Shown here: piece after piece, positions 1 through 64,000 of the stretch
How positions within the stretch are numbered: position 1 is the stretch's first letter
Layout: each line of letters starts with the position of its first letter
Assembly (NCBI RefSeq): GCF_019649055.1
Contig: NW_026570255.1
Span: forward strand, 1,178,001 to 1,242,000
Source: Paramacrobiotus metropolitanus
Lineage: Eukaryota; Tardigrada; Eutardigrada; Parachela; Macrobiotidae
Reading direction: 5' to 3'
Length of the DNA: 64,000 nucleotides
Notes under the pieces: generated by a model
What the model saw: only the letters and a program-made list of their open reading frames with translations
Databases searched by the model: none
What the model was told of the DNA's origin: nothing
Made by a program: the position numbers and the translations under genes

Positions 1-930
1 CGCGCATTATTACAGTAGGGGGGGATTTTTATTGGGTTACACAAATGAACATTGTTTAAACAGTAGTGTCATGCAGCTCTGCGTCTAAAATCGTTGCCAC
101 TCGAGCCAACTCAAAATTATGCATACAGTACACAGTCAGTCTTTGGAGTAAACTTGACGTTTGCGCACTTGCGTGGTACAGTGTACTCTGTAGAAGTAAT
201 ATCACCCTACCTGTCTAAATTTGCAAGCAAATCTGTACAAAATCTGTTGGTTGTAGGACCTTTCGAATTAGTCCGTGAACCACCAAATTTTTTTATTAAG
301 GGTGTAATACGCATATTAAAAATACGGTGTAGTGTGTTCCGACTTATTAGAAGCGCATGTCAATAATAAATGAGACAAAAAGAGGTGGAAAAACAAATTA
401 AGTTACTTAATGTACTACTTACCCAAATTGGCATCGTAGTCGAATACTCGAACACCGAGAACGCAGATACGGACTTAAACGAATTTGTTTTTTCGTAGCG
501 TGTCACTATGATCCTATGATTCCCAATTTCCTATTCAATTTAAAAGAGTTCATATTTCAAGGACGGGACAGTGACAGCAAGTGCTGCAACTGTTCGGTGC
601 TAAAAAAATTAGCGCCAGAATTAGAGTCAGATGTAACTCTTCAACGCAACTCGGCAACAGGGTTTAAGTCCGTTTAACGTATGCACACCGCACAGCTGGA
701 TATAATTTACACTTACGTATATATACTGGCGCTCCAGTTCAGCTGCTTGTGTCGCATGGTTTATTTTCGCCGATATAAGCAACTGTCAAATTTACCACGT
801 ATTGGGATTCAGATGCGAATTGTATCTAGGTCAAAACGCTCGAGCGCGCTCCAACTCACGCACTGATTTGTGAGTCAGACAGATTCACTGATAACGCTGC
901 GCGCATTGGCCAGATGGAGAATCAGTTGCT
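1..930. other. Unannotated AT-rich stretch
   Basis: No gene recognised. The longest open frames are 61 and 90 codons, without recognisable motifs or plausible splice-flanked exons. Composition is AT-rich and looks intergenic. Confidence 0.5.
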
Positions 931-970
931 GAATTATAAAACCGAGCTGTTGAGCTCGGTTTTATAATTC
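931..970. repeat. Perfect 18-bp-arm palindrome
   Basis: Two perfectly complementary 18-nt arms (931-948 and 953-970) are separated by four bases. The arms begin GAATTATAAAACC. DNA or RNA here could fold into a stable hairpin. It lies outside any gene, so a fold-back remnant of a mobile element is the simplest reading. Confidence 0.8.
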
Positions 971-1880
971 GTGGCCACATTCACGACCGCACATCAACTC
1001 GTTAAAGTTATCCTGAGCTGCTTATAAATGTTCGTGATGATTCCGTGCTGCATTAAACTGTATGAAATTACGCTATAGTCCGTAATTAAGTGTTGAGATA
1101 ATATGGTTTAATTAACTTAATTAACTAAATTCTAATTAAGCAAACTTTAATGAACAGTTATAACTAGAATCATTTACGCCTAATTAGAACATTTAGCACC
1201 TAATAATTAATTTCGCACTTAAGTAGTAGTAATTTTGCACCTGAATTTTTAGCACCTAATTAGCAATTTTGCCCACATGAAGAAAAACTTAATTATTGCA
1301 TGTCATTAAGCTTAAATTATTTTTCTCATTAAGTCTGAACTTGTTGTGTTGCGTTGACCATGGCAATAAACGGCAATGAAGGCTGATTTATTGCAGAATT
1401 CACGGTGCTCTCAGATATGGTATTTTTTCTACTCGTGTATCTGTTATCACTGGTGGGAACATATTTCAGTTTTTTTTCTCTTAGTCATAGAAGAAAGATG
1501 AGTAACAGATACGTGCGCAGCAGTCGTGTCGCAGATACAAGCGGGCTGCTGATATCTGACAGTTGCTATAATACGAGTACAACTGCAAAATAATCAGTTA
1601 GCTGTTTGTCGAGCTACCGTGCGTATGTAAAAGTGCGCGTATAAATGGCGCCGGTTGTTTTGGAATAACAGCAAAGTTCATGTGAAAGTATACGGCGAAC
1701 AGTTGATACGAGCCAGTGACCGGTACTGTAGAACACTACAATCATTAAAAATTAAAACATGATAGACATTAGACAGTCACCATGTACGACCTTGCTTACT
1801 TTGGCCTGTAGTTTCAATAGATCTTCTTTATTAATAATCGCATAAGTTCTGGTAATAAAGAAAGAAATACGCTATCTTAT
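971..1880. other. AT-rich intergenic stretch
   Basis: No gene seen. Bases 1080-1300 are rich in short TTAATTA/CACCTAATTA-like motifs, a degenerate AT-rich simple repeat. The 3' tail of the minus-strand retrotransposon should end somewhere near 1750-1880, but no poly(A)/poly(T) tract or target duplication could be picked out. Confidence 0.4.
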
Positions 1881-4745
1881 TCACAACAGCAAAACTTCAT
1901 TTAAACTATCCACTCCGTCCATTGTGCCAAGGATAGATGCTGCATTTCCACGCTGAATCTCCAACGATATTCGTTGACGCAAAAACTCATGTGATCGACG
2001 CTCTCCTGTATGCTCTTGAAGTCTTTTGCCCAACTCCTTCACGATGGCGATAGCCGATGGGCCCCAGGGGCCCATCGTTTCAAAGGCGATGGGAGAAAAG
2101 ATAAAGCGCCCTTGCAGATACGCATACAGTCGGGACTTCTTATCTTCTGCTTGTACAGCAGCAGCTGCAGCCGTAACCGACGTCGAAGGGAGATGGGAAA
2201 AGGCCACTGTGTCAACGCACGTCACATCCCAGGCCAGACACATTCCTCTTTTCCAGGCGAAAGTTGTACAACCGTCAGGGCGTTGATCTGTTGTAGAGGA
2301 CGTACCGCGTGGTTCCAGCTTAGCGGGAACACCGGCTGAAACGCACGCCCGGCATACAATGCTGTTTAAACCACCATGGCGCGCGTGTCTACCGGCCGAG
2401 TAGCTGCATGATAAACCGTGGTGTCCTAACTTGTCAACGCGCTTCTGGCATTTAGTGCAGTTATGGGGCTCGCAAATATCCGCTCCAAGACGAAGACCGA
2501 TTGAGATTTTAATCGTCTCATCGTCGAGGAGGTTACCGATGTGGGCTGAGGGAAGCGCATTCAACCAAATAACGGCTTCAGGACAGGACTGAGCGAGAAA
2601 ACGAGCTGTGTTAACGATGTCACCGCGAAACAAGTCCAATAAAACAGAAGCCGACACATTACAAAGCGGTAAGTCCCATGTTTTTTGGAGCTTCCGGGAA
2701 CCAACTTCTGGAACTTCTGTTAGGCGGGCTTTGGTTTTCCACAACTCCACCGCTTCTGAAGCGTTCACTGCTGGTAGGTGAGGAAGCATTGATGACAACA
2801 AATCAGATACGGAATGAATCGAAGCCAAGTAGGCTGGAAGTGCTAATTCCTCCGCACGACGTATGCCAATACCTCCTCGACTGACCGGAAGTGTCGCTTG
2901 ACGCCAGCATGGATAGTCATCATGGTTTACCCGAACGTTACTGAGTTCTTGAAAACATGAGCGCAGTGACTCGTCTATTTGATAAAGCAATTCCGAATGT
3001 TTCCAGGCATTGCAACATCTGAGCACGTAGATAATCTTCGGGGCACCCAAGCAGTGTCGAAGTAGATATAGTGCATGGTGGCGAGGAAGAAGTTGCAACC
3101 GTTCACAGGCTTTCTTTATGGCGCTTGATTTCTCAGAAAGAGTTTCACCAATCGCATCATCCAGCACCGGGGCGCCTAGCAGGGTTAGAGTTGAGCTTGA
3201 CACCACGCGGAGCTGTGGGTGGTGCGAAACAAATTCATCAACCACGGCTTGCCGTTCAATTTCGGAGCCTCCCGATACAAAAAGTTCACATTTAGCCTCG
3301 TTTATGTCAAGTCCAATAGCATGTGCGCCTTCGATGACACGTCTGAAGTTTTCTGCAACAGTTGCCGGCGTTCCGCCCAGGGTTCCGTCGTCTAGGTACC
3401 AGGCATTAAGCTCGGTATCCAGCGTGGCAATTACTCGAAGCAAAGCCAGGCAGAACAGCAGCGGTCCCAACGGATCGCCTTGTTGCACCCCAGACTCAGA
3501 CGACATCACCATTTCATCAATGAACAAAGAAGAATGATGTCCATACGCCGACCAAAAGAAATCATCGTATTCCGGGAAGTGTGTATGTACAGCTTCCAAA
3601 ACCACTTCACGAGATACGGTATTGAATGCGTTGCGAAAGTCGATTTTCACGAGTGCTTTAATGCTCTCCGGCGTAGACTGGACAAAATGTCTGGTTGCGT
3701 GGACGATGGCCTCGGCTCCGCCCCGTACGTTGAAGCCAGACTGCTGAGGAGTTAGCAAGGCGGTTGCCCGGTCCGCTATTCTGCTGCAGATGATTTTGGC
3801 AAGTAGACGACGCATCGACAGTCCTACCGCTATAGGGCGCAACCCGCCGTCTTTCTTTCGCAAAGCCAGCAATTTACCTCCAAAAAATATCGGCCGTATA
3901 TCAGCAGGTACTTTGCCTTGCATAACCAAGGACAGCACAGAGGCCATGGCTTCGCAAAAGGGACCGCTCAGATCATCTAACTTTGAACCCACCAAGTCCA
4001 GCAGATGTTGGGGCCTTAAGCCATCTGGTCCTGCTGCTGAGCCCCGCGGGAAAGTGTGGATGCCAGCAAAAACCTCTGCAGCAGTTATTACGGGCGCAGC
4101 AGGAGCGGTGGTAGCGCGGCGAGCCGTTGACGGTGGGGCGCATAAGGGGTGCTTCTCTCGTAAACTTTGGAGAACTTCAGGGGTGCAGTCCGCCACTGAA
4201 TCAGTAGACAACAAAACCCGCATTGCTCCGGAGATGGATCCGTCGTCAATCTTCTGACCGACTTGACGAACGAGATCTTCATCGCTGCTGCGTTTTCTCC
4301 GACTTGACGGTGGGGGGCTGGGAGGCACATCCGTACCTTGTTCGTATAACGCGAGGTTTTTCTTCACTGCAGTTGCAAGTGAGGCTGTTCGCTCGGATTT
4401 GACTTTATCTGGGAGGCGGAGTGCACTAGGGCAGAAAAAGAGCAGTTTCGTCCAAGACTGGCTGTCGTTCTTGGTGGCGACCTGTTGGAGCACTTTCTGT
4501 AGTGCGGATCTCACCGCAGGTCTTGCACCATGGGGAACGCGGCGTAGTATTCGCTCCTTACTCGGGTGAAAAGATGCGGCCGTAGGTGGGGTAGGTGCAG
4601 CTCCCCGCGAATTGCTAGAAGTGGAGGCAGCGCTGGCGGCTGGGATCAGCTTCAGGTCCTGCGACAGGGTTTTGGGGCAAACGGGTCTGTGGGATCCCCA
4701 GGCCTGCAACAGTTTACCGCAGCCAGAACAAGAAAACTGAGGCAT
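1881..4745 (-). CDS. Non-LTR retrotransposon ORF (zinc finger, reverse transcriptase, restriction-like endonuclease)
   Basis: An uninterrupted 954-codon ORF starting at ATG. Residues 6-23 form a CX2CX9HX3C zinc finger. The reverse transcriptase runs from about residue 230 to 480: motif A around Asp369 (KIDFRNAF), the GVQQGDPLGPLLF block at 419-431 and the active-site YLDD at 450-453. A second zinc knuckle, CX2CX8HX4C, lies at 763-780. It is followed by an RPDG (822-825) and WDVT (839-842) pair, the arrangement of a PD-(D/E)XK restriction-like endonuclease. This order (N-terminal finger, RT, CCHC, endonuclease) is that of single-ORF R2/CRE/NeSL-type elements that make target-primed DNA copies. 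No apurinic endonuclease is present. All catalytic motifs are visible and there are no frameshifts, so the copy may be young or still competent. Clade and target site cannot be decided by eye. Confidence 0.9.
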   Translation of the reverse strand: MPQFSCSGCGKLLQAWGSHRPVCPKTLSQDLKLIPAASAASTSSNSRGAAPTPPTAASFHPSKERILRRVPHGARPAVRSALQKVLQQVATKNDSQSWTKLLFFCPSALRLPDKVKSERTASLATAVKKNLALYEQGTDVPPSPPPSSRRKRSSDEDLVRQVGQKIDDGSISGAMRVLLSTDSVADCTPEVLQSLREKHPLCAPPSTARRATTAPAAPVITAAEVFAGIHTFPRGSAAGPDGLRPQHLLDLVGSKLDDLSGPFCEAMASVLSLVMQGKVPADIRPIFFGGKLLALRKKDGGLRPIAVGLSMRRLLAKIICSRIADRATALLTPQQSGFNVRGGAEAIVHATRHFVQSTPESIKALVKIDFRNAFNTVSREVVLEAVHTHFPEYDDFFWSAYGHHSSLFIDEMVMSSESGVQQGDPLGPLLFCLALLRVIATLDTELNAWYLDDGTLGGTPATVAENFRRVIEGAHAIGLDINEAKCELFVSGGSEIERQAVVDEFVSHHPQLRVVSSSTLTLLGAPVLDDAIGETLSEKSSAIKKACERLQLLPRHHALYLLRHCLGAPKIIYVLRCCNAWKHSELLYQIDESLRSCFQELSNVRVNHDDYPCWRQATLPVSRGGIGIRRAEELALPAYLASIHSVSDLLSSMLPHLPAVNASEAVELWKTKARLTEVPEVGSRKLQKTWDLPLCNVSASVLLDLFRGDIVNTARFLAQSCPEAVIWLNALPSAHIGNLLDDETIKISIGLRLGADICEPHNCTKCQKRVDKLGHHGLSCSYSAGRHARHGGLNSIVCRACVSAGVPAKLEPRGTSSTTDQRPDGCTTFAWKRGMCLAWDVTCVDTVAFSHLPSTSVTAAAAAVQAEDKKSRLYAYLQGRFIFSPIAFETMGPWGPSAIAIVKELGKRLQEHTGERRSHEFLRQRISLEIQRGNAASILGTMDGVDSLNEVLLL

Positions 4746-4834
4746 GGTGGGGAGAACATTCGCCGATGAAAATCGCAGTTAAAGGAGCAGATACTGTAGT
4801 GAGGGACTTACAAGAAAATCGCTGGTGTGTCGCT

Positions 4835-4942
4835 GGATGCCTACGGGACAGCTGCCACCACACAGCCTCTGGAGAAACGATCTACCAGACTAAGGTCCCG
4901 TAGCCACCCTCCATACTGAATGACGGGAAATTTGTCATTCAG
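4835..4942 (-). other. Stem-loop pair in the 5' leader of the retrotransposon
   Basis: Upstream of the retrotransposon ATG, bases 4835-4849 and 4895-4909 are complementary over 15 positions with two mismatches (core CTACGGGAC/GTCCCGTAG). Next to it, 4916-4924 and 4934-4942 form a perfect 9-bp stem with a 9-nt loop (CTGAATGAC/GTCATTCAG). On the minus strand these sit in the probable 5' untranslated region. R2-like elements often carry structured 5' RNA, sometimes a self-cleaving ribozyme. I could not fit the ribozyme fold, so only the hairpins are claimed. Confidence 0.6.
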
Positions 4943-4949
4943 GGGCAAA

Positions 4950-7699
4950 AATCACGAGCCCGCAGTAAAGATGAAAGAATTAAACGATTCAGGTAGTCCA
5001 ACATAATGGGCATAGTTGAGATTTCCGAAAGCGTCGTATTACATACAGTATTAATTACATACAGTATGTATCACATACAGTATGTATGTAGTTGGTAGTC
5101 AAAACACTTTAACAAAAACGCGGTCGCGTTTTCACTCGATAAACTGATAATCTTTTTCTCTGGAGACCGTAATGTTTGCAAGCAGTTATAGCACTAGAGC
5201 TTAATTTCCGGTCGAAAGACTCGAAACTTTTTGTCGTCCATAATATTACTGATGGCCTGCCGTTGAGTGCTACGGGGAATGTTTAAATAGCATTACACTG
5301 CTGTGCTTTATGAATATTTCAATTATGTACATGGTTGTAGAGGTAGGAGCATTAGTATTATTACCAATAATTATTTCGATATTAGTGTTTCTGTTGATAA
5401 ATATGCAGTTTTGTCGTCGATATATGTAAATTATTGTTATCAAACAGGAGAAACGATTGGCCTAATAATAGGACCACGTTGTTTTAACATTTGATCTAAA
5501 TTAGCCGAAACAGGTAATGTCATGTGCCTGTACAGTGCAAAATTTGTAAAATTATTGAATAAATTAATACCTTATGTATTCAGTGCAAAAAAATAGTATT
5601 CAGTTTGGGTATAATCGTTGCCACTCATCAGTAGTGCAACGTCATACTGCATGAACTGCTTATTCGTCTCTGAATTATTAGTCTACAGGAGAGTGGCAGT
5701 CGTGCAAATTTTAGTCTGGATTTACTGCTTATAACTCTGCATACTGTAGTTCACTATTGTCACAGTATTGTGTAACTTTTATGTTAACAATTTTTGGAAA
5801 CAATCACGTCAGTTTTTCTTCTGGTTTGACAGATGCCTAATTATGTAGTCGCTGACATTAACTTAATGAAATAATCGTCATAAGCTAAGCCACCAAAGGA
5901 GTGTGCGGAGAAACTTAGCTAGAATCCTAATGTAGATAGTGGTATTTGTCGATGAGCTGGCTTCTATTAGAAGTTTTTTACCAAAGCGAAAAAAGCCCTA
6001 TGCTCAACTCCAAGGCATATTCCAGCGGTGTGCGTCTTAAATCGGGAAGAACCGCAACTGTCTTTAAATGAACGTTTTATCCTTTTGTATTGTATTTGTG
6101 GTACTTGGCGCACAGGGCAAACTGCAAGTGACCTTTTGAAATTTTATATGCCGGAGCGTCCTTTAATGCAAACTTTGTGCATCGTCAATACCGTTAAAAC
6201 AATGAAAGAGAACTGCATACATACTGCCAAGAGTATCTACAGTAGACCAAACGCGCCGAATCCGCTTATACGTTGTGCCACATTTTATGCGGCATCTGCC
6301 AGGTTTTATCGCTTGCCAATTGCCAGAGTGTCCAGTTTTTATCGCATGCCATGCCACTGGCAGTGCCATTGGCAGGTGCCACTGCCAGGTTTTACACCCT
6401 GCCCACTCCCCGCATCAGCTGCAGCGTCTGTGTCGGCAACACAGGATTGGTGTATGTTTCGGGTACGTCACTGCAGTAAGCATTCTTGCCCAACACGGTG
6501 CTTTAAAATTGCAGTTCCTCATATTTTGCTAATGGTAGCACGTAGTACAGTGGTACGGTACCCTGTTAAAGGGTGGCTCGATGACGTACTACACGCTTCC
6601 ATGTGCTAGTCTAGTCATCAGCCCAGCTATCGCGTCAAGGCCATACGTAGCGCGTACATGAATGATAACACTTCGGTCGGTTAACTGGAGCGGTTCAATG
6701 GAGCATAGAACGACACTGGAGGCCTCTAATCCAGCCGTCTCACCAAAGTCTGTACAATGGTAGAAAGTGAACATGTTTATTACTACCTTAACAAACAAAA
6801 CTTGACTGGAATGCAAGCTGCTCATTCTTTGTTTATTGCGCAAGGAACAGCGAGTTTCATGAAACAGGTCTTGATACTGAATGGGAAACTGTTTGCGCAT
6901 GAGCCAAGAAACAGCCATGGAAAAGGCACACTCCCATACGGCTGCGAACCCATCCCACCACGCGCTCAGATGCCGAGGATAGTACTGACTCAATCGTGGA
7001 CTGAGGGCAGGTAGTATTCCAATTGTCATTTGCATGGTGGCGCTTGCAGTTCTTGGCGTAACTGCACTGCTTAATCACAGACTGTCGTGAACAGCCGTAC
7101 CCGGTACAGTGAAAGTGCGCAACCATGGACCGCAAAATAATAGATATTTTTGCCATACACGGTCCCATATTCAGCGCATAAAAACCCGGCAGACTGGCTG
7201 TACAGTAACTCTACAGTGTTCTAAAGTCCCTTTCTACAGTATTCCCTTTGTACCGTGTCAACTCTGCTCCGCTTGACATATTGAAAACCGTAGCCGGGAT
7301 CAGTTCAATTTATTACGAATAACATAACTCGTCATAATGGTCTGCGATGCATCCAAACACACAAGTCGCATCGTCGAAGTACCCGAGTTGCAGTTGGTAC
7401 TTTCCACTGCGTAAGAGCAGCCGTACCACACAGTGGCACACACATACACTAGTGGTGGGAAACTGCTGTCGGTGCCATTTGGCAGTCATTCATTTCCTGC
7501 TGAACTACGCACCATTGCAGAGGAAATGGCTGAGCGTTTGAAATGTACAGGGTGCCGTGAATTAAATTCTAGGAGTCACTCGTGTGAGTCGTGTCACATT
7601 GTGCTGTGTTATACTTTTACTGTTTTATTAGAAAATGAGGTCGTATTTACCGGCAGAACGTATGTAAAAAAGCGCAACAAAATTAGAGATCTACGACGG
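4950..7699. other. Gene-poor stretch
   Basis: No gene recognised. A short repeat of ATACAGTATGTA-type motifs is seen at 5041-5090. An open frame at 6028-6609 (plus) is partly made of a degenerate CACTGGCA/TTGCCAG tandem motif around 6350-6400, has no domain signature and is overlapped by equally long frames on the other strand, so it is not called as a gene. Confidence 0.45.
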
Positions 7700-7723
7700 A
7701 GAGATCTACGATCGTAGATCTCT
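7700..7723. repeat. 24-bp perfect palindrome with flanking GAGATCTACGA repeats
   Basis: The 24 bases from AGAGATCTACGA read the same on both strands. The half-motif GAGATCTACGA recurs as direct copies just upstream (7685) and downstream (7731), so this is a small cluster of direct and inverted copies of one 11-mer. No function is assigned. Confidence 0.7.
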
Positions 7724-8280
7724 TGACGGAGAGATCTACGATCCCCAGCGAAACAAGTCGACTGAAAAATGTAAGTTTTCAAAGAAGTGTAATTTAAGTA
7801 GTGTGCGTCTTGTATGGACTGACTGGTTATCAGCACATGATTATTCATTTTTATTAATTTGGCATGAACGGTGACCAGTCTTATCGTTAACGAAAATTCA
7901 TCCACTGTTATGAGGCGGAGCTAGCATGTTGTTGAATATTGTTAGAATACACTGAAAACTAAGAAAATAAGAAGCCCTACTGCAGGAAAGTTACTTTTGT
8001 ACAGTGAGTTGAATGCTAATCGGATACGACTCGCTGAAGAGTCGTTTTCCACAAAGTGCCAAGTGGACTCAGCACACAGGAAGTTTTCCCGCCCTCGATG
8101 TATGGTAGTATCAGTGCGACGTCCTAAACGTAAAGTTGCAAATCAATATTAAAGAGATTATGCAAGAAACGGCGACGTAATCATGCACCTTCATGACCCG
8201 CATGGCCTTTGCAGTAGTTTGCTGCTAGACGATTTCCTTTTCTGCTACTGCTTTGCTACATAAACAAAATTTTTTTGTAG

Positions 8281-8500
8281 TTGTCACAAATTCGCGCCGA
8301 GTCGAAGGTGCTATTGTCAGCACTGGTGGCCGCTTGTATATCATGGGCGGCATGTCGCTTCCGCGCCACGGCATGAAATGGAGATTCAGTGGTGCAATGA
8401 GGCGAATATTCACGGAGGATGGACGCTACATGAAGGCCAAATCCCACCGGGCCGATGTTCTGGATTGAAGTGTTCACAGCTGTTCTACTGCTACCAAAAG
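8281..8500 (+). pseudogene. Kelch-like exon with an in-frame stop
   Basis: A TTTTTTGTAG acceptor precedes 8281 and a GTAAGC donor follows 8500. The frame reads a kelch-type strand, with an Arg-Val-Glu-Gly-Ala start and the motif STGGRLYIMGG, and later a DVLD that resembles the end of a kelch blade. A TGA interrupts the frame at 8466-8468, just after DVLD. No neighbouring exons were found. It may be a remnant of a kelch gene related to the one at 21.7-22.7 kb, or a chance match. The stop and the isolation favour a relic. Confidence 0.35.
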
Positions 8501-9201
8501 GTAAGCAAGCGACAGTTATTTTAATCTCATGGAACTTTTTCCTTGACATTTTGCCTCCATAAGGATCCGTGGTTTTGCCCCCGCACTGAGATTTCATCCC
8601 ATTTTGGCTGTGCTGTTCGAGAATTTGGACTGTTTGAGCTGCAACTGAAAAGCCAACATCATCAGGACAGGTCGAGTGTATACCATAGCGCATTTCTTTT
8701 TAGTTTGTCTCTGAAATAATTTGTCCACGCAAACTATTTGTTGATAAGCTTAATCTCTTTATTAATGCGATTGTCGAAGAATCTTCGTATGAGCAGGCTT
8801 TATGTACACATGCCTAATTTCTGTAGTTCTTTATGAGGTTGTACGCCGACGGTCTCCGTAGTTAAACTAATGTGTACGTCATATTAAACTGTCAGTATGC
8901 GATGCCACAAGTAACCTCCCAACAGTGTTACCTTAATCTGGAAAACCCAACGCATCATATGTGGACCTTTTGGGACGCTTATTACCTGTGATGGGCGGCA
9001 TATTTGATGTGCGCGCGTAGACGTCACCGAACGTTCTCCCATACTTACTTTAGATGATTATTACACAAAAACAGTAATACTTACCGGAAAATAAAAAATT
9101 TATTTAAATACAGCACATTTTATTCTACAAAGTGATGTAAGTGTCATATTTTGGTGAATATGCGCTGATTTCAACTTTACTGGTTAGCTCGGCTCGCAAA
9201 C
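8501..9201. other. Unannotated stretch between kelch relic and LTR
   Basis: No gene, repeat or regulatory site recognised. The minus-strand open frame at 8256-8693 is the antisense shadow of the kelch-like exon. Confidence 0.4.
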
Positions 9202-9509
9202 TGTTATTGTAGGGTCACTCTTCACTAGTCGACCTTGTAATCCAGAGCGTGTTCTTCTGTAACCTTTATTCGTTCACAGCTCGCAACACACTGGCTTTTG
9301 CCGTAAAACATAAATCTCTTTTATACTCTTTTTATGACAGTTATCATCCACAGGATCTGTGGGGATATACTAGCGCCCATCAGATATCGGGCTAAGAACA
9401 GCGAACGTTCAGCGAACGTGCATGACACAGCATGCCCACAGACAATAGACTTTAACTATCGGACATAGTTCATATAAACATAAACTATCCACGCGTCTGT
9501 GGCGTGACA
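9202..9509 (-). repeat. 3' LTR of the gypsy-type element
   Basis: Reading the minus strand, the LTR starts TGTCAC at 9509, directly after the polypurine tract, and ends CA near 9202-9208. It contains a TATAAAAG box at 9318-9325 and an AATAAA signal at 9265-9270, about 50 nt downstream, the usual promoter and polyadenylation spacing for an LTR R region. The exact inner end (9202 or 9208) is uncertain because no partner LTR is present for comparison. Confidence 0.7.
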
Positions 9510-9522
9510 CTGCCCTCCGCCT
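9510..9522 (-). promoter_or_regulatory. Polypurine tract
   Basis: On the minus strand the purine-rich AGGCGGAGGGCAG abuts the LTR start TGTCAC. This is where plus-strand DNA synthesis is primed in LTR retroelements. Confidence 0.65.
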
Positions 9523-9549
9523 GGTGTTTCGGTCCTCCAAAACGGAAGC

Positions 9550-11345
9550 CTATGAAAGGGGGGCAGTCGGAATGGTCCGGAAGTGTCCGGGCAGGTCAGC
9601 TGACGGAATATCCGGGTAAACCCGAGTAGTTACTACGGCCAGGGGAATCTCGACTCCTGGTTCCATCCGCGTTTGTCCAGGCTCCATGTCCGCAGCCGGT
9701 CGTCGAATCCTGCTCTCCCATTGTTTCCGACACACCGTCGTTAATCGCGAAAATCCGTTGCGCATGCAACACGCGAAAACCACACTTCCAACAGAAAGTA
9801 TGATGACGATGGCTGTGATCACGTATTTGATTATCGTGACCCATGAAGCCACCAATGGTAGTTGTCGTCCAGACTCAACAGCTGTCTGTAGGAACTCGTC
9901 CGCATGACGAAGGCCATTCTCCTCCATCGCCCCTGCGATCTGAGCGAGAATCCCATATGTGTACCGGTGTTCACGACTAAGAGCGTTGGACAACGCTTCG
10001 TGAGACAACTCAGTTGACACATTGAACTTAGCCAGCAGAGACTGATGTGATAGCCGCTGTGTCGGCTGCTTCCGCATCCAGTCTCCGTTAACAGCGATGA
10101 ACGGTAAACCGCTTAAGTTCACAATTTCAGAATGCCAGTAGCATGTCTGGAACGGAACTAAACTGTACCCATCGTAAGCTATCGTCCAGTTACGATAGCG
10201 GGGCTGAGGCCCACAGGAGGTTGGAAACACTTCAATCTCCACTTCCAGTGCTTGGCACTGTTGCATGACGGCGTAGCTACCAAAGCTACGTACATGTTGA
10301 CAGGTCGTGTACCCTAGCCGTCGCGCGGCCAAGATCCCGCTAACATGGGATAAGGTCACGACGTCCCACATCAGAGACTGATCCATCTTGCACCTCAGCT
10401 GGTTAGTCGCTTCGACCAACACGTCTCGTGATCCGTTAATGTACTCCGGATCCACTGAAGATGACTCGCCAGATAATCGGCCGAGCTCAAAACTAAACCG
10501 TCACTCGATCGGTTTCCAGTTCCAATCACCGGCGCTTTAGCTGGGCTACTTCGGAGCCCACTAGTACTCCCAAGGACAATCACAATACCAGGTTTATTTG
10601 CCACCCGGTAAGTTAAGGAACTGTCAAAGCCGCACTCAGCGGTTTTGTTACCAAGCAAAAACTCCATCTGCGCCGTCGGGTCACGGAACCGAGTTGTATT
10701 GGCGTCTTTTAAAAGCGTTCCCTCGCGGGCCGATACCCGTTCCCATCGACACGCTTTCGCGGCGTATTCACTGGGTTCCCAAACAATCACGCGATGACCA
10801 AACCACGCCATCCCATCTGTGGCCGTAGAAAGGTCACCGAATACGGATCGCACTACGCAGGTCGGGCATTCACGTTCCAACGTGACATGCTCGTACTCGC
10901 AATTCCGTAAGGTATTGTTCTTGGTCTGCATCCAAGACCCGTCACCAGTCGGTTCCTGTATGCAAGCCCAGGTCAACCCTGACTTCTCCATGGCGTTTTC
11001 GCCACATTTCCCGGTCCGAACCATGTCCCAGCACTCATTTGCACCGGTGTCTCGTACTGATTCACGAAGTATGGTATCAGTCCAACCGGTAAATCCTTCT
11101 TGAACGGAACCTATCCGGTTCCATGTTCGACAGCTGTACCCTTGGAACATCTGACCGGTCTTTGCGGCCTCCAGGTACACTTCGAATTTGATCGGCGTTC
11201 CTTTTGACGGCCCTTAATAGTCACGATACGAGGCTAAACATTCGAGACTGACTACTCCAAGGTACGTTGGCTGGCTACAGTCGCATCCCACCACTGGGAC
11301 TGCGTGTACCAGTCGAGCCATGAACCACAAGGTTGCCAATGCTAC
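9550..11345 (-). pseudogene. Envelope-like glycoprotein gene of the LTR element, broken
   Basis: Two overlapping frames (11180-10395 and 10455-9550) together encode a long extracellular part with many cysteines and N-glycosylation-type sites. A single hydrophobic membrane segment of about 23 residues follows (encoded near 9780-9850), then a roughly 70-residue basic/proline-containing tail. An upstream in-frame portion beginning near 11345 with a hydrophobic leader is separated by a TAA at about 11216. The two large frames are offset by one base near 10450. Position 3' of integrase and the single-pass topology support an envelope role. The fusion-protein family cannot be named by eye. With one stop and one frameshift the gene cannot make a full-length product. 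Confidence 0.65.
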
Positions 11346-11348
11346 GAT

Positions 11349-13220
11349 CTACCACATCGAGCATGTGACTTTTGCCTGAACCGATAATCGGTTCGGGCAT
11401 CGACGAGGTTCCTTGTATTTACGCAGCTGATTTCCGACTACACGAGCCGGTTCAACCCTTCTAGGTCGAGCGAGTACAACATTGCAATCGTTGACATAGA
11501 ACTTGGTCTGAGTGGTCGCTCGCCCGGATCGGCGCAGCGGTTCCACATTAGATGCGGCACCCTCACTGTCGGAGTCGATACCATCTGCATCTACTTCTGG
11601 CTGGTGGGGTACGGGCTCACCAAACACTGTTGATTGGTCCACTTCTGCTGATTTTCCTTGAGGGGCACTCGTTTCTTGTCTTCCTCCCGCTGAAGAAGAT
11701 AAGAAACGGTCATCTCCGCTTTCCGTTTTGTGGATGACAGGCTCATCTTTAAGGGGTGCTGTGGGGATCCACCCTTCTCCTTCGCCGTCTTCGGAATCCT
11801 CGTATAACTCGTTACGGTCATAGTACCGTTTGAGTTTACTCACATGGACCACGAACTCTTGCTTCCGTCGTTTACCTTGGGTCTCGACCCGATAGGTAAC
11901 CGGAGACATCTTGGCCAAAATACGGTATGGACCATAATACCGGCTCAAGAGTTTGGTCGCTTTGCCTTTTTTACCCGCTGGATTAAAGACAAGGACCGCT
12001 TCACCGGGTTCGTACTGAACATCTCGGTTGGTGTCGCGTCCAACGATATAGTTCTGTTGGACCTCGATCTGCGCACCGGCTAGTGCGTGCAGTTCTGCCA
12101 GCCGCTCTCCAAAGTCACTGAAAAACTTCGGGACATCAGTCGGAACTAATACGTCCACCGGAAGTACGGCTTCTCGCCCATACAACATCCGGTACGGAGA
12201 GAACCCAGTCACATCGTGACAGGAGGTGTTATAGGCAAAGACCACCTATGGTAACGCCTCATCCCAAGTCTTTTGGTCGTTATCGATGAACTTGGACAGC
12301 ATCCCGGCAAGGGTTCGGTTGAACCGTTCGCAGGACCCGTTGGTCTGAGGATGGTAGCCCGAGGTAACTATCCTTTTCACGTTCAAGAGCTTACAAAGCT
12401 CGGTGGTCACTTCATTTAGGAACGGAGTACCTCGGTCGCTGAGGACTTTCAAGGGAATTCCCTGACGTAGGAAGATGTCGAACACGCGAAATCGTGCGAC
12501 CGTCTCCGCCGTTTGCGCAACCAACGACTTTGCCACTACAAACTTGGTGAACAGGTCGGTGGCCGTAATGATATACTTCTTACCACCACTTGATCTTGGT
12601 AACGGACCCAGTACGTCCGTAGCCACAATTTCCCAAGGGCCTTCGGCACAAAAGGGCTGCAGTGGCCCCGCCGTAGCCGTGGTCGGAATATTCCGTGTCT
12701 GGCACGGTACACATGTCGCGACGTAACGTCGGACATATTCCACCATAGCAGGGAAAAAGAATCGTTCCCGGACCCCATCCCACGTTCGTCCGAACCCGAG
12801 GTGCCCTACGTACTTCTCGTCATGGCACTCTCGTAGGATCTCTTCAGGGAGCTGCTTTGGCACTACCAACAGCAACTGCTCCTCTCTGGACCCGTTCGCC
12901 CGCCATCGACGATACAAGATCCCGTCCTTCAACACGTACGACTTTCGTACGATCGTGCCCTCCGCCTCGGGTGGAAACTCCCGAAGTCGCTCCAAGACAA
13001 ACGCGTCCTTGGCCTGCTCGGCAGGGAAATCTCTCTCCGGCCGGTCAACAACAGCGACGACCATGTTGACCTGATGGACCGGTGGATAACGCGACAAACA
13101 ATCACCATCGTGGTGAGTCGCTCCCGGTTTGTACCGGATCTCGAGCTCAAAGTCTTGCAGCCGCAGCGTCCAGCGCACAAGTCGGCTGTGCAGTGTTTGG
13201 ACTCCCATGATCCAACACAA
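11349..13220 (-). pseudogene. Integrase region of the LTR element, with in-frame stop
   Basis: The frame 13220-12246 starts in the tail of RNase H, runs through the HHCC zinc module (His pair, then CVPCQ) and the catalytic core, in which the D, D and E positions are visible (ATDVLGP, SDRGTPF, GSCERFN). A TAG at 12243-12245 interrupts the core end. The same frame resumes at 12242 and runs to 11349, with a YYGPYRIL GPY/F module and a C-terminal acidic/basic tail. Integrase inserts the cDNA into the host chromosome. Here it is relic sequence: the catalytic residues survive but the frame is cut. Confidence 0.85.
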
Positions 13221-13490
13221 GCTGTGATGACATCAGTGATCATCCGCTGAAAAGCAGCAGGTGCATTCCGTAGGCCGAAAGGGAGAACTTGGTACTCGTA
13301 AAAAGCACGACCAGCCTGAAAGGCTGTGATCGCCTTCGAGTCTTCGGCCAAAGGTACTTGCCAGTCCCCGGACTGACAGTCAAGTGTCGTGAAGTACTTC
13401 GACCCACTCAGACATGTCAGACAATCCTCCACGTTTGGAAGCGGAAACTTGTCGGGTACGGTCAACGCGTTGACCGCCCGGAAGTCCTGG
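12929..13490 (-). pseudogene. Reverse transcriptase fragment with internal deletion
   Basis: The frame from about 13465 carries the RT motifs around VPDKFPLPNVED, the first catalytic aspartate region (FTTLDCQSGDWQ) and the LPFGLRNAPAAFQ block. At about 13222 the sequence jumps straight into the last residues of RNase H. The YxDD catalytic motif, thumb and nearly all of RNase H are missing, a deletion of several hundred codons relative to intact Ty3/gypsy elements. It is also one base out of frame with the upstream protease frame. Confidence 0.8.
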
Positions 13491-14778
13491 CAAAGCCGGC
13501 GCCCTTCTTATCGGAGCCCTTTTTAGCTATTATCACCGGACTACTCCAAGGGCTCGTCGACCGACGAATCACGCCCTTTTCCAACATACTTATGACCACT
13601 GTGTCTAACCATTTGAACTCTTCAGGCGAGTATCGGTACTGCCGTTGCGATACCGGTTGCACACCAGGTTTTAATTTTATTTCAAACGGCGACACATCTC
13701 CATTACCCATGCACTTGTCATTAGTATGAAATAGATACATATATCTATTAATCAACTTTAGCACTTTTGGGCCCACATCTCGGGTCTTTAGGTCACACAC
13801 GTCAAAACTTTTTAATGACAAAGTTTCCCACGTGTACTCCCACGCTGACAGGTTCAGTTCGGCTTCGGCACCTGTAAGACGCGGAAAGTTAGTATTAGAT
13901 GGTGTAGTTTCAACCATCAATACTTCTTGGAGTACCTTTGGTGGCTCTTGCAGCCCACTTTGGTTCCCGCTGACCAGTGGTTGGGACGTCACGTCCACGA
14001 GCAGGTCCAACTGTTGCAACATGTTGCAACCGATCACCACATCGTGACCTTTCATGGTAAATTCATTGAACACGATGAATGGGACGATATCCCGTTGTCC
14101 AGCTGTTGCCACTTGCAACAGCACCTGTCCCTGGGCCTCCATCATCTGTCCGTTGGCACATTCGGCTTCGATGGTGGAAGGAGCCAAGTCGGCTCCCAAC
14201 AGGTCCACCAGTGCACGCTGGATAATGCTGATCGTAGATCCAGTGTCCACGACCGCTTCGAACTGTACACCATTCAACTCGATGGTGACTTTCGGCAATG
14301 GAGCAGTCAGCACTGCTCCGGCCAACCACACGACCTCTCCTACAAGAGAGCGTTCGTAAGCGCGCTTTCGGTCAATTACACGCCGCAGGTCATTCGACTT
14401 AACCAACCCCCTTGGCCCAACCAGCGGGGTTGTCTTGCCGACAGATAGGATTTTCTTACCTCTCTTCGGGTGCGCTTCCAAAACGCACACTTTCTTGGCT
14501 GCTAGCTCTAGCTCCTCGGCGGTGACCCCGACCTTCTGGTCGTGAATGCGCACCAACGTAGCCTGACCGTCAACCCGTGACAAGCCCAGGCTTAACTCCT
14601 CCAAGTGCACCCGGTTCAGCTTTACATCTGCTGAACCAATACGTCCGTCCAATGCTTCCACTTGCATTTCCCTCCGGATGGTGACTTTATATCCCACAGT
14701 CTTGTCCGGTATGACGACGCTCCATTCCACGATGCACTTCCGAGTACGGACTATATCCGCCCCGGTCCGACCATCCAA
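13462..14778 (-). pseudogene. Retropepsin and RT N-terminal region
   Basis: A 438-codon frame. The first half has no clear domain; the aspartic protease signature DTGSTIS lies near residue 180, followed by a hydrophobic-rich retropepsin body, then the approach to RT ending in a PWSSPVIIAKKGSDKKG stretch. The frame is lost just after, near 13490, in a G/A-rich run, and the RT continues in another frame. Protease would mature the polyprotein. The upstream limit is a TAA at 14791-14793 with the same frame open beyond it. Confidence 0.8.
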
Positions 14779-14793
14779 CAGTCCGACCCGAAC

Positions 14794-15255
14794 TTAGATG
14801 ACATCCATGGGTACATCGTTAGCAAACGACGCCCGAACCCGCAGTAGTCCATGACCAGACATTGGTATCATGGAAACTTTGACCATTGGTGGTCCTAACA
14901 ACGACTTCTCGCGCCCCATTGTCACGTCGTTGTCCAGCGGGTTCACGTCCTCCAAAGCCCGCTTCACCGGCGCTTTGGTGATGGACTCCTTCATCGGCAG
15001 CGTTTTCAACGCACCGACCACGCGTGGCACTCCTGGTTCCGACTTCCCCGGACACCATTTCAGGCCACCACGGTCATCCGCTCCGGCCGGTACATTACCG
15101 GCCACCGGTTGCTGTGGCTTACTACCACCCGGTTGTCTGACCGTGCCAACCGATGGCTCCGATTTCTTCGGCAGCCCTATCGGTTTTCGCAAAGCTTCGT
15201 CCAGCTTCTTCGCTGCGGTGCCCGGTACCTTGACCGCTCTTGACCGCGTACCCAT
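14794..15255 (-). pseudogene. Gag-like or pre-protease remnant
   Basis: About 153 codons in the same frame as the protease region, separated by a single in-frame TAA. It is rich in Lys, Pro and Gly and has no CCHC knuckle. It probably represents the region between gag and protease. Sequence above 15255 no longer resembles the element, which marks the 5' truncation. Confidence 0.45.
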
Positions 15256-15388
15256 TCATCACAGCAGCTGGAAATAATTTTTTTTGCCTATTCCATTGTT
15301 CCTCTATCTTTATGCAAAAGATCAAGTTTTTCTGAATTTTTAGCCGGTGAGGGGGCCCCTCGTCAGAAATATCATATAGTTTAATCAT

Positions 15389-16627
15389 TACTTTTGAATT
15401 AGGCTTAGATATTACAGATTACCTCCTCTTTTATATGAAACTTACCAATATGAAACATTTAGATATGGATATCAGATACCATTTTGTATTTATTTTGGAA
15501 TATACGACATAACAAGTTTTGCATAAAAAAAACAGCATCCGAGACATACTTTCTCATGAAAACACCAACATAATTAAATACAAAAACAGATTTCGGTAGT
15601 GCGCCAGAAGCATAAACGGAAAACTGACAAGAATGATAGAAATTACAAATGAGCCAGCATGTATAGCATTAGCGACTAAATGCACAAGTTAATTATCGCC
15701 ACGATGGCAAGCACAATTGTGGATGTCGACATCCACGCACTTCCCGGTGGATTCGCGTCTGGCCAAGGACCAGGAGAGCAGTACTCCATCTGCCCTGCAA
15801 AACATTTTAAATTTTGAACCATCAGCACGGTTAACTTATTTACTATATGATATTTTCAGCTGCACAATAACTGCATTCAAGTTTTACTTGAACGCAACAG
15901 ATGCTGCATTCCAGATCTACTGCATTCAAGTACGGTCAAGTACAGTTTCTCGTAGTCAAAGCATGGAATTTGAATCCGCGGTTTGGTTTCAGTTTTCACG
16001 CAGAAATAGTATACGAGAAAATTTAGGTGCCTCGATTTTCTTTTAGATCGCATAAAAAACAACTTGTTTGGTATTAAAATTCTTGTCATTTTTTTCTCTT
16101 TCGTTTGAGATATCGGTGGATAGTTTTCGTTGGGAAATGTGCAAGTTGCAACTGAAAATATCAGCAGGCGATGGCCAGCACGGAATTTGGCTGTTTGAGT
16201 ACAGGTAAGTTCCTGGTTGCGCGCGTCTTGTGGGTGGGTGGGTTTTGTAACACCTTTTTAAATTCCATTGTATAGAACTTTTGTGACATTCCGTCCAGTA
16301 AAACCGGCCAAGGCATCTCCAAAACTGTTTAATTTTGATCGTAATTTTAAAACCGTCCTAATAATGCGTTTCATTATTGGAGCCGCTTAAGTTTTACCTT
16401 TCAAATTTTTTCACGCATTTGTTGCTCGAAGCCTGCATTCCGGTAAAATTTTAGACGAAACTAATTGATAACGTTTTCACTGGTTTTGCAGTTTTTGGAG
16501 GCTTTTCCGATTATGGTAAGGTGCGTTTCGGCTATGCCTATGAGTACGCAAACGTAGAACGTTTGTTTATTGCTCCGCTCGTGTCGCAGCCGGTGTCGGC
16601 TTTGGCGGTGCCTTCCAAGGCTAATGA
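15389..16627. other. Unannotated AT-rich stretch
   Basis: No gene or repeat recognised. Open frames here are short and lack motifs. Confidence 0.4.
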
Positions 16628-16879
16628 ATGAAACCAGGACAGTGGACAACGTTAGTTTCTAAATTCGAATTTCCTGCTTTCTCAAAAACTGATCTTTACA
16701 AAGACGAAATTTCTCATATCGTGACACCTCTGGCGGCTATCAGCTGTGTAGCATTTGGGAGTGATGTGGACGAGCGGTCATTCAGGCTTACGTTGAATAC
16801 ATATCTATCTTATCTGAATGAGCCAAGGAACAGATATTTGATGGCAAAAGGTGACTGCTGTATGGTCAAGGCCTCTAGG
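16628..16879 (+). CDS. Possible unassigned exon
   Basis: An open frame followed by a good GTATGT donor at 16880. It encodes an ordinary-looking mixed sequence (for example VAFGSDVDERSFRLTLNTYL) without a recognisable domain. No matching second exon was found nearby. It may be a single exon of an unknown gene, an exon relic, or chance. Low confidence. Confidence 0.2.
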
Positions 16880-17043
16880 TATGTGTCATTGGTGTTTTCT
16901 CACCTCTGAATAACCATCGATTAGTCCTGATGTCATATGCTTCCATGGGGTTTACTACGGATCCTGAGGTATTCTGACCTGTAGGAGTAGATTGTTGAGC
17001 ATCGGGCATACTTAAACGATACTGTATATCCGAGTACAGCATA

Positions 17044-17560
17044 GAATGTCTGAGTTAGGACATTAAGGGTTCAATGGGTTTAAACCAGTACTTAGGCCAT
17101 GACTGGTTCTCTTGGTTTGAACCAAGTAAACCAAGTGAAGACAGCAAGCTGCCGTTCAACCACTCCCATGACAGTGGCCGAACTTTACTCGTTACACCCA
17201 AAAGCATCAAACCACCGACCGACAATACCATGCACTGGACATTTCTAACTGCACTCACCCCACTTTGCTTGAATCCAGTAAACCAAGTGAACCACAGTGA
17301 ACCACCGTTGAACCATCAGTGAACCACCGGTGAACCAACATATTTCATGTACCGCGCATCTCTCCCTGCGCTCACCCCGCTTTGCGTGAACCCAGTAAAC
17401 CAAGTGAACCACAGTGAACCACCATTGAACCACCAGTGAACCACCGGTGAACCAACATATTTCATGTACCGCGCATCCCTCCCTGCGCTTAACCCACTTT
17501 GCTTTACTGTAAAGTGTAAACCAAGTGAAACTTGAACTAGACTTTGAAATTTTACTGAAG
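17044..17560. repeat. Minisatellite element, copy 1 (117-bp units)
   Basis: Two-plus tandem units of about 117 bp, each containing a run of GAACCACCNGTGAACC-type 11-12-mers and an ACATATTTCATGTAC segment. The unit boundary motif recurs with a 117-bp step (ACCAACA ends at 17340 and 17457). The left end carries AATGTC...GACATT inverted hexamers (17045-17064). An inverted, closely related copy lies at 21340-21625. The peptide-like open frames here are by-products of the repeat. Confidence 0.75.
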
Positions 17561-18982
17561 TCACTCAACCCATCCGATGCGGGATGCATTGCCCATTTCG
17601 TAATTCTTTTAGAAATTGCACTGCTTTTGTAATTCCAAGGCAGATCTCAAAATAGGCAACCCCACTTTGGGCGGGATTTGCATTGACGAAAGCTCTAGTG
17701 TACCGCAGACTGCCGAAGAGCACTGTAAAAGTCCGAGTTCTTTAAGCTTTTCAAAGATTATTTGTGTTTCTTTAGTCGTTTTCACTCTTGTATTGCACTT
17801 GGGATTTTTTTTAATGTATAATAGTATGCAATGGGAAATGGAAGTACTGTGCTGCAGTTGCAGTTGCAAAAGCGGCTGTTGGCAACTTGATTTCTACCGG
17901 TATACGGCTAAATTATTGTTGCAGGAGTGGGTTTCTGTTGATTTATTCCAACGAAACATTTCAAAATCTATGAACGAAACGAATTAGAAGAAACTTGCAA
18001 AACGTGCAAAATTAAAGAATTAATAGTTACTAATTTACCGGGAGAATACCAAGCAAGATACAGTCACGCATCGGTGATTTATTATGAACAGTTGCACACA
18101 GTACCGCACACTGCACTCGTATGGCGAGATTATTAAAGAAATAGTGAAAAATTGATCTTGAGTACTGCGCATTACACATTTAAGGGTTTTCTATTTTATA
18201 AAAAAAAGAATTTAATACGTATGTTTTGCAGCTCGAATCCCATTCAACAGAAACACTAGAAAACCGATTTTCCGCAGCATTTTACTAGTGCCGCACTAAT
18301 ATGCGAACTACTCTAGTGATGACGTAACGAGACACTGGTATTGCCTGTACTGAGACCTGCCCTGGTAATTAGCTGCAGTTAATTTAATCGCTTTTGCCAA
18401 CTGCTTCTCTTGCGAATAGTGCTAAACATCGTACAACCCTACCTAAGACTGCGTCACCTTTGCAGCCTTCCTGTGGGTACATTCGAAATACTGGATGACC
18501 TATTTCGGGAGCTCGCCGTGCAGCCGTGTCTATTGATAAAATATCGTTAAAAGTTCAATAAGCCTCTTTCTTAGGTTATTTATTCCCACACTTATTATTT
18601 AGCTTATTTATTGACCAAAGCGTAGCCGAGGTCCTCTATGAGCAGCGGCAATCGAAAAGGGATGTCTGTCCGTCGGTCACCGTCACCAAATGCCCGCATG
18701 AACTGGTGTGTTTGATACTCAATGCACACATGTTCGGTGGCCGTACGTACTCAGAACCCTTGTATTAAACTCATGATGCCTGTCCACCGTTCACTACCGC
18801 CAAATGCACTTTTGCACTGGGGTTCTGGTACCGAATGAAATACTTACTAAACATGGGTTCATGCATGCGCGTATTGACCAAGGGTTTTCGGTAAGCCCGG
18901 AGATGCCCCCTTAAAGTTTCTGCCATACTCCCTATACATAAATAAGATTTCCAGTATGCCATTTGCCTGTTAATGCAGGTCC
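17561..18982. other. Unannotated stretch
   Basis: A 123-codon open frame (17616-17987, plus) has a hydrophobic stretch and a cysteine cluster (CCSCSCKSGC) but no flanking splice signals or homologous motif that I recognise, so it is not called. Nothing else is seen. Confidence 0.35.
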
Positions 18983-19031
18983 ATACGATAATATAAATTA
19001 AATTAATTTATTTTAATTTATATTATCGTAT
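18983..19031. repeat. AT-rich hairpin with 20-bp perfect arms
   Basis: Arms 18983-19002 and 19012-19031 are perfectly complementary (outer part ATACGATAATAT), separated by 9 nt. Likely a small fold-back element or a cruciform-prone AT palindrome. Confidence 0.8.
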
Positions 19032-21339
19032 CGCAGGCTTGAAGCGAATCGAAAAACCTTTCATCAGACGCACCGCAGATCTTTCAGTAGAGTAAAGTGG
19101 TGCCTCCGCAAAACGCTGAAGGATCTGCTTTTCGTTTGGAGGCTTACTGCACGAGTAAGGAACGAAAAACGAATGTAGCATGTGGATTTATAATGTAGCG
19201 AGTCACAACTGGACTGCGGCACTGGCCGCACTGCTACAGTTTGCCCAACCGTGCACTGTAACTAGCAAACCCGTTTGAAGTTGTATACTATATCCGCCCG
19301 ATAGATCTGCACGACTTTCAGGTCAGGGCGCAATCTTCCCCTTGCCGGGTACTCAGCACTAGCCTTTCCCCCACCGGTGTGCACTGCGCTTGAATTTTTC
19401 CTTATACCACACTCTGTGGTGCAAGTCGGGCGGATGCAGTAATTTTCTGCGAAATGACCCTGCGCTTAAACCGGTAAAACTGTTCGCCGGTCCAGAAAAA
19501 CAATATTCGAAAATTTTGCCGCCTACATTATTTTACTTTGCGACACGGCCAAATGGACTTCACCAAGTCAAACTCCTAACAAAGCAATGTCACACAAAAG
19601 TGTGAAAGCGTGAACGAGCAGTTTTCCAAATACACTGGTGTGTCTTAGCGAAATGTGCATTTCCCGCCATGTCACCGTTACGAAAACGTGAACTTTTCGA
19701 TCAGATGAAAGTATTACATAGGAATGTGGATTTCAGGCTATTCCGGGACCACATCGAAACGGCCACGTGTGTTACATTGCGCCACCACAACTGACAATTA
19801 AAAAAAACAACAGTTCAAAAAGGGATCATTGTTCCTCGGTTACCATTTAAATGCGTTCGAAAGGGACATTATTGCCGAAATATCACCACGTGCGTGAAGC
19901 ATGGCACAGATCGCTGCAGCGTCGTACCAAGTTTCTGGTACATACAAAGAAATTTACATTGCACCTTGACAAAACCGTACGCTAGCGAGTACACTAACAA
20001 CTGTAAAAAAGCGGTCAAGCAAGATTTACGGAGGTGGTGTTGTAATAACTAGAGCTTCATCCATCTGTACAGTTTTGCCGGTTACATGTGTGAGGCGAGG
20101 GATCACTAGCGTTCACGCCTGAGGCGCTAGGCGCTACGCCGATGGATTACGTGTCTGTGTTGTGTCTCGCTTCGGATTGGCTTGCGTTTTGTTAGTGGGC
20201 GCGGCATAGCACCGTGCTGCACGGCGTAGAATTGGCTCTACGATTTACGATCGAGCTGCGCCGATCAGTGTTGATTTTCTGTTGTCCAGACTTTCAATAT
20301 TATTAAAGTCAGCAATTGGCGGTGCGACGTCTTGTGTTTCCACATAGTTCGCAATCCAGATCGCATTGCTCACTCCACAGGATCTACTCCGTTTAGGTCT
20401 CTGTCCCTGGATCCATTCTGGATCTAGCATTAAACATGCAAATACTGTACATCCATTTCATAAGCTTTAAGCTCCTAATGAAGGAGCATAAAGTAAAAAG
20501 AAAAGCGAACTATCCATGCAACTGAATTGCGCAACCTACAGCAACCCTTTAAAGCGTTTTTTCCATCGTAACCGTTTAATTTTTATTTGTCACAGTTTTT
20601 TCAGGAATATGGGGCTTGCAGCCTGATGAGTTAAACGTTGATAAAAATTTAAGCGAAACTAGTTTATTACGGTTTTTCTTATTTTCACAGTACTTTTCCG
20701 AATACTGTACTTTAGAAGCTTGCAAAAGCGCGCTTTGTCTCATAAACGGAAACTAAGAATGCTTGACTCGGGCCATGACGGACATGATTTCTGTGCCCTT
20801 GCTTTTTATTTTGCATAGCTTTTCTCTTACTTATTATCGGGGCCGTATGTATAGCCGCTCACATATCATTGACGCGAAACCGCTGCGAAGCCGAATAAGG
20901 GTACTGTCTGCGTGATCGGTCACCACAGCCATGCAAATGCTCGCAACCGTCAAAAACGTTAAGGCGTTAGAGACGTGTGGTGGATGATTTTGCTCATTAA
21001 CCGTTCAAAAAGTTCGCCGCAAATGTTGCCCAACAATCGTTTTCTTCTGCTTTTGGGTTGTAAAATAAAATGGAAATGCGTAAAATTTTTTCTACGAATG
21101 TTGTGGATTGTTTGTACTCCGTATACGTCGAACTAGGACGTTTCGGCATACATTATTCATAGCAAATTTGTATCAAAAATGTTTGCGTAGCGTCGTACAA
21201 TTTCGTGAAAATGTATCGAATGGGTGCGTGTTTAGAATTTGGCAGCTACAGATTCACACCTCAACACTCGAAAATTATTCGTTTAGGCGGTGAATTCACA
21301 TCCCGACATTTTGACATTTAGCCTGTCGGGACATAATAT
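19032..21339. other. Unannotated stretch
   Basis: No gene recognised in 2.3 kb. Short open frames lack motifs. The composition is typical intergenic DNA. Confidence 0.4.
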
Positions 21340-21625
21340 ATTTTGGTTCATAGTGGTTCACTAGGTTTATTTGGTACAAGCAAAGTGAGATGAGCGCAGG
21401 TAGGGATGGTGTGCACATGAAATATGTTGGTTCACCGGTGGTTCACTGGTGGTTCAATGGTGGTTCACTGTGGTTCACTTGGTTTACTGGGTTCAAGCAA
21501 AGTGGGGTGAGCGCAGGGAGAGATGTGCGGTACATGAAATATGTTGGTTCACCGGTGGTTCACTGGTGGTTCTATTGGTTTAAACCAAGTTATCGCTAAT
21601 GTCCTAACTCGGACATTCTCTCGGA
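21340..21625. repeat. Minisatellite element, copy 2 (inverted)
   Basis: The reverse-complement counterpart of the 17.1-17.5 kb element: GGTTCACNGGTGGTTC runs, the ATGAAATATGTT segment and a 117-bp step between units. It ends with AATGTC...GACATT inverted hexamers (about 21599-21618), mirroring the left end of copy 1. The shared ends suggest a defined mobile unit rather than a purely local expansion. Confidence 0.75.
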
Positions 21626-21733
21626 GAGTACAGTATATCCAAGACAGAGAAAGCACTTCAGTTATAGTAGCAAATTTTCCCCATATTTAAGCCTGTAACT
21701 GTTTACCGGAATTAATAAGGTAAATCAAGCCGC

Positions 21734-22683
21734 TCAAGCCAACACATGCGGATAGGGAGGACTGTGGCATCCGCATGCACGCCATTTCTGTCCATAAGTC
21801 CACGTGTGGATCGTAACGAAAACCGAATCAATATATCTTTCTGGTGAACTCCCCCCGAAAGTGTACAGACAGCCTTCGTGAGACACCATGGCGAAGGCGT
21901 CCATGGGAACAGGTAAATTTCTTACATAATGCCATTGGTCGAAATCTGGATCGTACATCTCCACTGCGTCCGTAAGATGACCAAGAAATCCTCGGCCACC
22001 CGCCACGTAGATACGATTGCCGAGTACAGCTGCACCAGCGGATTCGCGTGCTTGATGCAGGGGTGCCATGTCGTCCCATTCGCCTGTTGTCGCATCGAAC
22101 CGTAACACTCTCTTCAGCACATTTCCAGAGTTGCAATGCGATTTCAACCCGCCACATACGAGAACGGAATCATCATCCATACTCACGACGCCAGGATACC
22201 TTAACGCATACGAAAGAGGCTTTATAGGTGACCAGGTAACCGAAACAGGATCGAAAGCGGTCACATCCGCTAAGAACTTGCTTTTAGCAATTCCGCCAAT
22301 ACAAACGATGACCTTTTTAGAATCTGCAGTGAGTTACACACGAAATGAGCTCAAAACAGCTTACATACGAACCAACTTAAAGCACAAATACCGAAAGAAT
22401 ACCGACCTTGCGCTAATTCATTCTGATTTGAGGAGACACAAACTGTCGGAGTTGTGGCAAAGTCAACATGTTGCAAGTTCTCGGCCTCGCTCACAGCATC
22501 TGTGCAGACCAGTGCATCGTCGGATTTAGTGGTTCTGATAGTCGCGTTGCGCTGGTTATATGGCGGGGAAGATGCAAAATCAGAACACGGTGGTATAGTC
22601 TGACGAGGTTCATGGTCAATGTTGGGCGCGAGGCTTTTCCACCGCGAGTCATTCTGCCCAGGCTCAGAACAGAACTCAGCCCA
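21734..22683 (-). CDS. Kelch-repeat protein, C-terminal exons
   Basis: Two exons joined by a 41-nt intron. The upstream exon (22683-22365) follows a TTTCTTTTTTCAG acceptor and encodes an acidic/Ser-rich linker of about 106 residues. The donor GTAAGC and acceptor CACTGCAG bound intron 22364-22324, and the frame continues across it (phase 1) into KKVIVCIGG, the start of a kelch blade. The last exon (22323-21734) has about four kelch blades with the double-Gly strands VLVCGG, IYVAGG and LYTFGG, each followed by a Tyr/Phe-Asp-Pro/Ala and Trp. Kelch propellers bind partner proteins and in BTB-kelch proteins present substrates to CUL3 ligase. No BTB/BACK exons were found upstream, so the gene is incomplete here. 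Confidence 0.75.
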
Positions 22684-22686
22684 CTG

Positions 22687-24164
22687 AAAAAAGAAATACT
22701 GAGAAAATTGAACATAAACTTAAGTTAATCATAATGCTATATTTAATGTTATGTTCAGCCACAATTTCCGGTTGCTGATAAAGTAAGATACATTTTGCAA
22801 AAATTTCTAGTTTAGTAATTCTATCGCCACATGATAAATTCAGCTGCTGATAGACGAGTTAAAATGAAGAACGGATTGCTATGCGTCGACCTTTCCCAGC
22901 TGGCCTTGAAACCCGATGAACTTTGGGTGTCGTACGCCTGAAAGATTGCCTTAATTATCGAATAAATGGCCCTGGCCGGATGAGAATGCTCGAATGTCCA
23001 GGAGAAATGAGAACTTTTTCAAGGAAGTAGCCGTTATTTCGGAGATGCCATTATTTTCTAATGATTCTTGAAGGGAGTTACTGTATTTTCACGCAGATGT
23101 GCTCCACAAATATCAGCAGTTCAAACCAAAAAACCGTGCCCGAGAACAAACATTGCACGTGCACCAACCGTGGAGCTTTTTAGTTACTCAGCACAAAATT
23201 TATTATTTAACTGAAACAGGCTTATAATAGCAGCAGAACGCATGTCATCACCACAAGATTACAATTTATTATTTGTGTATGTACGAGCTTTTTTTTAGAA
23301 TACATACACAGTCAAATGTCTTATATCCAAATCTTTAAAAATTAACTAGACCGCAGGGAACCATGCAGAATTTTAGATAAACCACCAAGAAAATCGTAAA
23401 CGTAGTTCTCCTGCACCTTGCGAGGGCATTTTTTGATAAAAAAATTTTAAACTCTAAAAACTTGAAAAAACACTTTTAGGGTTTCGATTTTTGTATATAA
23501 CTTGAGTAAAAACGATTTTTTTTCAAAATCGCTCTCGCAATTGTATTTCCATGGCTTTTCTTAATCCAAGGCATCAAGTTTGAAAATTTTGTTATATCCC
23601 CTGAATTATGAGTTAGTTTTCAAACTTCATTTGGTGCATTTTGAACGGTAGCTTTCGAAAGTTCAGGCAAGTTTACATCAGTCAAAGGAACGTTGGCTGT
23701 TCCAGCCCACCACACAAACCAAACCATAGTGACTGTTCAGACAGCCGATTGTTCGCTTCCTACCACACTTCGGTGTGATCAAAATCTATTGCCTTCGGTG
23801 TTTGCTTTCATTCCACTGATCATTGCTCGGTTTTATGGCTGTCAGTAAAACAAAGGATGTGGATCACAATTCTGCGTTCTCCATTGATTTCATCGCAGGT
23901 GCGCTAACTTACATAAGCGTTTGTAATGGTGAGCCGGGCCAGTCACTGCTTGCACCATTATTCAGTTTAGGCATCTAACTTGAAAAATTCATATTTCTTA
24001 ACCCTGCAGTTTTATAACTTTGATAATGTTGCCATCTAATAGAGCAGTCTGTAATCTATATAGCCGCTTCTTTTTGCAAAATGGCACCTTATGATTAAAG
24101 CCGAACTTGCCATGACCTTAAAACTAGCCGATGTACAGACTATCACATTTGCACTATGACAGCA
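22687..24164. other. Unannotated stretch upstream of the kelch gene
   Basis: Further 5' exons of the kelch gene would be expected here on the minus strand but none could be supported. A 26-codon plus-strand frame at about 22864-22941 looks protein-like but is too short to call. Confidence 0.35.
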
Positions 24165-24172
24165 CTGCACAT

Positions 24173-24745
24173 TAGTGTCCTGCATTGGACTGGAAAACCG
24201 AATCCAATCCGATCCAATCCATTATTTGGATCGGATTGGATCGGAGTAAGCCTTATTGAAATGGATATGGATTGGGTTTGGGATTGCGTTTAAGAATTTG
24301 GTATGGATTTGGAGTTTCGGTAGCACTCCTGAAACTCCATTATGAATAAATAAATTAAAATATTAAACCAGTTTTCTAAAAGGAGACAAATCCTTTGAGG
24401 CTCTTCTGTTAGCCAGTTTTTACTTTCTATTAAGGTGATAGAGCGCAGACCATCTCGTATTGCGGATGCCGGATACACAATACACATAGGCATTAGGTAA
24501 CAGATCCGCATTTTCCTTACAGATGCAATTGTCATATAATATATATATGCGTTAAGCCTGATAAACTTGATATCGTTTTAACATTTTAAATGACTGGATT
24601 GGATTGGATATGGATTTTTAAAAAATGAATGGACTAGATTGGATTGGTAAAAATAAAACTGAAATGGATTAGGAGTGGTTTTGGTATATTTTCAAAATTT
24701 TTGGATCGGAGTGGAGTGCGTTTTTCAGTCCATTGCAGGACACTA
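24173..24745. mobile_element. Non-autonomous hAT-type TIR element (573 bp)
   Basis: Ends are TAGTGTCCTGCATTGG and, inverted, TAGTGTCCTGCAATGG; similarity continues inward through a GGATTGGAT-rich subterminal region. The element is flanked by a perfect 8-bp target duplication CTGCACAT (24165-24172 and 24746-24753). An 8-bp duplication with TAGTG-type ends is the hAT signature. No transposase is encoded, so it must have moved using an enzyme made elsewhere. Confidence 0.85.
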
Positions 24746-25411
24746 CTGCACATGTCATGTGATGTGCAGTGCACATCACATCTGTTATATAAATAAGCTT
24801 TACCTTCTGTTGTTCCAGTGGTGGTTCCTCTAAACTAGGCTCTGAACATATTTGTATTTTGTGGGGAGATAGGCTTGAATATCTCCATCGCGGCCAGAAA
24901 TGTTCGTCTCCTCAGCTGAGTGTGTTCACATACGCCAAGAGTGGCCTAAAACTGGATAAAATAAATCATGACACTTGGTAGCACAATATTTTACATGATT
25001 GTAGGAGTTTTCAGTGATGACATTAATCACGCCTGTGTTGCTCTCAGCGTGTGCATCGCAGTGGCATGGATTGCCTTATAAACTGCTGAAAATGGGTGTG
25101 CTATTGGAATGCACGATTGTACGCCGTACCCTGCGCAGCAGCCACAGGCTCCATATGGCATATGCTCTCTCTGCGTGCTTCTTTACTTGCAAGTGCAACT
25201 GATCGTATTGGTTGCGTATAAAAGCTCATCATTCTACAGAATACAGATATAGTACTACTTGGTACAGTAAAACCTCTCGTTACATACACTTCTTTATTAA
25301 ATACACTTCTCTATAGCATACAACCTGTAAGGAACCGAATTGGCTCGCATGTTATAACCTAGGGGGGATTCTCTTTATAACATTCACCTCTTTATAAGCC
25401 TTACATACACT

Positions 25412-25462
25412 TTCCGCGGAACCGAATGCAGTTTAAGTTAAACTGCATTCGGTTCCGCGGAA
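25412..25462. repeat. Perfect palindrome with 25-bp arms
   Basis: Arms 25412-25436 and 25438-25462 are exact reverse complements around a single central G (outer part TTCCGCGGAACCG). Another perfect 15-bp-arm palindrome with a 3-nt centre (arms starting AAATTATTCTGTTCA) lies near 25666-25698. Both sit inside the 25.3-27.1 kb element. Confidence 0.85.
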
Positions 25463-25727
25463 GAACCTTTGAACAACCTCTGGTGTAGAGAACCTCTAGT
25501 GTGGAGAACCTCTAAACAACATTCAGCTCCGGTTAAATATCGCTGCATAAAGGTAGCCGGATGCAATCTGATGTTATCTTAAGATCCTGAACTAATATGG
25601 GACAACAATAACGTTGTTTGTGTAGATGTAATTACAATATGCAGAAGTGTATGGGAATAAAATTATTCTGTTCAGACTGAACAGAATAATTTAATTTTAC
25701 CACTCTTCAAGTATTAATCATACAGCT

Positions 25728-26869
25728 TAGGACAAAATGGTCGCATACCCAACATCTCCACATTCAGTACGAATGAAGCGCAGTGCAGTGTACGACTGAG
25801 TTCAAAATATCCGTTTCGTACCGGGTGGCCGAACAAAATGGCCGTCTAATTTACCAAGGTGCCCTGGCTCAGTCTACAGTCTGATTGCCAATGGGTTAAT
25901 TTTATTCGAAAGAGCAGTCTGTAGGACGTACAAAATTTATGTTAAGTAAACCTTACGTCAAGGTCTGATTTTATAGTAAATTGTTTTGGAAAACTAGGTG
26001 GAGTTTAAGGATGTCCCGGAAACGAAAATTCTAGTTTCTCTATTTTAGAACAAAAATTCCTGTTATTTATAGAAGTACATTACTTTGTGTCACATTACAA
26101 TTTTTGGAAGATAAGTTGTTCCTTGGTTTTTTACTGCTAAGAGCTATGACTTTCTTGTGACCGTGTTCGGCCAGGAAACGAGAGGGCTCAGGCCACGCAC
26201 ATGAAATTCTCGTGAAATGGGCAAGTAGCAATTTTGAAGACCAATTTCTTATGAACACTTGGAGAAAATTTTCTAAATTAAACCCGTTTTTGCAAGGCTA
26301 CCCTACCCTTTTGTCTTAGCTACCCTTATCAGCTAAACCGACATTTTTGAATGCGTCAGGTCGTGCAACAAAAAATTATAGCGAAAATGTATAAAAAAAT
26401 CAGGTAACAAACTTGCAGCTTTTTCGAAAAGTATCGAAACATTCTAACTGTATAGCACATTTGGCGCAAGGACTATGTCAACCAAGGACTATGTCAACAA
26501 ATTTTTTTTGAATGGAAAACGATGCCATTCTCTAGATAAAACAGCTGGAAAAATGTAAAAAGCTCTTACGGGAAGGAAATGCCGCAAGATTCTGAATTCT
26601 GCGAGCTGGGACACGAGAAATTTTTTTATGATTTTGGTTGGCCCCCTTGTTAACGAGCGTTTCTAAATTTTTCAAAACAAATTTTGTTTTTTCGATAGTG
26701 AATAAAATTCTCTATCGAATGAGTTTAAACTGTTAGCGATGTGGTTAACGGTTCGCGAGAAACAAGCCAAAAACGAAGACGGCCATTTTGTTCAGCCACC
26801 CGGTACAAGTGCACTGCACCGCTTGCGTACAGAATGCTGGGTATGGGGCTATGCGACCATTTAGTCCTA
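25728..26869. mobile_element. Nested element with inverted repeats of about 100 bp
   Basis: The left end, TAGGACAAAATGGTCGCAT onward to a GGGTGGCCGAACAAAATGG segment near 25825, reappears inverted at 26775-26869 with scattered differences. No transposase or clear target duplication was seen. It is interpreted as a non-autonomous TIR element inserted in the larger one. Confidence 0.6.
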
Positions 26870-27173
26870 CATTGTACACTATGATGAACTTAAAACGAAG
26901 TTTGTATTTTTTAATGTACTCCTACGTAATACAAATTTGTTATGTACTACAGATTCTTGCTAATGCCTTATGTTGCATTTATGAAATACATGTACTGCGA
27001 CGCCCCCCACCCCAAATTATAGCAGCGCCCCTGGGAGCATTTCCCCTTTATAAAACACACCCCGTTATAACATACGAAACTGATGGAACCGTGCCTGTAT
27101 TTTATAGAGAGGTTTTACTGTATTGATCGAAGCTTCGGCTGTGCATCTCACTTCAACATTGCAGTATCGAGCG

Positions 27174-27450
27174 TAGAGACCGAAAACAGTACTAAATTTT
27201 TGTACGGCTACGTACGGTTTTGCTTACGGCTCCTACGGGTACGGTACGGTTACGGCAAAAATAACCGGATTGACCGTACCGTATACCGTATACGGCAGTA
27301 CCGTATACGGCAAGCCCACTGTAAAATCGTGTTTTTGGCTTACGGTTACGGTACGGCAGTTATTTGCCGTAGTCTTTCTATACGGTTACGTACGGCAGAC
27401 CGTACAGTATGCCGTATACGGCAGTACAGTACTACTGTTTTCGGTCTCTA
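27174..27450. mobile_element. Non-autonomous hAT-type TIR element (277 bp)
   Basis: Perfect 18-bp inverted ends (TAGAGACCGAAAACAGTA) flanked by the perfect 8-bp duplication ATCGAGCG (27166-27173 and 27451-27458). The interior is built from TACGGTACGG/CCGTATACGG motifs that make much of the element self-complementary. It has the typical structure of a hAT MITE. Confidence 0.9.
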
Positions 27451-27458
27451 ATCGAGCG

Positions 27459-28233
27459 GCGTGTTGGGATTCAAGCCGATCAATTATCCCATGCCGCCAG
27501 CCAGCAGTTATGCATAGGAGCTACAATGAGCAAATTCTAAAATATCTCTGCACAGTCGCGCATTTCGGAATGTCCAGATATATTTATAGCACCCTTGAAC
27601 ACCGCATAGCGAGTTTTCCACAGAAATTTTTGCTCTGTAATTTGAACGAGCACAAGCCTCAGCTCGGAATTTGCTGGAAAGAAGTCATAGGAGAATTCGA
27701 GTATGTAATCCATACATATTTTTTTAATTTCTCACCGTTTTATAAAAACGATGCATACCGTTTTATGAAAACGGTGCTGGGTCTAAATCGGTGACCACCA
27801 AATGAAATGAATACGAAACCAATAAAGAAAATTAAAAGGATTGAAAACATGATTAATTTTAAACCTCAATTGTACAACCATTGAGGTACGATTAAGCTAC
27901 CGACAACTATGTGTTCAAGACTCGAAGACGTGGTCGGCCTTACATATGTATCTGTTACTGCAGTACTTTCGACCACCGCATGCGCGCTCCAGTCACGTCG
28001 ATACTAAATATCTGGACGGGTCCCGCGGCTGTCAGCTGTGCAGTCCCAACAAAAAAATGCTATTGCTAGTGCGTCAATAAATGCAGTTTACCTGCAGGTA
28101 ACAGCATTGTAACAGTATGTAATACAATCATTACAATGTACTCATTTATACTGCATCAAGTGCCAAAAAACGTAGTCAACTACCCGTGTTTATAAGTATA
28201 AGTGTGAGTCTTCTCTAGACAACTTCGTCTAAA
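27459..28233. other. Unannotated stretch
   Basis: No gene recognised. Small A/T-rich inverted motifs occur around 27740-27775 (ACCGTTTTATAAAAACG followed by a related copy). Confidence 0.4.
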
Positions 28234-28971
28234 GTGACCCTTTTATGTTTTTCGATTTCTTCTTGGGAATTTTTGTGGATAAATAGTGAGCCCTGCCATT
28301 TCTGGTTCGAACCAGATTGGCAGGGACAAATTGTTCATAGGAACTACAGATACACTCTCCAGTATACGAACTGCCCTCGATTCTCGCAGCATCTTTTCGT
28401 GACTTTTATTCCTCTCATTATTCCTTACTTAACTTCATACTGCTCGAGTCATACGTGGGAACCCATTCTTGCCTATCTAATGGAGTCGTCAGGACACTGG
28501 AGCCTGTGCTGCGGGAGCGACTGCATGCGCCGTGAGGGGGGACATTCTGGGGCGTCTGACTGTTGTGCTTCGAGTGAACTGGGGGCTTGCCCTTATAACG
28601 CTTCGCGTTTGACCCTTTTAACCAGTGATCTCATCAGCGCGGCATCCGGTCAACCCCTAAATCCTGCTTTTATGGTAAATGCGGCCGAAGAACGTGGATC
28701 TGTGCTGTGGAGCCTTGTTGACTTCTGGAACTCTCACTGCGCGTTGGATCGTTTCATATCATTGTTCATGTCGTTGGGGTATCGTGGAACGAACGTGGAT
28801 CTCCCAGGCTCTGGAGACGGATGGAGAGAGCGCGGATGTTTGCGGTCAGATGTTTCTGTTGTTACGCCCGAAGCAATCTGGGGGCTTGCCCTTACAACGC
28901 TCTGCGTTTGGCCCTTAACCAGCGAGCTCGTTGGTGTGGCACCTGTGGATTTTGGCTGCTTGTTTCTGTAG
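28234..28971 (+). other. Long open frame of uncertain status with an internal duplication
   Basis: A 245-codon open frame starting at ATG, rich in Ser, Leu, Cys and Trp, with no domain I recognise. A segment of about 60 bp is duplicated: GGGGGCTTGCCCTTATAACG at 28579 and GGGGGCTTGCCCTTACAACG at 28880, followed in both by a GCGTTTG-CCCTT-AACCAG block. The copies fall in different reading frames, which argues against a duplicated protein motif and for a non-coding repeat. It could be a fragment of a repeat family or a structural RNA gene. I do not call it a gene. Confidence 0.25.
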
Positions 28972-31650
28972 TTTTTTCTGTCGGTCTCTGTGTTTGCTAG
29001 GTTCGCGAATGTCGAAAAATCATCTTAATTGTCAGTTGTTTTCGCTTATGTTGGTTTGAACATTTTCATGTATGATTAGTGCCAATGAAGCACGATATAA
29101 GGGGCTGACAGAGTGGCAGTTGCTTAGGCAAGCACACCCTGTACTTGCTGCCGTCACCCGGCTGTTGTTTGACGTTCTAGCTAAACATGGCTACCGTTTC
29201 TGGGCTTTATTGACACTTTTACGGTTTATTATAAAACGATATCACACTTGAACATCTTAAAAAAACTCTGTGGTAATTTAAGCATAAAAAAATTTATTCA
29301 AAATAAGTAATTACACTATTTCGCACTTCACTCTGTACATGGGCATTATATATATTCCAGGTAAATGACAAACACGCACGTAAGAACTCCGGGTATATTA
29401 GCCATCATCATGTAGATTAAAAAATACAAGTGGAAACCATTACTTTACAGCTTTAAAAGTTACGCTTCAGTTTATAATTACAAATCCTTAAACAAACCTC
29501 ATTTTCTAAACCTACCACTCTCAACGCAGTAAACTGTGTTTTAAAAAGGAAGGCCGTCGCGAAACATTTTTGCGTAACCTTTTTCGTTGTCCGCGGCGTC
29601 CACAAACCATTTTCCGTCGAACCTAACACTGAATCTACTGACATGATTAAACGAATTTAAACCCTTTGTGTCGCTTGCCGATGCACGATACTTGCATATG
29701 ATAATGACGGATGTGCTTCTGTGTAGCATCAGTCGTACCTTGTTTGTAATCTTTATTTTGTATAACCACAAGGGCGAGGTGCAGAGGTGACTTCACCAGC
29801 AGCTGCAGCTGCTGCCGTCAGCTGACGGCACCCAGCGCATTTGATATTAGTGTTTGCTATGTTGTAATTTACTTGCCGCAGTAATATTGAAATGAAAGCA
29901 ATAATTTCGTAAACGTCCACGCAAAAGATACAACAGCGCTAAAAATTCCGAAAATAGTAAAGTGCTTGACGGCATTCTGTTATGCAACGGTTAAAGCCGA
30001 CGGTTAAGGTTATTTTAAACAGCTTTTCGGGGAAGGTCGATTAGGACGGTGAAGTTTTCGCGGCGGCAAAGGTAATGTTGAAAAAGGCAAAGTGAAAAGG
30101 CAAAGGCAAAGAAAAGGCAAAAGGTAAACTTGGCCGACCCTCAAAAACTTGCTCGCCTTCAACTCCGACAATGAGCTATCTGACCTCTGGAAGGTTCAAG
30201 CGGCCGAGTTGCTTCAGACGTGCGAACTTGTTTGGGAGTTACGGACATTATAGGCAGTTTAACGTAAAAGGAACGATAAATGTTAAATGATCGGTAATAC
30301 GGGCGAAAAGTTTTACTGGCAGAAATTTTTTACCGCGACAAGTGACACGAGTTAGCGTAGTTTTTCTCTAATTTAAACCCTTTCATATGAGCATCTGAGC
30401 GAAACAGACAGAACACAACAAAAACACAGCAGCAGACAGATCAAACCAAAAAGGGCGTATTGTGGGTCGTAATACCCGGATTCCTCGGTGCCACCGCTTC
30501 CATCCCATTCATTTGCATTTCATCGTCGCACAAGCTGCTTCGCAGCCGGCTTCGGCAGCGCCGGCGAACCTGTTGCCACGAATACCGGGTCGGATGCAGT
30601 CACTTGTGCAGTCCGACTTCTTCTTCTCACAGTCTTCTTTTTATCCCTCTTCACGCGAAACAACCAACCTTCTGACATTACAGCAGCTTCCGCCGCCCGA
30701 TTCTCCAGCGTTCTTTCCGCACCAGCCTCTACAAACAGCAAGCAGTCAATGTGGCCTGAATTTTTTCCCTTTTTACCTTTACCTGCAATCTAAAGGTCAT
30801 AAAAACAGACGACCTACCATCGTCAGAAAGGGATAGTATCACGGGTGCGATGAGAAGAAGAGACAGGATGACTGCAGCGGTGTAGACCATGGTCGATACG
30901 TTTAGCTAATCCCACGAATATAAAACTTTGGCAGTTATCACGAAACGAAGCGTTTAAAATCGTTGAATGTCAAACGGCGGGCGAACGATAGTCAAACCGA
31001 CAGTGTTTGGTGCTTAAATAGACATCTGTCAAGCGCCGACACAACTTGTCAAGGCAGGGCAAATCGGTTTTATAAAGACGCTGTCTGGAATCACGATTGC
31101 TGTTGAAATAATTCCCTAACAGACTTTTCCACGTATCTGAACTCGCTGCAGGTGTAATACCATTCACAACACTCGCACTTGTACGATTATCGTAATCGTG
31201 CTACACCGAGGCTGATTGAGAAGTCGTATGCAATGCAGTGAATTCAGCCTGGAAATATGTGGTATGTACGACGTACTGCAGTTTGCAAGGAAAATAAAAA
31301 CAATGTTTTTGTGCTTTTTTTCTCCATTTGTACGGTAAAAACAACCTTACGTCGCGTAAGGCCGATAACACTTTGCTCATGGACGCCTCTGGATATTTTT
31401 ATCTATGTATGTGGTAAACAAAAACACAGTGGTATTTCCCCGCGCAAACAACGGCGGCGCATGGTCTTTCTGTCACAAATTAGCTAATTGTTCTGCTGTC
31501 AGCCAACAACCGTTCCGCATGTAGAAAAGGTGAAAAAGACTACCTGAGACGCTGAGAGAGTAAGTTTTTATGAAGTATTCATAACTGGGGAAACGCGGCT
31601 GTATTATGCCTGATACTGGTATATGTACTGGTATATATAAACGCGCCTGT
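28972..31650. other. Unannotated stretch with short palindromes
   Basis: No gene called. Two adjacent 18-bp perfect palindromes overlap at 29797-29814 (CAGCAGCTGCAGCTGCTG) and 29813-29830 (TGCCGTCAGCTGACGGCA). Three overlapping frames at 30460-30836 are similar in length with no motif and are treated as chance. A short direct duplication of TGTATTATGCCTGATACTGG occurs at about 31599 and 31648, immediately upstream of the F-box gene. Confidence 0.4.
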
Positions 31651-31699
31651 ATTATGCCTGATACTGGTATATGTACTTCATGTGCTTTTTTGTTGACAA

Positions 31700-32928
31700 A
31701 TCAGAACGAAAAGGTTGCCGGTAAACTGCACTACATCTATCGGCGCTATGTTGAAAGATTTCCGGATGCCGAACCACCCTTGTCGGTAAGAAAAATTGCA
31801 ACGCGTGTTTATTTCCCTTTGACAAATGCGGTACGTTTTTAGGAGAAGGCTAACAGCTTCCTGAAGGAGCTGCGCATGACCGTTACGGATTCTGCTGACG
31901 AAGGAATCAAACTTCCGGCGGAATTGTGGGCGGAGGTCTTCTCCCACTTGACAACTCTAACGCAGACGGCGTTGCGCGCTGTGTGCGCCACGTGGGACCG
32001 GATCTTGGATGCGTCAGCCCTGCGTTCCAACATCTTCATCCGATATGAGACGAGCCCGGAGCGTCGATTTGGCTGCTTTCTACACCTGGCAGCGGTGTAC
32101 AAACGCCTGAACCCTGGTACGCAACGCGTTGCCCTGCGCAGCTTCGAAGACGGATCCTGGACGCTCTCTGACTACGCGATGATGGTTTTCGGTATGATCC
32201 GGTATGTGGCCGATCACCAATCCGGCATCCGGCTGCGCACCGTGCATCTACGCCGGGTTCGCTTGGATTTGATTTTTGACTGCGGGCTCGACAAAACCCA
32301 CGCTGCCGAATGCGGTCTGGCTATGACCAAGCCCAAGGTGGAATTCAAGGGTTTCTGGTGGCTGGAGGATTTCATGGCCCACTGCCGTCGTCTCCCGTGC
32401 GATACTCTCCACATAACCGACTGTCTGGTGTCACTGGTCTGGATACGAGATTCCCCTACAACAACAACAACAAGTTTCGAGCGATAACCGAGATCCACAT
32501 TCGCACCGCTCGTTTGCCGCTGGATGGCGGTTTGGACTGTGCTTTGTGGGACGCACTGGAGGCGGCGCTGCCGATGCCAGATGAGGCTGAGGAGCAGGCG
32601 CTGCGCGAGTTATTGCAGCGGCTGAAAGTGGGCGGGGATTTGAAGGAAGAAAAGACACCGAAAAGCGCCGTCACCAAGGTAATGATGACAGCTATGGTTT
32701 CTCAAAGCTCTGAATCGTCATTCTACGCATTTGAAACACGCATAGCTGAGGTTAATTTTGCAGGCGCTGTGTCAGGCGCAGTCATCGGATCCGCGTCCGT
32801 CGACGCACTACCGCGGGAAGAAGTGGTGTGTGGTCGGGCTGGAAGGTGTGCAGCTGGAGAAGTTGTCGCGCATTGCGCTGAATTTCCTCGTTCACGTGCA
32901 AAATTATGGGCTGACTAAGAAAGCATAG
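31700..32928 (+). CDS. F-box protein, paralogue 1 (multi-exon)
   Basis: Supported exons: about 31700-31785, 31843-32427, 32475-32678 and 32764-32928. The first intron (31786-31842, GTAAGA...TTTTTAG, 57 nt) and the last (32679-32763, GTAATG...TTTTGCAG) have good signals, and both keep the frame. A 47-nt GT...AG intron at 32428-32474 is inferred because the frame shifts there in the same way as in the paralogue at 62-63.8 kb. The F-box starts at LPAELWAEVFSHL and includes VCATWDRIL; leucine-rich-like segments follow, then a C-terminal block with SSDPRPSTHYRGKKW. F-box proteins recruit substrates to SCF ubiquitin ligases through SKP1. The gene start is not fixed: the paralogue has a further N-terminal region, so more 5' exons are likely. 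Confidence 0.75.
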
Positions 32929-34131
32929 TGTTCTTCGTGACAGCCTTTCCCGTTCTGTTCAACGTAAATTCTGCCAGTTGACACGGTCCCGCTGTGTCAA
33001 GCTGTAATTCCCGCTTTTCGTGCTGGCTATATAGAATTTGATAGGTTTGCTGTTTCGGTCGTTCATTCTTGTTTCATCACTTTCATTTACTGTAGTTCAT
33101 CACTTTTGATTGGTTCGGCGCATTATCGACTTTTTTATCTGGATTCTGGGCGTTCGTCAGAGATCCAGCTTTTCTTATATGAAAAACAATACTTTCGTTG
33201 ATAACATAAATGGCAAACGGTAATGACCATTAAGCGGACTGCAGCAGTCATGGCTGATGACTCTGCTATTGACGACTCTGAATGATTTTCGTTTGGTCAA
33301 AAATACAGTGTTGATTATTCCGTGGAAATCTCGGCTTGTGGTCAACTGCGGCAAAATAAACACAGTAAATGCAATTAATTAATGAAAACCTGAATAAAAC
33401 TAATTACTCTGTAACTTTTATTGCTGAAAGGTTCGTCGTTTATTGTTGTTATTTTTCTTGTGAACGTAATGCCGTTTGATAAGGAACAAATTGGTGGGAA
33501 GTTCATCGTTTTATGGCTAGCGCAACCAACGACAAAATTAATGCGAAATCCTCGCTATTTTTGCTTAAAGAGTTACTATTGCGTACATACTTTTAGGCTA
33601 TATTTTTTTTAGGCTTTTAGGCTATATTTTAGGCTTTTAGGCTATATTTTAGGCTATATTTTTTTATGACTGCGTTGTATAATGGTTAACAGCTATTAGA
33701 GATTTTTGCAGAAACAACCGGCTGCTTCGGTGCAGTACGGCCATTTCACCGGGTATTACAGTACCTGAACAACCAAAAACACATAACCAATTTTGACTTC
33801 TGCATGTTTCTGGTCCACAAGACGCTATGTGCCAGAATGCTAACCCATAACAGCATTACTAAAAAATGCTTTACCACCAAGTATTTGTTCTTCGCCTCAG
33901 ATTTGTAGGACTGCACGAACGCATACATCAGCAACAGCCACAACTGCTACACAGCATAACTGAACATCCGGATTCCAGATATCAATAACAGATTCCCGGA
34001 CCGCCCTGTACTAGCACCGAACGGCCGGCAACACATCCTTCGCCACAGACCATCATTCCAGACGGAGAGCTGCCCTCGCTTCAGCCGCTGCGGCGTGGAA
34101 CCTGTTCCGCAGTTCCATTATAACAACGCGG
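32929..34131. other. Unannotated stretch with a short tandem repeat
   Basis: No gene. Bases 33596-33664 hold a degenerate tandem repeat of AGGCTATATTTT/AGGCTTTT units. The rest is AT-rich intergenic DNA. Confidence 0.5.
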
Positions 34132-37100
34132 CTATCTGGGTCGTTCTCCGGGTGACACTGTTGTCGTCTGGAAGCACCCCTCCCTCACACAGGGCCGCCG
34201 CCTCTCCAGCATCCCCTTCACACTCCCGTCCCCCACATCACAGACCGCCGGCCGGTGCACCCCGATACACAGCCGCCGTGAGATCTCCGTTCCGTACGTC
34301 ACACAGTCCCGTGCTGAACATTTCGACCAATCGGACCATTCCGTCCACACCGCTTGCTGGGCGCCGCTGACGCCGGGGCAGTCCACGCCCAGGCAGTCCT
34401 CCCGCTCGAAGGCATCGCCCGGGCAGTAGGCGCCACCGTTGGCCGGTGGGGGATCGCTGCAGCGGCGCACGCGGAAGCGCTCGCCGATGCCGCAGTCGGT
34501 GGTGCAGTTGGACCACGCCTCCCACTCCGACCAGCCGCCGTTGATGGGGCAGCCGATGTAGCGCTCCACGCAGTGCATCGACAGCCAGTATTGATCCTTT
34601 AAATTAAGTAGTTTAAATTAGTAAATTTAAAAATTTATAAGAACTGTGTAGAACCACTAAATCTCTATAATAGTGAGACTTTATTACATAGTTTAATACT
34701 ATAATACTATAAACAAAATTACCATAATACTGTCCTGTATAGAACTAATATATTTTAAAACAATCATTAAAGTTATTTATAACAAAATTAGGCAGTAAAA
34801 ATTATCCCACTGGTTGTCGCAAAGGTCACCATCAATCTGTCACGATAAATTTATTTAGAAATCAATGATACCAGATTTGTACAGTACGTAAATAATACGT
34901 AGTAATTACGGTAGTATTATTAATCAGTCAGAAGGCAAGGGTCACATTCGGTTAAGCAAATACGTCTTTACTTTCTGCGAATTCTAACTCAAGAGTTGTT
35001 TTTAATTTTCAGTTAATTAGTTAATCGGAACCTACAGCGGCTTCCTGATCGGGGATGAGCTCGTGAACTTCATGGTATGTGCAGTGATCCCGGTGGCAGG
35101 CATCGCGGAGACCGGTATTCTGAGATTCAATACTGTGCATCGTGGATAGCGCTTGCTGTTTCAGCGGATCGCCTTCCACCATCGCTAAAGCCAGGAAAAA
35201 CTCAATAATACTTATCTAGAAATATCATTTAGAGCGCATTAAGTTCACCGTGCTATAAAAATTAAAATTATCAATTTATTGAAAGTACTGTATTAATTAA
35301 AGGTCACTTCTATGCGCCAGGAAATTTCATGGCGCATAGTCAATTTTCTATGCGCCAGGAAAAATTCCTGGCGCATAGTCGTTTTGCTATGCGCCCGGAA
35401 ATTCGCCGCCAAAAATCAAAATTTATTGGTTAGTTGTTAATAACCTGATATTTTCAATTTTGTGAATGCAGGTTTAACATTCCAGCCTAGTAAAACATAA
35501 GATTCATTACGAAAAGTACAAACTACGATTTCCAAGAACTCAATGTTTACGAAAAAACTAAGGACTACAGTATCGGCAACAACTGTGTTTTCAACATTGT
35601 ATTAGCAGCACAGTGGTATTTCAGCTGTTCTGAAAATCGGAAAAAATTCGTACACGATTTTCTTACTTCACCACGAAAGATTTGTTCTTACAGTGGACTT
35701 CTTAAATGTGGTTACGCATAGCCACCCGTATGCATAGCGCTATCGGCTTTAAGTGTATCCACATTTATGAAGTCCATTGTAGTTCCTCATTCGTTTTTGT
35801 GCACATCATATCTCACTACAACGGAAGATAGTGTTCAAGAGCCAGCGCTGCAATGCAGTTAAAGTCTTACCATTAGAACGAGCTTAAAAATTACATGAAG
35901 GCGTGTATATGAAGCAGATTCATCAAATGTTTGGAAATGAGCGTCGCGTCATTGCTTTCTTTGAAAGCAAGATAAGTTGAAAAAAGGCACAAATGTTACT
36001 TCATCCAGTACGGCTGCATTCACCGCCCAAGGGAAGTGCTGAATTCCCGCCCAAAAAACCTCTTTTAAGCTGGACTGCCCTGTTACACGAGTGGCAAAGC
36101 TGGTAAAAAGTAAACCCCTACGCCGGCATATTAATTTACTTTCACCAATGAATAATCACACAAAGACCGAGCCGCAAAAAATTAGGTGTGTGTTTCCGCC
36201 AAAGAGATCGATGCAATTTAAATGCACAGAAACGTCCCGGAGAAAGTCCGTCTTAACAAAAATAACGATATGCCGTATTAACGGTGTGAAGTAAAGTTTT
36301 AACAGCTGAAATTACCGCGCATATGATCTAAACATTACAGCTGATAAAACTTCCTACCAGCACCGTTGGTGACTGTATTAAAAAGCGATTTTCGAAGTAG
36401 TGATAAAGAAACGGACTGTAGTCGCAATCAGACGTTTTGGTTACAATTAGACTTCGTAAAGTGATATTGACAACTTAAAAACAACCAAATTTTACTTTTG
36501 CGGGAAATTTCCTGGCGCATAGCAAATTGACTATGCGCCAAGAATTTTCCTGGCGCATAGCACTTTCGTTAATTAAATTACTGTAATTAGCAATTATAAT
36601 AGTTATTATAATCAATAATTATTGCATTGATAAAATAGTGTAATCATTAATTTTCACATTTGTTAATTATTAATAAATAAATGTTAAATAATTCTTGTAA
36701 TTATTGATAATTAAATGTTAAGTAATTATTGTAATTATTAATTATTATACTTGTTAATTATTATAATTATTAATATATTATTATATTATCGTGAGTATAC
36801 ATTTTATGGTGCAGCAATCGATCGTGCCGACCAATACACGAAGTCAACGAAGTGACTCAAGTGAGTTACGTTCTAGCGACACTTAACGGGCTTACCAGTG
36901 AAGTTTTTGGGGCAGGTGTGCTCGCAGTGCTCTTTGTCGACGGATTTCCCGGCACACTGCTTCCCATAGTTCGCCGGCTGGGGACTGATGCACTTTCTCC
37001 GTCTAACGCGGGTGCCGCGTCCGCATCTCGCGGAGCAGTGTTCCCACGCGCCCCAGGCGCTCCAGCCGCCGTCCACGGGACAAGCCATCGGCCGGTGATG

Positions 37101-38268
37101 GGCATAACATTCGTACACCTGCCCACAAATCAGCTGCTGCTTATTAAGGAAAATATTATTAAAGATTATATTATTAGAAATTATATTTAAAAGATTATTT
37201 ATTAAGATTATTTATAGATTATTTATTAAGATTATTAAAGTTTATTGAAGATTATATTTTTATCATAATTCTACGTATTTTTGCCAAAAATTATATGCAC
37301 AGCCGTACAGTCCTTTTTTTGCATTCACGAAAATCCATATTTGCACGTCAAGTATTTAAGCGTAATTGTCAATTTGTAAATTTTAAATACTTCGATTCCA
37401 TATGAAAAACAAAACTAAATAACAGAATTGGCTTTCGGTATAATTCTTGACTTTTTCAGTGATTTTATTCATTACATAATAATTATTAAGGTTTAATTTT
37501 AGTGTGAGATAACAAAAGAAGTTTGTATATATGCTACTACAACAAACGTAAAAACGTTTATACGTAAAAACTGGTAATTATTTTCCAGCAAAATATTGAC
37601 TTTTCAGGGGCTTAGAAAACCAACTCAATTTATTTTAATGTCGAGTTGGATTTTATTTTTGAGTGGATTTTCTGTTACGCATTTGAACATTTAGATAGTA
37701 AAAATTAAAAACCAACGGAGTCAATCTTGCTTTGCACGTAAAAAATCCTTCCAAGAACAACAAATATCTGTTAAATTTCCCGTACAATTAGCATCTGAAC
37801 GAATAAAGCATAAATAAATTATTAAGGATAAAACAATTCTCGATAAATCAAAAACCAGTAAATGAAAGCCTGTAGAACGCTGTAACGAAAGATATGCGAA
37901 ACGAATGTGGAACTATTTGGATGGTCTTGCAAAGGATGACGTACCTGCCAGAAATGCATGAGACTGCGCTGGTGCTTAATCCGCCACTTCCACCGCTTCC
38001 CACCGATTCCGTTCAACACCTGCTCGTGACTGCACAGTGCCTTCTTAATGCAGGCCGCCACGAAGGGGCCCACGTCGCTCTTCTCCAGCGTCAGTACAAT
38101 GGCCCGTCGCAATGGAGGCGGAATGTTCTTAGTAAGGTGCGCAGCAACGGACGGCTGGTTGTCGAAGTGATGACCTTGGGAAAGGTCAGCAAGTTTCTTA
38201 TGCTTGGCCAAGGTCACTTTAGATAATGATAGCACGCTGACAACCAGTATGAGACAGCATCCTTTCAT
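34132..38268 (-). CDS. Secreted thrombospondin type-1 repeat protein, four exons (about 392 aa)
   Basis: Exons (minus): 38268-37945, about 37136-36896, 35184-35036 and 34596-34132. Exon 1 starts at ATG with a signal peptide (MKGCCLILVVSVLSLS) and ends at donor GTACGT. Exon 2 has a NAGNAG acceptor and one TSP1 repeat (GGWSAWGAWEHCSARCG...). Exon 3, only 149 nt, has a CTTTAG acceptor and GTAGGT donor. Exon 4 has two more TSP1 repeats (WSEWEAWSNCTTDCG and WTEWSDWSKCSARDC) and a TAG stop. Splice phases 0, 1 and 0 agree at all three joins. TSP1 repeats are cysteine-bonded extracellular modules that bind glycosaminoglycans and receptors; the WxxW motifs are typical C-mannosylation sites. No membrane segment is seen, so a secreted matrix or ligand-like protein is likely. 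It is not assignable to a named gene. Confidence 0.85.
35309..35392. repeat. Palindromic CTATGCGCCAGGAA repeat cluster in TSP1 gene intron 2
   Basis: CTATGCGCCAGGAA and its reverse complement alternate three times. 35348-35378 is a perfect hairpin with 14-bp arms and a 3-nt loop. A second cluster of the same motif lies in the same intron at about 36508-36566. This may be a fold-back MITE family with two pieces in one intron. Confidence 0.75.
36508..36566. repeat. Second CTATGCGCCAGGAA-type inverted repeat cluster
   Basis: TTTCCTGGCGCATAG, then CTATGCGCCAAGAA, then TTCCTGGCGCATAG: alternating orientation, like the 35.3 kb cluster. Both could be ends of one element of about 1.25 kb (35.31-36.57 kb) or independent small copies. 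Confidence 0.65.
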
Positions 38269-40514
38269 GGCGCATTTTGTCGGGATTTGCGAGAACCATG
38301 CTTTAAAGGGCACTACGTTAATGTATTTCTTTTAAAGTCAGTAGAGTACTTAAGTATCACCTTGCACAGTTTAATAAATGCAAAACGCTTAGCAACTACG
38401 ATCAATGTTGCAAACGGTCTTTCACCGTTCACGCTCGGTCATTCGCAGATGTTATTCTCCAGTAATACTGAAGCAAACACTTCTTAATAGTTGACTAACA
38501 GAAACAGCTTCGGCTTGGCCTCCGCGTTTCTTGTTGTCTTCGGCCAGATTATTCAAATGATTTTCATTATTTTAAGTTTCGGCGAAGCATAATTAATGAT
38601 ATCCATCAATGCAAAAACGAAATTTTTATAGAAGAATTGGTTTCTGGTTTCTGGCGCTCATGCGTATTCCTGATTCTCAATTCCCGAAGCGAAAAGTGAC
38701 CGAAATCAAACTACTGTCATGGGTCAGGTATTTACAAATTGTGTTCAGAACGGAGAACGCATAAACTCACAGGCAGTGAGTTCATGCGTTCTGCTAGTAC
38801 TGTATCTTGAACTGAGCAGCGGTGTGGTGGTAGTTTGGTCACCTGCTTTACCTAATGTGTTGTGTGGGATTGTGGTGGTAGGTCAGCCGTTAATCACGAG
38901 CGGTTGCGTACAGTGGACAGTAGCTATAATTCGATCACCCGTTGTTGTAGCGAGTGATCGGCAGCCGTTTTGTCATCTAGCGGATTGTGCGCACTTGACC
39001 GGAGTGGTATTAAGCACTTAGCTCAGCTACTCACTCACCTAGCCTGTGTGCAGTGGACATAGTAAGGAAAGTATCCCGGAAACGCGACGCCAAAAAGGTG
39101 TACTGTACATGCACGCGAACTTTCTATTGCGCTTCCTCCCAAATATTTTTACCTTGTTTTTAGGTATTTTCTGTAGCTATGCATACACCGGCATGAATGC
39201 TTGCTACATCCGATTGGAGAGTTATGAGCGAAATGAAATCCAAAAAAAAACAGATAAATGCGCATTTCACGAATATCGTTTTTACAGCGAGCCAACGTTC
39301 TAACTTTAAATAAATTTTTGAAATAAATTTCCAAAATTTATTTCAAAATTTGAAAATATTGTCCATGAAGATCGTTTATACACGATCCAGACTTCCACGA
39401 TTTTTTTCAGATTTTAAAATGAATTTTGAAATTTTTGAAATTCATTATAAAGTATGAAAAACATGCTAGAACAGTGGATCGGTGTAAAACGTTCTTCGTG
39501 GTTATGTGCATTTACTTGCAAAATTTTAGGGAGATGGGTCCATAATGAGGCTTTTGGTACACCGGAATGCATTTAAACTTTTTGGAATTTTCTAACAGCC
39601 ATAACTCCCGAACCGGATGTCGTGCGCACAAACGGTTTTCCCATTAGAGTATTCAAATCGTCTGTCTACAGAATGTCATAAACCGAAACAAAAATGTTTT
39701 TGGGATTGCGCGAAAGTGTAAGTTTTGCGCATGTCCACGAATTGGCTACCATGTACCGGCCCACATCCCTTAATTAAGATTGCTAAAACGTTATAGAAGT
39801 TGATCATTTCCTTTGCTCTTGAAAAAATGTGCGCGCATATTTTATCGACCAGTGCGTAGCCAAGGAACTCTATATTTTTGACTAATACTTTGGCTGATTT
39901 CTGTCCGTTACGAAAATCCGTTACGGACATTTGTTACCGAAGTGTGTTACGGAAGTGCGTTACGGGAGTGAGACTATGACTCATGCAGTTGTATTCGCAG
40001 CCAGTGTTTACAACGTCGTAGTTGGCTGCCGTTGCTCATGACGTAGCTAGTGAATATATAGCGGTACTGCAACCCTGATTTGTTTTGGTTAAAAAAATGA
40101 CTTTACAGGATAACGCTATGACGTCAGGGTATCGAACCTAATGCCATTAGTGATGCCTGTTGTGGGATAAAGGAAATCACGGAGCTCACCAATTTGGCGT
40201 CATTGTTGACTGCCGAAATGCAGCGTAGCTTCACTACACAAATATATTCATTCCATCATTTCCATGTATCTGCATCGTAGAGATCGTAATGGTTATGATG
40301 ATGAAACCAAGGACCGGCATGAGTTTTCGGTTAGTTTATGGCATACACAGTAATTCTGCAACGCATACTTATACGCCTTTGCTCGTCCGTATTTTCTAGA
40401 ATATTAATCCAGTTTACATTTTTAAGAAAATCACGAAATCTGGTTTGGCGTAAGAATATCTTTATGCCCATGTGCGCTTTCGTACAAAATTCGAAAAATC
40501 GGTCCATAATGATC
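38269..40514. other. Unannotated stretch with a hairpin and a dispersed repeat
   Basis: No gene. 38754-38770 and 38776-38792 form a 17-bp stem with one mismatch and a 5-nt loop. 39480-39680 is one copy of a dispersed repeat (GGTCCATAATGAGGCTTTTGG... then a CGGTTTTC...ACAGAATGT tail) whose relative at about 40470-41060 has been interrupted by the 395-bp element. Confidence 0.5.
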
Positions 40515-40523
40515 GAGGCTTTT

Positions 40524-40918
40524 GGCCTGTGCTCAAGCTCGGACTTTGACTCGGACTTGGACTACTAAAACATGGACTTGGACCACAATAAACTCGGACT
40601 TGGACCGCTAAAACTTGGACTTTCTTGGGATTTTTAGAACTTGGACTTGTAAACTTCAGCTTGGACTATTCATAGGTTTCTTAGGTATCTCAGGGTTCTT
40701 AGGTTTCGTAAGATTCTTAGGTTTCTTAGGTTTCTTGGGTTTCTTAGTTTCTTAGTTTTCTTTGGTTTCTTACACTTACTTTTTTTTTCTAAGCAAAAGT
40801 CCAAGTTTTGAAGTCCAAGTCCAAGTTACGAAGTCCAAGTTTTGAAGTCCAAGTCCAAGTTACGAAGTCCAGGTTTTAGTAGTCCAAGTCCGGGTCCAAG
40901 TCCGAGCTTGAGCGGGCC
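40524..40918. mobile_element. TIR element built of GGACTTGGAC motifs (395 bp)
   Basis: The ends are inverted copies (GGCCTGTGCTCAAGCTCGG at the left, GGCCCGCTCAAGCTCGG read inverted at the right). The subterminal parts are many copies of TCGGACTTGGAC/GTCCAAGTCC. Flanks are GAGGCTTTT at 40515-40523 and 40919-40927, an 8- or 9-bp duplication. A related repeat at 39553 has a single GAGGCTTTT and no insertion, giving an empty site. Probably a hAT-like non-autonomous element. A fragment of the same motif family is seen near 44425-44490. Confidence 0.75.
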
Positions 40919-41679
40919 GAGGCTTTTGTATACTTAAACACATTCGACCGTTTTGGAATTTACCTGACCGAATGTTGCGCGCAAAAACGGTTTTCACGCC
41001 AATCTTTACAAATCCCTACTTATGGTTAGTCTACACATATACAGAATGTACAAGCTTGTCCCGTAATTTCCATCGTAAAGGTACAGCTAGCGCGAAATTT
41101 GCGCTTGAAACGATGGCCACGTCACTACACTTATCTGATTGCCTAAATCCGCTCCGTAGTTAGATTGTCCATTACCACACCGACTGTTCCTTAGCCACCT
41201 TACGCCAAGCAGTTACTGTTATTCTCATTGAATTACAATCTGACTAAATGAGGAGACTACGGTCTATGTTAAAAAGCCAGCGAACAGCCTTTTTTGCCCG
41301 CTGAGGCTGGTTGATCAATGCAGCCTCTCTGTTGTGACTATAAATAGACCGAAGACAGCGCATTCCAGTGCTGTCAAAAAGCGCAAGCGGAGTGCTGCCT
41401 TGCTGTATCGATCGATCGGCACATGTGTGTGTGAGTGGGTAAATCCGCTCGCATTCACTTGCACACGTATCAGTGTGGCTGTCTGTGCGCGTACTAGCTG
41501 TACAAACCGGTTTTCGCTGTCTTCGCTACAACGCATATCCTAAACCCGTAGCTTCCTTTCTTGCTCGCATTGTATATGGCGTGTACCAAGCCACCAGCCA
41601 GCCAAATGCATGTTACGTGTTTAAACAGTGTGGCGTGGCGCGCCGTAGTACGGATTTACGCGCAACACGTAAATTTGTA

Positions 41680-43070
41680 ATGTTCGCTGTTCTGATGCGA
41701 TGGAAATTACGGGACAAGCTTGTAGATCAATGCAAATGTTTTTTGAGTGCGCGAAGACGGACTGGGACACCTGCCAAAATTGCAATTGCAGTGAAGAAAG
41801 CCCATCTGGATTTGAACCGGGAAAATGCCCGCGCGCAAGCGGGTGCGTGGGATATGGATTTGCGCAATATCCTTAACTTAGAGCATCCGAACTTGGTACG
41901 TCATCTGGCGCATCAAAATGCCCAGGAGACCGGCTTAGTGGACGTGCCGAATTATGTTATTATCATGGAGTATTGTTCAGGTATATTTGTACAAACTGGG
42001 AAAAAGTCTACGGTTAAATTATCCCATGTTATAGATGTATCTATTGTCACTTATACTGGGTGAGCTGACGCGCTGACGTCTGTATGTCTTAATAAAATGC
42101 CCACGTTACTGTACACATAAAATTAGGCCTCGTCCCGAATTCAAATCGAATCTCGTTGCGATACAGCTACTCCACCTCGCGAGGTGGCTTCGCGTACCGT
42201 ATCTGTAGGCGTGGCCACTGCGTACAGCCACCTCGTGCGGTTGAGCAACCGTACCAAAGCGAGATTCGCTTGGAATTCGGAACAAGGCCTTACTCTTCGT
42301 TTGGTTACCTTGAAATAGGTTTGTTATATGTGGAAGAATAAGCGTTGCTGGCATTTATGCAAAGCCCAATAAACTTCCCAATTTTATAACCTTTTGTTTT
42401 AATTTTATTTCTGTATACGTAATAATAATATGATTTTGTTTCGATTTCAGGTGGGACACTCCATGCGGCGGCAAAATATAAAATTCCCGCCGCACTTTTC
42501 CAGAAATGGACCCACCATATTGTGGACGGCTTAACGTATTTGCACTCCAAAAAGATCGTCCACCGCGACATTAAGGGCATCAACATCCTGCTCAGCAGTG
42601 CCGACTGGAATACGTGCCAAATCAAGATCGCCGATCTAGGCGCCATCAAGCGTCTGTTGGCCAACATGACCCAAGCGAAGGAGGTCTCGCACGACAAAGG
42701 CACGTGGGCCTTCATGTCGCCAGAAATGATCATGGGCAACGACATCGGCTTCAACATCGGTCGCAAGACCGATATCTGGAGCTTCGGCTGTGTGGTGCTG
42801 GAGATGATCAGCGGGTTCCCGCGTTTTGTCAAGGAAGTCGACGGGAAGCAGATGGACCTGAAGACCGACTTGGCCGCCATGTATTACATCGGTAGCGGAG
42901 GGTCGCCCATTATTCCCAGCGACATACCAAACGAATTGCGGGACTTTGTGGCGGATTGTCTGTCACGTGATCCGGAAAAGCGACCAGGCGCCAGTGAGCT
43001 GTTGGTTAAACCGTTCATGACGATGACCAATGCACCGCAGTGGCCGGACATGCGCCCACCAAGAATATGA
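41680..43070 (+). CDS. Protein kinase-like gene, tandem copy 1 (catalytic motifs largely kept)
   Basis: Exon 1 (41680?-41980) ends after MEYCSG at a GTATAT donor; exon 2 (42451-43070) follows TTTCGATTTCAG; the phase-1 join gives SGGTLHAAA. Exon 1 has the VAIK-type lysine (IAIAVKK) and the hinge IIMEYC, but no clear Gly-rich loop. Exon 2 has HRDIKGINILLS (catalytic Asp, Lys and Asn present), DLG in place of DFG (IADLGAIKRL), SPEM for APE, the DIWSFGCVVLEM helix and a C-lobe end at PDMRPPRI. The pattern is closest to STE/MAP3K-like kinases. The N-lobe is divergent and short; the 5' start is uncertain because conservation with the paralogues begins only near residue 30. The intron contains a 164-bp MITE. 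Confidence 0.75.
42126..42289. mobile_element. MITE in kinase copy 1 intron, TTA target duplication
   Basis: Inverted ends GGCCTCGTCCCGAATTC and, from the right, GGCCTTGTTCCGAATTC continue to CGAATCTCG, about 30 bp in all. The flanks are TTA on each side (42123-42125, 42290-42292). A 3-bp TWA duplication suits PIF/Harbinger (Tourist-like) elements. The interior holds a perfect 16-bp palindrome CCACCTCGCGAGGTGG (42172-42187). Confidence 0.75.
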
Positions 43071-44825
43071 ACGGCTGTTGCCAGGGCGACTTGTTTATCT
43101 CGTCTAGTATCTTGCGGACTTTTTATAAGCATCTGTATTGGGTTGGTCCCACTTTTCTAAGTTTTCGAAGACGAAAGCAGTGTGCGCCGACTTTGTGCGC
43201 GAGTTCAAAAGGTGCAATCCGCATGGTTAACAACCGGTCGCGAAACGCTTCGTTCAGCTCATTCATAAAACTTAGTAGCAACATCTGTATCTGTATGTAC
43301 GTAATTAATCATAACGAAAAATCCAGGATAAATTAAAATAATGAACTGGCGTCAGTGAGGTGCTATAACGGCCAGTGTCAGTAAAAATATCCATCACAAT
43401 ACATTCTAAAGCTGGTTGTAACTTTTGTGACCGCGCTGTCGTTGGCTTTTCCCAGATTATCTGGTGCTTCTTTTCCTGAAACCGCAAAAAAGTGTATCCC
43501 ACGCATTTGGAGTGCACTGCACTCAGTGTAGTACCGCTTCAGCGTTGGGAATAAAGATATAATTAACGACTTAAAAATTCGATGATTTAGCATCCTCTTG
43601 CAACGGAACATAATCCATGGAAGGAGGACAACAAAACTTAAAAGAATCACAACAGCAAACGCCGTCCAAAGCACGGTCTAAATACAAAGGCTGTGGTAAT
43701 TGGTAAATGGGGTATCGCACGCTGACACCAGCATAATCTATAAACCTCGAACAAAAAAAGCAGATCAAAACCAGACACCTTAACAAGGCGCATGGGAAGG
43801 CTCCAAATTCAGAGAACTCTAATTCCTGCGAACGCAGGTGGTATACGACTGTGCTTAAAAATTTTCCTTAACCACTGGTCATCTCGATGACCATTACAAT
43901 ACACCCATCTTGAAGTATTCGTTGAGATCTGTCCTCTGAGCTAATGACATATTCTATGCGATGTTTTTATCAGTTGTTATAAACGGCAGTGTATAACATG
44001 TCGGCGCAACATGGTTACCATGGCCGACATGGTCATCTCCTGCTTGACCTATGGCCACTAAAATTTTGAAAAAAGTATTTTTCTCTTAATTAAGTTTTTT
44101 TGTCCCAGACTGCCAATTTTCAAAACTGTAGTCCTATCCCTTCTAGTACCCGGTTTTCCTGGGTTAACAAGTAATTTTAATCAGCAATGGTCAATATGGG
44201 GGTACCAAACAATAATCAGAAATACACAAAGTACTAGGTGTACCACTGTAATACGAATCGTACAACCAGTAATTTGCTGTTAAGGCATGTTAAGAATCAT
44301 AGGAGACCTAAGAAAACTAAAACTAACCAGAGAAGCATCTTTTCTCAAAAACAGTAGAGTGCCATAAGCATTTTATGTTGGGAGAATATGTGAGGATATA
44401 TACAAGGCATTAAAATACTAAAATGTCCAAGTTGACAGATTCAGCTGAAGCAGTCCAAGTTAAGAAGTCCACGATTTGAAATCCATCTCCGGTTACGTCA
44501 GATTTTCACTGGTTTCAATTTTCTCCTATATTAGTATCGCCCTGAGTCGGCTATCTACAATATGATGTAATGAATACAAATAATATTGAACTAATAACGA
44601 TATCACCGGCTTAACACAATCAAGAAAGAGATGTGCGCTTATCATCAGATTAACCGTGATCGCGCTTTCCGGCGGTTCTGTACTAAATACACCGGCAGCG
44701 CTGTTAGAAAAGCGCTGCGTTTCGAGTTTTCTGAAGGCTAAAACTAGATGGGAATAGTGCTTGGTAAGTTGGTGGTAAATGTATTATGCACAACTAGTTT
44801 TGATTGGCTTAAGAGATACTGTATC
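43071..44825. other. Intergenic region between kinase copies 1 and 2
   Basis: No gene. A partial copy of the GTCCAAGTTAAGAAGTCCA motif family of the 40.5 kb element lies near 44425-44490. A minus-strand frame at 43378-43674 has a hydrophobic start but no supporting splice or homology signal and is not called. Confidence 0.4.
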
Positions 44826-46055
44826 ATGGCCAGCGCAGCAGATCCAACATGGCTGCAAATACCGTATCCGTTCGTAGAAGTTCTTAGTGCCACTCCCGTT
44901 GTCTATCTGGCCCACCGTACTGAAGGCCTTGGACCCGGAGAAATTGTGATAAAACAATCCCTTTTGGGATCGAACAGGGAAAAAGCCAATGAGCAGGCGG
45001 ATGCGTTGGACGCCGATCTGCGGCATCTTCTGAGTTTAAACCATCCATATTTGGTGCGTCACCTGGCGCACTGCCATTCTTGGGAGGGCAGCCCAGTGGA
45101 CGTGGCAAAATACAGAATTATTATGGAATACTGTTGCGGTAAATAATGAATGCGTGTGTGCTGCAGAACCCTGCAGTAACAATAACTGCGGCTTAGGCAG
45201 CGCAAATGGGCATTAAAACTTCGTTCTCCGTAGTTTAAAATTTAAAGCTAGCGTTACGAGCCAGATTACTTAGAAACTGTATGTGGTTCGACGCTCTAAA
45301 AAAAATTAGCAATAAAATTTACATATAATATTATGGAAAAAACAGTTAAACAGTAGATTTAGAATACAGTAAAACCTCCTCTTACGTACACTCCCACGTT
45401 ACGTACACCTCTAAAATAAGTACGAAAAATTTTGTACCGAATTACTCCGTAAGCTAAAGTACAGGGGGAAACCTCTACGTGACGTACACCTCCAGGTAAC
45501 GTACGATTTTTTTTGAAAGGAGATGTACGTATCTCAGAGGTTTCACTGTACGTAAGTATTCGCTACAATTTCTCAGTTTATGGGTGTTTGTTCTCTTAGG
45601 CGGGAATCTGCACGCTGCGGCTCAGTTGCACATTGCCGCGCCCCTCGTACAAAAATGGACGAGCCAGATTCTCGCCGGCTTAGCCTATCTGCACGCCCAA
45701 CACATTGTGCACCGCGATTTAACGGGAACCAATATTCTGCTAAGCAGCCCGGACTGGGACACCTGCCAAATGAAGATTGGTCGCCTGGACGCCAGTAAAC
45801 GTCTAGTATACGATACGATTGAGGCGAAGGAAGTCCCGCGCTACAGACGTATGTGTGCTTTCATGTCACCGGAAATGATCAATGACGACGATACCGGCTT
45901 CAATATCGGTCGCAAAACCGATATATGGAGTTTTGGCTGCGTCTTATTGGAGATGGTTAGCGGATTCTCGCGCTTCGTTAAGGAAGTGAACGGAAACCAG
46001 GTGGACTTGAAGAACGGTCTGAGCATCATGTATTACGTCGGCTGTGGCCGGTCGC
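44826..46055 (+). pseudogene. Kinase-like gene, tandem copy 2, 5' part, interrupted by the 12-kb transposon
   Basis: Exon 1 (44826-45138) starts in the context GTATCATGGCCAGC, shared with copy 3, and ends at GTAAAT after MEYCCG. Exon 2 starts at 45600 after TTCTCTTAG. The VAIK-type Lys is present (EIVIKQS). HRD is kept (HRDLTGTNILLS) but the catalytic-loop Lys is Thr, and the DFG site reads RLD (KIGRLDASKRL), so metal-binding Asp is lost: a predicted pseudokinase even before insertion. The frame is cut at 46055 by the transposon, just after GCGRS. The rest of the C-lobe is found 12.2 kb downstream (58304-58486). Confidence 0.85.
45367..45548. mobile_element. pogo/Tigger-like MITE in kinase copy 2 intron (182 bp)
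   Basis: Ends CAGTAAAACCTC and, inverted, CAGTGAAACCTC, flanked by TA (45365-45366, 45549-45550). The interior repeats CGTACACCTC-like motifs in both orientations. Its termini match those of the 1.86-kb element at 25265-27120, so the two belong to one family. Confidence 0.8.
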
Positions 46056-46325
46056 CTGTGACCGGCAAAAATGTCCCCCCTGTCCCCCCGGACATTTTTG
46101 CCGTGTCCCCCCTGCCACCATCTCCAAAACGGTAACCCTTTGGCCAGAATGGTAACATGGGGGACTTACAACGGAAAGTTGATTTTCAGGTCGATCGGTG
46201 ACCTTTGAAAATGTGCCACAAGCGTTACCACGGCGTTACCTGTCCAAAACAGTTGAGGAACATCGGTCACCTAAAGACATTACAGCAGAACAGAACTTAC
46301 TGGTTTCCGGCAAGGGGGTAAACGA
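46056..46325. repeat. Left terminal inverted repeat, with a terminal hairpin
   Basis: About 270 bp matching the inverse of 58035-58303 with few differences. Close to the tip, 46063-46076 and 46090-46103 are perfect 14-bp inverted arms (CGGCAAAAATGTCC and its complement) around a C-rich 13-nt centre, so the end itself can form a hairpin. The same structure exists at the right end. Confidence 0.9.
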
Positions 46326-47345
46326 AATTACTGGTGTCCGCCATGGGGGACATTATTGCCGGAACAAAATTACTGATGTCCGACAAGGGTTACATTATTG
46401 CTGGAACGAAATTACTGGTATCCGGCATGGGGGACATTATTGCCGGGACGAAATTACTGGTATCCGGCATGGGGGACATTATTGCCGGAACGAAATTACT
46501 AGTGTCCGGCACGGGGGACATTATTGCCGGAACGAAATTACTAGTGTCCGGCATGGGGGACATTATTGCCTGAAAGAAATTACTGGTGTCCGGCATGGTG
46601 GACATTATTGCCGGAACGAAATTACTGGTATCCGGCATGGGGGACATTATTGCCGGACAGAAAATACTGGTATCCGGCATGGGGGAAATTATTGCCGGAA
46701 TAAAATTACTGGTGTCCGACATGAGGGACATTACTGCCGGAACAACATTACGGGTGTACGACATGGGGGACATTATTGTCGGAACGAAATTACTGGTATC
46801 CGGCATGGGGGACATTATTGCCGGGACGAAATTACTAGTGTCCGGCATGGGAACATTATTGCCGGAACGAAATTACTAGTGTCCGGCATGGGGGACATTA
46901 TTGCCGGAACGAAATTACTAGTGTCCGGCATGGGGGACATTATTGCCGGAACAACATTACGGGTGTACGACATGGGGGACAATATTGTCGGAACAAAATT
47001 ATTGGAGTCCGACATGGGGGACATTATTGCCGGAACAAAATTACTGGAGTCCGACAAGGGTTAAATAATTGCTGGAACGAAATTACTGGTATCCGGCATG
47101 GGGGACATTATTGCCGGAACGAAATTACTAGTGTCCGGCATGGGGGACATTATTGACGGAACGAAATTACTAGTGTCCGGCATGGGGGACATTATTGCCG
47201 GAACAACATTACGGGTGTACGACATGGGGGACAATATTGTCGGAACAAAATTATTGGAGTCCGACATGGGGGACATTATTGCCGGAACAAAATTACTGGA
47301 GTCCGACAGGGGACATTATTGCCGGAACGACAATATTGGTGTCGA
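46326..47345 (+). repeat. Left 42-bp tandem array (about 24 units)
   Basis: Consecutive 42-bp units, each containing GGGGGACATTATTGCCGG followed by AACGAAATTACTGGT and TCCGGCAT. Units differ by a few substitutions and some higher-order blocks are duplicated (46890-47055 resembles 47090-47310). 42 is divisible by three, so the array reads as 14-residue repeats in several frames. These are not regarded as proteins. Confidence 0.9.
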
Positions 47346-48802
47346 GTGTTGACGTTATCGCAAACATTCGCAATAAAGCGGAAATAAGTGACCGATGTTG
47401 CAGAACTGCGGTTAAAATGCTAGACCTTATACTGTACAGTACTCAACGAAAGTCCTGTCAAAGATCCGAGCGCTTTAGTTGATGTTATAATTACTGATTA
47501 CCTTTAATGCATGCTGCAGAGCGCGTAGTAGCAGCGCATACCGGCTACAACGGCTGATCAAAATTAAGTTACTAATTACGCTTAGTTATTACTAACCCCA
47601 CTTATTACTAAGCCCTCACCCACTTATAAGTGTGTGAGTAATTACTTTCTTGCCAGGCTATCACAGTAATCCCACCTATAAGAATACATCGCATAAGATG
47701 AGCTATGATAATTTTCAGGAATTTTTTGAAAATTCGCTAACGACTTTGTGTTGTCAATTCTAATTACATATACATGTAACTGTTAATTATTCTCATTTAA
47801 ATCCGCACTACTAGTACTGCCCCGCACATGAATTCTTATTCCTCGCATTAGCTGCAGGAACGATGGAGATCATGGCGTCAGACTAAGAAAAATATTTGGT
47901 TAACTTACTGCATTTTTTTAGCTTGAAGAAGCAGCACCCTAGTGTACTTATCAAACACTGCCGTTACAGTATCAATGTACAGCTCATGGGGAATAATATT
48001 TCCGAAAATAATGACCAAAAGCCAACGAAAGATTAGCTGCAATTCGAGCTTCTGTAAAGCTATGGAAAGTTACGTAATTTCAGCGATTTTTGGATCAGCG
48101 ATTTATTGTGGCGCTGGTTCACCATTCGCTTTATTCAATGGGATCCTGTTGTTCAGTCGCCCAATCCGTCTACCGCGCCTACAGTTAATTATGCTACTAC
48201 TACATTGGAAGTCACACGCAAAGGAGCCCCAGCCGGTCAAAGAGAGATCAAAGCTCCTCCGTATATTCCTAATCGGTCAGCATTCGGTTTTGATATTGAT
48301 CCGAAGAAGACCCGTGCAACAGCGACGACCGCTCCCTAATCTGTATTTCAACGTTATCCGGCAACTGTTCCGATGTTGCTTCCCTCGGAAGGCTGTTACC
48401 TCACCGATGCCACCGTAGAACTATCTGTAATACGCTGTATATAGGCAGTCCAGATTATTTTTAGGCGCTACGGCCAAAATTTTTCTCTATACGTTTTTTC
48501 TGGTGTTTGTGCGTTTACTGCGCCTGGTTCAAAATGCATTAGGTGGAAACGCTGCAGTACTTTGAGTTATGCATATGACCATATCTGTGCATACCTGCCG
48601 AAATAGAGCTTCAGGTAGCTGCCAATATGTGGAGATTATCAGAGCTGGATACCGGTCTTGATTTCAAATTTAGACATGTTAAATGTTTGACAGGTAGTTC
48701 CTACTTGTTCGTTCGTTTGGGAGATACAAACGTTTTTTACCACACACGATTACCTCGTTTGCGGAATCGGAGATCATTAAATAACTGGTTTGGGTTTTTC
48801 AA
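47346..48802. other. Transposon leader region with a possible small ORF
   Basis: Between the left array and the transposase. A plus frame at 48106-48339 gives a Pro/Thr-rich peptide with PPYIPNRSAFGFDIDPKK, stops at TAA, and stays open in the same frame for another 40 codons. It might be a decayed first exon or small accessory ORF, but no family is recognised. The rest is AT-rich and should hold the transposase promoter. Confidence 0.3.
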
Positions 48803-51800
48803 ATGGCTTCTAAGCAGCATGTTGATTTGCAAGCAATCAAAGAGTATCTAGAGACTCAGAAGTATCCGGCAGGAGTAACGACGAAAAATCAGAAATGAGT
48901 TTTCCGCAGACGCTCCGATGGATTTCATGTGGGCCAGAACAAACTGTACCGCAAGAAATCGAGCGGAAAGGTTGTTGAAGGTGCCACTCAGAGTGCTCCA
49001 GACGTAATTGTTGTTTTATGCCCTGAAGAAGCAAAAAAGCTAGTGACTGGGTTGCACAGGTAAAATACAGCTTTTAAAGCTTCTCCTTCCAAATTGTCTT
49101 TCTGCTCTCATTAGAAAGGTTCGAAAGAACTAGAGATTTCACGGAATCAGTTAGAAATATTACTTGTATTTAATTACGGGAAGCAAAGTTTATGCGCGCA
49201 TCTCATACGATTGAGGCTTTTTCATATTCTAACGACGGGTATCTTTTGGCTCCCTGACTACCTTTTACTTTGTCTGAAGTTGCCATTCCCTAGCCTGTTT
49301 TTAAATGAGAATTAATTTTTCTGCGGCAAGTCATGAGTTTATCTTGCAGTACACTTGGTCACGCTCGTCGAGATGCACTGGAGGCATCTGTCAACCGGTT
49401 GTATTACTGGAATGGAATACGTCAGACGATAGACGAAGTGGTAATACCACTTGGCACAAAATATTAAAACAACCTGATTGCAGCTGCCTAACTGAACATG
49501 CATATTTTAGACAAATTCATGTTCAATCTGCAACGAACAAGGGAAAGGTTTAGACGCCGTGAAGGAGCCTTTGGCCTCCACAGCTGTACCCGGCCGACCA
49601 TGGGCACTTATCGGATACGATCTGATTGAACTGCCGAAAACGAAGCAAGGGAACGTTTACGTGTTGACCGTCGTGGACTATTTCACGAAGTTCAGGATGG
49701 CTTTCCCGATTCCGGATAAAAAGGCCGAAACCATCGTAGAAAAGCTCTACCACGTGTACTCTCTTTCTGGGATTCCCGAGAATATAATTTCCGACAACGG
49801 TAGGTGCTCACTGAACGGCGAAACGATATTAAATGATCAGCAATCAACAAAATCTCGCTTCTATTAATTTTAAGTGAGATCAGATAATTTAAAATCTATT
49901 CCGTTAACTTGCTTGAAATTTCGAATAATAGTAGGTAAAAATAACCGCAAATTATTGAGATGGATATTGTGTTTGCTAGCTCCGCTTAACGCGAGCCTTT
50001 TTTAGGCACGGAGTTCAAGAACGATCCCAACAGGAATATGGAAAAAATGTTAGGCATTCGACACCGTTATGCAAAACCGCGCCATCCACGCACATGCGGT
50101 CAGATAGAACAGGTCAACAAACAGCTGAAAACGTAAGTATGACTGGTCGCGCATTCGCCAGAAACGTACGGATACACATTGAGACTGATATTAACAGTTG
50201 CGTAATCTTGTTTACTGCCGAGCACCATGAAAGATCAGGTTAACTAACTGGCGATTACTGACCACTTGACAGCCGCACACACGCTTATAGCAGTCCCTGT
50301 AAAAAATTGGTAAAGCGATACTTTCGCGAGTGCTTTTTATGAAACTAACAACCATGCCAAGTGGTACTCGTAACACGTTCGCAAAAAGGTTTTGCGCGAT
50401 TAGACCAGGATAAACCCGAAAACAAATTGTTTATCCCATAGACATGTATGTTATAGCGAACCTGCGGAAGAACGTTGTTGCCCATCGCACAGACGCAGCA
50501 CCTCGACCATAGATACTTTATGGATAAAACGTTGATCACATTAACCAATTTATAAGTTGCGATGGAAATATTTTAGGAGGTTGACAAGATAGAACTGCTG
50601 GTAAAATGGCCAAAAAGCCTAGCAAAGCAGTAGGAAGAAAAAGTTACAGTTGCTGTTCGTGTTGTTAAAACGGAAGATATCGGGCTTATCGAGTTACTGA
50701 AGGTGTTTAAGTTGGCGTTCATACTTAACTTATGAGCTGTTTTCGACAATGGTCGTTTACAACATGTCGCGGTTGTACGGCGAGCTTGTAGAACAGGGCC
50801 ACCTGCCCTTTGATAATGTCCGCTGTCACACAGAAGGTGGTGGTGCGAATAGCTAGAAGGCGGCAAAAGGGATGAGAAAAGCCAAAAGGTGGTGTAAGGT
50901 GGTGGGAATAGCCACACCCAAAAATATAATGCACTTTAGTTCTTAAAGGGTAACGTGGCTGCAATTTTTGAGAAGAAGCTTTCGATTTTTTCTTGACAGA
51001 GCTGTAACATTAAGTCGCTGTTCTCTTCTTCTACATGTTATCTTCGGTTACCGAAATTAGTCTGTAATCCAGGCTTTACACCAACATCGCCTTTTCCTTA
51101 TGCGAAAATAGGGCTTGTGCGCGCTGTTGAGTGCAAGATCGTGTGTACAGAACGTTTCGTCAGTTCACGTTGGGAGATTTCCTCGTGCTCATGCATGTAA
51201 AATAGCCATTGCTAGAAGTACCTGATAACAAGCTTGAATAATTTTGAAATTTTCTTAGTGACCTAACACAATACACCCTGGAGCGTGGCGGTGAATGGGA
51301 TAAATGGGTGGATGCTGCAGTATTTGCTGCTAATGCAACAGTCCAAAGCACGACTAATTTCCCACCATTTCGCGTCATGTTTGGGCGTGACCCTAAACTG
51401 CCAGACAGTTGCACCTACGATGGTGATGGTTCTGAGTCTGATGTTGACTGTCGCGAGTTTGATGAAGAGGATCCATTTTCCGATGCTATGCGCGACGACT
51501 TTACGCATTTACGTCAGGCTGACGAGAAAACCTTATTCGCAAAAGTTGCAGAGAACATTGGATTCGGTCAAGCCCGTCAGCAGCGGAAATATATGAACGC
51601 AACCAAGAAAGGTCGCGATATGGAGATGGGACTGCAGGTGTGGGTGCGAAGCGCTATGGCACCGAAAGGGTCCTTAAAATCCAAGCAGTTTGGCAAAGCA
51701 AAGTACACGGGCCCTTCGAAATTGTCGGGATCCAGCGAAAGGTCACGAGTTGAAAGTCCGTTCGGATGAATTTAGTGCCCCGTTTCCGGTTAATATTCGA

Positions 51801-51917
51801 GACGTGAAAGCGGTGAAAACGAAACGACACACCGAAAAGGTCACTGGTTACCGATGCAAATCAGACGGCAGGTTCGTGCTCAACGATGACTCAGATTCCA
51901 TATTTAAGTTTATGTAA
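48803..51917 (+). pseudogene. Integrase-type DDE transposase gene, five exons, decayed
   Basis: Exons 48803-49059, 49350-49440, 49511-49799, 50006-50132 and 51259-51917; all four junctions have GT/AG and preserve the frame. Exon 1 starts MASKQHVDL and holds a domain seen N-terminal to gypsy-like integrases. The junction of exons 1 and 2 forms the His pair (LH/GH) and exon 3 begins CSIC, giving an H2C2 zinc module. The core has Asp in GYDLIEL, Asp in ISDNG and Glu in GQIEQVN, with GTEF at the exon 3/4 join: a complete DDE triad. Exon 5 continues through MFGRDPKLP to a GPF-type module. Damage: TGA at 48896-48898, and two single-base frameshifts near 51710 and 51745. It would catalyse excision and insertion of the element if intact. 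Confidence 0.8.
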
Positions 51918-52001
51918 TTGCCAAATTTTCCGGGGTACGGATTCCGCTAAATTTTAACGTTTTAAATTGTGAATCTCGTTAGAAAATTGCGAACTATTTT
52001 A

Positions 52002-52696
52002 GAAACCAGACATTGTGGTCTGAGTTCATCTTGCAGTTGGAAGAAAAACGCATATGCATTACTCACTTCATGATTTCAGAAGCACGGGTCACGCCAGAAT
52101 GTCCGCCGGCCATTCCGCGAAATACGAACGGCGCTTCTGGTGCGCATTCACCCGAACCAGGTGCAGCGCACCCCGTAACTGGAAAAAATGAAGTGCATTC
52201 CTTCAACAATGAAATTTCAGTTCTTTACGCCACTGATTACCAGTCCATGCTGAAAGGAATTCAAATTCTGCGGCCGCTTTTTACGGAATTATCCATTAGC
52301 CTTCTTGAGGCAAATTTGATGCTATTGGACACAGACAATCAAGGATTTGAGTCCCTAACCGGCGCATTGAAATTGCGTGATGTGTTGCCACGACTGAACG
52401 CCCTGGACATCAGCCAAAAAAGGAAACTTTTCTACACCGACCTTGCGGCACTTCCTTTGGTGGTATTGCAGTGCATTGAAATGGAAGCCTGGCACGCTAT
52501 CAGAGACGCGCTGCGAATTTTCGAAAAACTAAGCTCCGAAAACGAAAAGAACGGTGAGAACTTTCACAACATACAATATAAGAACAACTACAAGCAACGT
52601 AACGGTCAACCGTGGACGTTTGCACTTCAACAGCTGCGCAACAGTGGCCGTGGGAATTGCATCGTTTGCTTCCCAACCGCAGCTGTTAGTTCGTAG
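52002..52696 (+). CDS. N-terminal exon of the transposon's protease/PHD gene
   Basis: Follows a CTATTTTAG acceptor; the frame stays open for about 230 codons. The centre (residues about 60-170) is helical and looks genuinely coding (SLLEANLMLLDTDNQGFES, YTDLAALPLVVLQCIEMEA), but no domain is recognised. It could be the N-terminal region of the Ulp1/PHD protein; equally, since it starts only 85 nt after the transposase stop and the acceptor phase fits, it could be spliced to the transposase to make one fusion. The region to 52948 would then be intron. Confidence 0.5.
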
Positions 52697-52948
52697 TTTA
52701 GTAATGGTTGCGCTTCGACGTCGAAGCGCAACGCTTACGCGGACAAGTCAGCTGTAAACCCATCCCAGATTTTGTGATTACGAATCACAATGTTTGCTTG
52801 CTTACGCGCTGTTACGTCACATTTTTACGCGTTTTCCCGTTACCCGTTGCGCAACGGTTACCCAGATGTAATTGACCTCCACCATTGTATGTTATAATTA
52901 GAAATCGCCATACAGAATACGCTTTATGTTTCCTATTTTCTTTTATAG

Positions 52949-53523
52949 AGAGAGATATGGATAGAGCAATCGTCTGGTTTGCCATCACGGAACCAGTGAA
53001 ACTGGTGTTGACCTATGAAGACTGGATATCTATCTACTACACTGCCGAATGGCTTACGGATGTAACAATCTTTGCCGCCCAGATTTTATTAAGAAAACAG
53101 TATCCAGATATTAATGGACTAGAAAATCCGGTTCAATACAGCATTCCGCGTGCGAACAAGGGAGATGCTTTTGAAGGAAACGGTGATGGGGCTGCGAAGA
53201 AAAAAAGAACGGAGCAGCGATAACAACTTTCGGAAATCTCAAATCATTTTCACCCAAGGAAATCACTGGATATTCGTGACCAACTACCATGATAAAGAAG
53301 CAAATGAAGTGATGGTTTATGACAGCCTCACTCCGCGCCTGGATTTTGTCCTCGACCAAGAAATCGCATCCATTTTCAGATTTCAATTTTGTGACTCCAT
53401 AAGGATTTGCTATCCTCCCATGATACATCAGGAACACGGGTGTGATTGTGGAGTATACGCCATCGCCTACCTTACTGAAAAGTGTTACGGTGGGGATCCG
53501 GAAAAGAAGCGATATATCAAAAG
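52949..53523 (+). pseudogene. Ulp1-like (C48) cysteine protease exon, frameshifted
   Basis: Starts after TCTTTTATAG and ends at GTAAGT. It reads WLTDVTIFAAQILLRKQYP, the approach region of transposon Ulp1 proteases. It then changes frame at an A-rich run near 53197-53205 and continues with NHWIFVT (catalytic His), VYDSL (Asp) and HQEHGCDCGVYA (Gln and catalytic Cys). All catalytic residues are visible. Ulp1-family enzymes cleave ubiquitin/SUMO-like substrates; such domains are repeatedly carried by eukaryotic DNA transposons. The frameshift at a homopolymer may be real decay or a base-count error. Confidence 0.8.
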
Positions 53524-53654
53524 GTAAGTACCATCAGTTCCAGTTTCCAGTTTAGAAATTAGAGCCTACCTAGAATTACGTATATGGGGTAACCACATTC
53601 CAAATTTGGGAGTAAGAACCGTTTTCAATTTCAAAAACTTTTCGCTTTACTTAG

Positions 53655-53935
53655 GAAATGCGGAAACACTTGATTCAGTGTTTAAGAAATGGGCGCCTTA
53701 CTCCCTTTCCGAGCGTGCCTGCAAACCTAAATGGTTCGTCTTTGACAAGAAATACGCTCTTGTACTGTGTTTGCCGAATGCCTGTCGGCTTCAACGGGAA
53801 ATTATGTGGACCTGTGCAGAATGCAAGCGAGGCTACCACCAGTCTTGCGTGACCGCAAAGATGACAGATATCCACAGTCCAGCCGGCGAACTGGAAATGC
53901 CCAAATTGTGAAGGTGAAATACATCAAGTAGCGAC
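53655..53935 (+). pseudogene. PHD zinc-finger exon of the transposon, frameshifted
   Basis: After an acceptor TTTACTTAG, three pieces of a C4HC3 PHD finger appear in alternating frames: LYCVCRMP, then TCAECKRGYHQSC, then WKCPNC near 53902. PHD fingers read histone tails; in transposons they may steer insertion. The two frame changes make a functional finger unlikely in this copy. Confidence 0.7.
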
Positions 53936-54279
53936 ATTGCATTAAAACATTTTATTCCGTTAAAGCTAAACAGGAAAACTTTGCATTTCAGACCAACCGG
54001 AAAACCTGAATTCAAATGACATCATTACCGCGAGCCAAGAAACAAGAATACAGAGAGTAGCCACGAGACGCCGGCTGAACCCAGCCACAACCGAGGATTA
54101 ACTGTTTTGCACTAGAACAAACAGTTTGCTGTCTTGCGTTCTCACTCAGTCGAGCTTCCCAACGGATTAGAGCAATTTTTGTAACTGGCACTATAAATTG
54201 TGAAACCATCTACAGTCGGTCTTCAAGAAGAAAGCTAGTTTCGAAAAAACAATTACATTGACAAACAATCCCGCAGCAT

Positions 54280-57200
54280 TGTCCCCATGTCGGACACCAG
54301 TAATTTCGTTCCGGCAATAATGTCCCCATGCCGAATACCAGTAATTTCGTTCCGGCAATCATGTCTCCATGCCGAATACCAGTAATTTCTTTCCGGCAAT
54401 AATGTCCCCCATGCCGGATACCAGAAATTTTGTTCCGGCAATAATTTCCCCCATGCCGAATACCAGTAATTTCGTTCCGGCAATAATGTCCCATGCCGAA
54501 TACCAGTAATTTCTTTCCGGCAATAATGTCCCCCATGCCGGATACCAGAAATTTTGTTCCGGCAATAATGTCCCCCATGCCGAATACCAGTAATTTCGTT
54601 CCGGCAATAATGTCCCCCATGCCGGATACCAGAAATTTTGTTCCGGCAATAATGTCCCCCATGCCGGATACCAGTAATTTCGTTCCGGCAATAATGTCCC
54701 CCATGCCGGATACTAGTAATTTTGTTCAGGCAATAATGTCCCCATGTCGGACACCAGTATTTTCTTTCCGGCAATAATGTCCCCATGCCGGACACTAGTA
54801 ATTTCGTTCCGGCAATAATGTCCCCATGCCGGACACCGTATTTGTTCCGGCAATATGTCCCCATGCCGAATACCATAATTTCTTCCGGCAATAATGTCCC
54901 CATGCCGGATACCAGAATTCCGGCAATACCATGCCGAATACTAATTTCGTTCCGGCAATAATGTCCCCATGCCGGATACCAGTAATTTCGTTCCGGCAAT
55001 AATGTCCCCCATGCCGGACACCATAAATTCGTTCCGGCAATAATGTCCCCCATGCCGGATACCAGTGTTTCGTTCCGGCAATAATGTCCCCATGCCGAAT
55101 ACCAGTAATTTCGTTCCGGCAATAATGTCCCCCATGCCGGATACTAAATTTCGTTCCGGCAATAATGTCCCCATGCCGGATACCAGTAATTTCGTTCCGG
55201 CAATGTCCCCATGCCGGACACCATAAATTCGTTCCGGCAATAATGTCCCCGCGGATGCCTGGTTTCGTTCCGGCAATAATGTCCCCATGCCGGATACTAG
55301 TAATTTTGTTCAGGCAATGTCCCTGATGTCGGACACCAGTATTTTCTTTCCGGCAATAATGTCCCCCATGCCGGACACTAAATTCGTTCCGGCAATAATG
55401 TCCCCATGCCGGATACCCGTAATTTCGTTCCGGCAATAATGTCCCCATGCCGAATACCAGAATTTTGTTCCGGCAATAATTTCCCCATGCCGAATACCAG
55501 TAATTTCGTTCCGGCAAATGTCTCCATGCCGAATACCAGTAATTTCTTTCCGGCAATAATGTCCCCATGCCGGATACCAATTCGTTCCGGCAATAATGTC
55601 CCCATGCCGAATACCATAAATTCGTTCCGGCAATAATGTCCCCATGCCGGATACCAGAATTCGTTCCGGCAATAATGTCCCCCATGCCGAATACCAGTAA
55701 TTTCGTTCCGGCAATAATGTCCCCATGCCGACACCATAATTCGTTCCGGCAATAATGTCCCCCATGCCGGACACTAGTAATTTCGTTCCGGCAATAATGT
55801 CCCCATGCCGGACACTAGTAATTTCGTTCCGGCAATAATGTCCCCATGCCGGATACCAGTAATTTCGTTCCGGCAATAATGTCCCCATGCCGGATACTGT
55901 AATTTGTTCGGCAATAATGTCCCCATGTCGGACACCGTAATTTCGTTCCGGCAATAATGTCCCCATGCCGGACACTAGTAATTTCGTTCCGGCAATAATG
56001 TCCCCATGCCGGACACCGTACTTTCGTTCCGGCAATAATGTCCCCATGCCGAATACCAGTAATTTCGTTCCGGCAATAATGTCCCCATGCCGGACACCAC
56101 TAAATTTCGTTCCGGCAATAATGTCCCCATGCCGAATACCGTAATTTCGTTCCGGCAATAATGTCCCCCATGCCGGACACCGAACGTTCCGGCAATAATG
56201 TCTATGCCGGATACGTCCCCCATGCCGGATACTATTAATTTTGTTCCGGGCAATAATGTCGATGTCGGACACCAGTATTTTCTTTCCGGCAATAATGTCC
56301 CCCATGCCGGACACTAGTAGACTTCGTTCCGGCAATAATGTCCCCCATGCCGGATACCGTAATTTCGTTCCGGCAATAATGTCCCCATGCCGGATACCAG
56401 TAATTTCTTTCCGGCAATATGTCCCATGCCGGATACCAGAAATTTTGTTCCGGCAATAATGTCCCCATGCCGGATACTGGTAATTTCGTTCCGGCAATAA
56501 TGTCCCATGCCGAATACCAGAATTTCTTTCCGGCAATAAATGTCCATGCCGGATACCAAATTTTGTTCCGGCAATAATGTCCCCATGCCGAATACCAGTA
56601 ATTTCGTTCCGGCAATAATGTCCCCATGCCGGATACCAGAATTTTGTTCCGGCAATAATGTCCCCCATGCCGGATACCGTAATTTCGTTCCGGCAATAAT
56701 GTCCCCATGCCGAATACCAGTAATTTCTTTCCGGCAATAATGTCCCCATGCCGGACACTAGTAATTTCGTTCCGGCAATAATGTCCCCATGCCGGACACC
56801 AGTAATTTTGTTCCGGCAATAATGTCCCCCATGCCGGATACCAGTAATTTCGTTCCGGCAATAATGTCCCCCATGCCGGATACTAGTAATTTTGTTCAGG
56901 CAATAATGTCCCCGATGTCGGACACCAGTATTTTCTTTCCGGCAATAATGTCTCCCATGCCGGACACTAGTAATTTCGTTCCGGCAATAATGTCCCCCAT
57001 GCCGAATACCAGTAATTTCGTTCCGGCAATAATGTCTCCATGCCGAATACCAGTAATTTCTTTCCGGCAATAATGTCCCCCATGCCGGATACCAGAAATT
57101 TTGTTCCGGCAATAATTTCCCCCATGCCGAATACCAGTAATTTCGTTCCGGCAATAATGTCTCCATGCCGAATACCAGTAATTTCTTTCCGGCAATAATG

Positions 57201-58035
57201 TCCCCCATGCCGGATACCAGAAATTTTGTTCCGGCAATAATGTCCCCCATGCCGAATACCAGTAATTTCGTTCCGGCAATCATGTCCCCATGCCGAATAC
57301 CAGTAATTTCTTTCCGGCAATAATGTCCCCCATGCCGGACACTAGTAATTTCGTTCCGGCAATAATGTCCCCCGTGCCGGACACTAGTAATTTCGTTCCG
57401 GCAATAATTTCCCCCATGCCGGATACCAGTAATTTCGTTCCGGCAATAATGTCCCCCATGCCGGATACTAGTAATTTTGTTCAGGCAATAATGTCCCCGA
57501 TGTCGGACACCAGTATTTTCTTTCCGGCAATAATGTCTCCCATGCCGGACACTAGTAATTTCGTTCCGGCAATAATGTCCCCCATGCCGGACACTAGTAA
57601 TTTCGTTCCGTCAATAATGTCCCCCATGCCGGACACTAGTAATTTCGTTCCGGCAATAATGTCCCCCATGCCGGACACTAGTAATTTCGTTCCGGCAATA
57701 ATGTCCCTTATGCCGGACACTAGTAATTTCGTTCCGACAATAATGTCCCCCATGCCGGATACCAGTAATTTTGTTCCGGCAATAATGTCCCCGATGTCGG
57801 ACAATAGTATTTTCTTTCCGGCAATAATGTCCCCCATGCCGGATACCAGTAATTTCGTTCCGGCAATAATGTCCCCCATGCCGGACACTAGTAATTTCTT
57901 TCAGGCAATAATGTCCCTCATGCCGGATACCAGTAATTTCGTTCCAGCAATAATGTAACCCTTGTCGGACACCAGTAATTTCGTTCCGGCAATAATGTCC
58001 CCCATGCTTGACACCCGTAATTTCGTTTCGGCAAT
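54280..58035 (-). repeat. Right 42-bp tandem array (about 90 units, inverted)
   Basis: The same 42-bp unit as the left array but on the opposite strand, so the arrays extend the terminal inverted repeats. Units at 54400-54720 and 56820-58000 mostly carry a run of five Cs before ATGCC, whereas units between about 54740 and 56790 mostly carry four Cs and have frequent 1-3 base losses. Open frames of up to 657 codons across the array are by-products of the 42-bp period. Confidence 0.9.
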
Positions 58036-58303
58036 AATGACCCCCTTGCCGGAAACCTGTAAGTTCAGTTCTGCTGTAATGTCCTTAGGTGACCGATGTT
58101 CCTCAACTGTTTTGGACAGGTAACGCCGTGGTAACGCTGGTGGCACATTTTCAAAGGTCACCGATCGACCTGAAAATCAACTTTCCGTTGTAAGTCCCCC
58201 ATGTTACCATTCTGGCCAAAGGGTTACCGTTTTGGAGATGGTGGCAGGGGGGACACGGCAAAAATGTCCGGGGGGACAGGGGGGACATTTTTGCCGGTCA
58301 CAG
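58036..58303. repeat. Right terminal inverted repeat
   Basis: The inverse of 46056-46325, including the tip hairpin (GGACATTTTTGCCG and complement around a G-rich centre) and ending GGTCACAG at 58303, directly followed by the TCGC duplication. Confidence 0.9.
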
Positions 58304-58486
58304 TCGCCGATAATACCCAGTAAATTGCCGTATGAGCTGCGGATGTTGATTGCTGACTGTCTGCAGCGGGAACCTGTATTACGGCCACTGGCTGCTGACC
58401 TCTTAAGCAAACCTTTTTTGACGATGTCTAACGTGCCGCAATGGCCTGATGCGCGCCCGCAGCGAAATGCATGCAGCGTAGATTGA
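58304..58486 (+). pseudogene. Kinase-like gene, tandem copy 2, 3' part
   Basis: Resumes the C-lobe of copy 2 after the transposon: SPIIPSKLPYELR... aligns with SPIIPSDIPNELR of copy 1, continues through LIADCLQREPVLRP and ends PQWPDARPQR plus a short tail before TGA. Joining 46055 to 58308 with one TCGC removed keeps a single frame, proving that 44826-46055 and this piece were one exon. Confidence 0.9.
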
Positions 58487-59496
58487 AAACTTCATTGCAC
58501 CAGTTTACATTGCACTACGCGTACAACTAAACGTAGATGCGGTGTTCATAAGCGAAGCTGCAATAACAGATATTTACTGCGCGTTTGCAGTTTCTGAGTA
58601 TTTTTTTCCTAATGATGCCATACTCTAATGCACGCAGCGTTATTAACGCAAATAACAAAAGTACCAATAGCGGCTGCACTAAACGAAAACTTTGGTTTTT
58701 GAGCACTCGGAAGCACATTTCTATATTGTTTTATGATCATTTTGGAGACAAGATATGATCAGTTATTTATCTGAAAATCATTTGCGCGCTCAACACCCGG
58801 TTGCCAAGACACAAAATAAAAGCGGGAAAAATGCTTGAGCGCGTCGTTGTGTACTTATCAATATTAATACTTAAGGTAGTAAGTAAGCAGACCTCTGCCG
58901 GTTTTAGGACTTTATAAAATGATACAAATGAAAGATTCGCGGGGAACGTCAACAACACGCACAAGTTAGTTTGCCTTTGCTCTTTCCTAACCACTCACAA
59001 AAACAGAACTACTTGCTTATCGTTACTGCGCGTTGATTAATACTGAGGACTAAAATTATTTCGGAAAGTGGCGACGCCATCGGTAATAATCGGCTGAAAC
59101 GTTCTGAAACGGCTCAATTCTGTTACTTAATGCTCATCAGATTGTCGCTGGTTTCTGTTTACTCCTATCAGCTGCCTCTCCCTTCCGCTCTCAACCGGTT
59201 ATCGTTGTGATATTATTATGATGAAATAATGATACAGTAACGCTGCAACAGTGATATAATCGGCTTAATAGAGGAAAGGAGGTTCGGTTATCAACAGAAT
59301 AATCGTTATCGCTCTTTGTGGCGGTTATTAACTGAACAAACACGCGCTGCATTTTGTCCACACATTCGTATGGCGATCGGTAAAGGTTTGGCTGAAGATA
59401 AAACAAGCTGCTGTGGCAAACTGGCAATACTTACGCGTTCATTGAGCCGTGCACATTCAGTGTTGATTAGTCAGATAGTGTATAAACGACAGTATC
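58487..59496. other. Intergenic region between kinase copies 2 and 3
   Basis: No gene seen. Upstream control of copy 3 must lie here, but no TATA box or other site could be supported. Confidence 0.4.
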
Positions 59497-61166
59497 ATGG
59501 CCAGCGAAGCAGTTCCATTACCTCCGCAAATCCCGTATCGCTTAGCAGCAAAGCTTAGTCATAGCGAAAGAGCCGAGGTCTGGCTGGCTCACCGCACGGA
59601 CGGAATTCGACCCGTAGAGATCGCCGTGAAAGAAGTCTATTTGGGTTCTAACCGGGAAATTGCCCACGTGCGGGCCAACTCGATGGACACCGATTTAAGG
59701 CATATCCTTAGTTTCGCTCATCCGAATCTGGTGCGTCATCTGGCACAGTACAATCCTCCGGAGGCCGAACCGAAGATTCTGCCGTATTACATCATCATTA
59801 TGGAATATTGTTCCGGTAAATTGTCTTCGGTCTGTGTTGCGTGCTGATCGTTCGATTCGAATTTATGCTTTAACGCGGGCTTTTGCATCACCTCTGCTAA
59901 TTATGCAGCGTGGAAATCTAATGAGGCTGAGTGCTAAGAGTTATATCATACGTCTCGGCAGCCATATTGCTTATACTAGGAAAGGGCACCTCTGTTGGCT
60001 AGCACTGAAAGACCGAAGCGAAGCAAACCAAATTTTATAAACGGTAGGAGGTGCATGTTTTTAAGTTTATATATTAATTTAAAATTTCCGAATTATTGTT
60101 TTTTGTGTTAAAAAAAACAGTTTTCAAAATTATTTTCTATTATAAATTTTATTCAAAATATGAAGGCATGACCGACGTGACCGACAAAAGTCCTGTTTAT
60201 TTGAACATAGAGGACCTTTGCTTAGCTTCGATCGATAATAATAATTCAATTTTTGCTTTCATTAATCGTAATTTTATATTGAAAGCTAAATAAAACGCAG
60301 AAACAAAAATTATGGCTGCTTTAATCGACCGAAACATTAGGGTTTGACCAAACAAAACATTTTTACAATAACTTTTAGAATTTTTGAAATTTTGTAAGTC
60401 CTCCTAGTGCCAGAACGGATAATATTACGGCCGACATATTATTGATTCTGCGTTTTACTTAGCCTAAAACATAAAATTAGGAACAATGAAAACAAAAATC
60501 ACATAATGACTTACTTAATGGTTATGATTACTCGGCTTATGGATAATTATTTTCTCAGGCGGCGATTTACATGAGGCGTCTCAATTCTACATTCCCGCGC
60601 CACTTATTCAGAATTGGACACGGCAGATTGTCGACGGTTTAGCCTATCTGCACGCCCTGCACTTTGTCCACAGTGAAATAACGGGTAAAAATATTCTGCT
60701 GAGCAGCACGGACTGGAACTCCTGCCAAATGAAGATTGCCAATCTGGACACCACTCAGCGTTTCCAAAGCAATATGGCTCTGGCGAAGGAGATGTCGAAG
60801 AGTGGATACGAGGGCGCCTTCACGTCACCTGAGGGGCTCGTGAGCGGTAATGTCAACCACAAGAGCGATATCTGGAGTTTGGGCTGTGTGCTGCTGGAGA
60901 TGATCAGCGGATCGCCGCGCTTCGTCAAGGAAGTCGACGGGAAACAGGTGGAATCGCAAACGCACCTGATGGCCATGTACTACATCGGTACCGGCGGGTT
61001 GCCGAAAATACCGAAGCAACTGTCGCATGAATTGCGGGCGTTCGTCGTTTATTTTCTGAAACGCGATCCTGTATTACGGCCAATGGCAGCCGAACTCTCG
61101 TACACGAACTTTTTGACGCTGGATAATGTGTCGCAATGGCCTGACTCGCGCCCGCTGCGAAAGTGA
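59497..61166 (+). CDS. Pseudokinase-like gene, tandem copy 3
   Basis: Exon 1 (59497-59815) begins MASEAVPLPPQIPY, the best start of the three copies, and ends at GTAAAT after MEYCSG; exon 2 (60559-61166) follows TTTTCTCAG. The phase-1 join gives SGGDLHEAS. The VAIK lysine is present (EIAVKEV) and there is no Gly-rich loop. HRD is replaced by HSE (FVHSEITGKNILLS), the catalytic-loop Lys by Thr, and DFG by NLD (IANLDTTQRF). SPEG stands for APE; the DIWSLGCVLLEM helix and C-lobe are intact to PDSRPLRK. The reading frame is otherwise undamaged, so it likely encodes a stable non-catalytic protein, perhaps a scaffold or allosteric partner. Confidence 0.8.
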
Positions 61167-61952
61167 TGAAGATTAGACTAGCGACCAGCCTAATTCAGTT
61201 CTTAATAATATTCACACGCGTAATTAAGGTTACAAGCGGTGATAAAAAGAAGAATCGACATAACATGTACCTATTACCTAGATATTTAAAATAGCGTTAG
61301 CAAAGTTTCGGACAATTCTTCACTAGTATCACTACCCAGGTGCAAACAGCGTTATTAACGGAAACCGTTTGCCCCAGGGTATAAAGATTTAGACTGCACT
61401 TGATGAAACTTCCGTTGCGCGCTTTCCAGAACAGTGTTCTGCATTAATTCATATTACTTTGGCAGCCTGTGATCTCTACCCAGTTTTCTGAAAGAACATT
61501 TGTGCGCGCAACTTTCGGTTGATGTGTTATAAAATTAAAGAGGGCCAAAGTGCTACCGAATATTTAAGGTACTGGTTTTATCTGGTCTAGTGAAAGTTTT
61601 GTTGTAAGAAAATCGGCAAACCAATAGTACATATGTAACAAAAAAATTTTCGCTGGTTTCCGGTAGCTCCCATATTGAAATTGCCATTATGCCGTTCTCT
61701 ACAGCCCTGAGTCAGTAATCACGGATGTGCCAGGAAAACATTACCAAGATGGGCCGCGCATATGTGCCATCTCCTAACCACAAGTTCGTTATAGTTTGCG
61801 GCAAGAATGCAAGTTCATAAGTTTGCGGTTCTTTCATTAACAGCTAAAAAAGCTGGAAACTCCTCATATAAGTGAGGCAATCGTTACAAACCGTACCGCA
61901 GACAGATTACGCTACATAAATACGAGTAACTGCTTAAAAACCACAAAAAAAT
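61167..61952. other. Intergenic region between kinase copy 3 and F-box paralogue 2
   Basis: Convergent gene ends face this AT-rich stretch. No further gene or repeat recognised. Confidence 0.45.
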
Positions 61953-63830
61953 TCAGTCAACACAACACGCAGGATCCCGTCCATTAATATATCCGTGGTG
62001 CGCCATTGTCATCTCGTCAATCTTCGACCAACCAAAATAGCCAAATGAGAAAAAAATGATGATTCTCGACAGTTTCTCCGGCTGTGCATCTTCTAGGCCG
62101 TCCACGCACCACTTCTTCCCGTGAAAATGCGTCGATGGACGCGGATCGGCCGATTGCGTAGAACACAGTGTCTGCAAGACAACCTTAGCACAATAGTTAT
62201 CGACGCCAAACAAGAAGGTTGAGGTGGGAATTTACTGTTTTGCAGGCGTTGTTGCGGAACCATTGTGCATCACACCAGGTACTCCGTTGCAAATCGATTA
62301 GGTCCAAGAGGTCTTGCCACTCCCAAGTGGGCGGTGTCGGCAGCCCGGCCTCCAACGCATCCGACACTGCGCCATGGAAACCCGGACCCAGTGGTAGCCG
62401 CGCTCTCGGAAGAATCCGTATCTCCGTACGTCTCCGTTCGATCGTCGTACCCGTAGATGCAAGTTCATGCAACGGCAACACAGATATACAGCGCAATCGG
62501 TCAGATGCTCTGTATCACGCACCAAATTATCGCAAATGGCCAGGAAATCGTCCAGAAGATGAAGACGCCGCATTCCATCCGGGTGGAGCGATGCCGCAGC
62601 CGACTGATGCAAGGGACAACTACGATCAACGACATCGTGGTTAGGCTGCAGATTCAGTCGGAAACCAATCAGGTGCAGGCTGTGTAGCCGGATCCCGGAG
62701 TGCTGCTGCCCCACATAGCGAATCATGTGGTAGAGCAGCAGAACATGGTTGTCTTCGCGCCCATAGTTTATTTTGTAACTCCGCAGTGTCACCACCAGAT
62801 GCTGCGTTCCCGGGTGCAGATGTTTGTACACCGTTGCCAAGTCCACGAATCGCGCCCTTTGCTCCATGAAGCTAGCGCTTTCTTGCGTCAGAATTCGACT
62901 ACGGAGGGCTCCATCATCTGGTTCCACGCGGCACATACCACGAGCATCTTCATTTGTTGGACAGTGTCCAAGTATCCAGCCACAATTCCACCGGCAGCGG
63001 CATCTTGTCGTTGGCTGTCGCTGTCTGGCCGGATAAGTTTGATATTCTGGCCTGCTCTTCCTGCAGATAAGCGACGGCCTCCTGAAAATTGCACAATATG
63101 CAACGCAGTCCATTTGAAGCAAAACCAGATGGATTTGTTAGTACCAAAATCCGCTTGTCCATGTCATCATATCCAGAAGCGTCAAAAGGCATCACGTAGT
63201 CCAAGCGACCATCCACAAGGTCCATCACGGAGACTACATAACCATTGTAATCGTGGTCGTTTAGTCTCTTGATGAGTTCCTGTGCCTTTTCGGTGGAAAA
63301 CGAGAGGAAACCATCGTCTAGCTTCTCAGTGCGTTTGACAATATCCCCGGGACAAATAAGACACTTCAGTGCAGCGTCATCATCGGACACACGATGCCAG
63401 GTTTTCGTCGCTGCCTGACGGAACACCATCCGACGCAGTATCAGTGCTTTGCCAACTGGATAGCGGATGCGTCGGAAGCTGAGAAAATCATTACACGTCA
63501 CTCCGCTGCTCTTCTCTTGCCACTGCAACAAGGCCCCTCGGCAATCCCACTGCGCCTTGCCGCAGCCGAAACTGACAGTTACTCCCGCACCAGGACCTCC
63601 ACGGGAATGTGGGAAGCTTGTTCAGAGTAAACATGAAGGGCGTCGTCTTCGGTCATCGATGTGCGCCAAAAGACGCTACCGAAGGGTACGAATTCCCGTC
63701 GTCGGTTGGGGCAGAGCAGATCGATGAAGAGACCGTTGTCCGACACGTCCACTACCCGCCCGTAGCGCATCATCCCGTCGTCTCCCAGAACTTCCACGCC
63801 GATACAGTTGAGCATGGCGGAATGGAACAT
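61953..63830 (-). pseudogene. F-box protein, paralogue 2, with frameshifts
   Basis: Starts at ATG 63830 with a beta-rich, possibly Tudor/Agenet-like N-terminal region (VEVLGDDGMMRYGRVVDVS). The frame changes near 63590, continues to intron 63144-63082 (63 nt, no stop inside), then the F-box begins MPLPVELWL. Within the F-box the frame changes twice (near 62960 and 62910) while VQQMKMLVVCAAWNQM and then ALRSRIL match paralogue 1. After HLTDC the frame changes again, at the same place as in paralogue 1, best explained by a short intron (a 68-nt GTATAT...GGAG candidate). The last intron is 62235-62172 (64 nt) and the last exon has SADPRPSTHFHGKKWC. The two F-box shifts cannot be introns, so this is either a recent pseudogene or carries base-count errors. 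Confidence 0.65.
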
Positions 63831-64000
63831 TCAGCGGACCGCAAAATTCCGAATCACAGCGTGCACACTTGTTACGATCGTGGATTACGACCGTGGACAC
63901 TGGATAGCGTGGATTGCATGGCTGTATGTATCTTTATGGTTTTGTTGGTGCCGAGTCTGAGCTGTATGGTTTATGATCATATTTGTGCGGGACATTTATG
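63831..64000. other. Upstream region of F-box paralogue 2
   Basis: The first 170 bases upstream of the F-box ATG. No promoter element could be supported. Confidence 0.3.

Follow-up and report, generated by a model that had tools for sequence, protein, structure and literature searches.

The window, a 64,000-nucleotide stretch of the Paramacrobiotus metropolitanus genome (contig NW_026570255.1), contains a kinase exon interrupted by a 12,246-bp element with the ends TGTGACC...GGTCACA (Table 1). From its sequence we consider, with a probability of about 0.85, that this element is a DNA transposon with terminal inverted repeats (TIRs) which would move by means of a retrovirus/Gypsy-type integrase acting as its transposase, and whose target duplication is 6 bp long and centred on CG. 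It is best labelled as a new variant, with such a duplication, among the Gypsy-integrase-like DNA transposons. The earlier description holds in so far as this DNA is a large TIR transposon that carries a Gypsy-like integrase and, probably, domains of the Ulp1 and PHD types (both below cutoff).

Table 1. Features of the interrupted kinase gene and of the inserted element, in window positions.
Feature	Position	Strand	Remarks
Kinase exon, left part	45500..46056	+	Pfam Pkinase 6.7e-21 for 45500-46051; lower end takes in intron-side sequence
Left target-duplication copy	46051..46056		6 bp, GTCGCC, centre CG
Element	46057..58302		Ends set from other copies of the element together with the kinase it interrupts
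Left TIR up to array	46057..46319	+	First 163 bp identical to right end
Left array	46321..47343	-	42-bp unit, 24.4 copies, tip motif CCGGCAANAATGTCC
Transposase exon 1	48803..49059	+	N-terminal part; one in-frame stop here, open in C245 relative
Transposase exon 2	49350..49440	+	Most of H2C2 zinc domain (PF17921 1.2e-9); GT-AG, phase kept
Transposase exon 3	49511..49799	+	H2C2 CxxC and first two catalytic Asp
Transposase exon 4	50006..50132	+	Catalytic Glu (DD35E)
Transposase exon 5	51259..51769	+	C-terminal part to GPY/F region; frame broken here, open in C245 relative
Open frame, 237 aa	51983..52693	+	No known domain; part conserved in C245, 54% over 112 codons
Ulp1-like (C48) protease region	52957..53524	+	Two overlapping frames here; single frame in C245
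PHD-finger-like region	53528..53908	+	PF00628 E 3.5e-4, under curated cutoff
Right array	54283..58071	+	42-bp unit, 91.7 copies, CCGGCAANAATGTCC in mirror orientation
Right TIR	58040..58302	-	259/263 aligned bases identical; inner end overlaps array as delimited by repeat finder
Right target-duplication copy	58303..58308		6 bp, GTCGCC
Kinase exon, right part	58303..58486	+	...SPIIPSKLPYELRML...

The insertion into the kinase exon is real. After removal of the element and one target copy the joined flanks read ...MYYVGCGRSPIIPSKLPYEL... and the frame is restored, and 89 residues align without a gap across the junction with the uninterrupted paralogs at 42792-43058 (65%) and 60888-61154 (56%), confirming the observation in the earlier note of a kinase that breaks off at one flank and is taken up again in frame at the opposite one. 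The truncated gene is part of a tandem kinase cluster.

The identical inverted ends reported before are present, with CTGTGACCGGCAAAAATG found at 46056-46073 on the forward strand and at 58286-58303 on the reverse strand with zero mismatches. Elsewhere in the window this sequence has one further match within 3 mismatches (with 3, at 20070-20087), and the expectation from shuffles is 0.12 such matches. Its outermost C and G had been counted as element, which proved wrong: in other copies the tip is TGTGACC or a near variant of it, the base adjoining it on the outer side can be any base, and the terminal C...G were rejected as element ends and assigned to the target duplication. Insertion in the kinase stands, while the element, placed within 46052..58307 by the earlier note with boundaries regarded as fixed by the host gene, now runs from 46057 to 58302, and the supposed 4-bp TCGC duplication becomes a 6-bp GTCGCC once other copies are compared. 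The 6-bp duplication is invisible from the window alone because its last base C and its first base G mimic the inverted repeat.

Comparison of the copies established the length of the duplication. Exact matches between the two flanks occur at 6 bp in 15 of 31 end pairings and at 3, 4, 5, 7, 8 or 9 bp in none, and for left and right flanks drawn from different contigs the rate of exact 6-bp matches is 0.3%. Other copies with a duplication of some length other than 4 bp, which the earlier note itself had named as evidence against its reading, were looked for and were found, at 6 bp. Three of ten pairs are exact at 6 bp in the sister family TGTAACC. The 16 pairings that lack an exact 6-bp match are off by one base (4), by two (2) or by more (10), and some of the non-matching pairings may combine unrelated ends. 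Flanks of the C59 pairings are palindromic and may reflect an inverted duplication, and for this reason their 6-bp match is weak as proof.

The target itself has a consensus resembling NWCGWN, with a central CG at 62 of the 108 unique ends as compared to a background of 5.3% (p 7e-50) and a central pyrimidine-purine (YR) step at 96 of them. At the third target base T replaces C with a strand bias: on the strand of the target to which the element is joined, position 3 can be C or T and position 4 remains G. General CpG decay was rejected as a sufficient cause of the CG/TG differences, since the window has a CpG obs/exp of 1.10 and the bias depends on the strand.

The TIRs carry TGTNR-type ends (TGTGA), the 20-base tip has 59 mismatch-free occurrences in the genome, and the first 60 bases of the left TIR fold as a hairpin (z -9.65). 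The 15-bp motif CCGGCAANAATGTCC, situated 5 bp inward of either tip, is repeated through the arrays about 42 bp apart, a spacing of four helical turns. Allowing up to 2 mismatches, it is present 110 times in the element, where the arrays account for 106 copies and the tips for 4, as against twice in the rest of the window.

The transposase gene contains four GT-AG introns with phase kept. Its product matches the Pfam families rve (1.7e-12) and Integrase_H2C2 (1.2e-9), residues 31-272 match the prototype foamy virus integrase (9.7e-23), and the catalytic triad is DD35E. Read by eye, KYTGPLEIV in the C245 relative may be a GPY/F motif, at a place where the window copy has its frame broken, and a YP...F...LY pattern upstream of H2C2 may correspond to the YPYY motif. 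Between the window copy and C245 dN is 0.18 (688 codons, Ulp1 region included), and the dN/dS of 0.04 is a rough sign of constraint only because synonymous change is saturated. The window copy is broken in at least three places. With the transposase as query, a protein search yielded 5 unnamed matches among 2133 candidates, none of them recognisable as Ginger1.

Downstream of the transposase the element probably encodes Ulp1 and PHD domains, to judge from profile matches. For the protease, Pfam PF02902 gives E 0.001 in the window copy and 5.8e-4 in C245, both just under the curated cutoff. PDB searches returned no match at E 0.1 with a single Ulp1-like sequence, and no protease but one irrelevant match at 0.97 with a two-copy profile; none of 13 candidates matched in a protein search with the C245 Ulp1-like frame. 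Among the ORFs scanned, which cover part of the frames of the element, there was no polymerase B, ATPase or capsid domain and no reverse transcriptase.

Our integrase tree (98 columns, deep forks unsettled, drawn without any published Ginger1 or Ginger2 protein) separates the group of the element from the Gypsy-type integrases of the genome and from three chromodomain integrases, with moderate support (91/97). These three, which we take to be Polinton-type, fall apart from the group of the element with support 100/100. A placement of the DDE core inside LTR elements or Mavericks, which the earlier note had considered damaging to its proposal, was not seen (91/97 over 98 columns). No inverted repeats of at least 20 bp were found within 8 kb in a deeper relative (C11, L114), which falls into a second integrase group.

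Among known systems Ginger1 is closest in design. Its published layout consists of H2C2, DDE, GPY/F, Ulp1 and PHD with introns and TGTNR ends (Bao et al. 2010, PMC2836005), and Ginger1-9_HM is a member with both Ulp1 and PHD (PMC2836005). A YPYY motif upstream of H2C2 and, at the C-terminus, either Ulp1 or OTU also count among the traits of Ginger1. The element shares the H2C2-DDE Gypsy-type transposase, the introns and the TGTNR ends and may share the GPY/F stretch and, probably, Ulp1 and PHD, and the name Ginger-like given to it before suits its protein (H2C2 1.2e-9, rve 1.7e-12, DD35E) but not the 4-bp duplication that came with the name. Ginger1 is defined by 4-bp duplications of CCGG or CCGT/ACGG, also CG-centred (PMC2836005), and therefore a defining feature fails here, where the duplication is 6 bp and the target is not CCGG/CCGT. 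Since none of the 31 pairings is exact at 4 bp whereas 15 are exact at 6, an ordinary Ginger1 making 4-bp duplications is very unlikely; the 4 bp are refuted, and descent from Ginger1 may still apply. The element also differs in its length (12.2 kb versus about 2.6-7 kb) and in TIRs extended by 42-bp tip-motif arrays, published TIRs being about 40-270 bp. The shared architecture and the CG-centred targets of both give slightly better than even odds to a putative sublineage nested in Ginger1, in which the stagger would have been widened from 4 to 6 bp with the CG-centred target kept. On these sequence features the element appears to work like Ginger1, yet it is not Ginger1 as defined.

The element departs in other features from Polinton, GingerRoot, Ginger2 and Gypsy alike. 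Descent from a Polinton/Maverick that had kept integrase and protease would account for the 6-bp duplication, which Polintons also make (PMC10045372), and for an rve integrase accompanied by a cysteine protease, that of the element being below cutoff. However, the ORFs scanned, which cover part of the frames, contain neither polymerase B nor an ATPase or capsid domain, H2C2 is present although it is said to be missing from the integrases of Polintons, and the presumed Polinton-type integrases branch elsewhere (100/100), so that this origin is scarcely credible. Equally little credence can be given to an IS3EU/GingerRoot element: that group has 6-bp duplications and, in some members, TG..CA ends, but the HHCC motif is said to be absent from it and the element has Integrase_H2C2 at 1.2e-9. 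Ginger2/TDD resembles the element in H2C2, DDE and TGTNR ends and differs in its duplication of 4 bp (5 bp in TDD-4/5), in RTATAY targets, which the element does not use, and in having no GPY/F (PMC2836005). Gypsy LTR retrotransposons combine direct LTRs with reverse transcriptase/RNase H; the ends found here are inverted, and reverse transcriptase was absent among the ORFs scanned. Passages on a Ginger2-like integrase of endogenous nimaviruses (PMC10871703) and on tardigrade repeats (PMC11071193) have no bearing on the element.

For the preferred reading, a TIR transposon with a Gypsy-type integrase, we propose that the transposase would bind the 15-bp motif CCGGCAANAATGTCC at the tips and in the arrays, free the CA-3' ends and join them to the two strands of the target 6 bp apart. 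The target would be bent at its flexible central pyrimidine-purine step during joining, and repair of the gaps would then create the duplication. Presumably, as in Ginger1-9, the Ulp1-like and PHD-like regions belong to the same set of proteins as accessory components. Motif binding, excision and cut-and-paste movement are putative. In retroviruses the preference for a flexible central step is weakest at 6 bp (PMC4422553), whereas 96 of 108 ends of the present family have such a step.

The length of a duplication mirrors how integrase and target are arranged in their complex, and members of one superfamily tend to have similar lengths (PMC10045372). Ginger-like elements have been named as a possible origin of the Polinton integrase and protease (PMC6431247). 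Since Ginger1 makes 4-bp and Polintons 6-bp duplications, a Ginger-like enzyme making 6 bp bears directly on this idea. A tentative and rather doubtful extension is a superfamily-level lineage in which a CG-centred 4-bp stagger would have been widened to 6 bp, so that a Ginger-like element with integrase and protease would insert with the geometry of Polintons and carry the C/T mark at position 3. Under such an extension, either each active site would read a YG half-site only, or the exposed single-stranded C would be deaminated before gap repair.

In one further copy (C1:590k) the right end is 15 bp short and is followed by TACGCA, the same sequence as on its left side. Two explanations are possible: the copy may use an alternative end, or it may later have lost sequence by deletion between two ACA.

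The target duplication of the element is 6 bp. Ends were paired per contig, which gave 31 pairings; three have a right end in common on contig C59 and two a left end on C46, and the pairings therefore represent 28 elements, two of which have variant tips (TATGACC on C10 and TGTAACC at C1:2534559). The 4-bp duplication proposed in the earlier note had to be given up, because no pairing matched exactly at 4 bp (nor at 3, 5, 7, 8 or 9 bp) as compared to 15 of the 31 at 6 bp, 13 of them distinct. The remaining 16 include four with one base different and two with two. CTCGAG on C59 is weak evidence for duplication, its flanks being palindromic. Palindromic flanks are seen on either side of the element ends of both C59 and C10 (loci L079-L082 and L087-L088) and resemble inverted duplications or an assembly fold-back. 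In the sister family (tip TGTAACC), 3 of 10 pairs are exact at 6 bp, C1:2534559 being counted both here and among the 31 main pairings; short copies of this family have CG-centred 6-bp duplications. Of all 35 two-ended sites pooled, 16 matched exactly; one difference was seen in 4, two in 2 and three or more in 13.

Features of the element and its surroundings (window positions) and exact 6-bp targets
Feature	Position	Detail
Left array	46321-47343	24.4 units of 42 bp
orf237	51983..52693 (+)	237 aa, without known domain
Right array	54283-58071	91.7 units of 42 bp
Kinase paralog	42792-43058
Kinase paralog	60888-61154
Exact targets, list 1		GTCGCC (window), ATCGTG, TACGAG (twice), ACTGTA, TACGTC, CACGCT
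Exact targets, list 2		CACGAC, TGCAAT, TACGCA, CTCGAC, GACGTG, CTCGAG (C59)

The tip TGTGACCGGCAAAAATGTCC has 113 matches within 2 mismatches in the genome (169.8 Mb, 533 contigs; eukaryotic, judging from its introns), 59 of them exact, while the reversed control pattern has 1. Both 18-base inverted ends are present as the earlier note described them, and comparison of copies indicates that any of the bases is allowed immediately outside the tip. The first 163 bp of the inverted repeat are identical, and the aligned 263 bases include 259 matches; the repeat continues inward into tandem arrays with a 42-bp unit. At locus L047 (around 5329), the right end of a copy is 15 bp short, stopping at an inner ACA followed by TACGCA, the same as on its left side. 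A single sister-family end with the tip TGTAACCGGCAAAACTG is located at window 20067-20086 (-), and its flank is found again on contig C118 (L130).

The left flank of the element terminates within a kinase exon (Pfam 6.7e-21) and the right flank takes the exon up again. Reading is in frame across the joined flanks, as claimed earlier, and the two window paralogs align over 89 residues without a gap at the junction; the insertion therefore deprives one of the tandemly clustered kinases of its final portion. Past the insertion point, the kinase frame continues for 25 codons within the element up to a stop at 46135. Further paralogs exist in the genome, where 38 matches were obtained, including both halves of the interrupted gene; the related kinases form the tandem cluster at window 42792-61154, with further ones on contig C209.

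Target centres were compared in 108 unique ends from the window and the loci taken from the genome (110 entered, 2 duplicates removed). Positions 3-4 in outward reading are CG in 62 ends, TG in 29, CA in 3 and TA in 2, against a background CG frequency of 5.3%, so that 96 of the 108 ends have a central pyrimidine-purine step in a 6-bp duplication. According to PMC4422553, such a step makes target bending easier in retroviruses, and the retroviral preference for it falls off with longer duplications.

In a true duplication TG at one end is CA at the other, and the two should therefore be equal in outward readings. When exact pairs are set aside, 77 ends remain, and in these T replaces C at the third target base with a bias to the joined strand: TG outnumbers CA 27:1 (p 2e-7), with 17:1 in the main family and 10:0 in the sister family. 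Positions 1/6 (p 0.29) and 2/5 (p 0.75) are symmetric and only 3/4 is asymmetric (p 5e-7), ends being taken as independent in these p values. The asymmetry could arise either from deamination of an exposed overhang or from active sites that each read a YG half-site, in which case CG would not be required where the ends lie at different targets. Deamination is favoured by five near-matching pairs: in all four one-difference pairs and in the two-difference pair s117, the mismatches consist of the TG/CA-type change alone, and all six changes turn C into T on the strand that is linked to the element's CA-3' end. The other two-difference pair, on C17, has its mismatches at places other than position 3/4. 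Half-site reading, for its part, fits the many unmatched ends.

The motif CCGGCAANAATGTCC lies 5 bp inward from each tip and occurs there a second time in the opposite sense, so that the tip strand folds as a hairpin (z -9.65). Within 2 mismatches, the element contains 86 (+) and 24 (-) occurrences, 4 at the tips and 106 in the arrays, and the remainder of the window contains 2. Spacing in the arrays is mainly 42, 41 or 40 bp, and the left array mirrors the right. Arrays are also present in other copies, with 9.6 units in the 0.9-kb copy on C381 and 17.6 on one side of the C245 relative. The arrays are interpreted as putative transposase-binding sites.

The transposase model, with exons joined at GT-AG sites and phase preserved, matches Integrase_H2C2 (1.2e-9), rve (1.7e-12) and prototype foamy virus integrase (9.7e-23), and its acidic residues have DD35E spacing. 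In the window copy, exon 1 contains one stop, and the frame is broken at the GPY/F region and in the Ulp1-like region; the first two sites are open in the near copy C419 and all three in C245. Scores of the Ulp1-like region (C48; 0.001 in the window, 5.8e-4 in C245) are slightly below the curated cutoff, and the PHD-like region (3.5e-4) is also below its cutoff. HW, YDSL and GCDCG, the catalytic surroundings expected of an Ulp1-like protease, are conserved in both the window copy and C245. These two copies differ by a dN of 0.18 over 688 codons with saturated synonymous sites, and the element proteins, the Ulp1-like region and orf237 too, therefore seem to have been under constraint. Among 13 copies read whole (the window and 12 genome copies), tblastn exon matches at 1e-4 were obtained in the window, C419 and C245 only.

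For Ginger1, PMC2836005 gives 4-bp CCGG/CCGT duplications, lengths of about 2.6-7 kb and TIRs of about 40-270 bp; these targets are CG-centred like those of the element, whereas the duplication is 4 bp as compared to 6 bp here. The element resembles Ginger1 in its working yet fails its defining duplication. PMC10045372 lists duplications of 6 bp for Polinton, 4-5 bp for Ginger2 and 6 bp for IS3EU/GingerRoot, the last without HHCC. Searches of an open-access literature collection, which lacks most subscription papers, turned up no DNA transposon that combines H2C2 with a duplication of 6 bp.

The integrase tree (98 columns, 26 rows; C135, C419, C252, C284 and one Gypsy-type fragment omitted as broken or short) contains sequences from this genome and P-numbered proteins. 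The refuting outcome named in the earlier note, placement inside LTR elements or Mavericks, did not occur in this tree. The element groups with C245, C58:172k and C1:3584k (91/97), apart from 12 putative Gypsy-type sequences (70/70), labelled mostly from long open frames, and from the three chromodomain integrases P0004-P0006 (100/100), which we take to be Polinton-type from Pfam domains. P0002 and P0003 pair outside every group. Given the long branches and the short alignment, the deep order of the tree is tentative. A second integrase group of the same genome (C11, C116, C58:619k, C78 and C19) is separate (100/99). This lineage (L114 3146-3469, L139-L142) has 40-47% identity in the core; no inverted repeats were found within the 8 kb read around its C11 copy, and it may represent a different group of transposons or genes of the host. 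A 328-aa open frame with a Gypsy-type integrase core is also present in the window, the core being at 12405-12713 (-).
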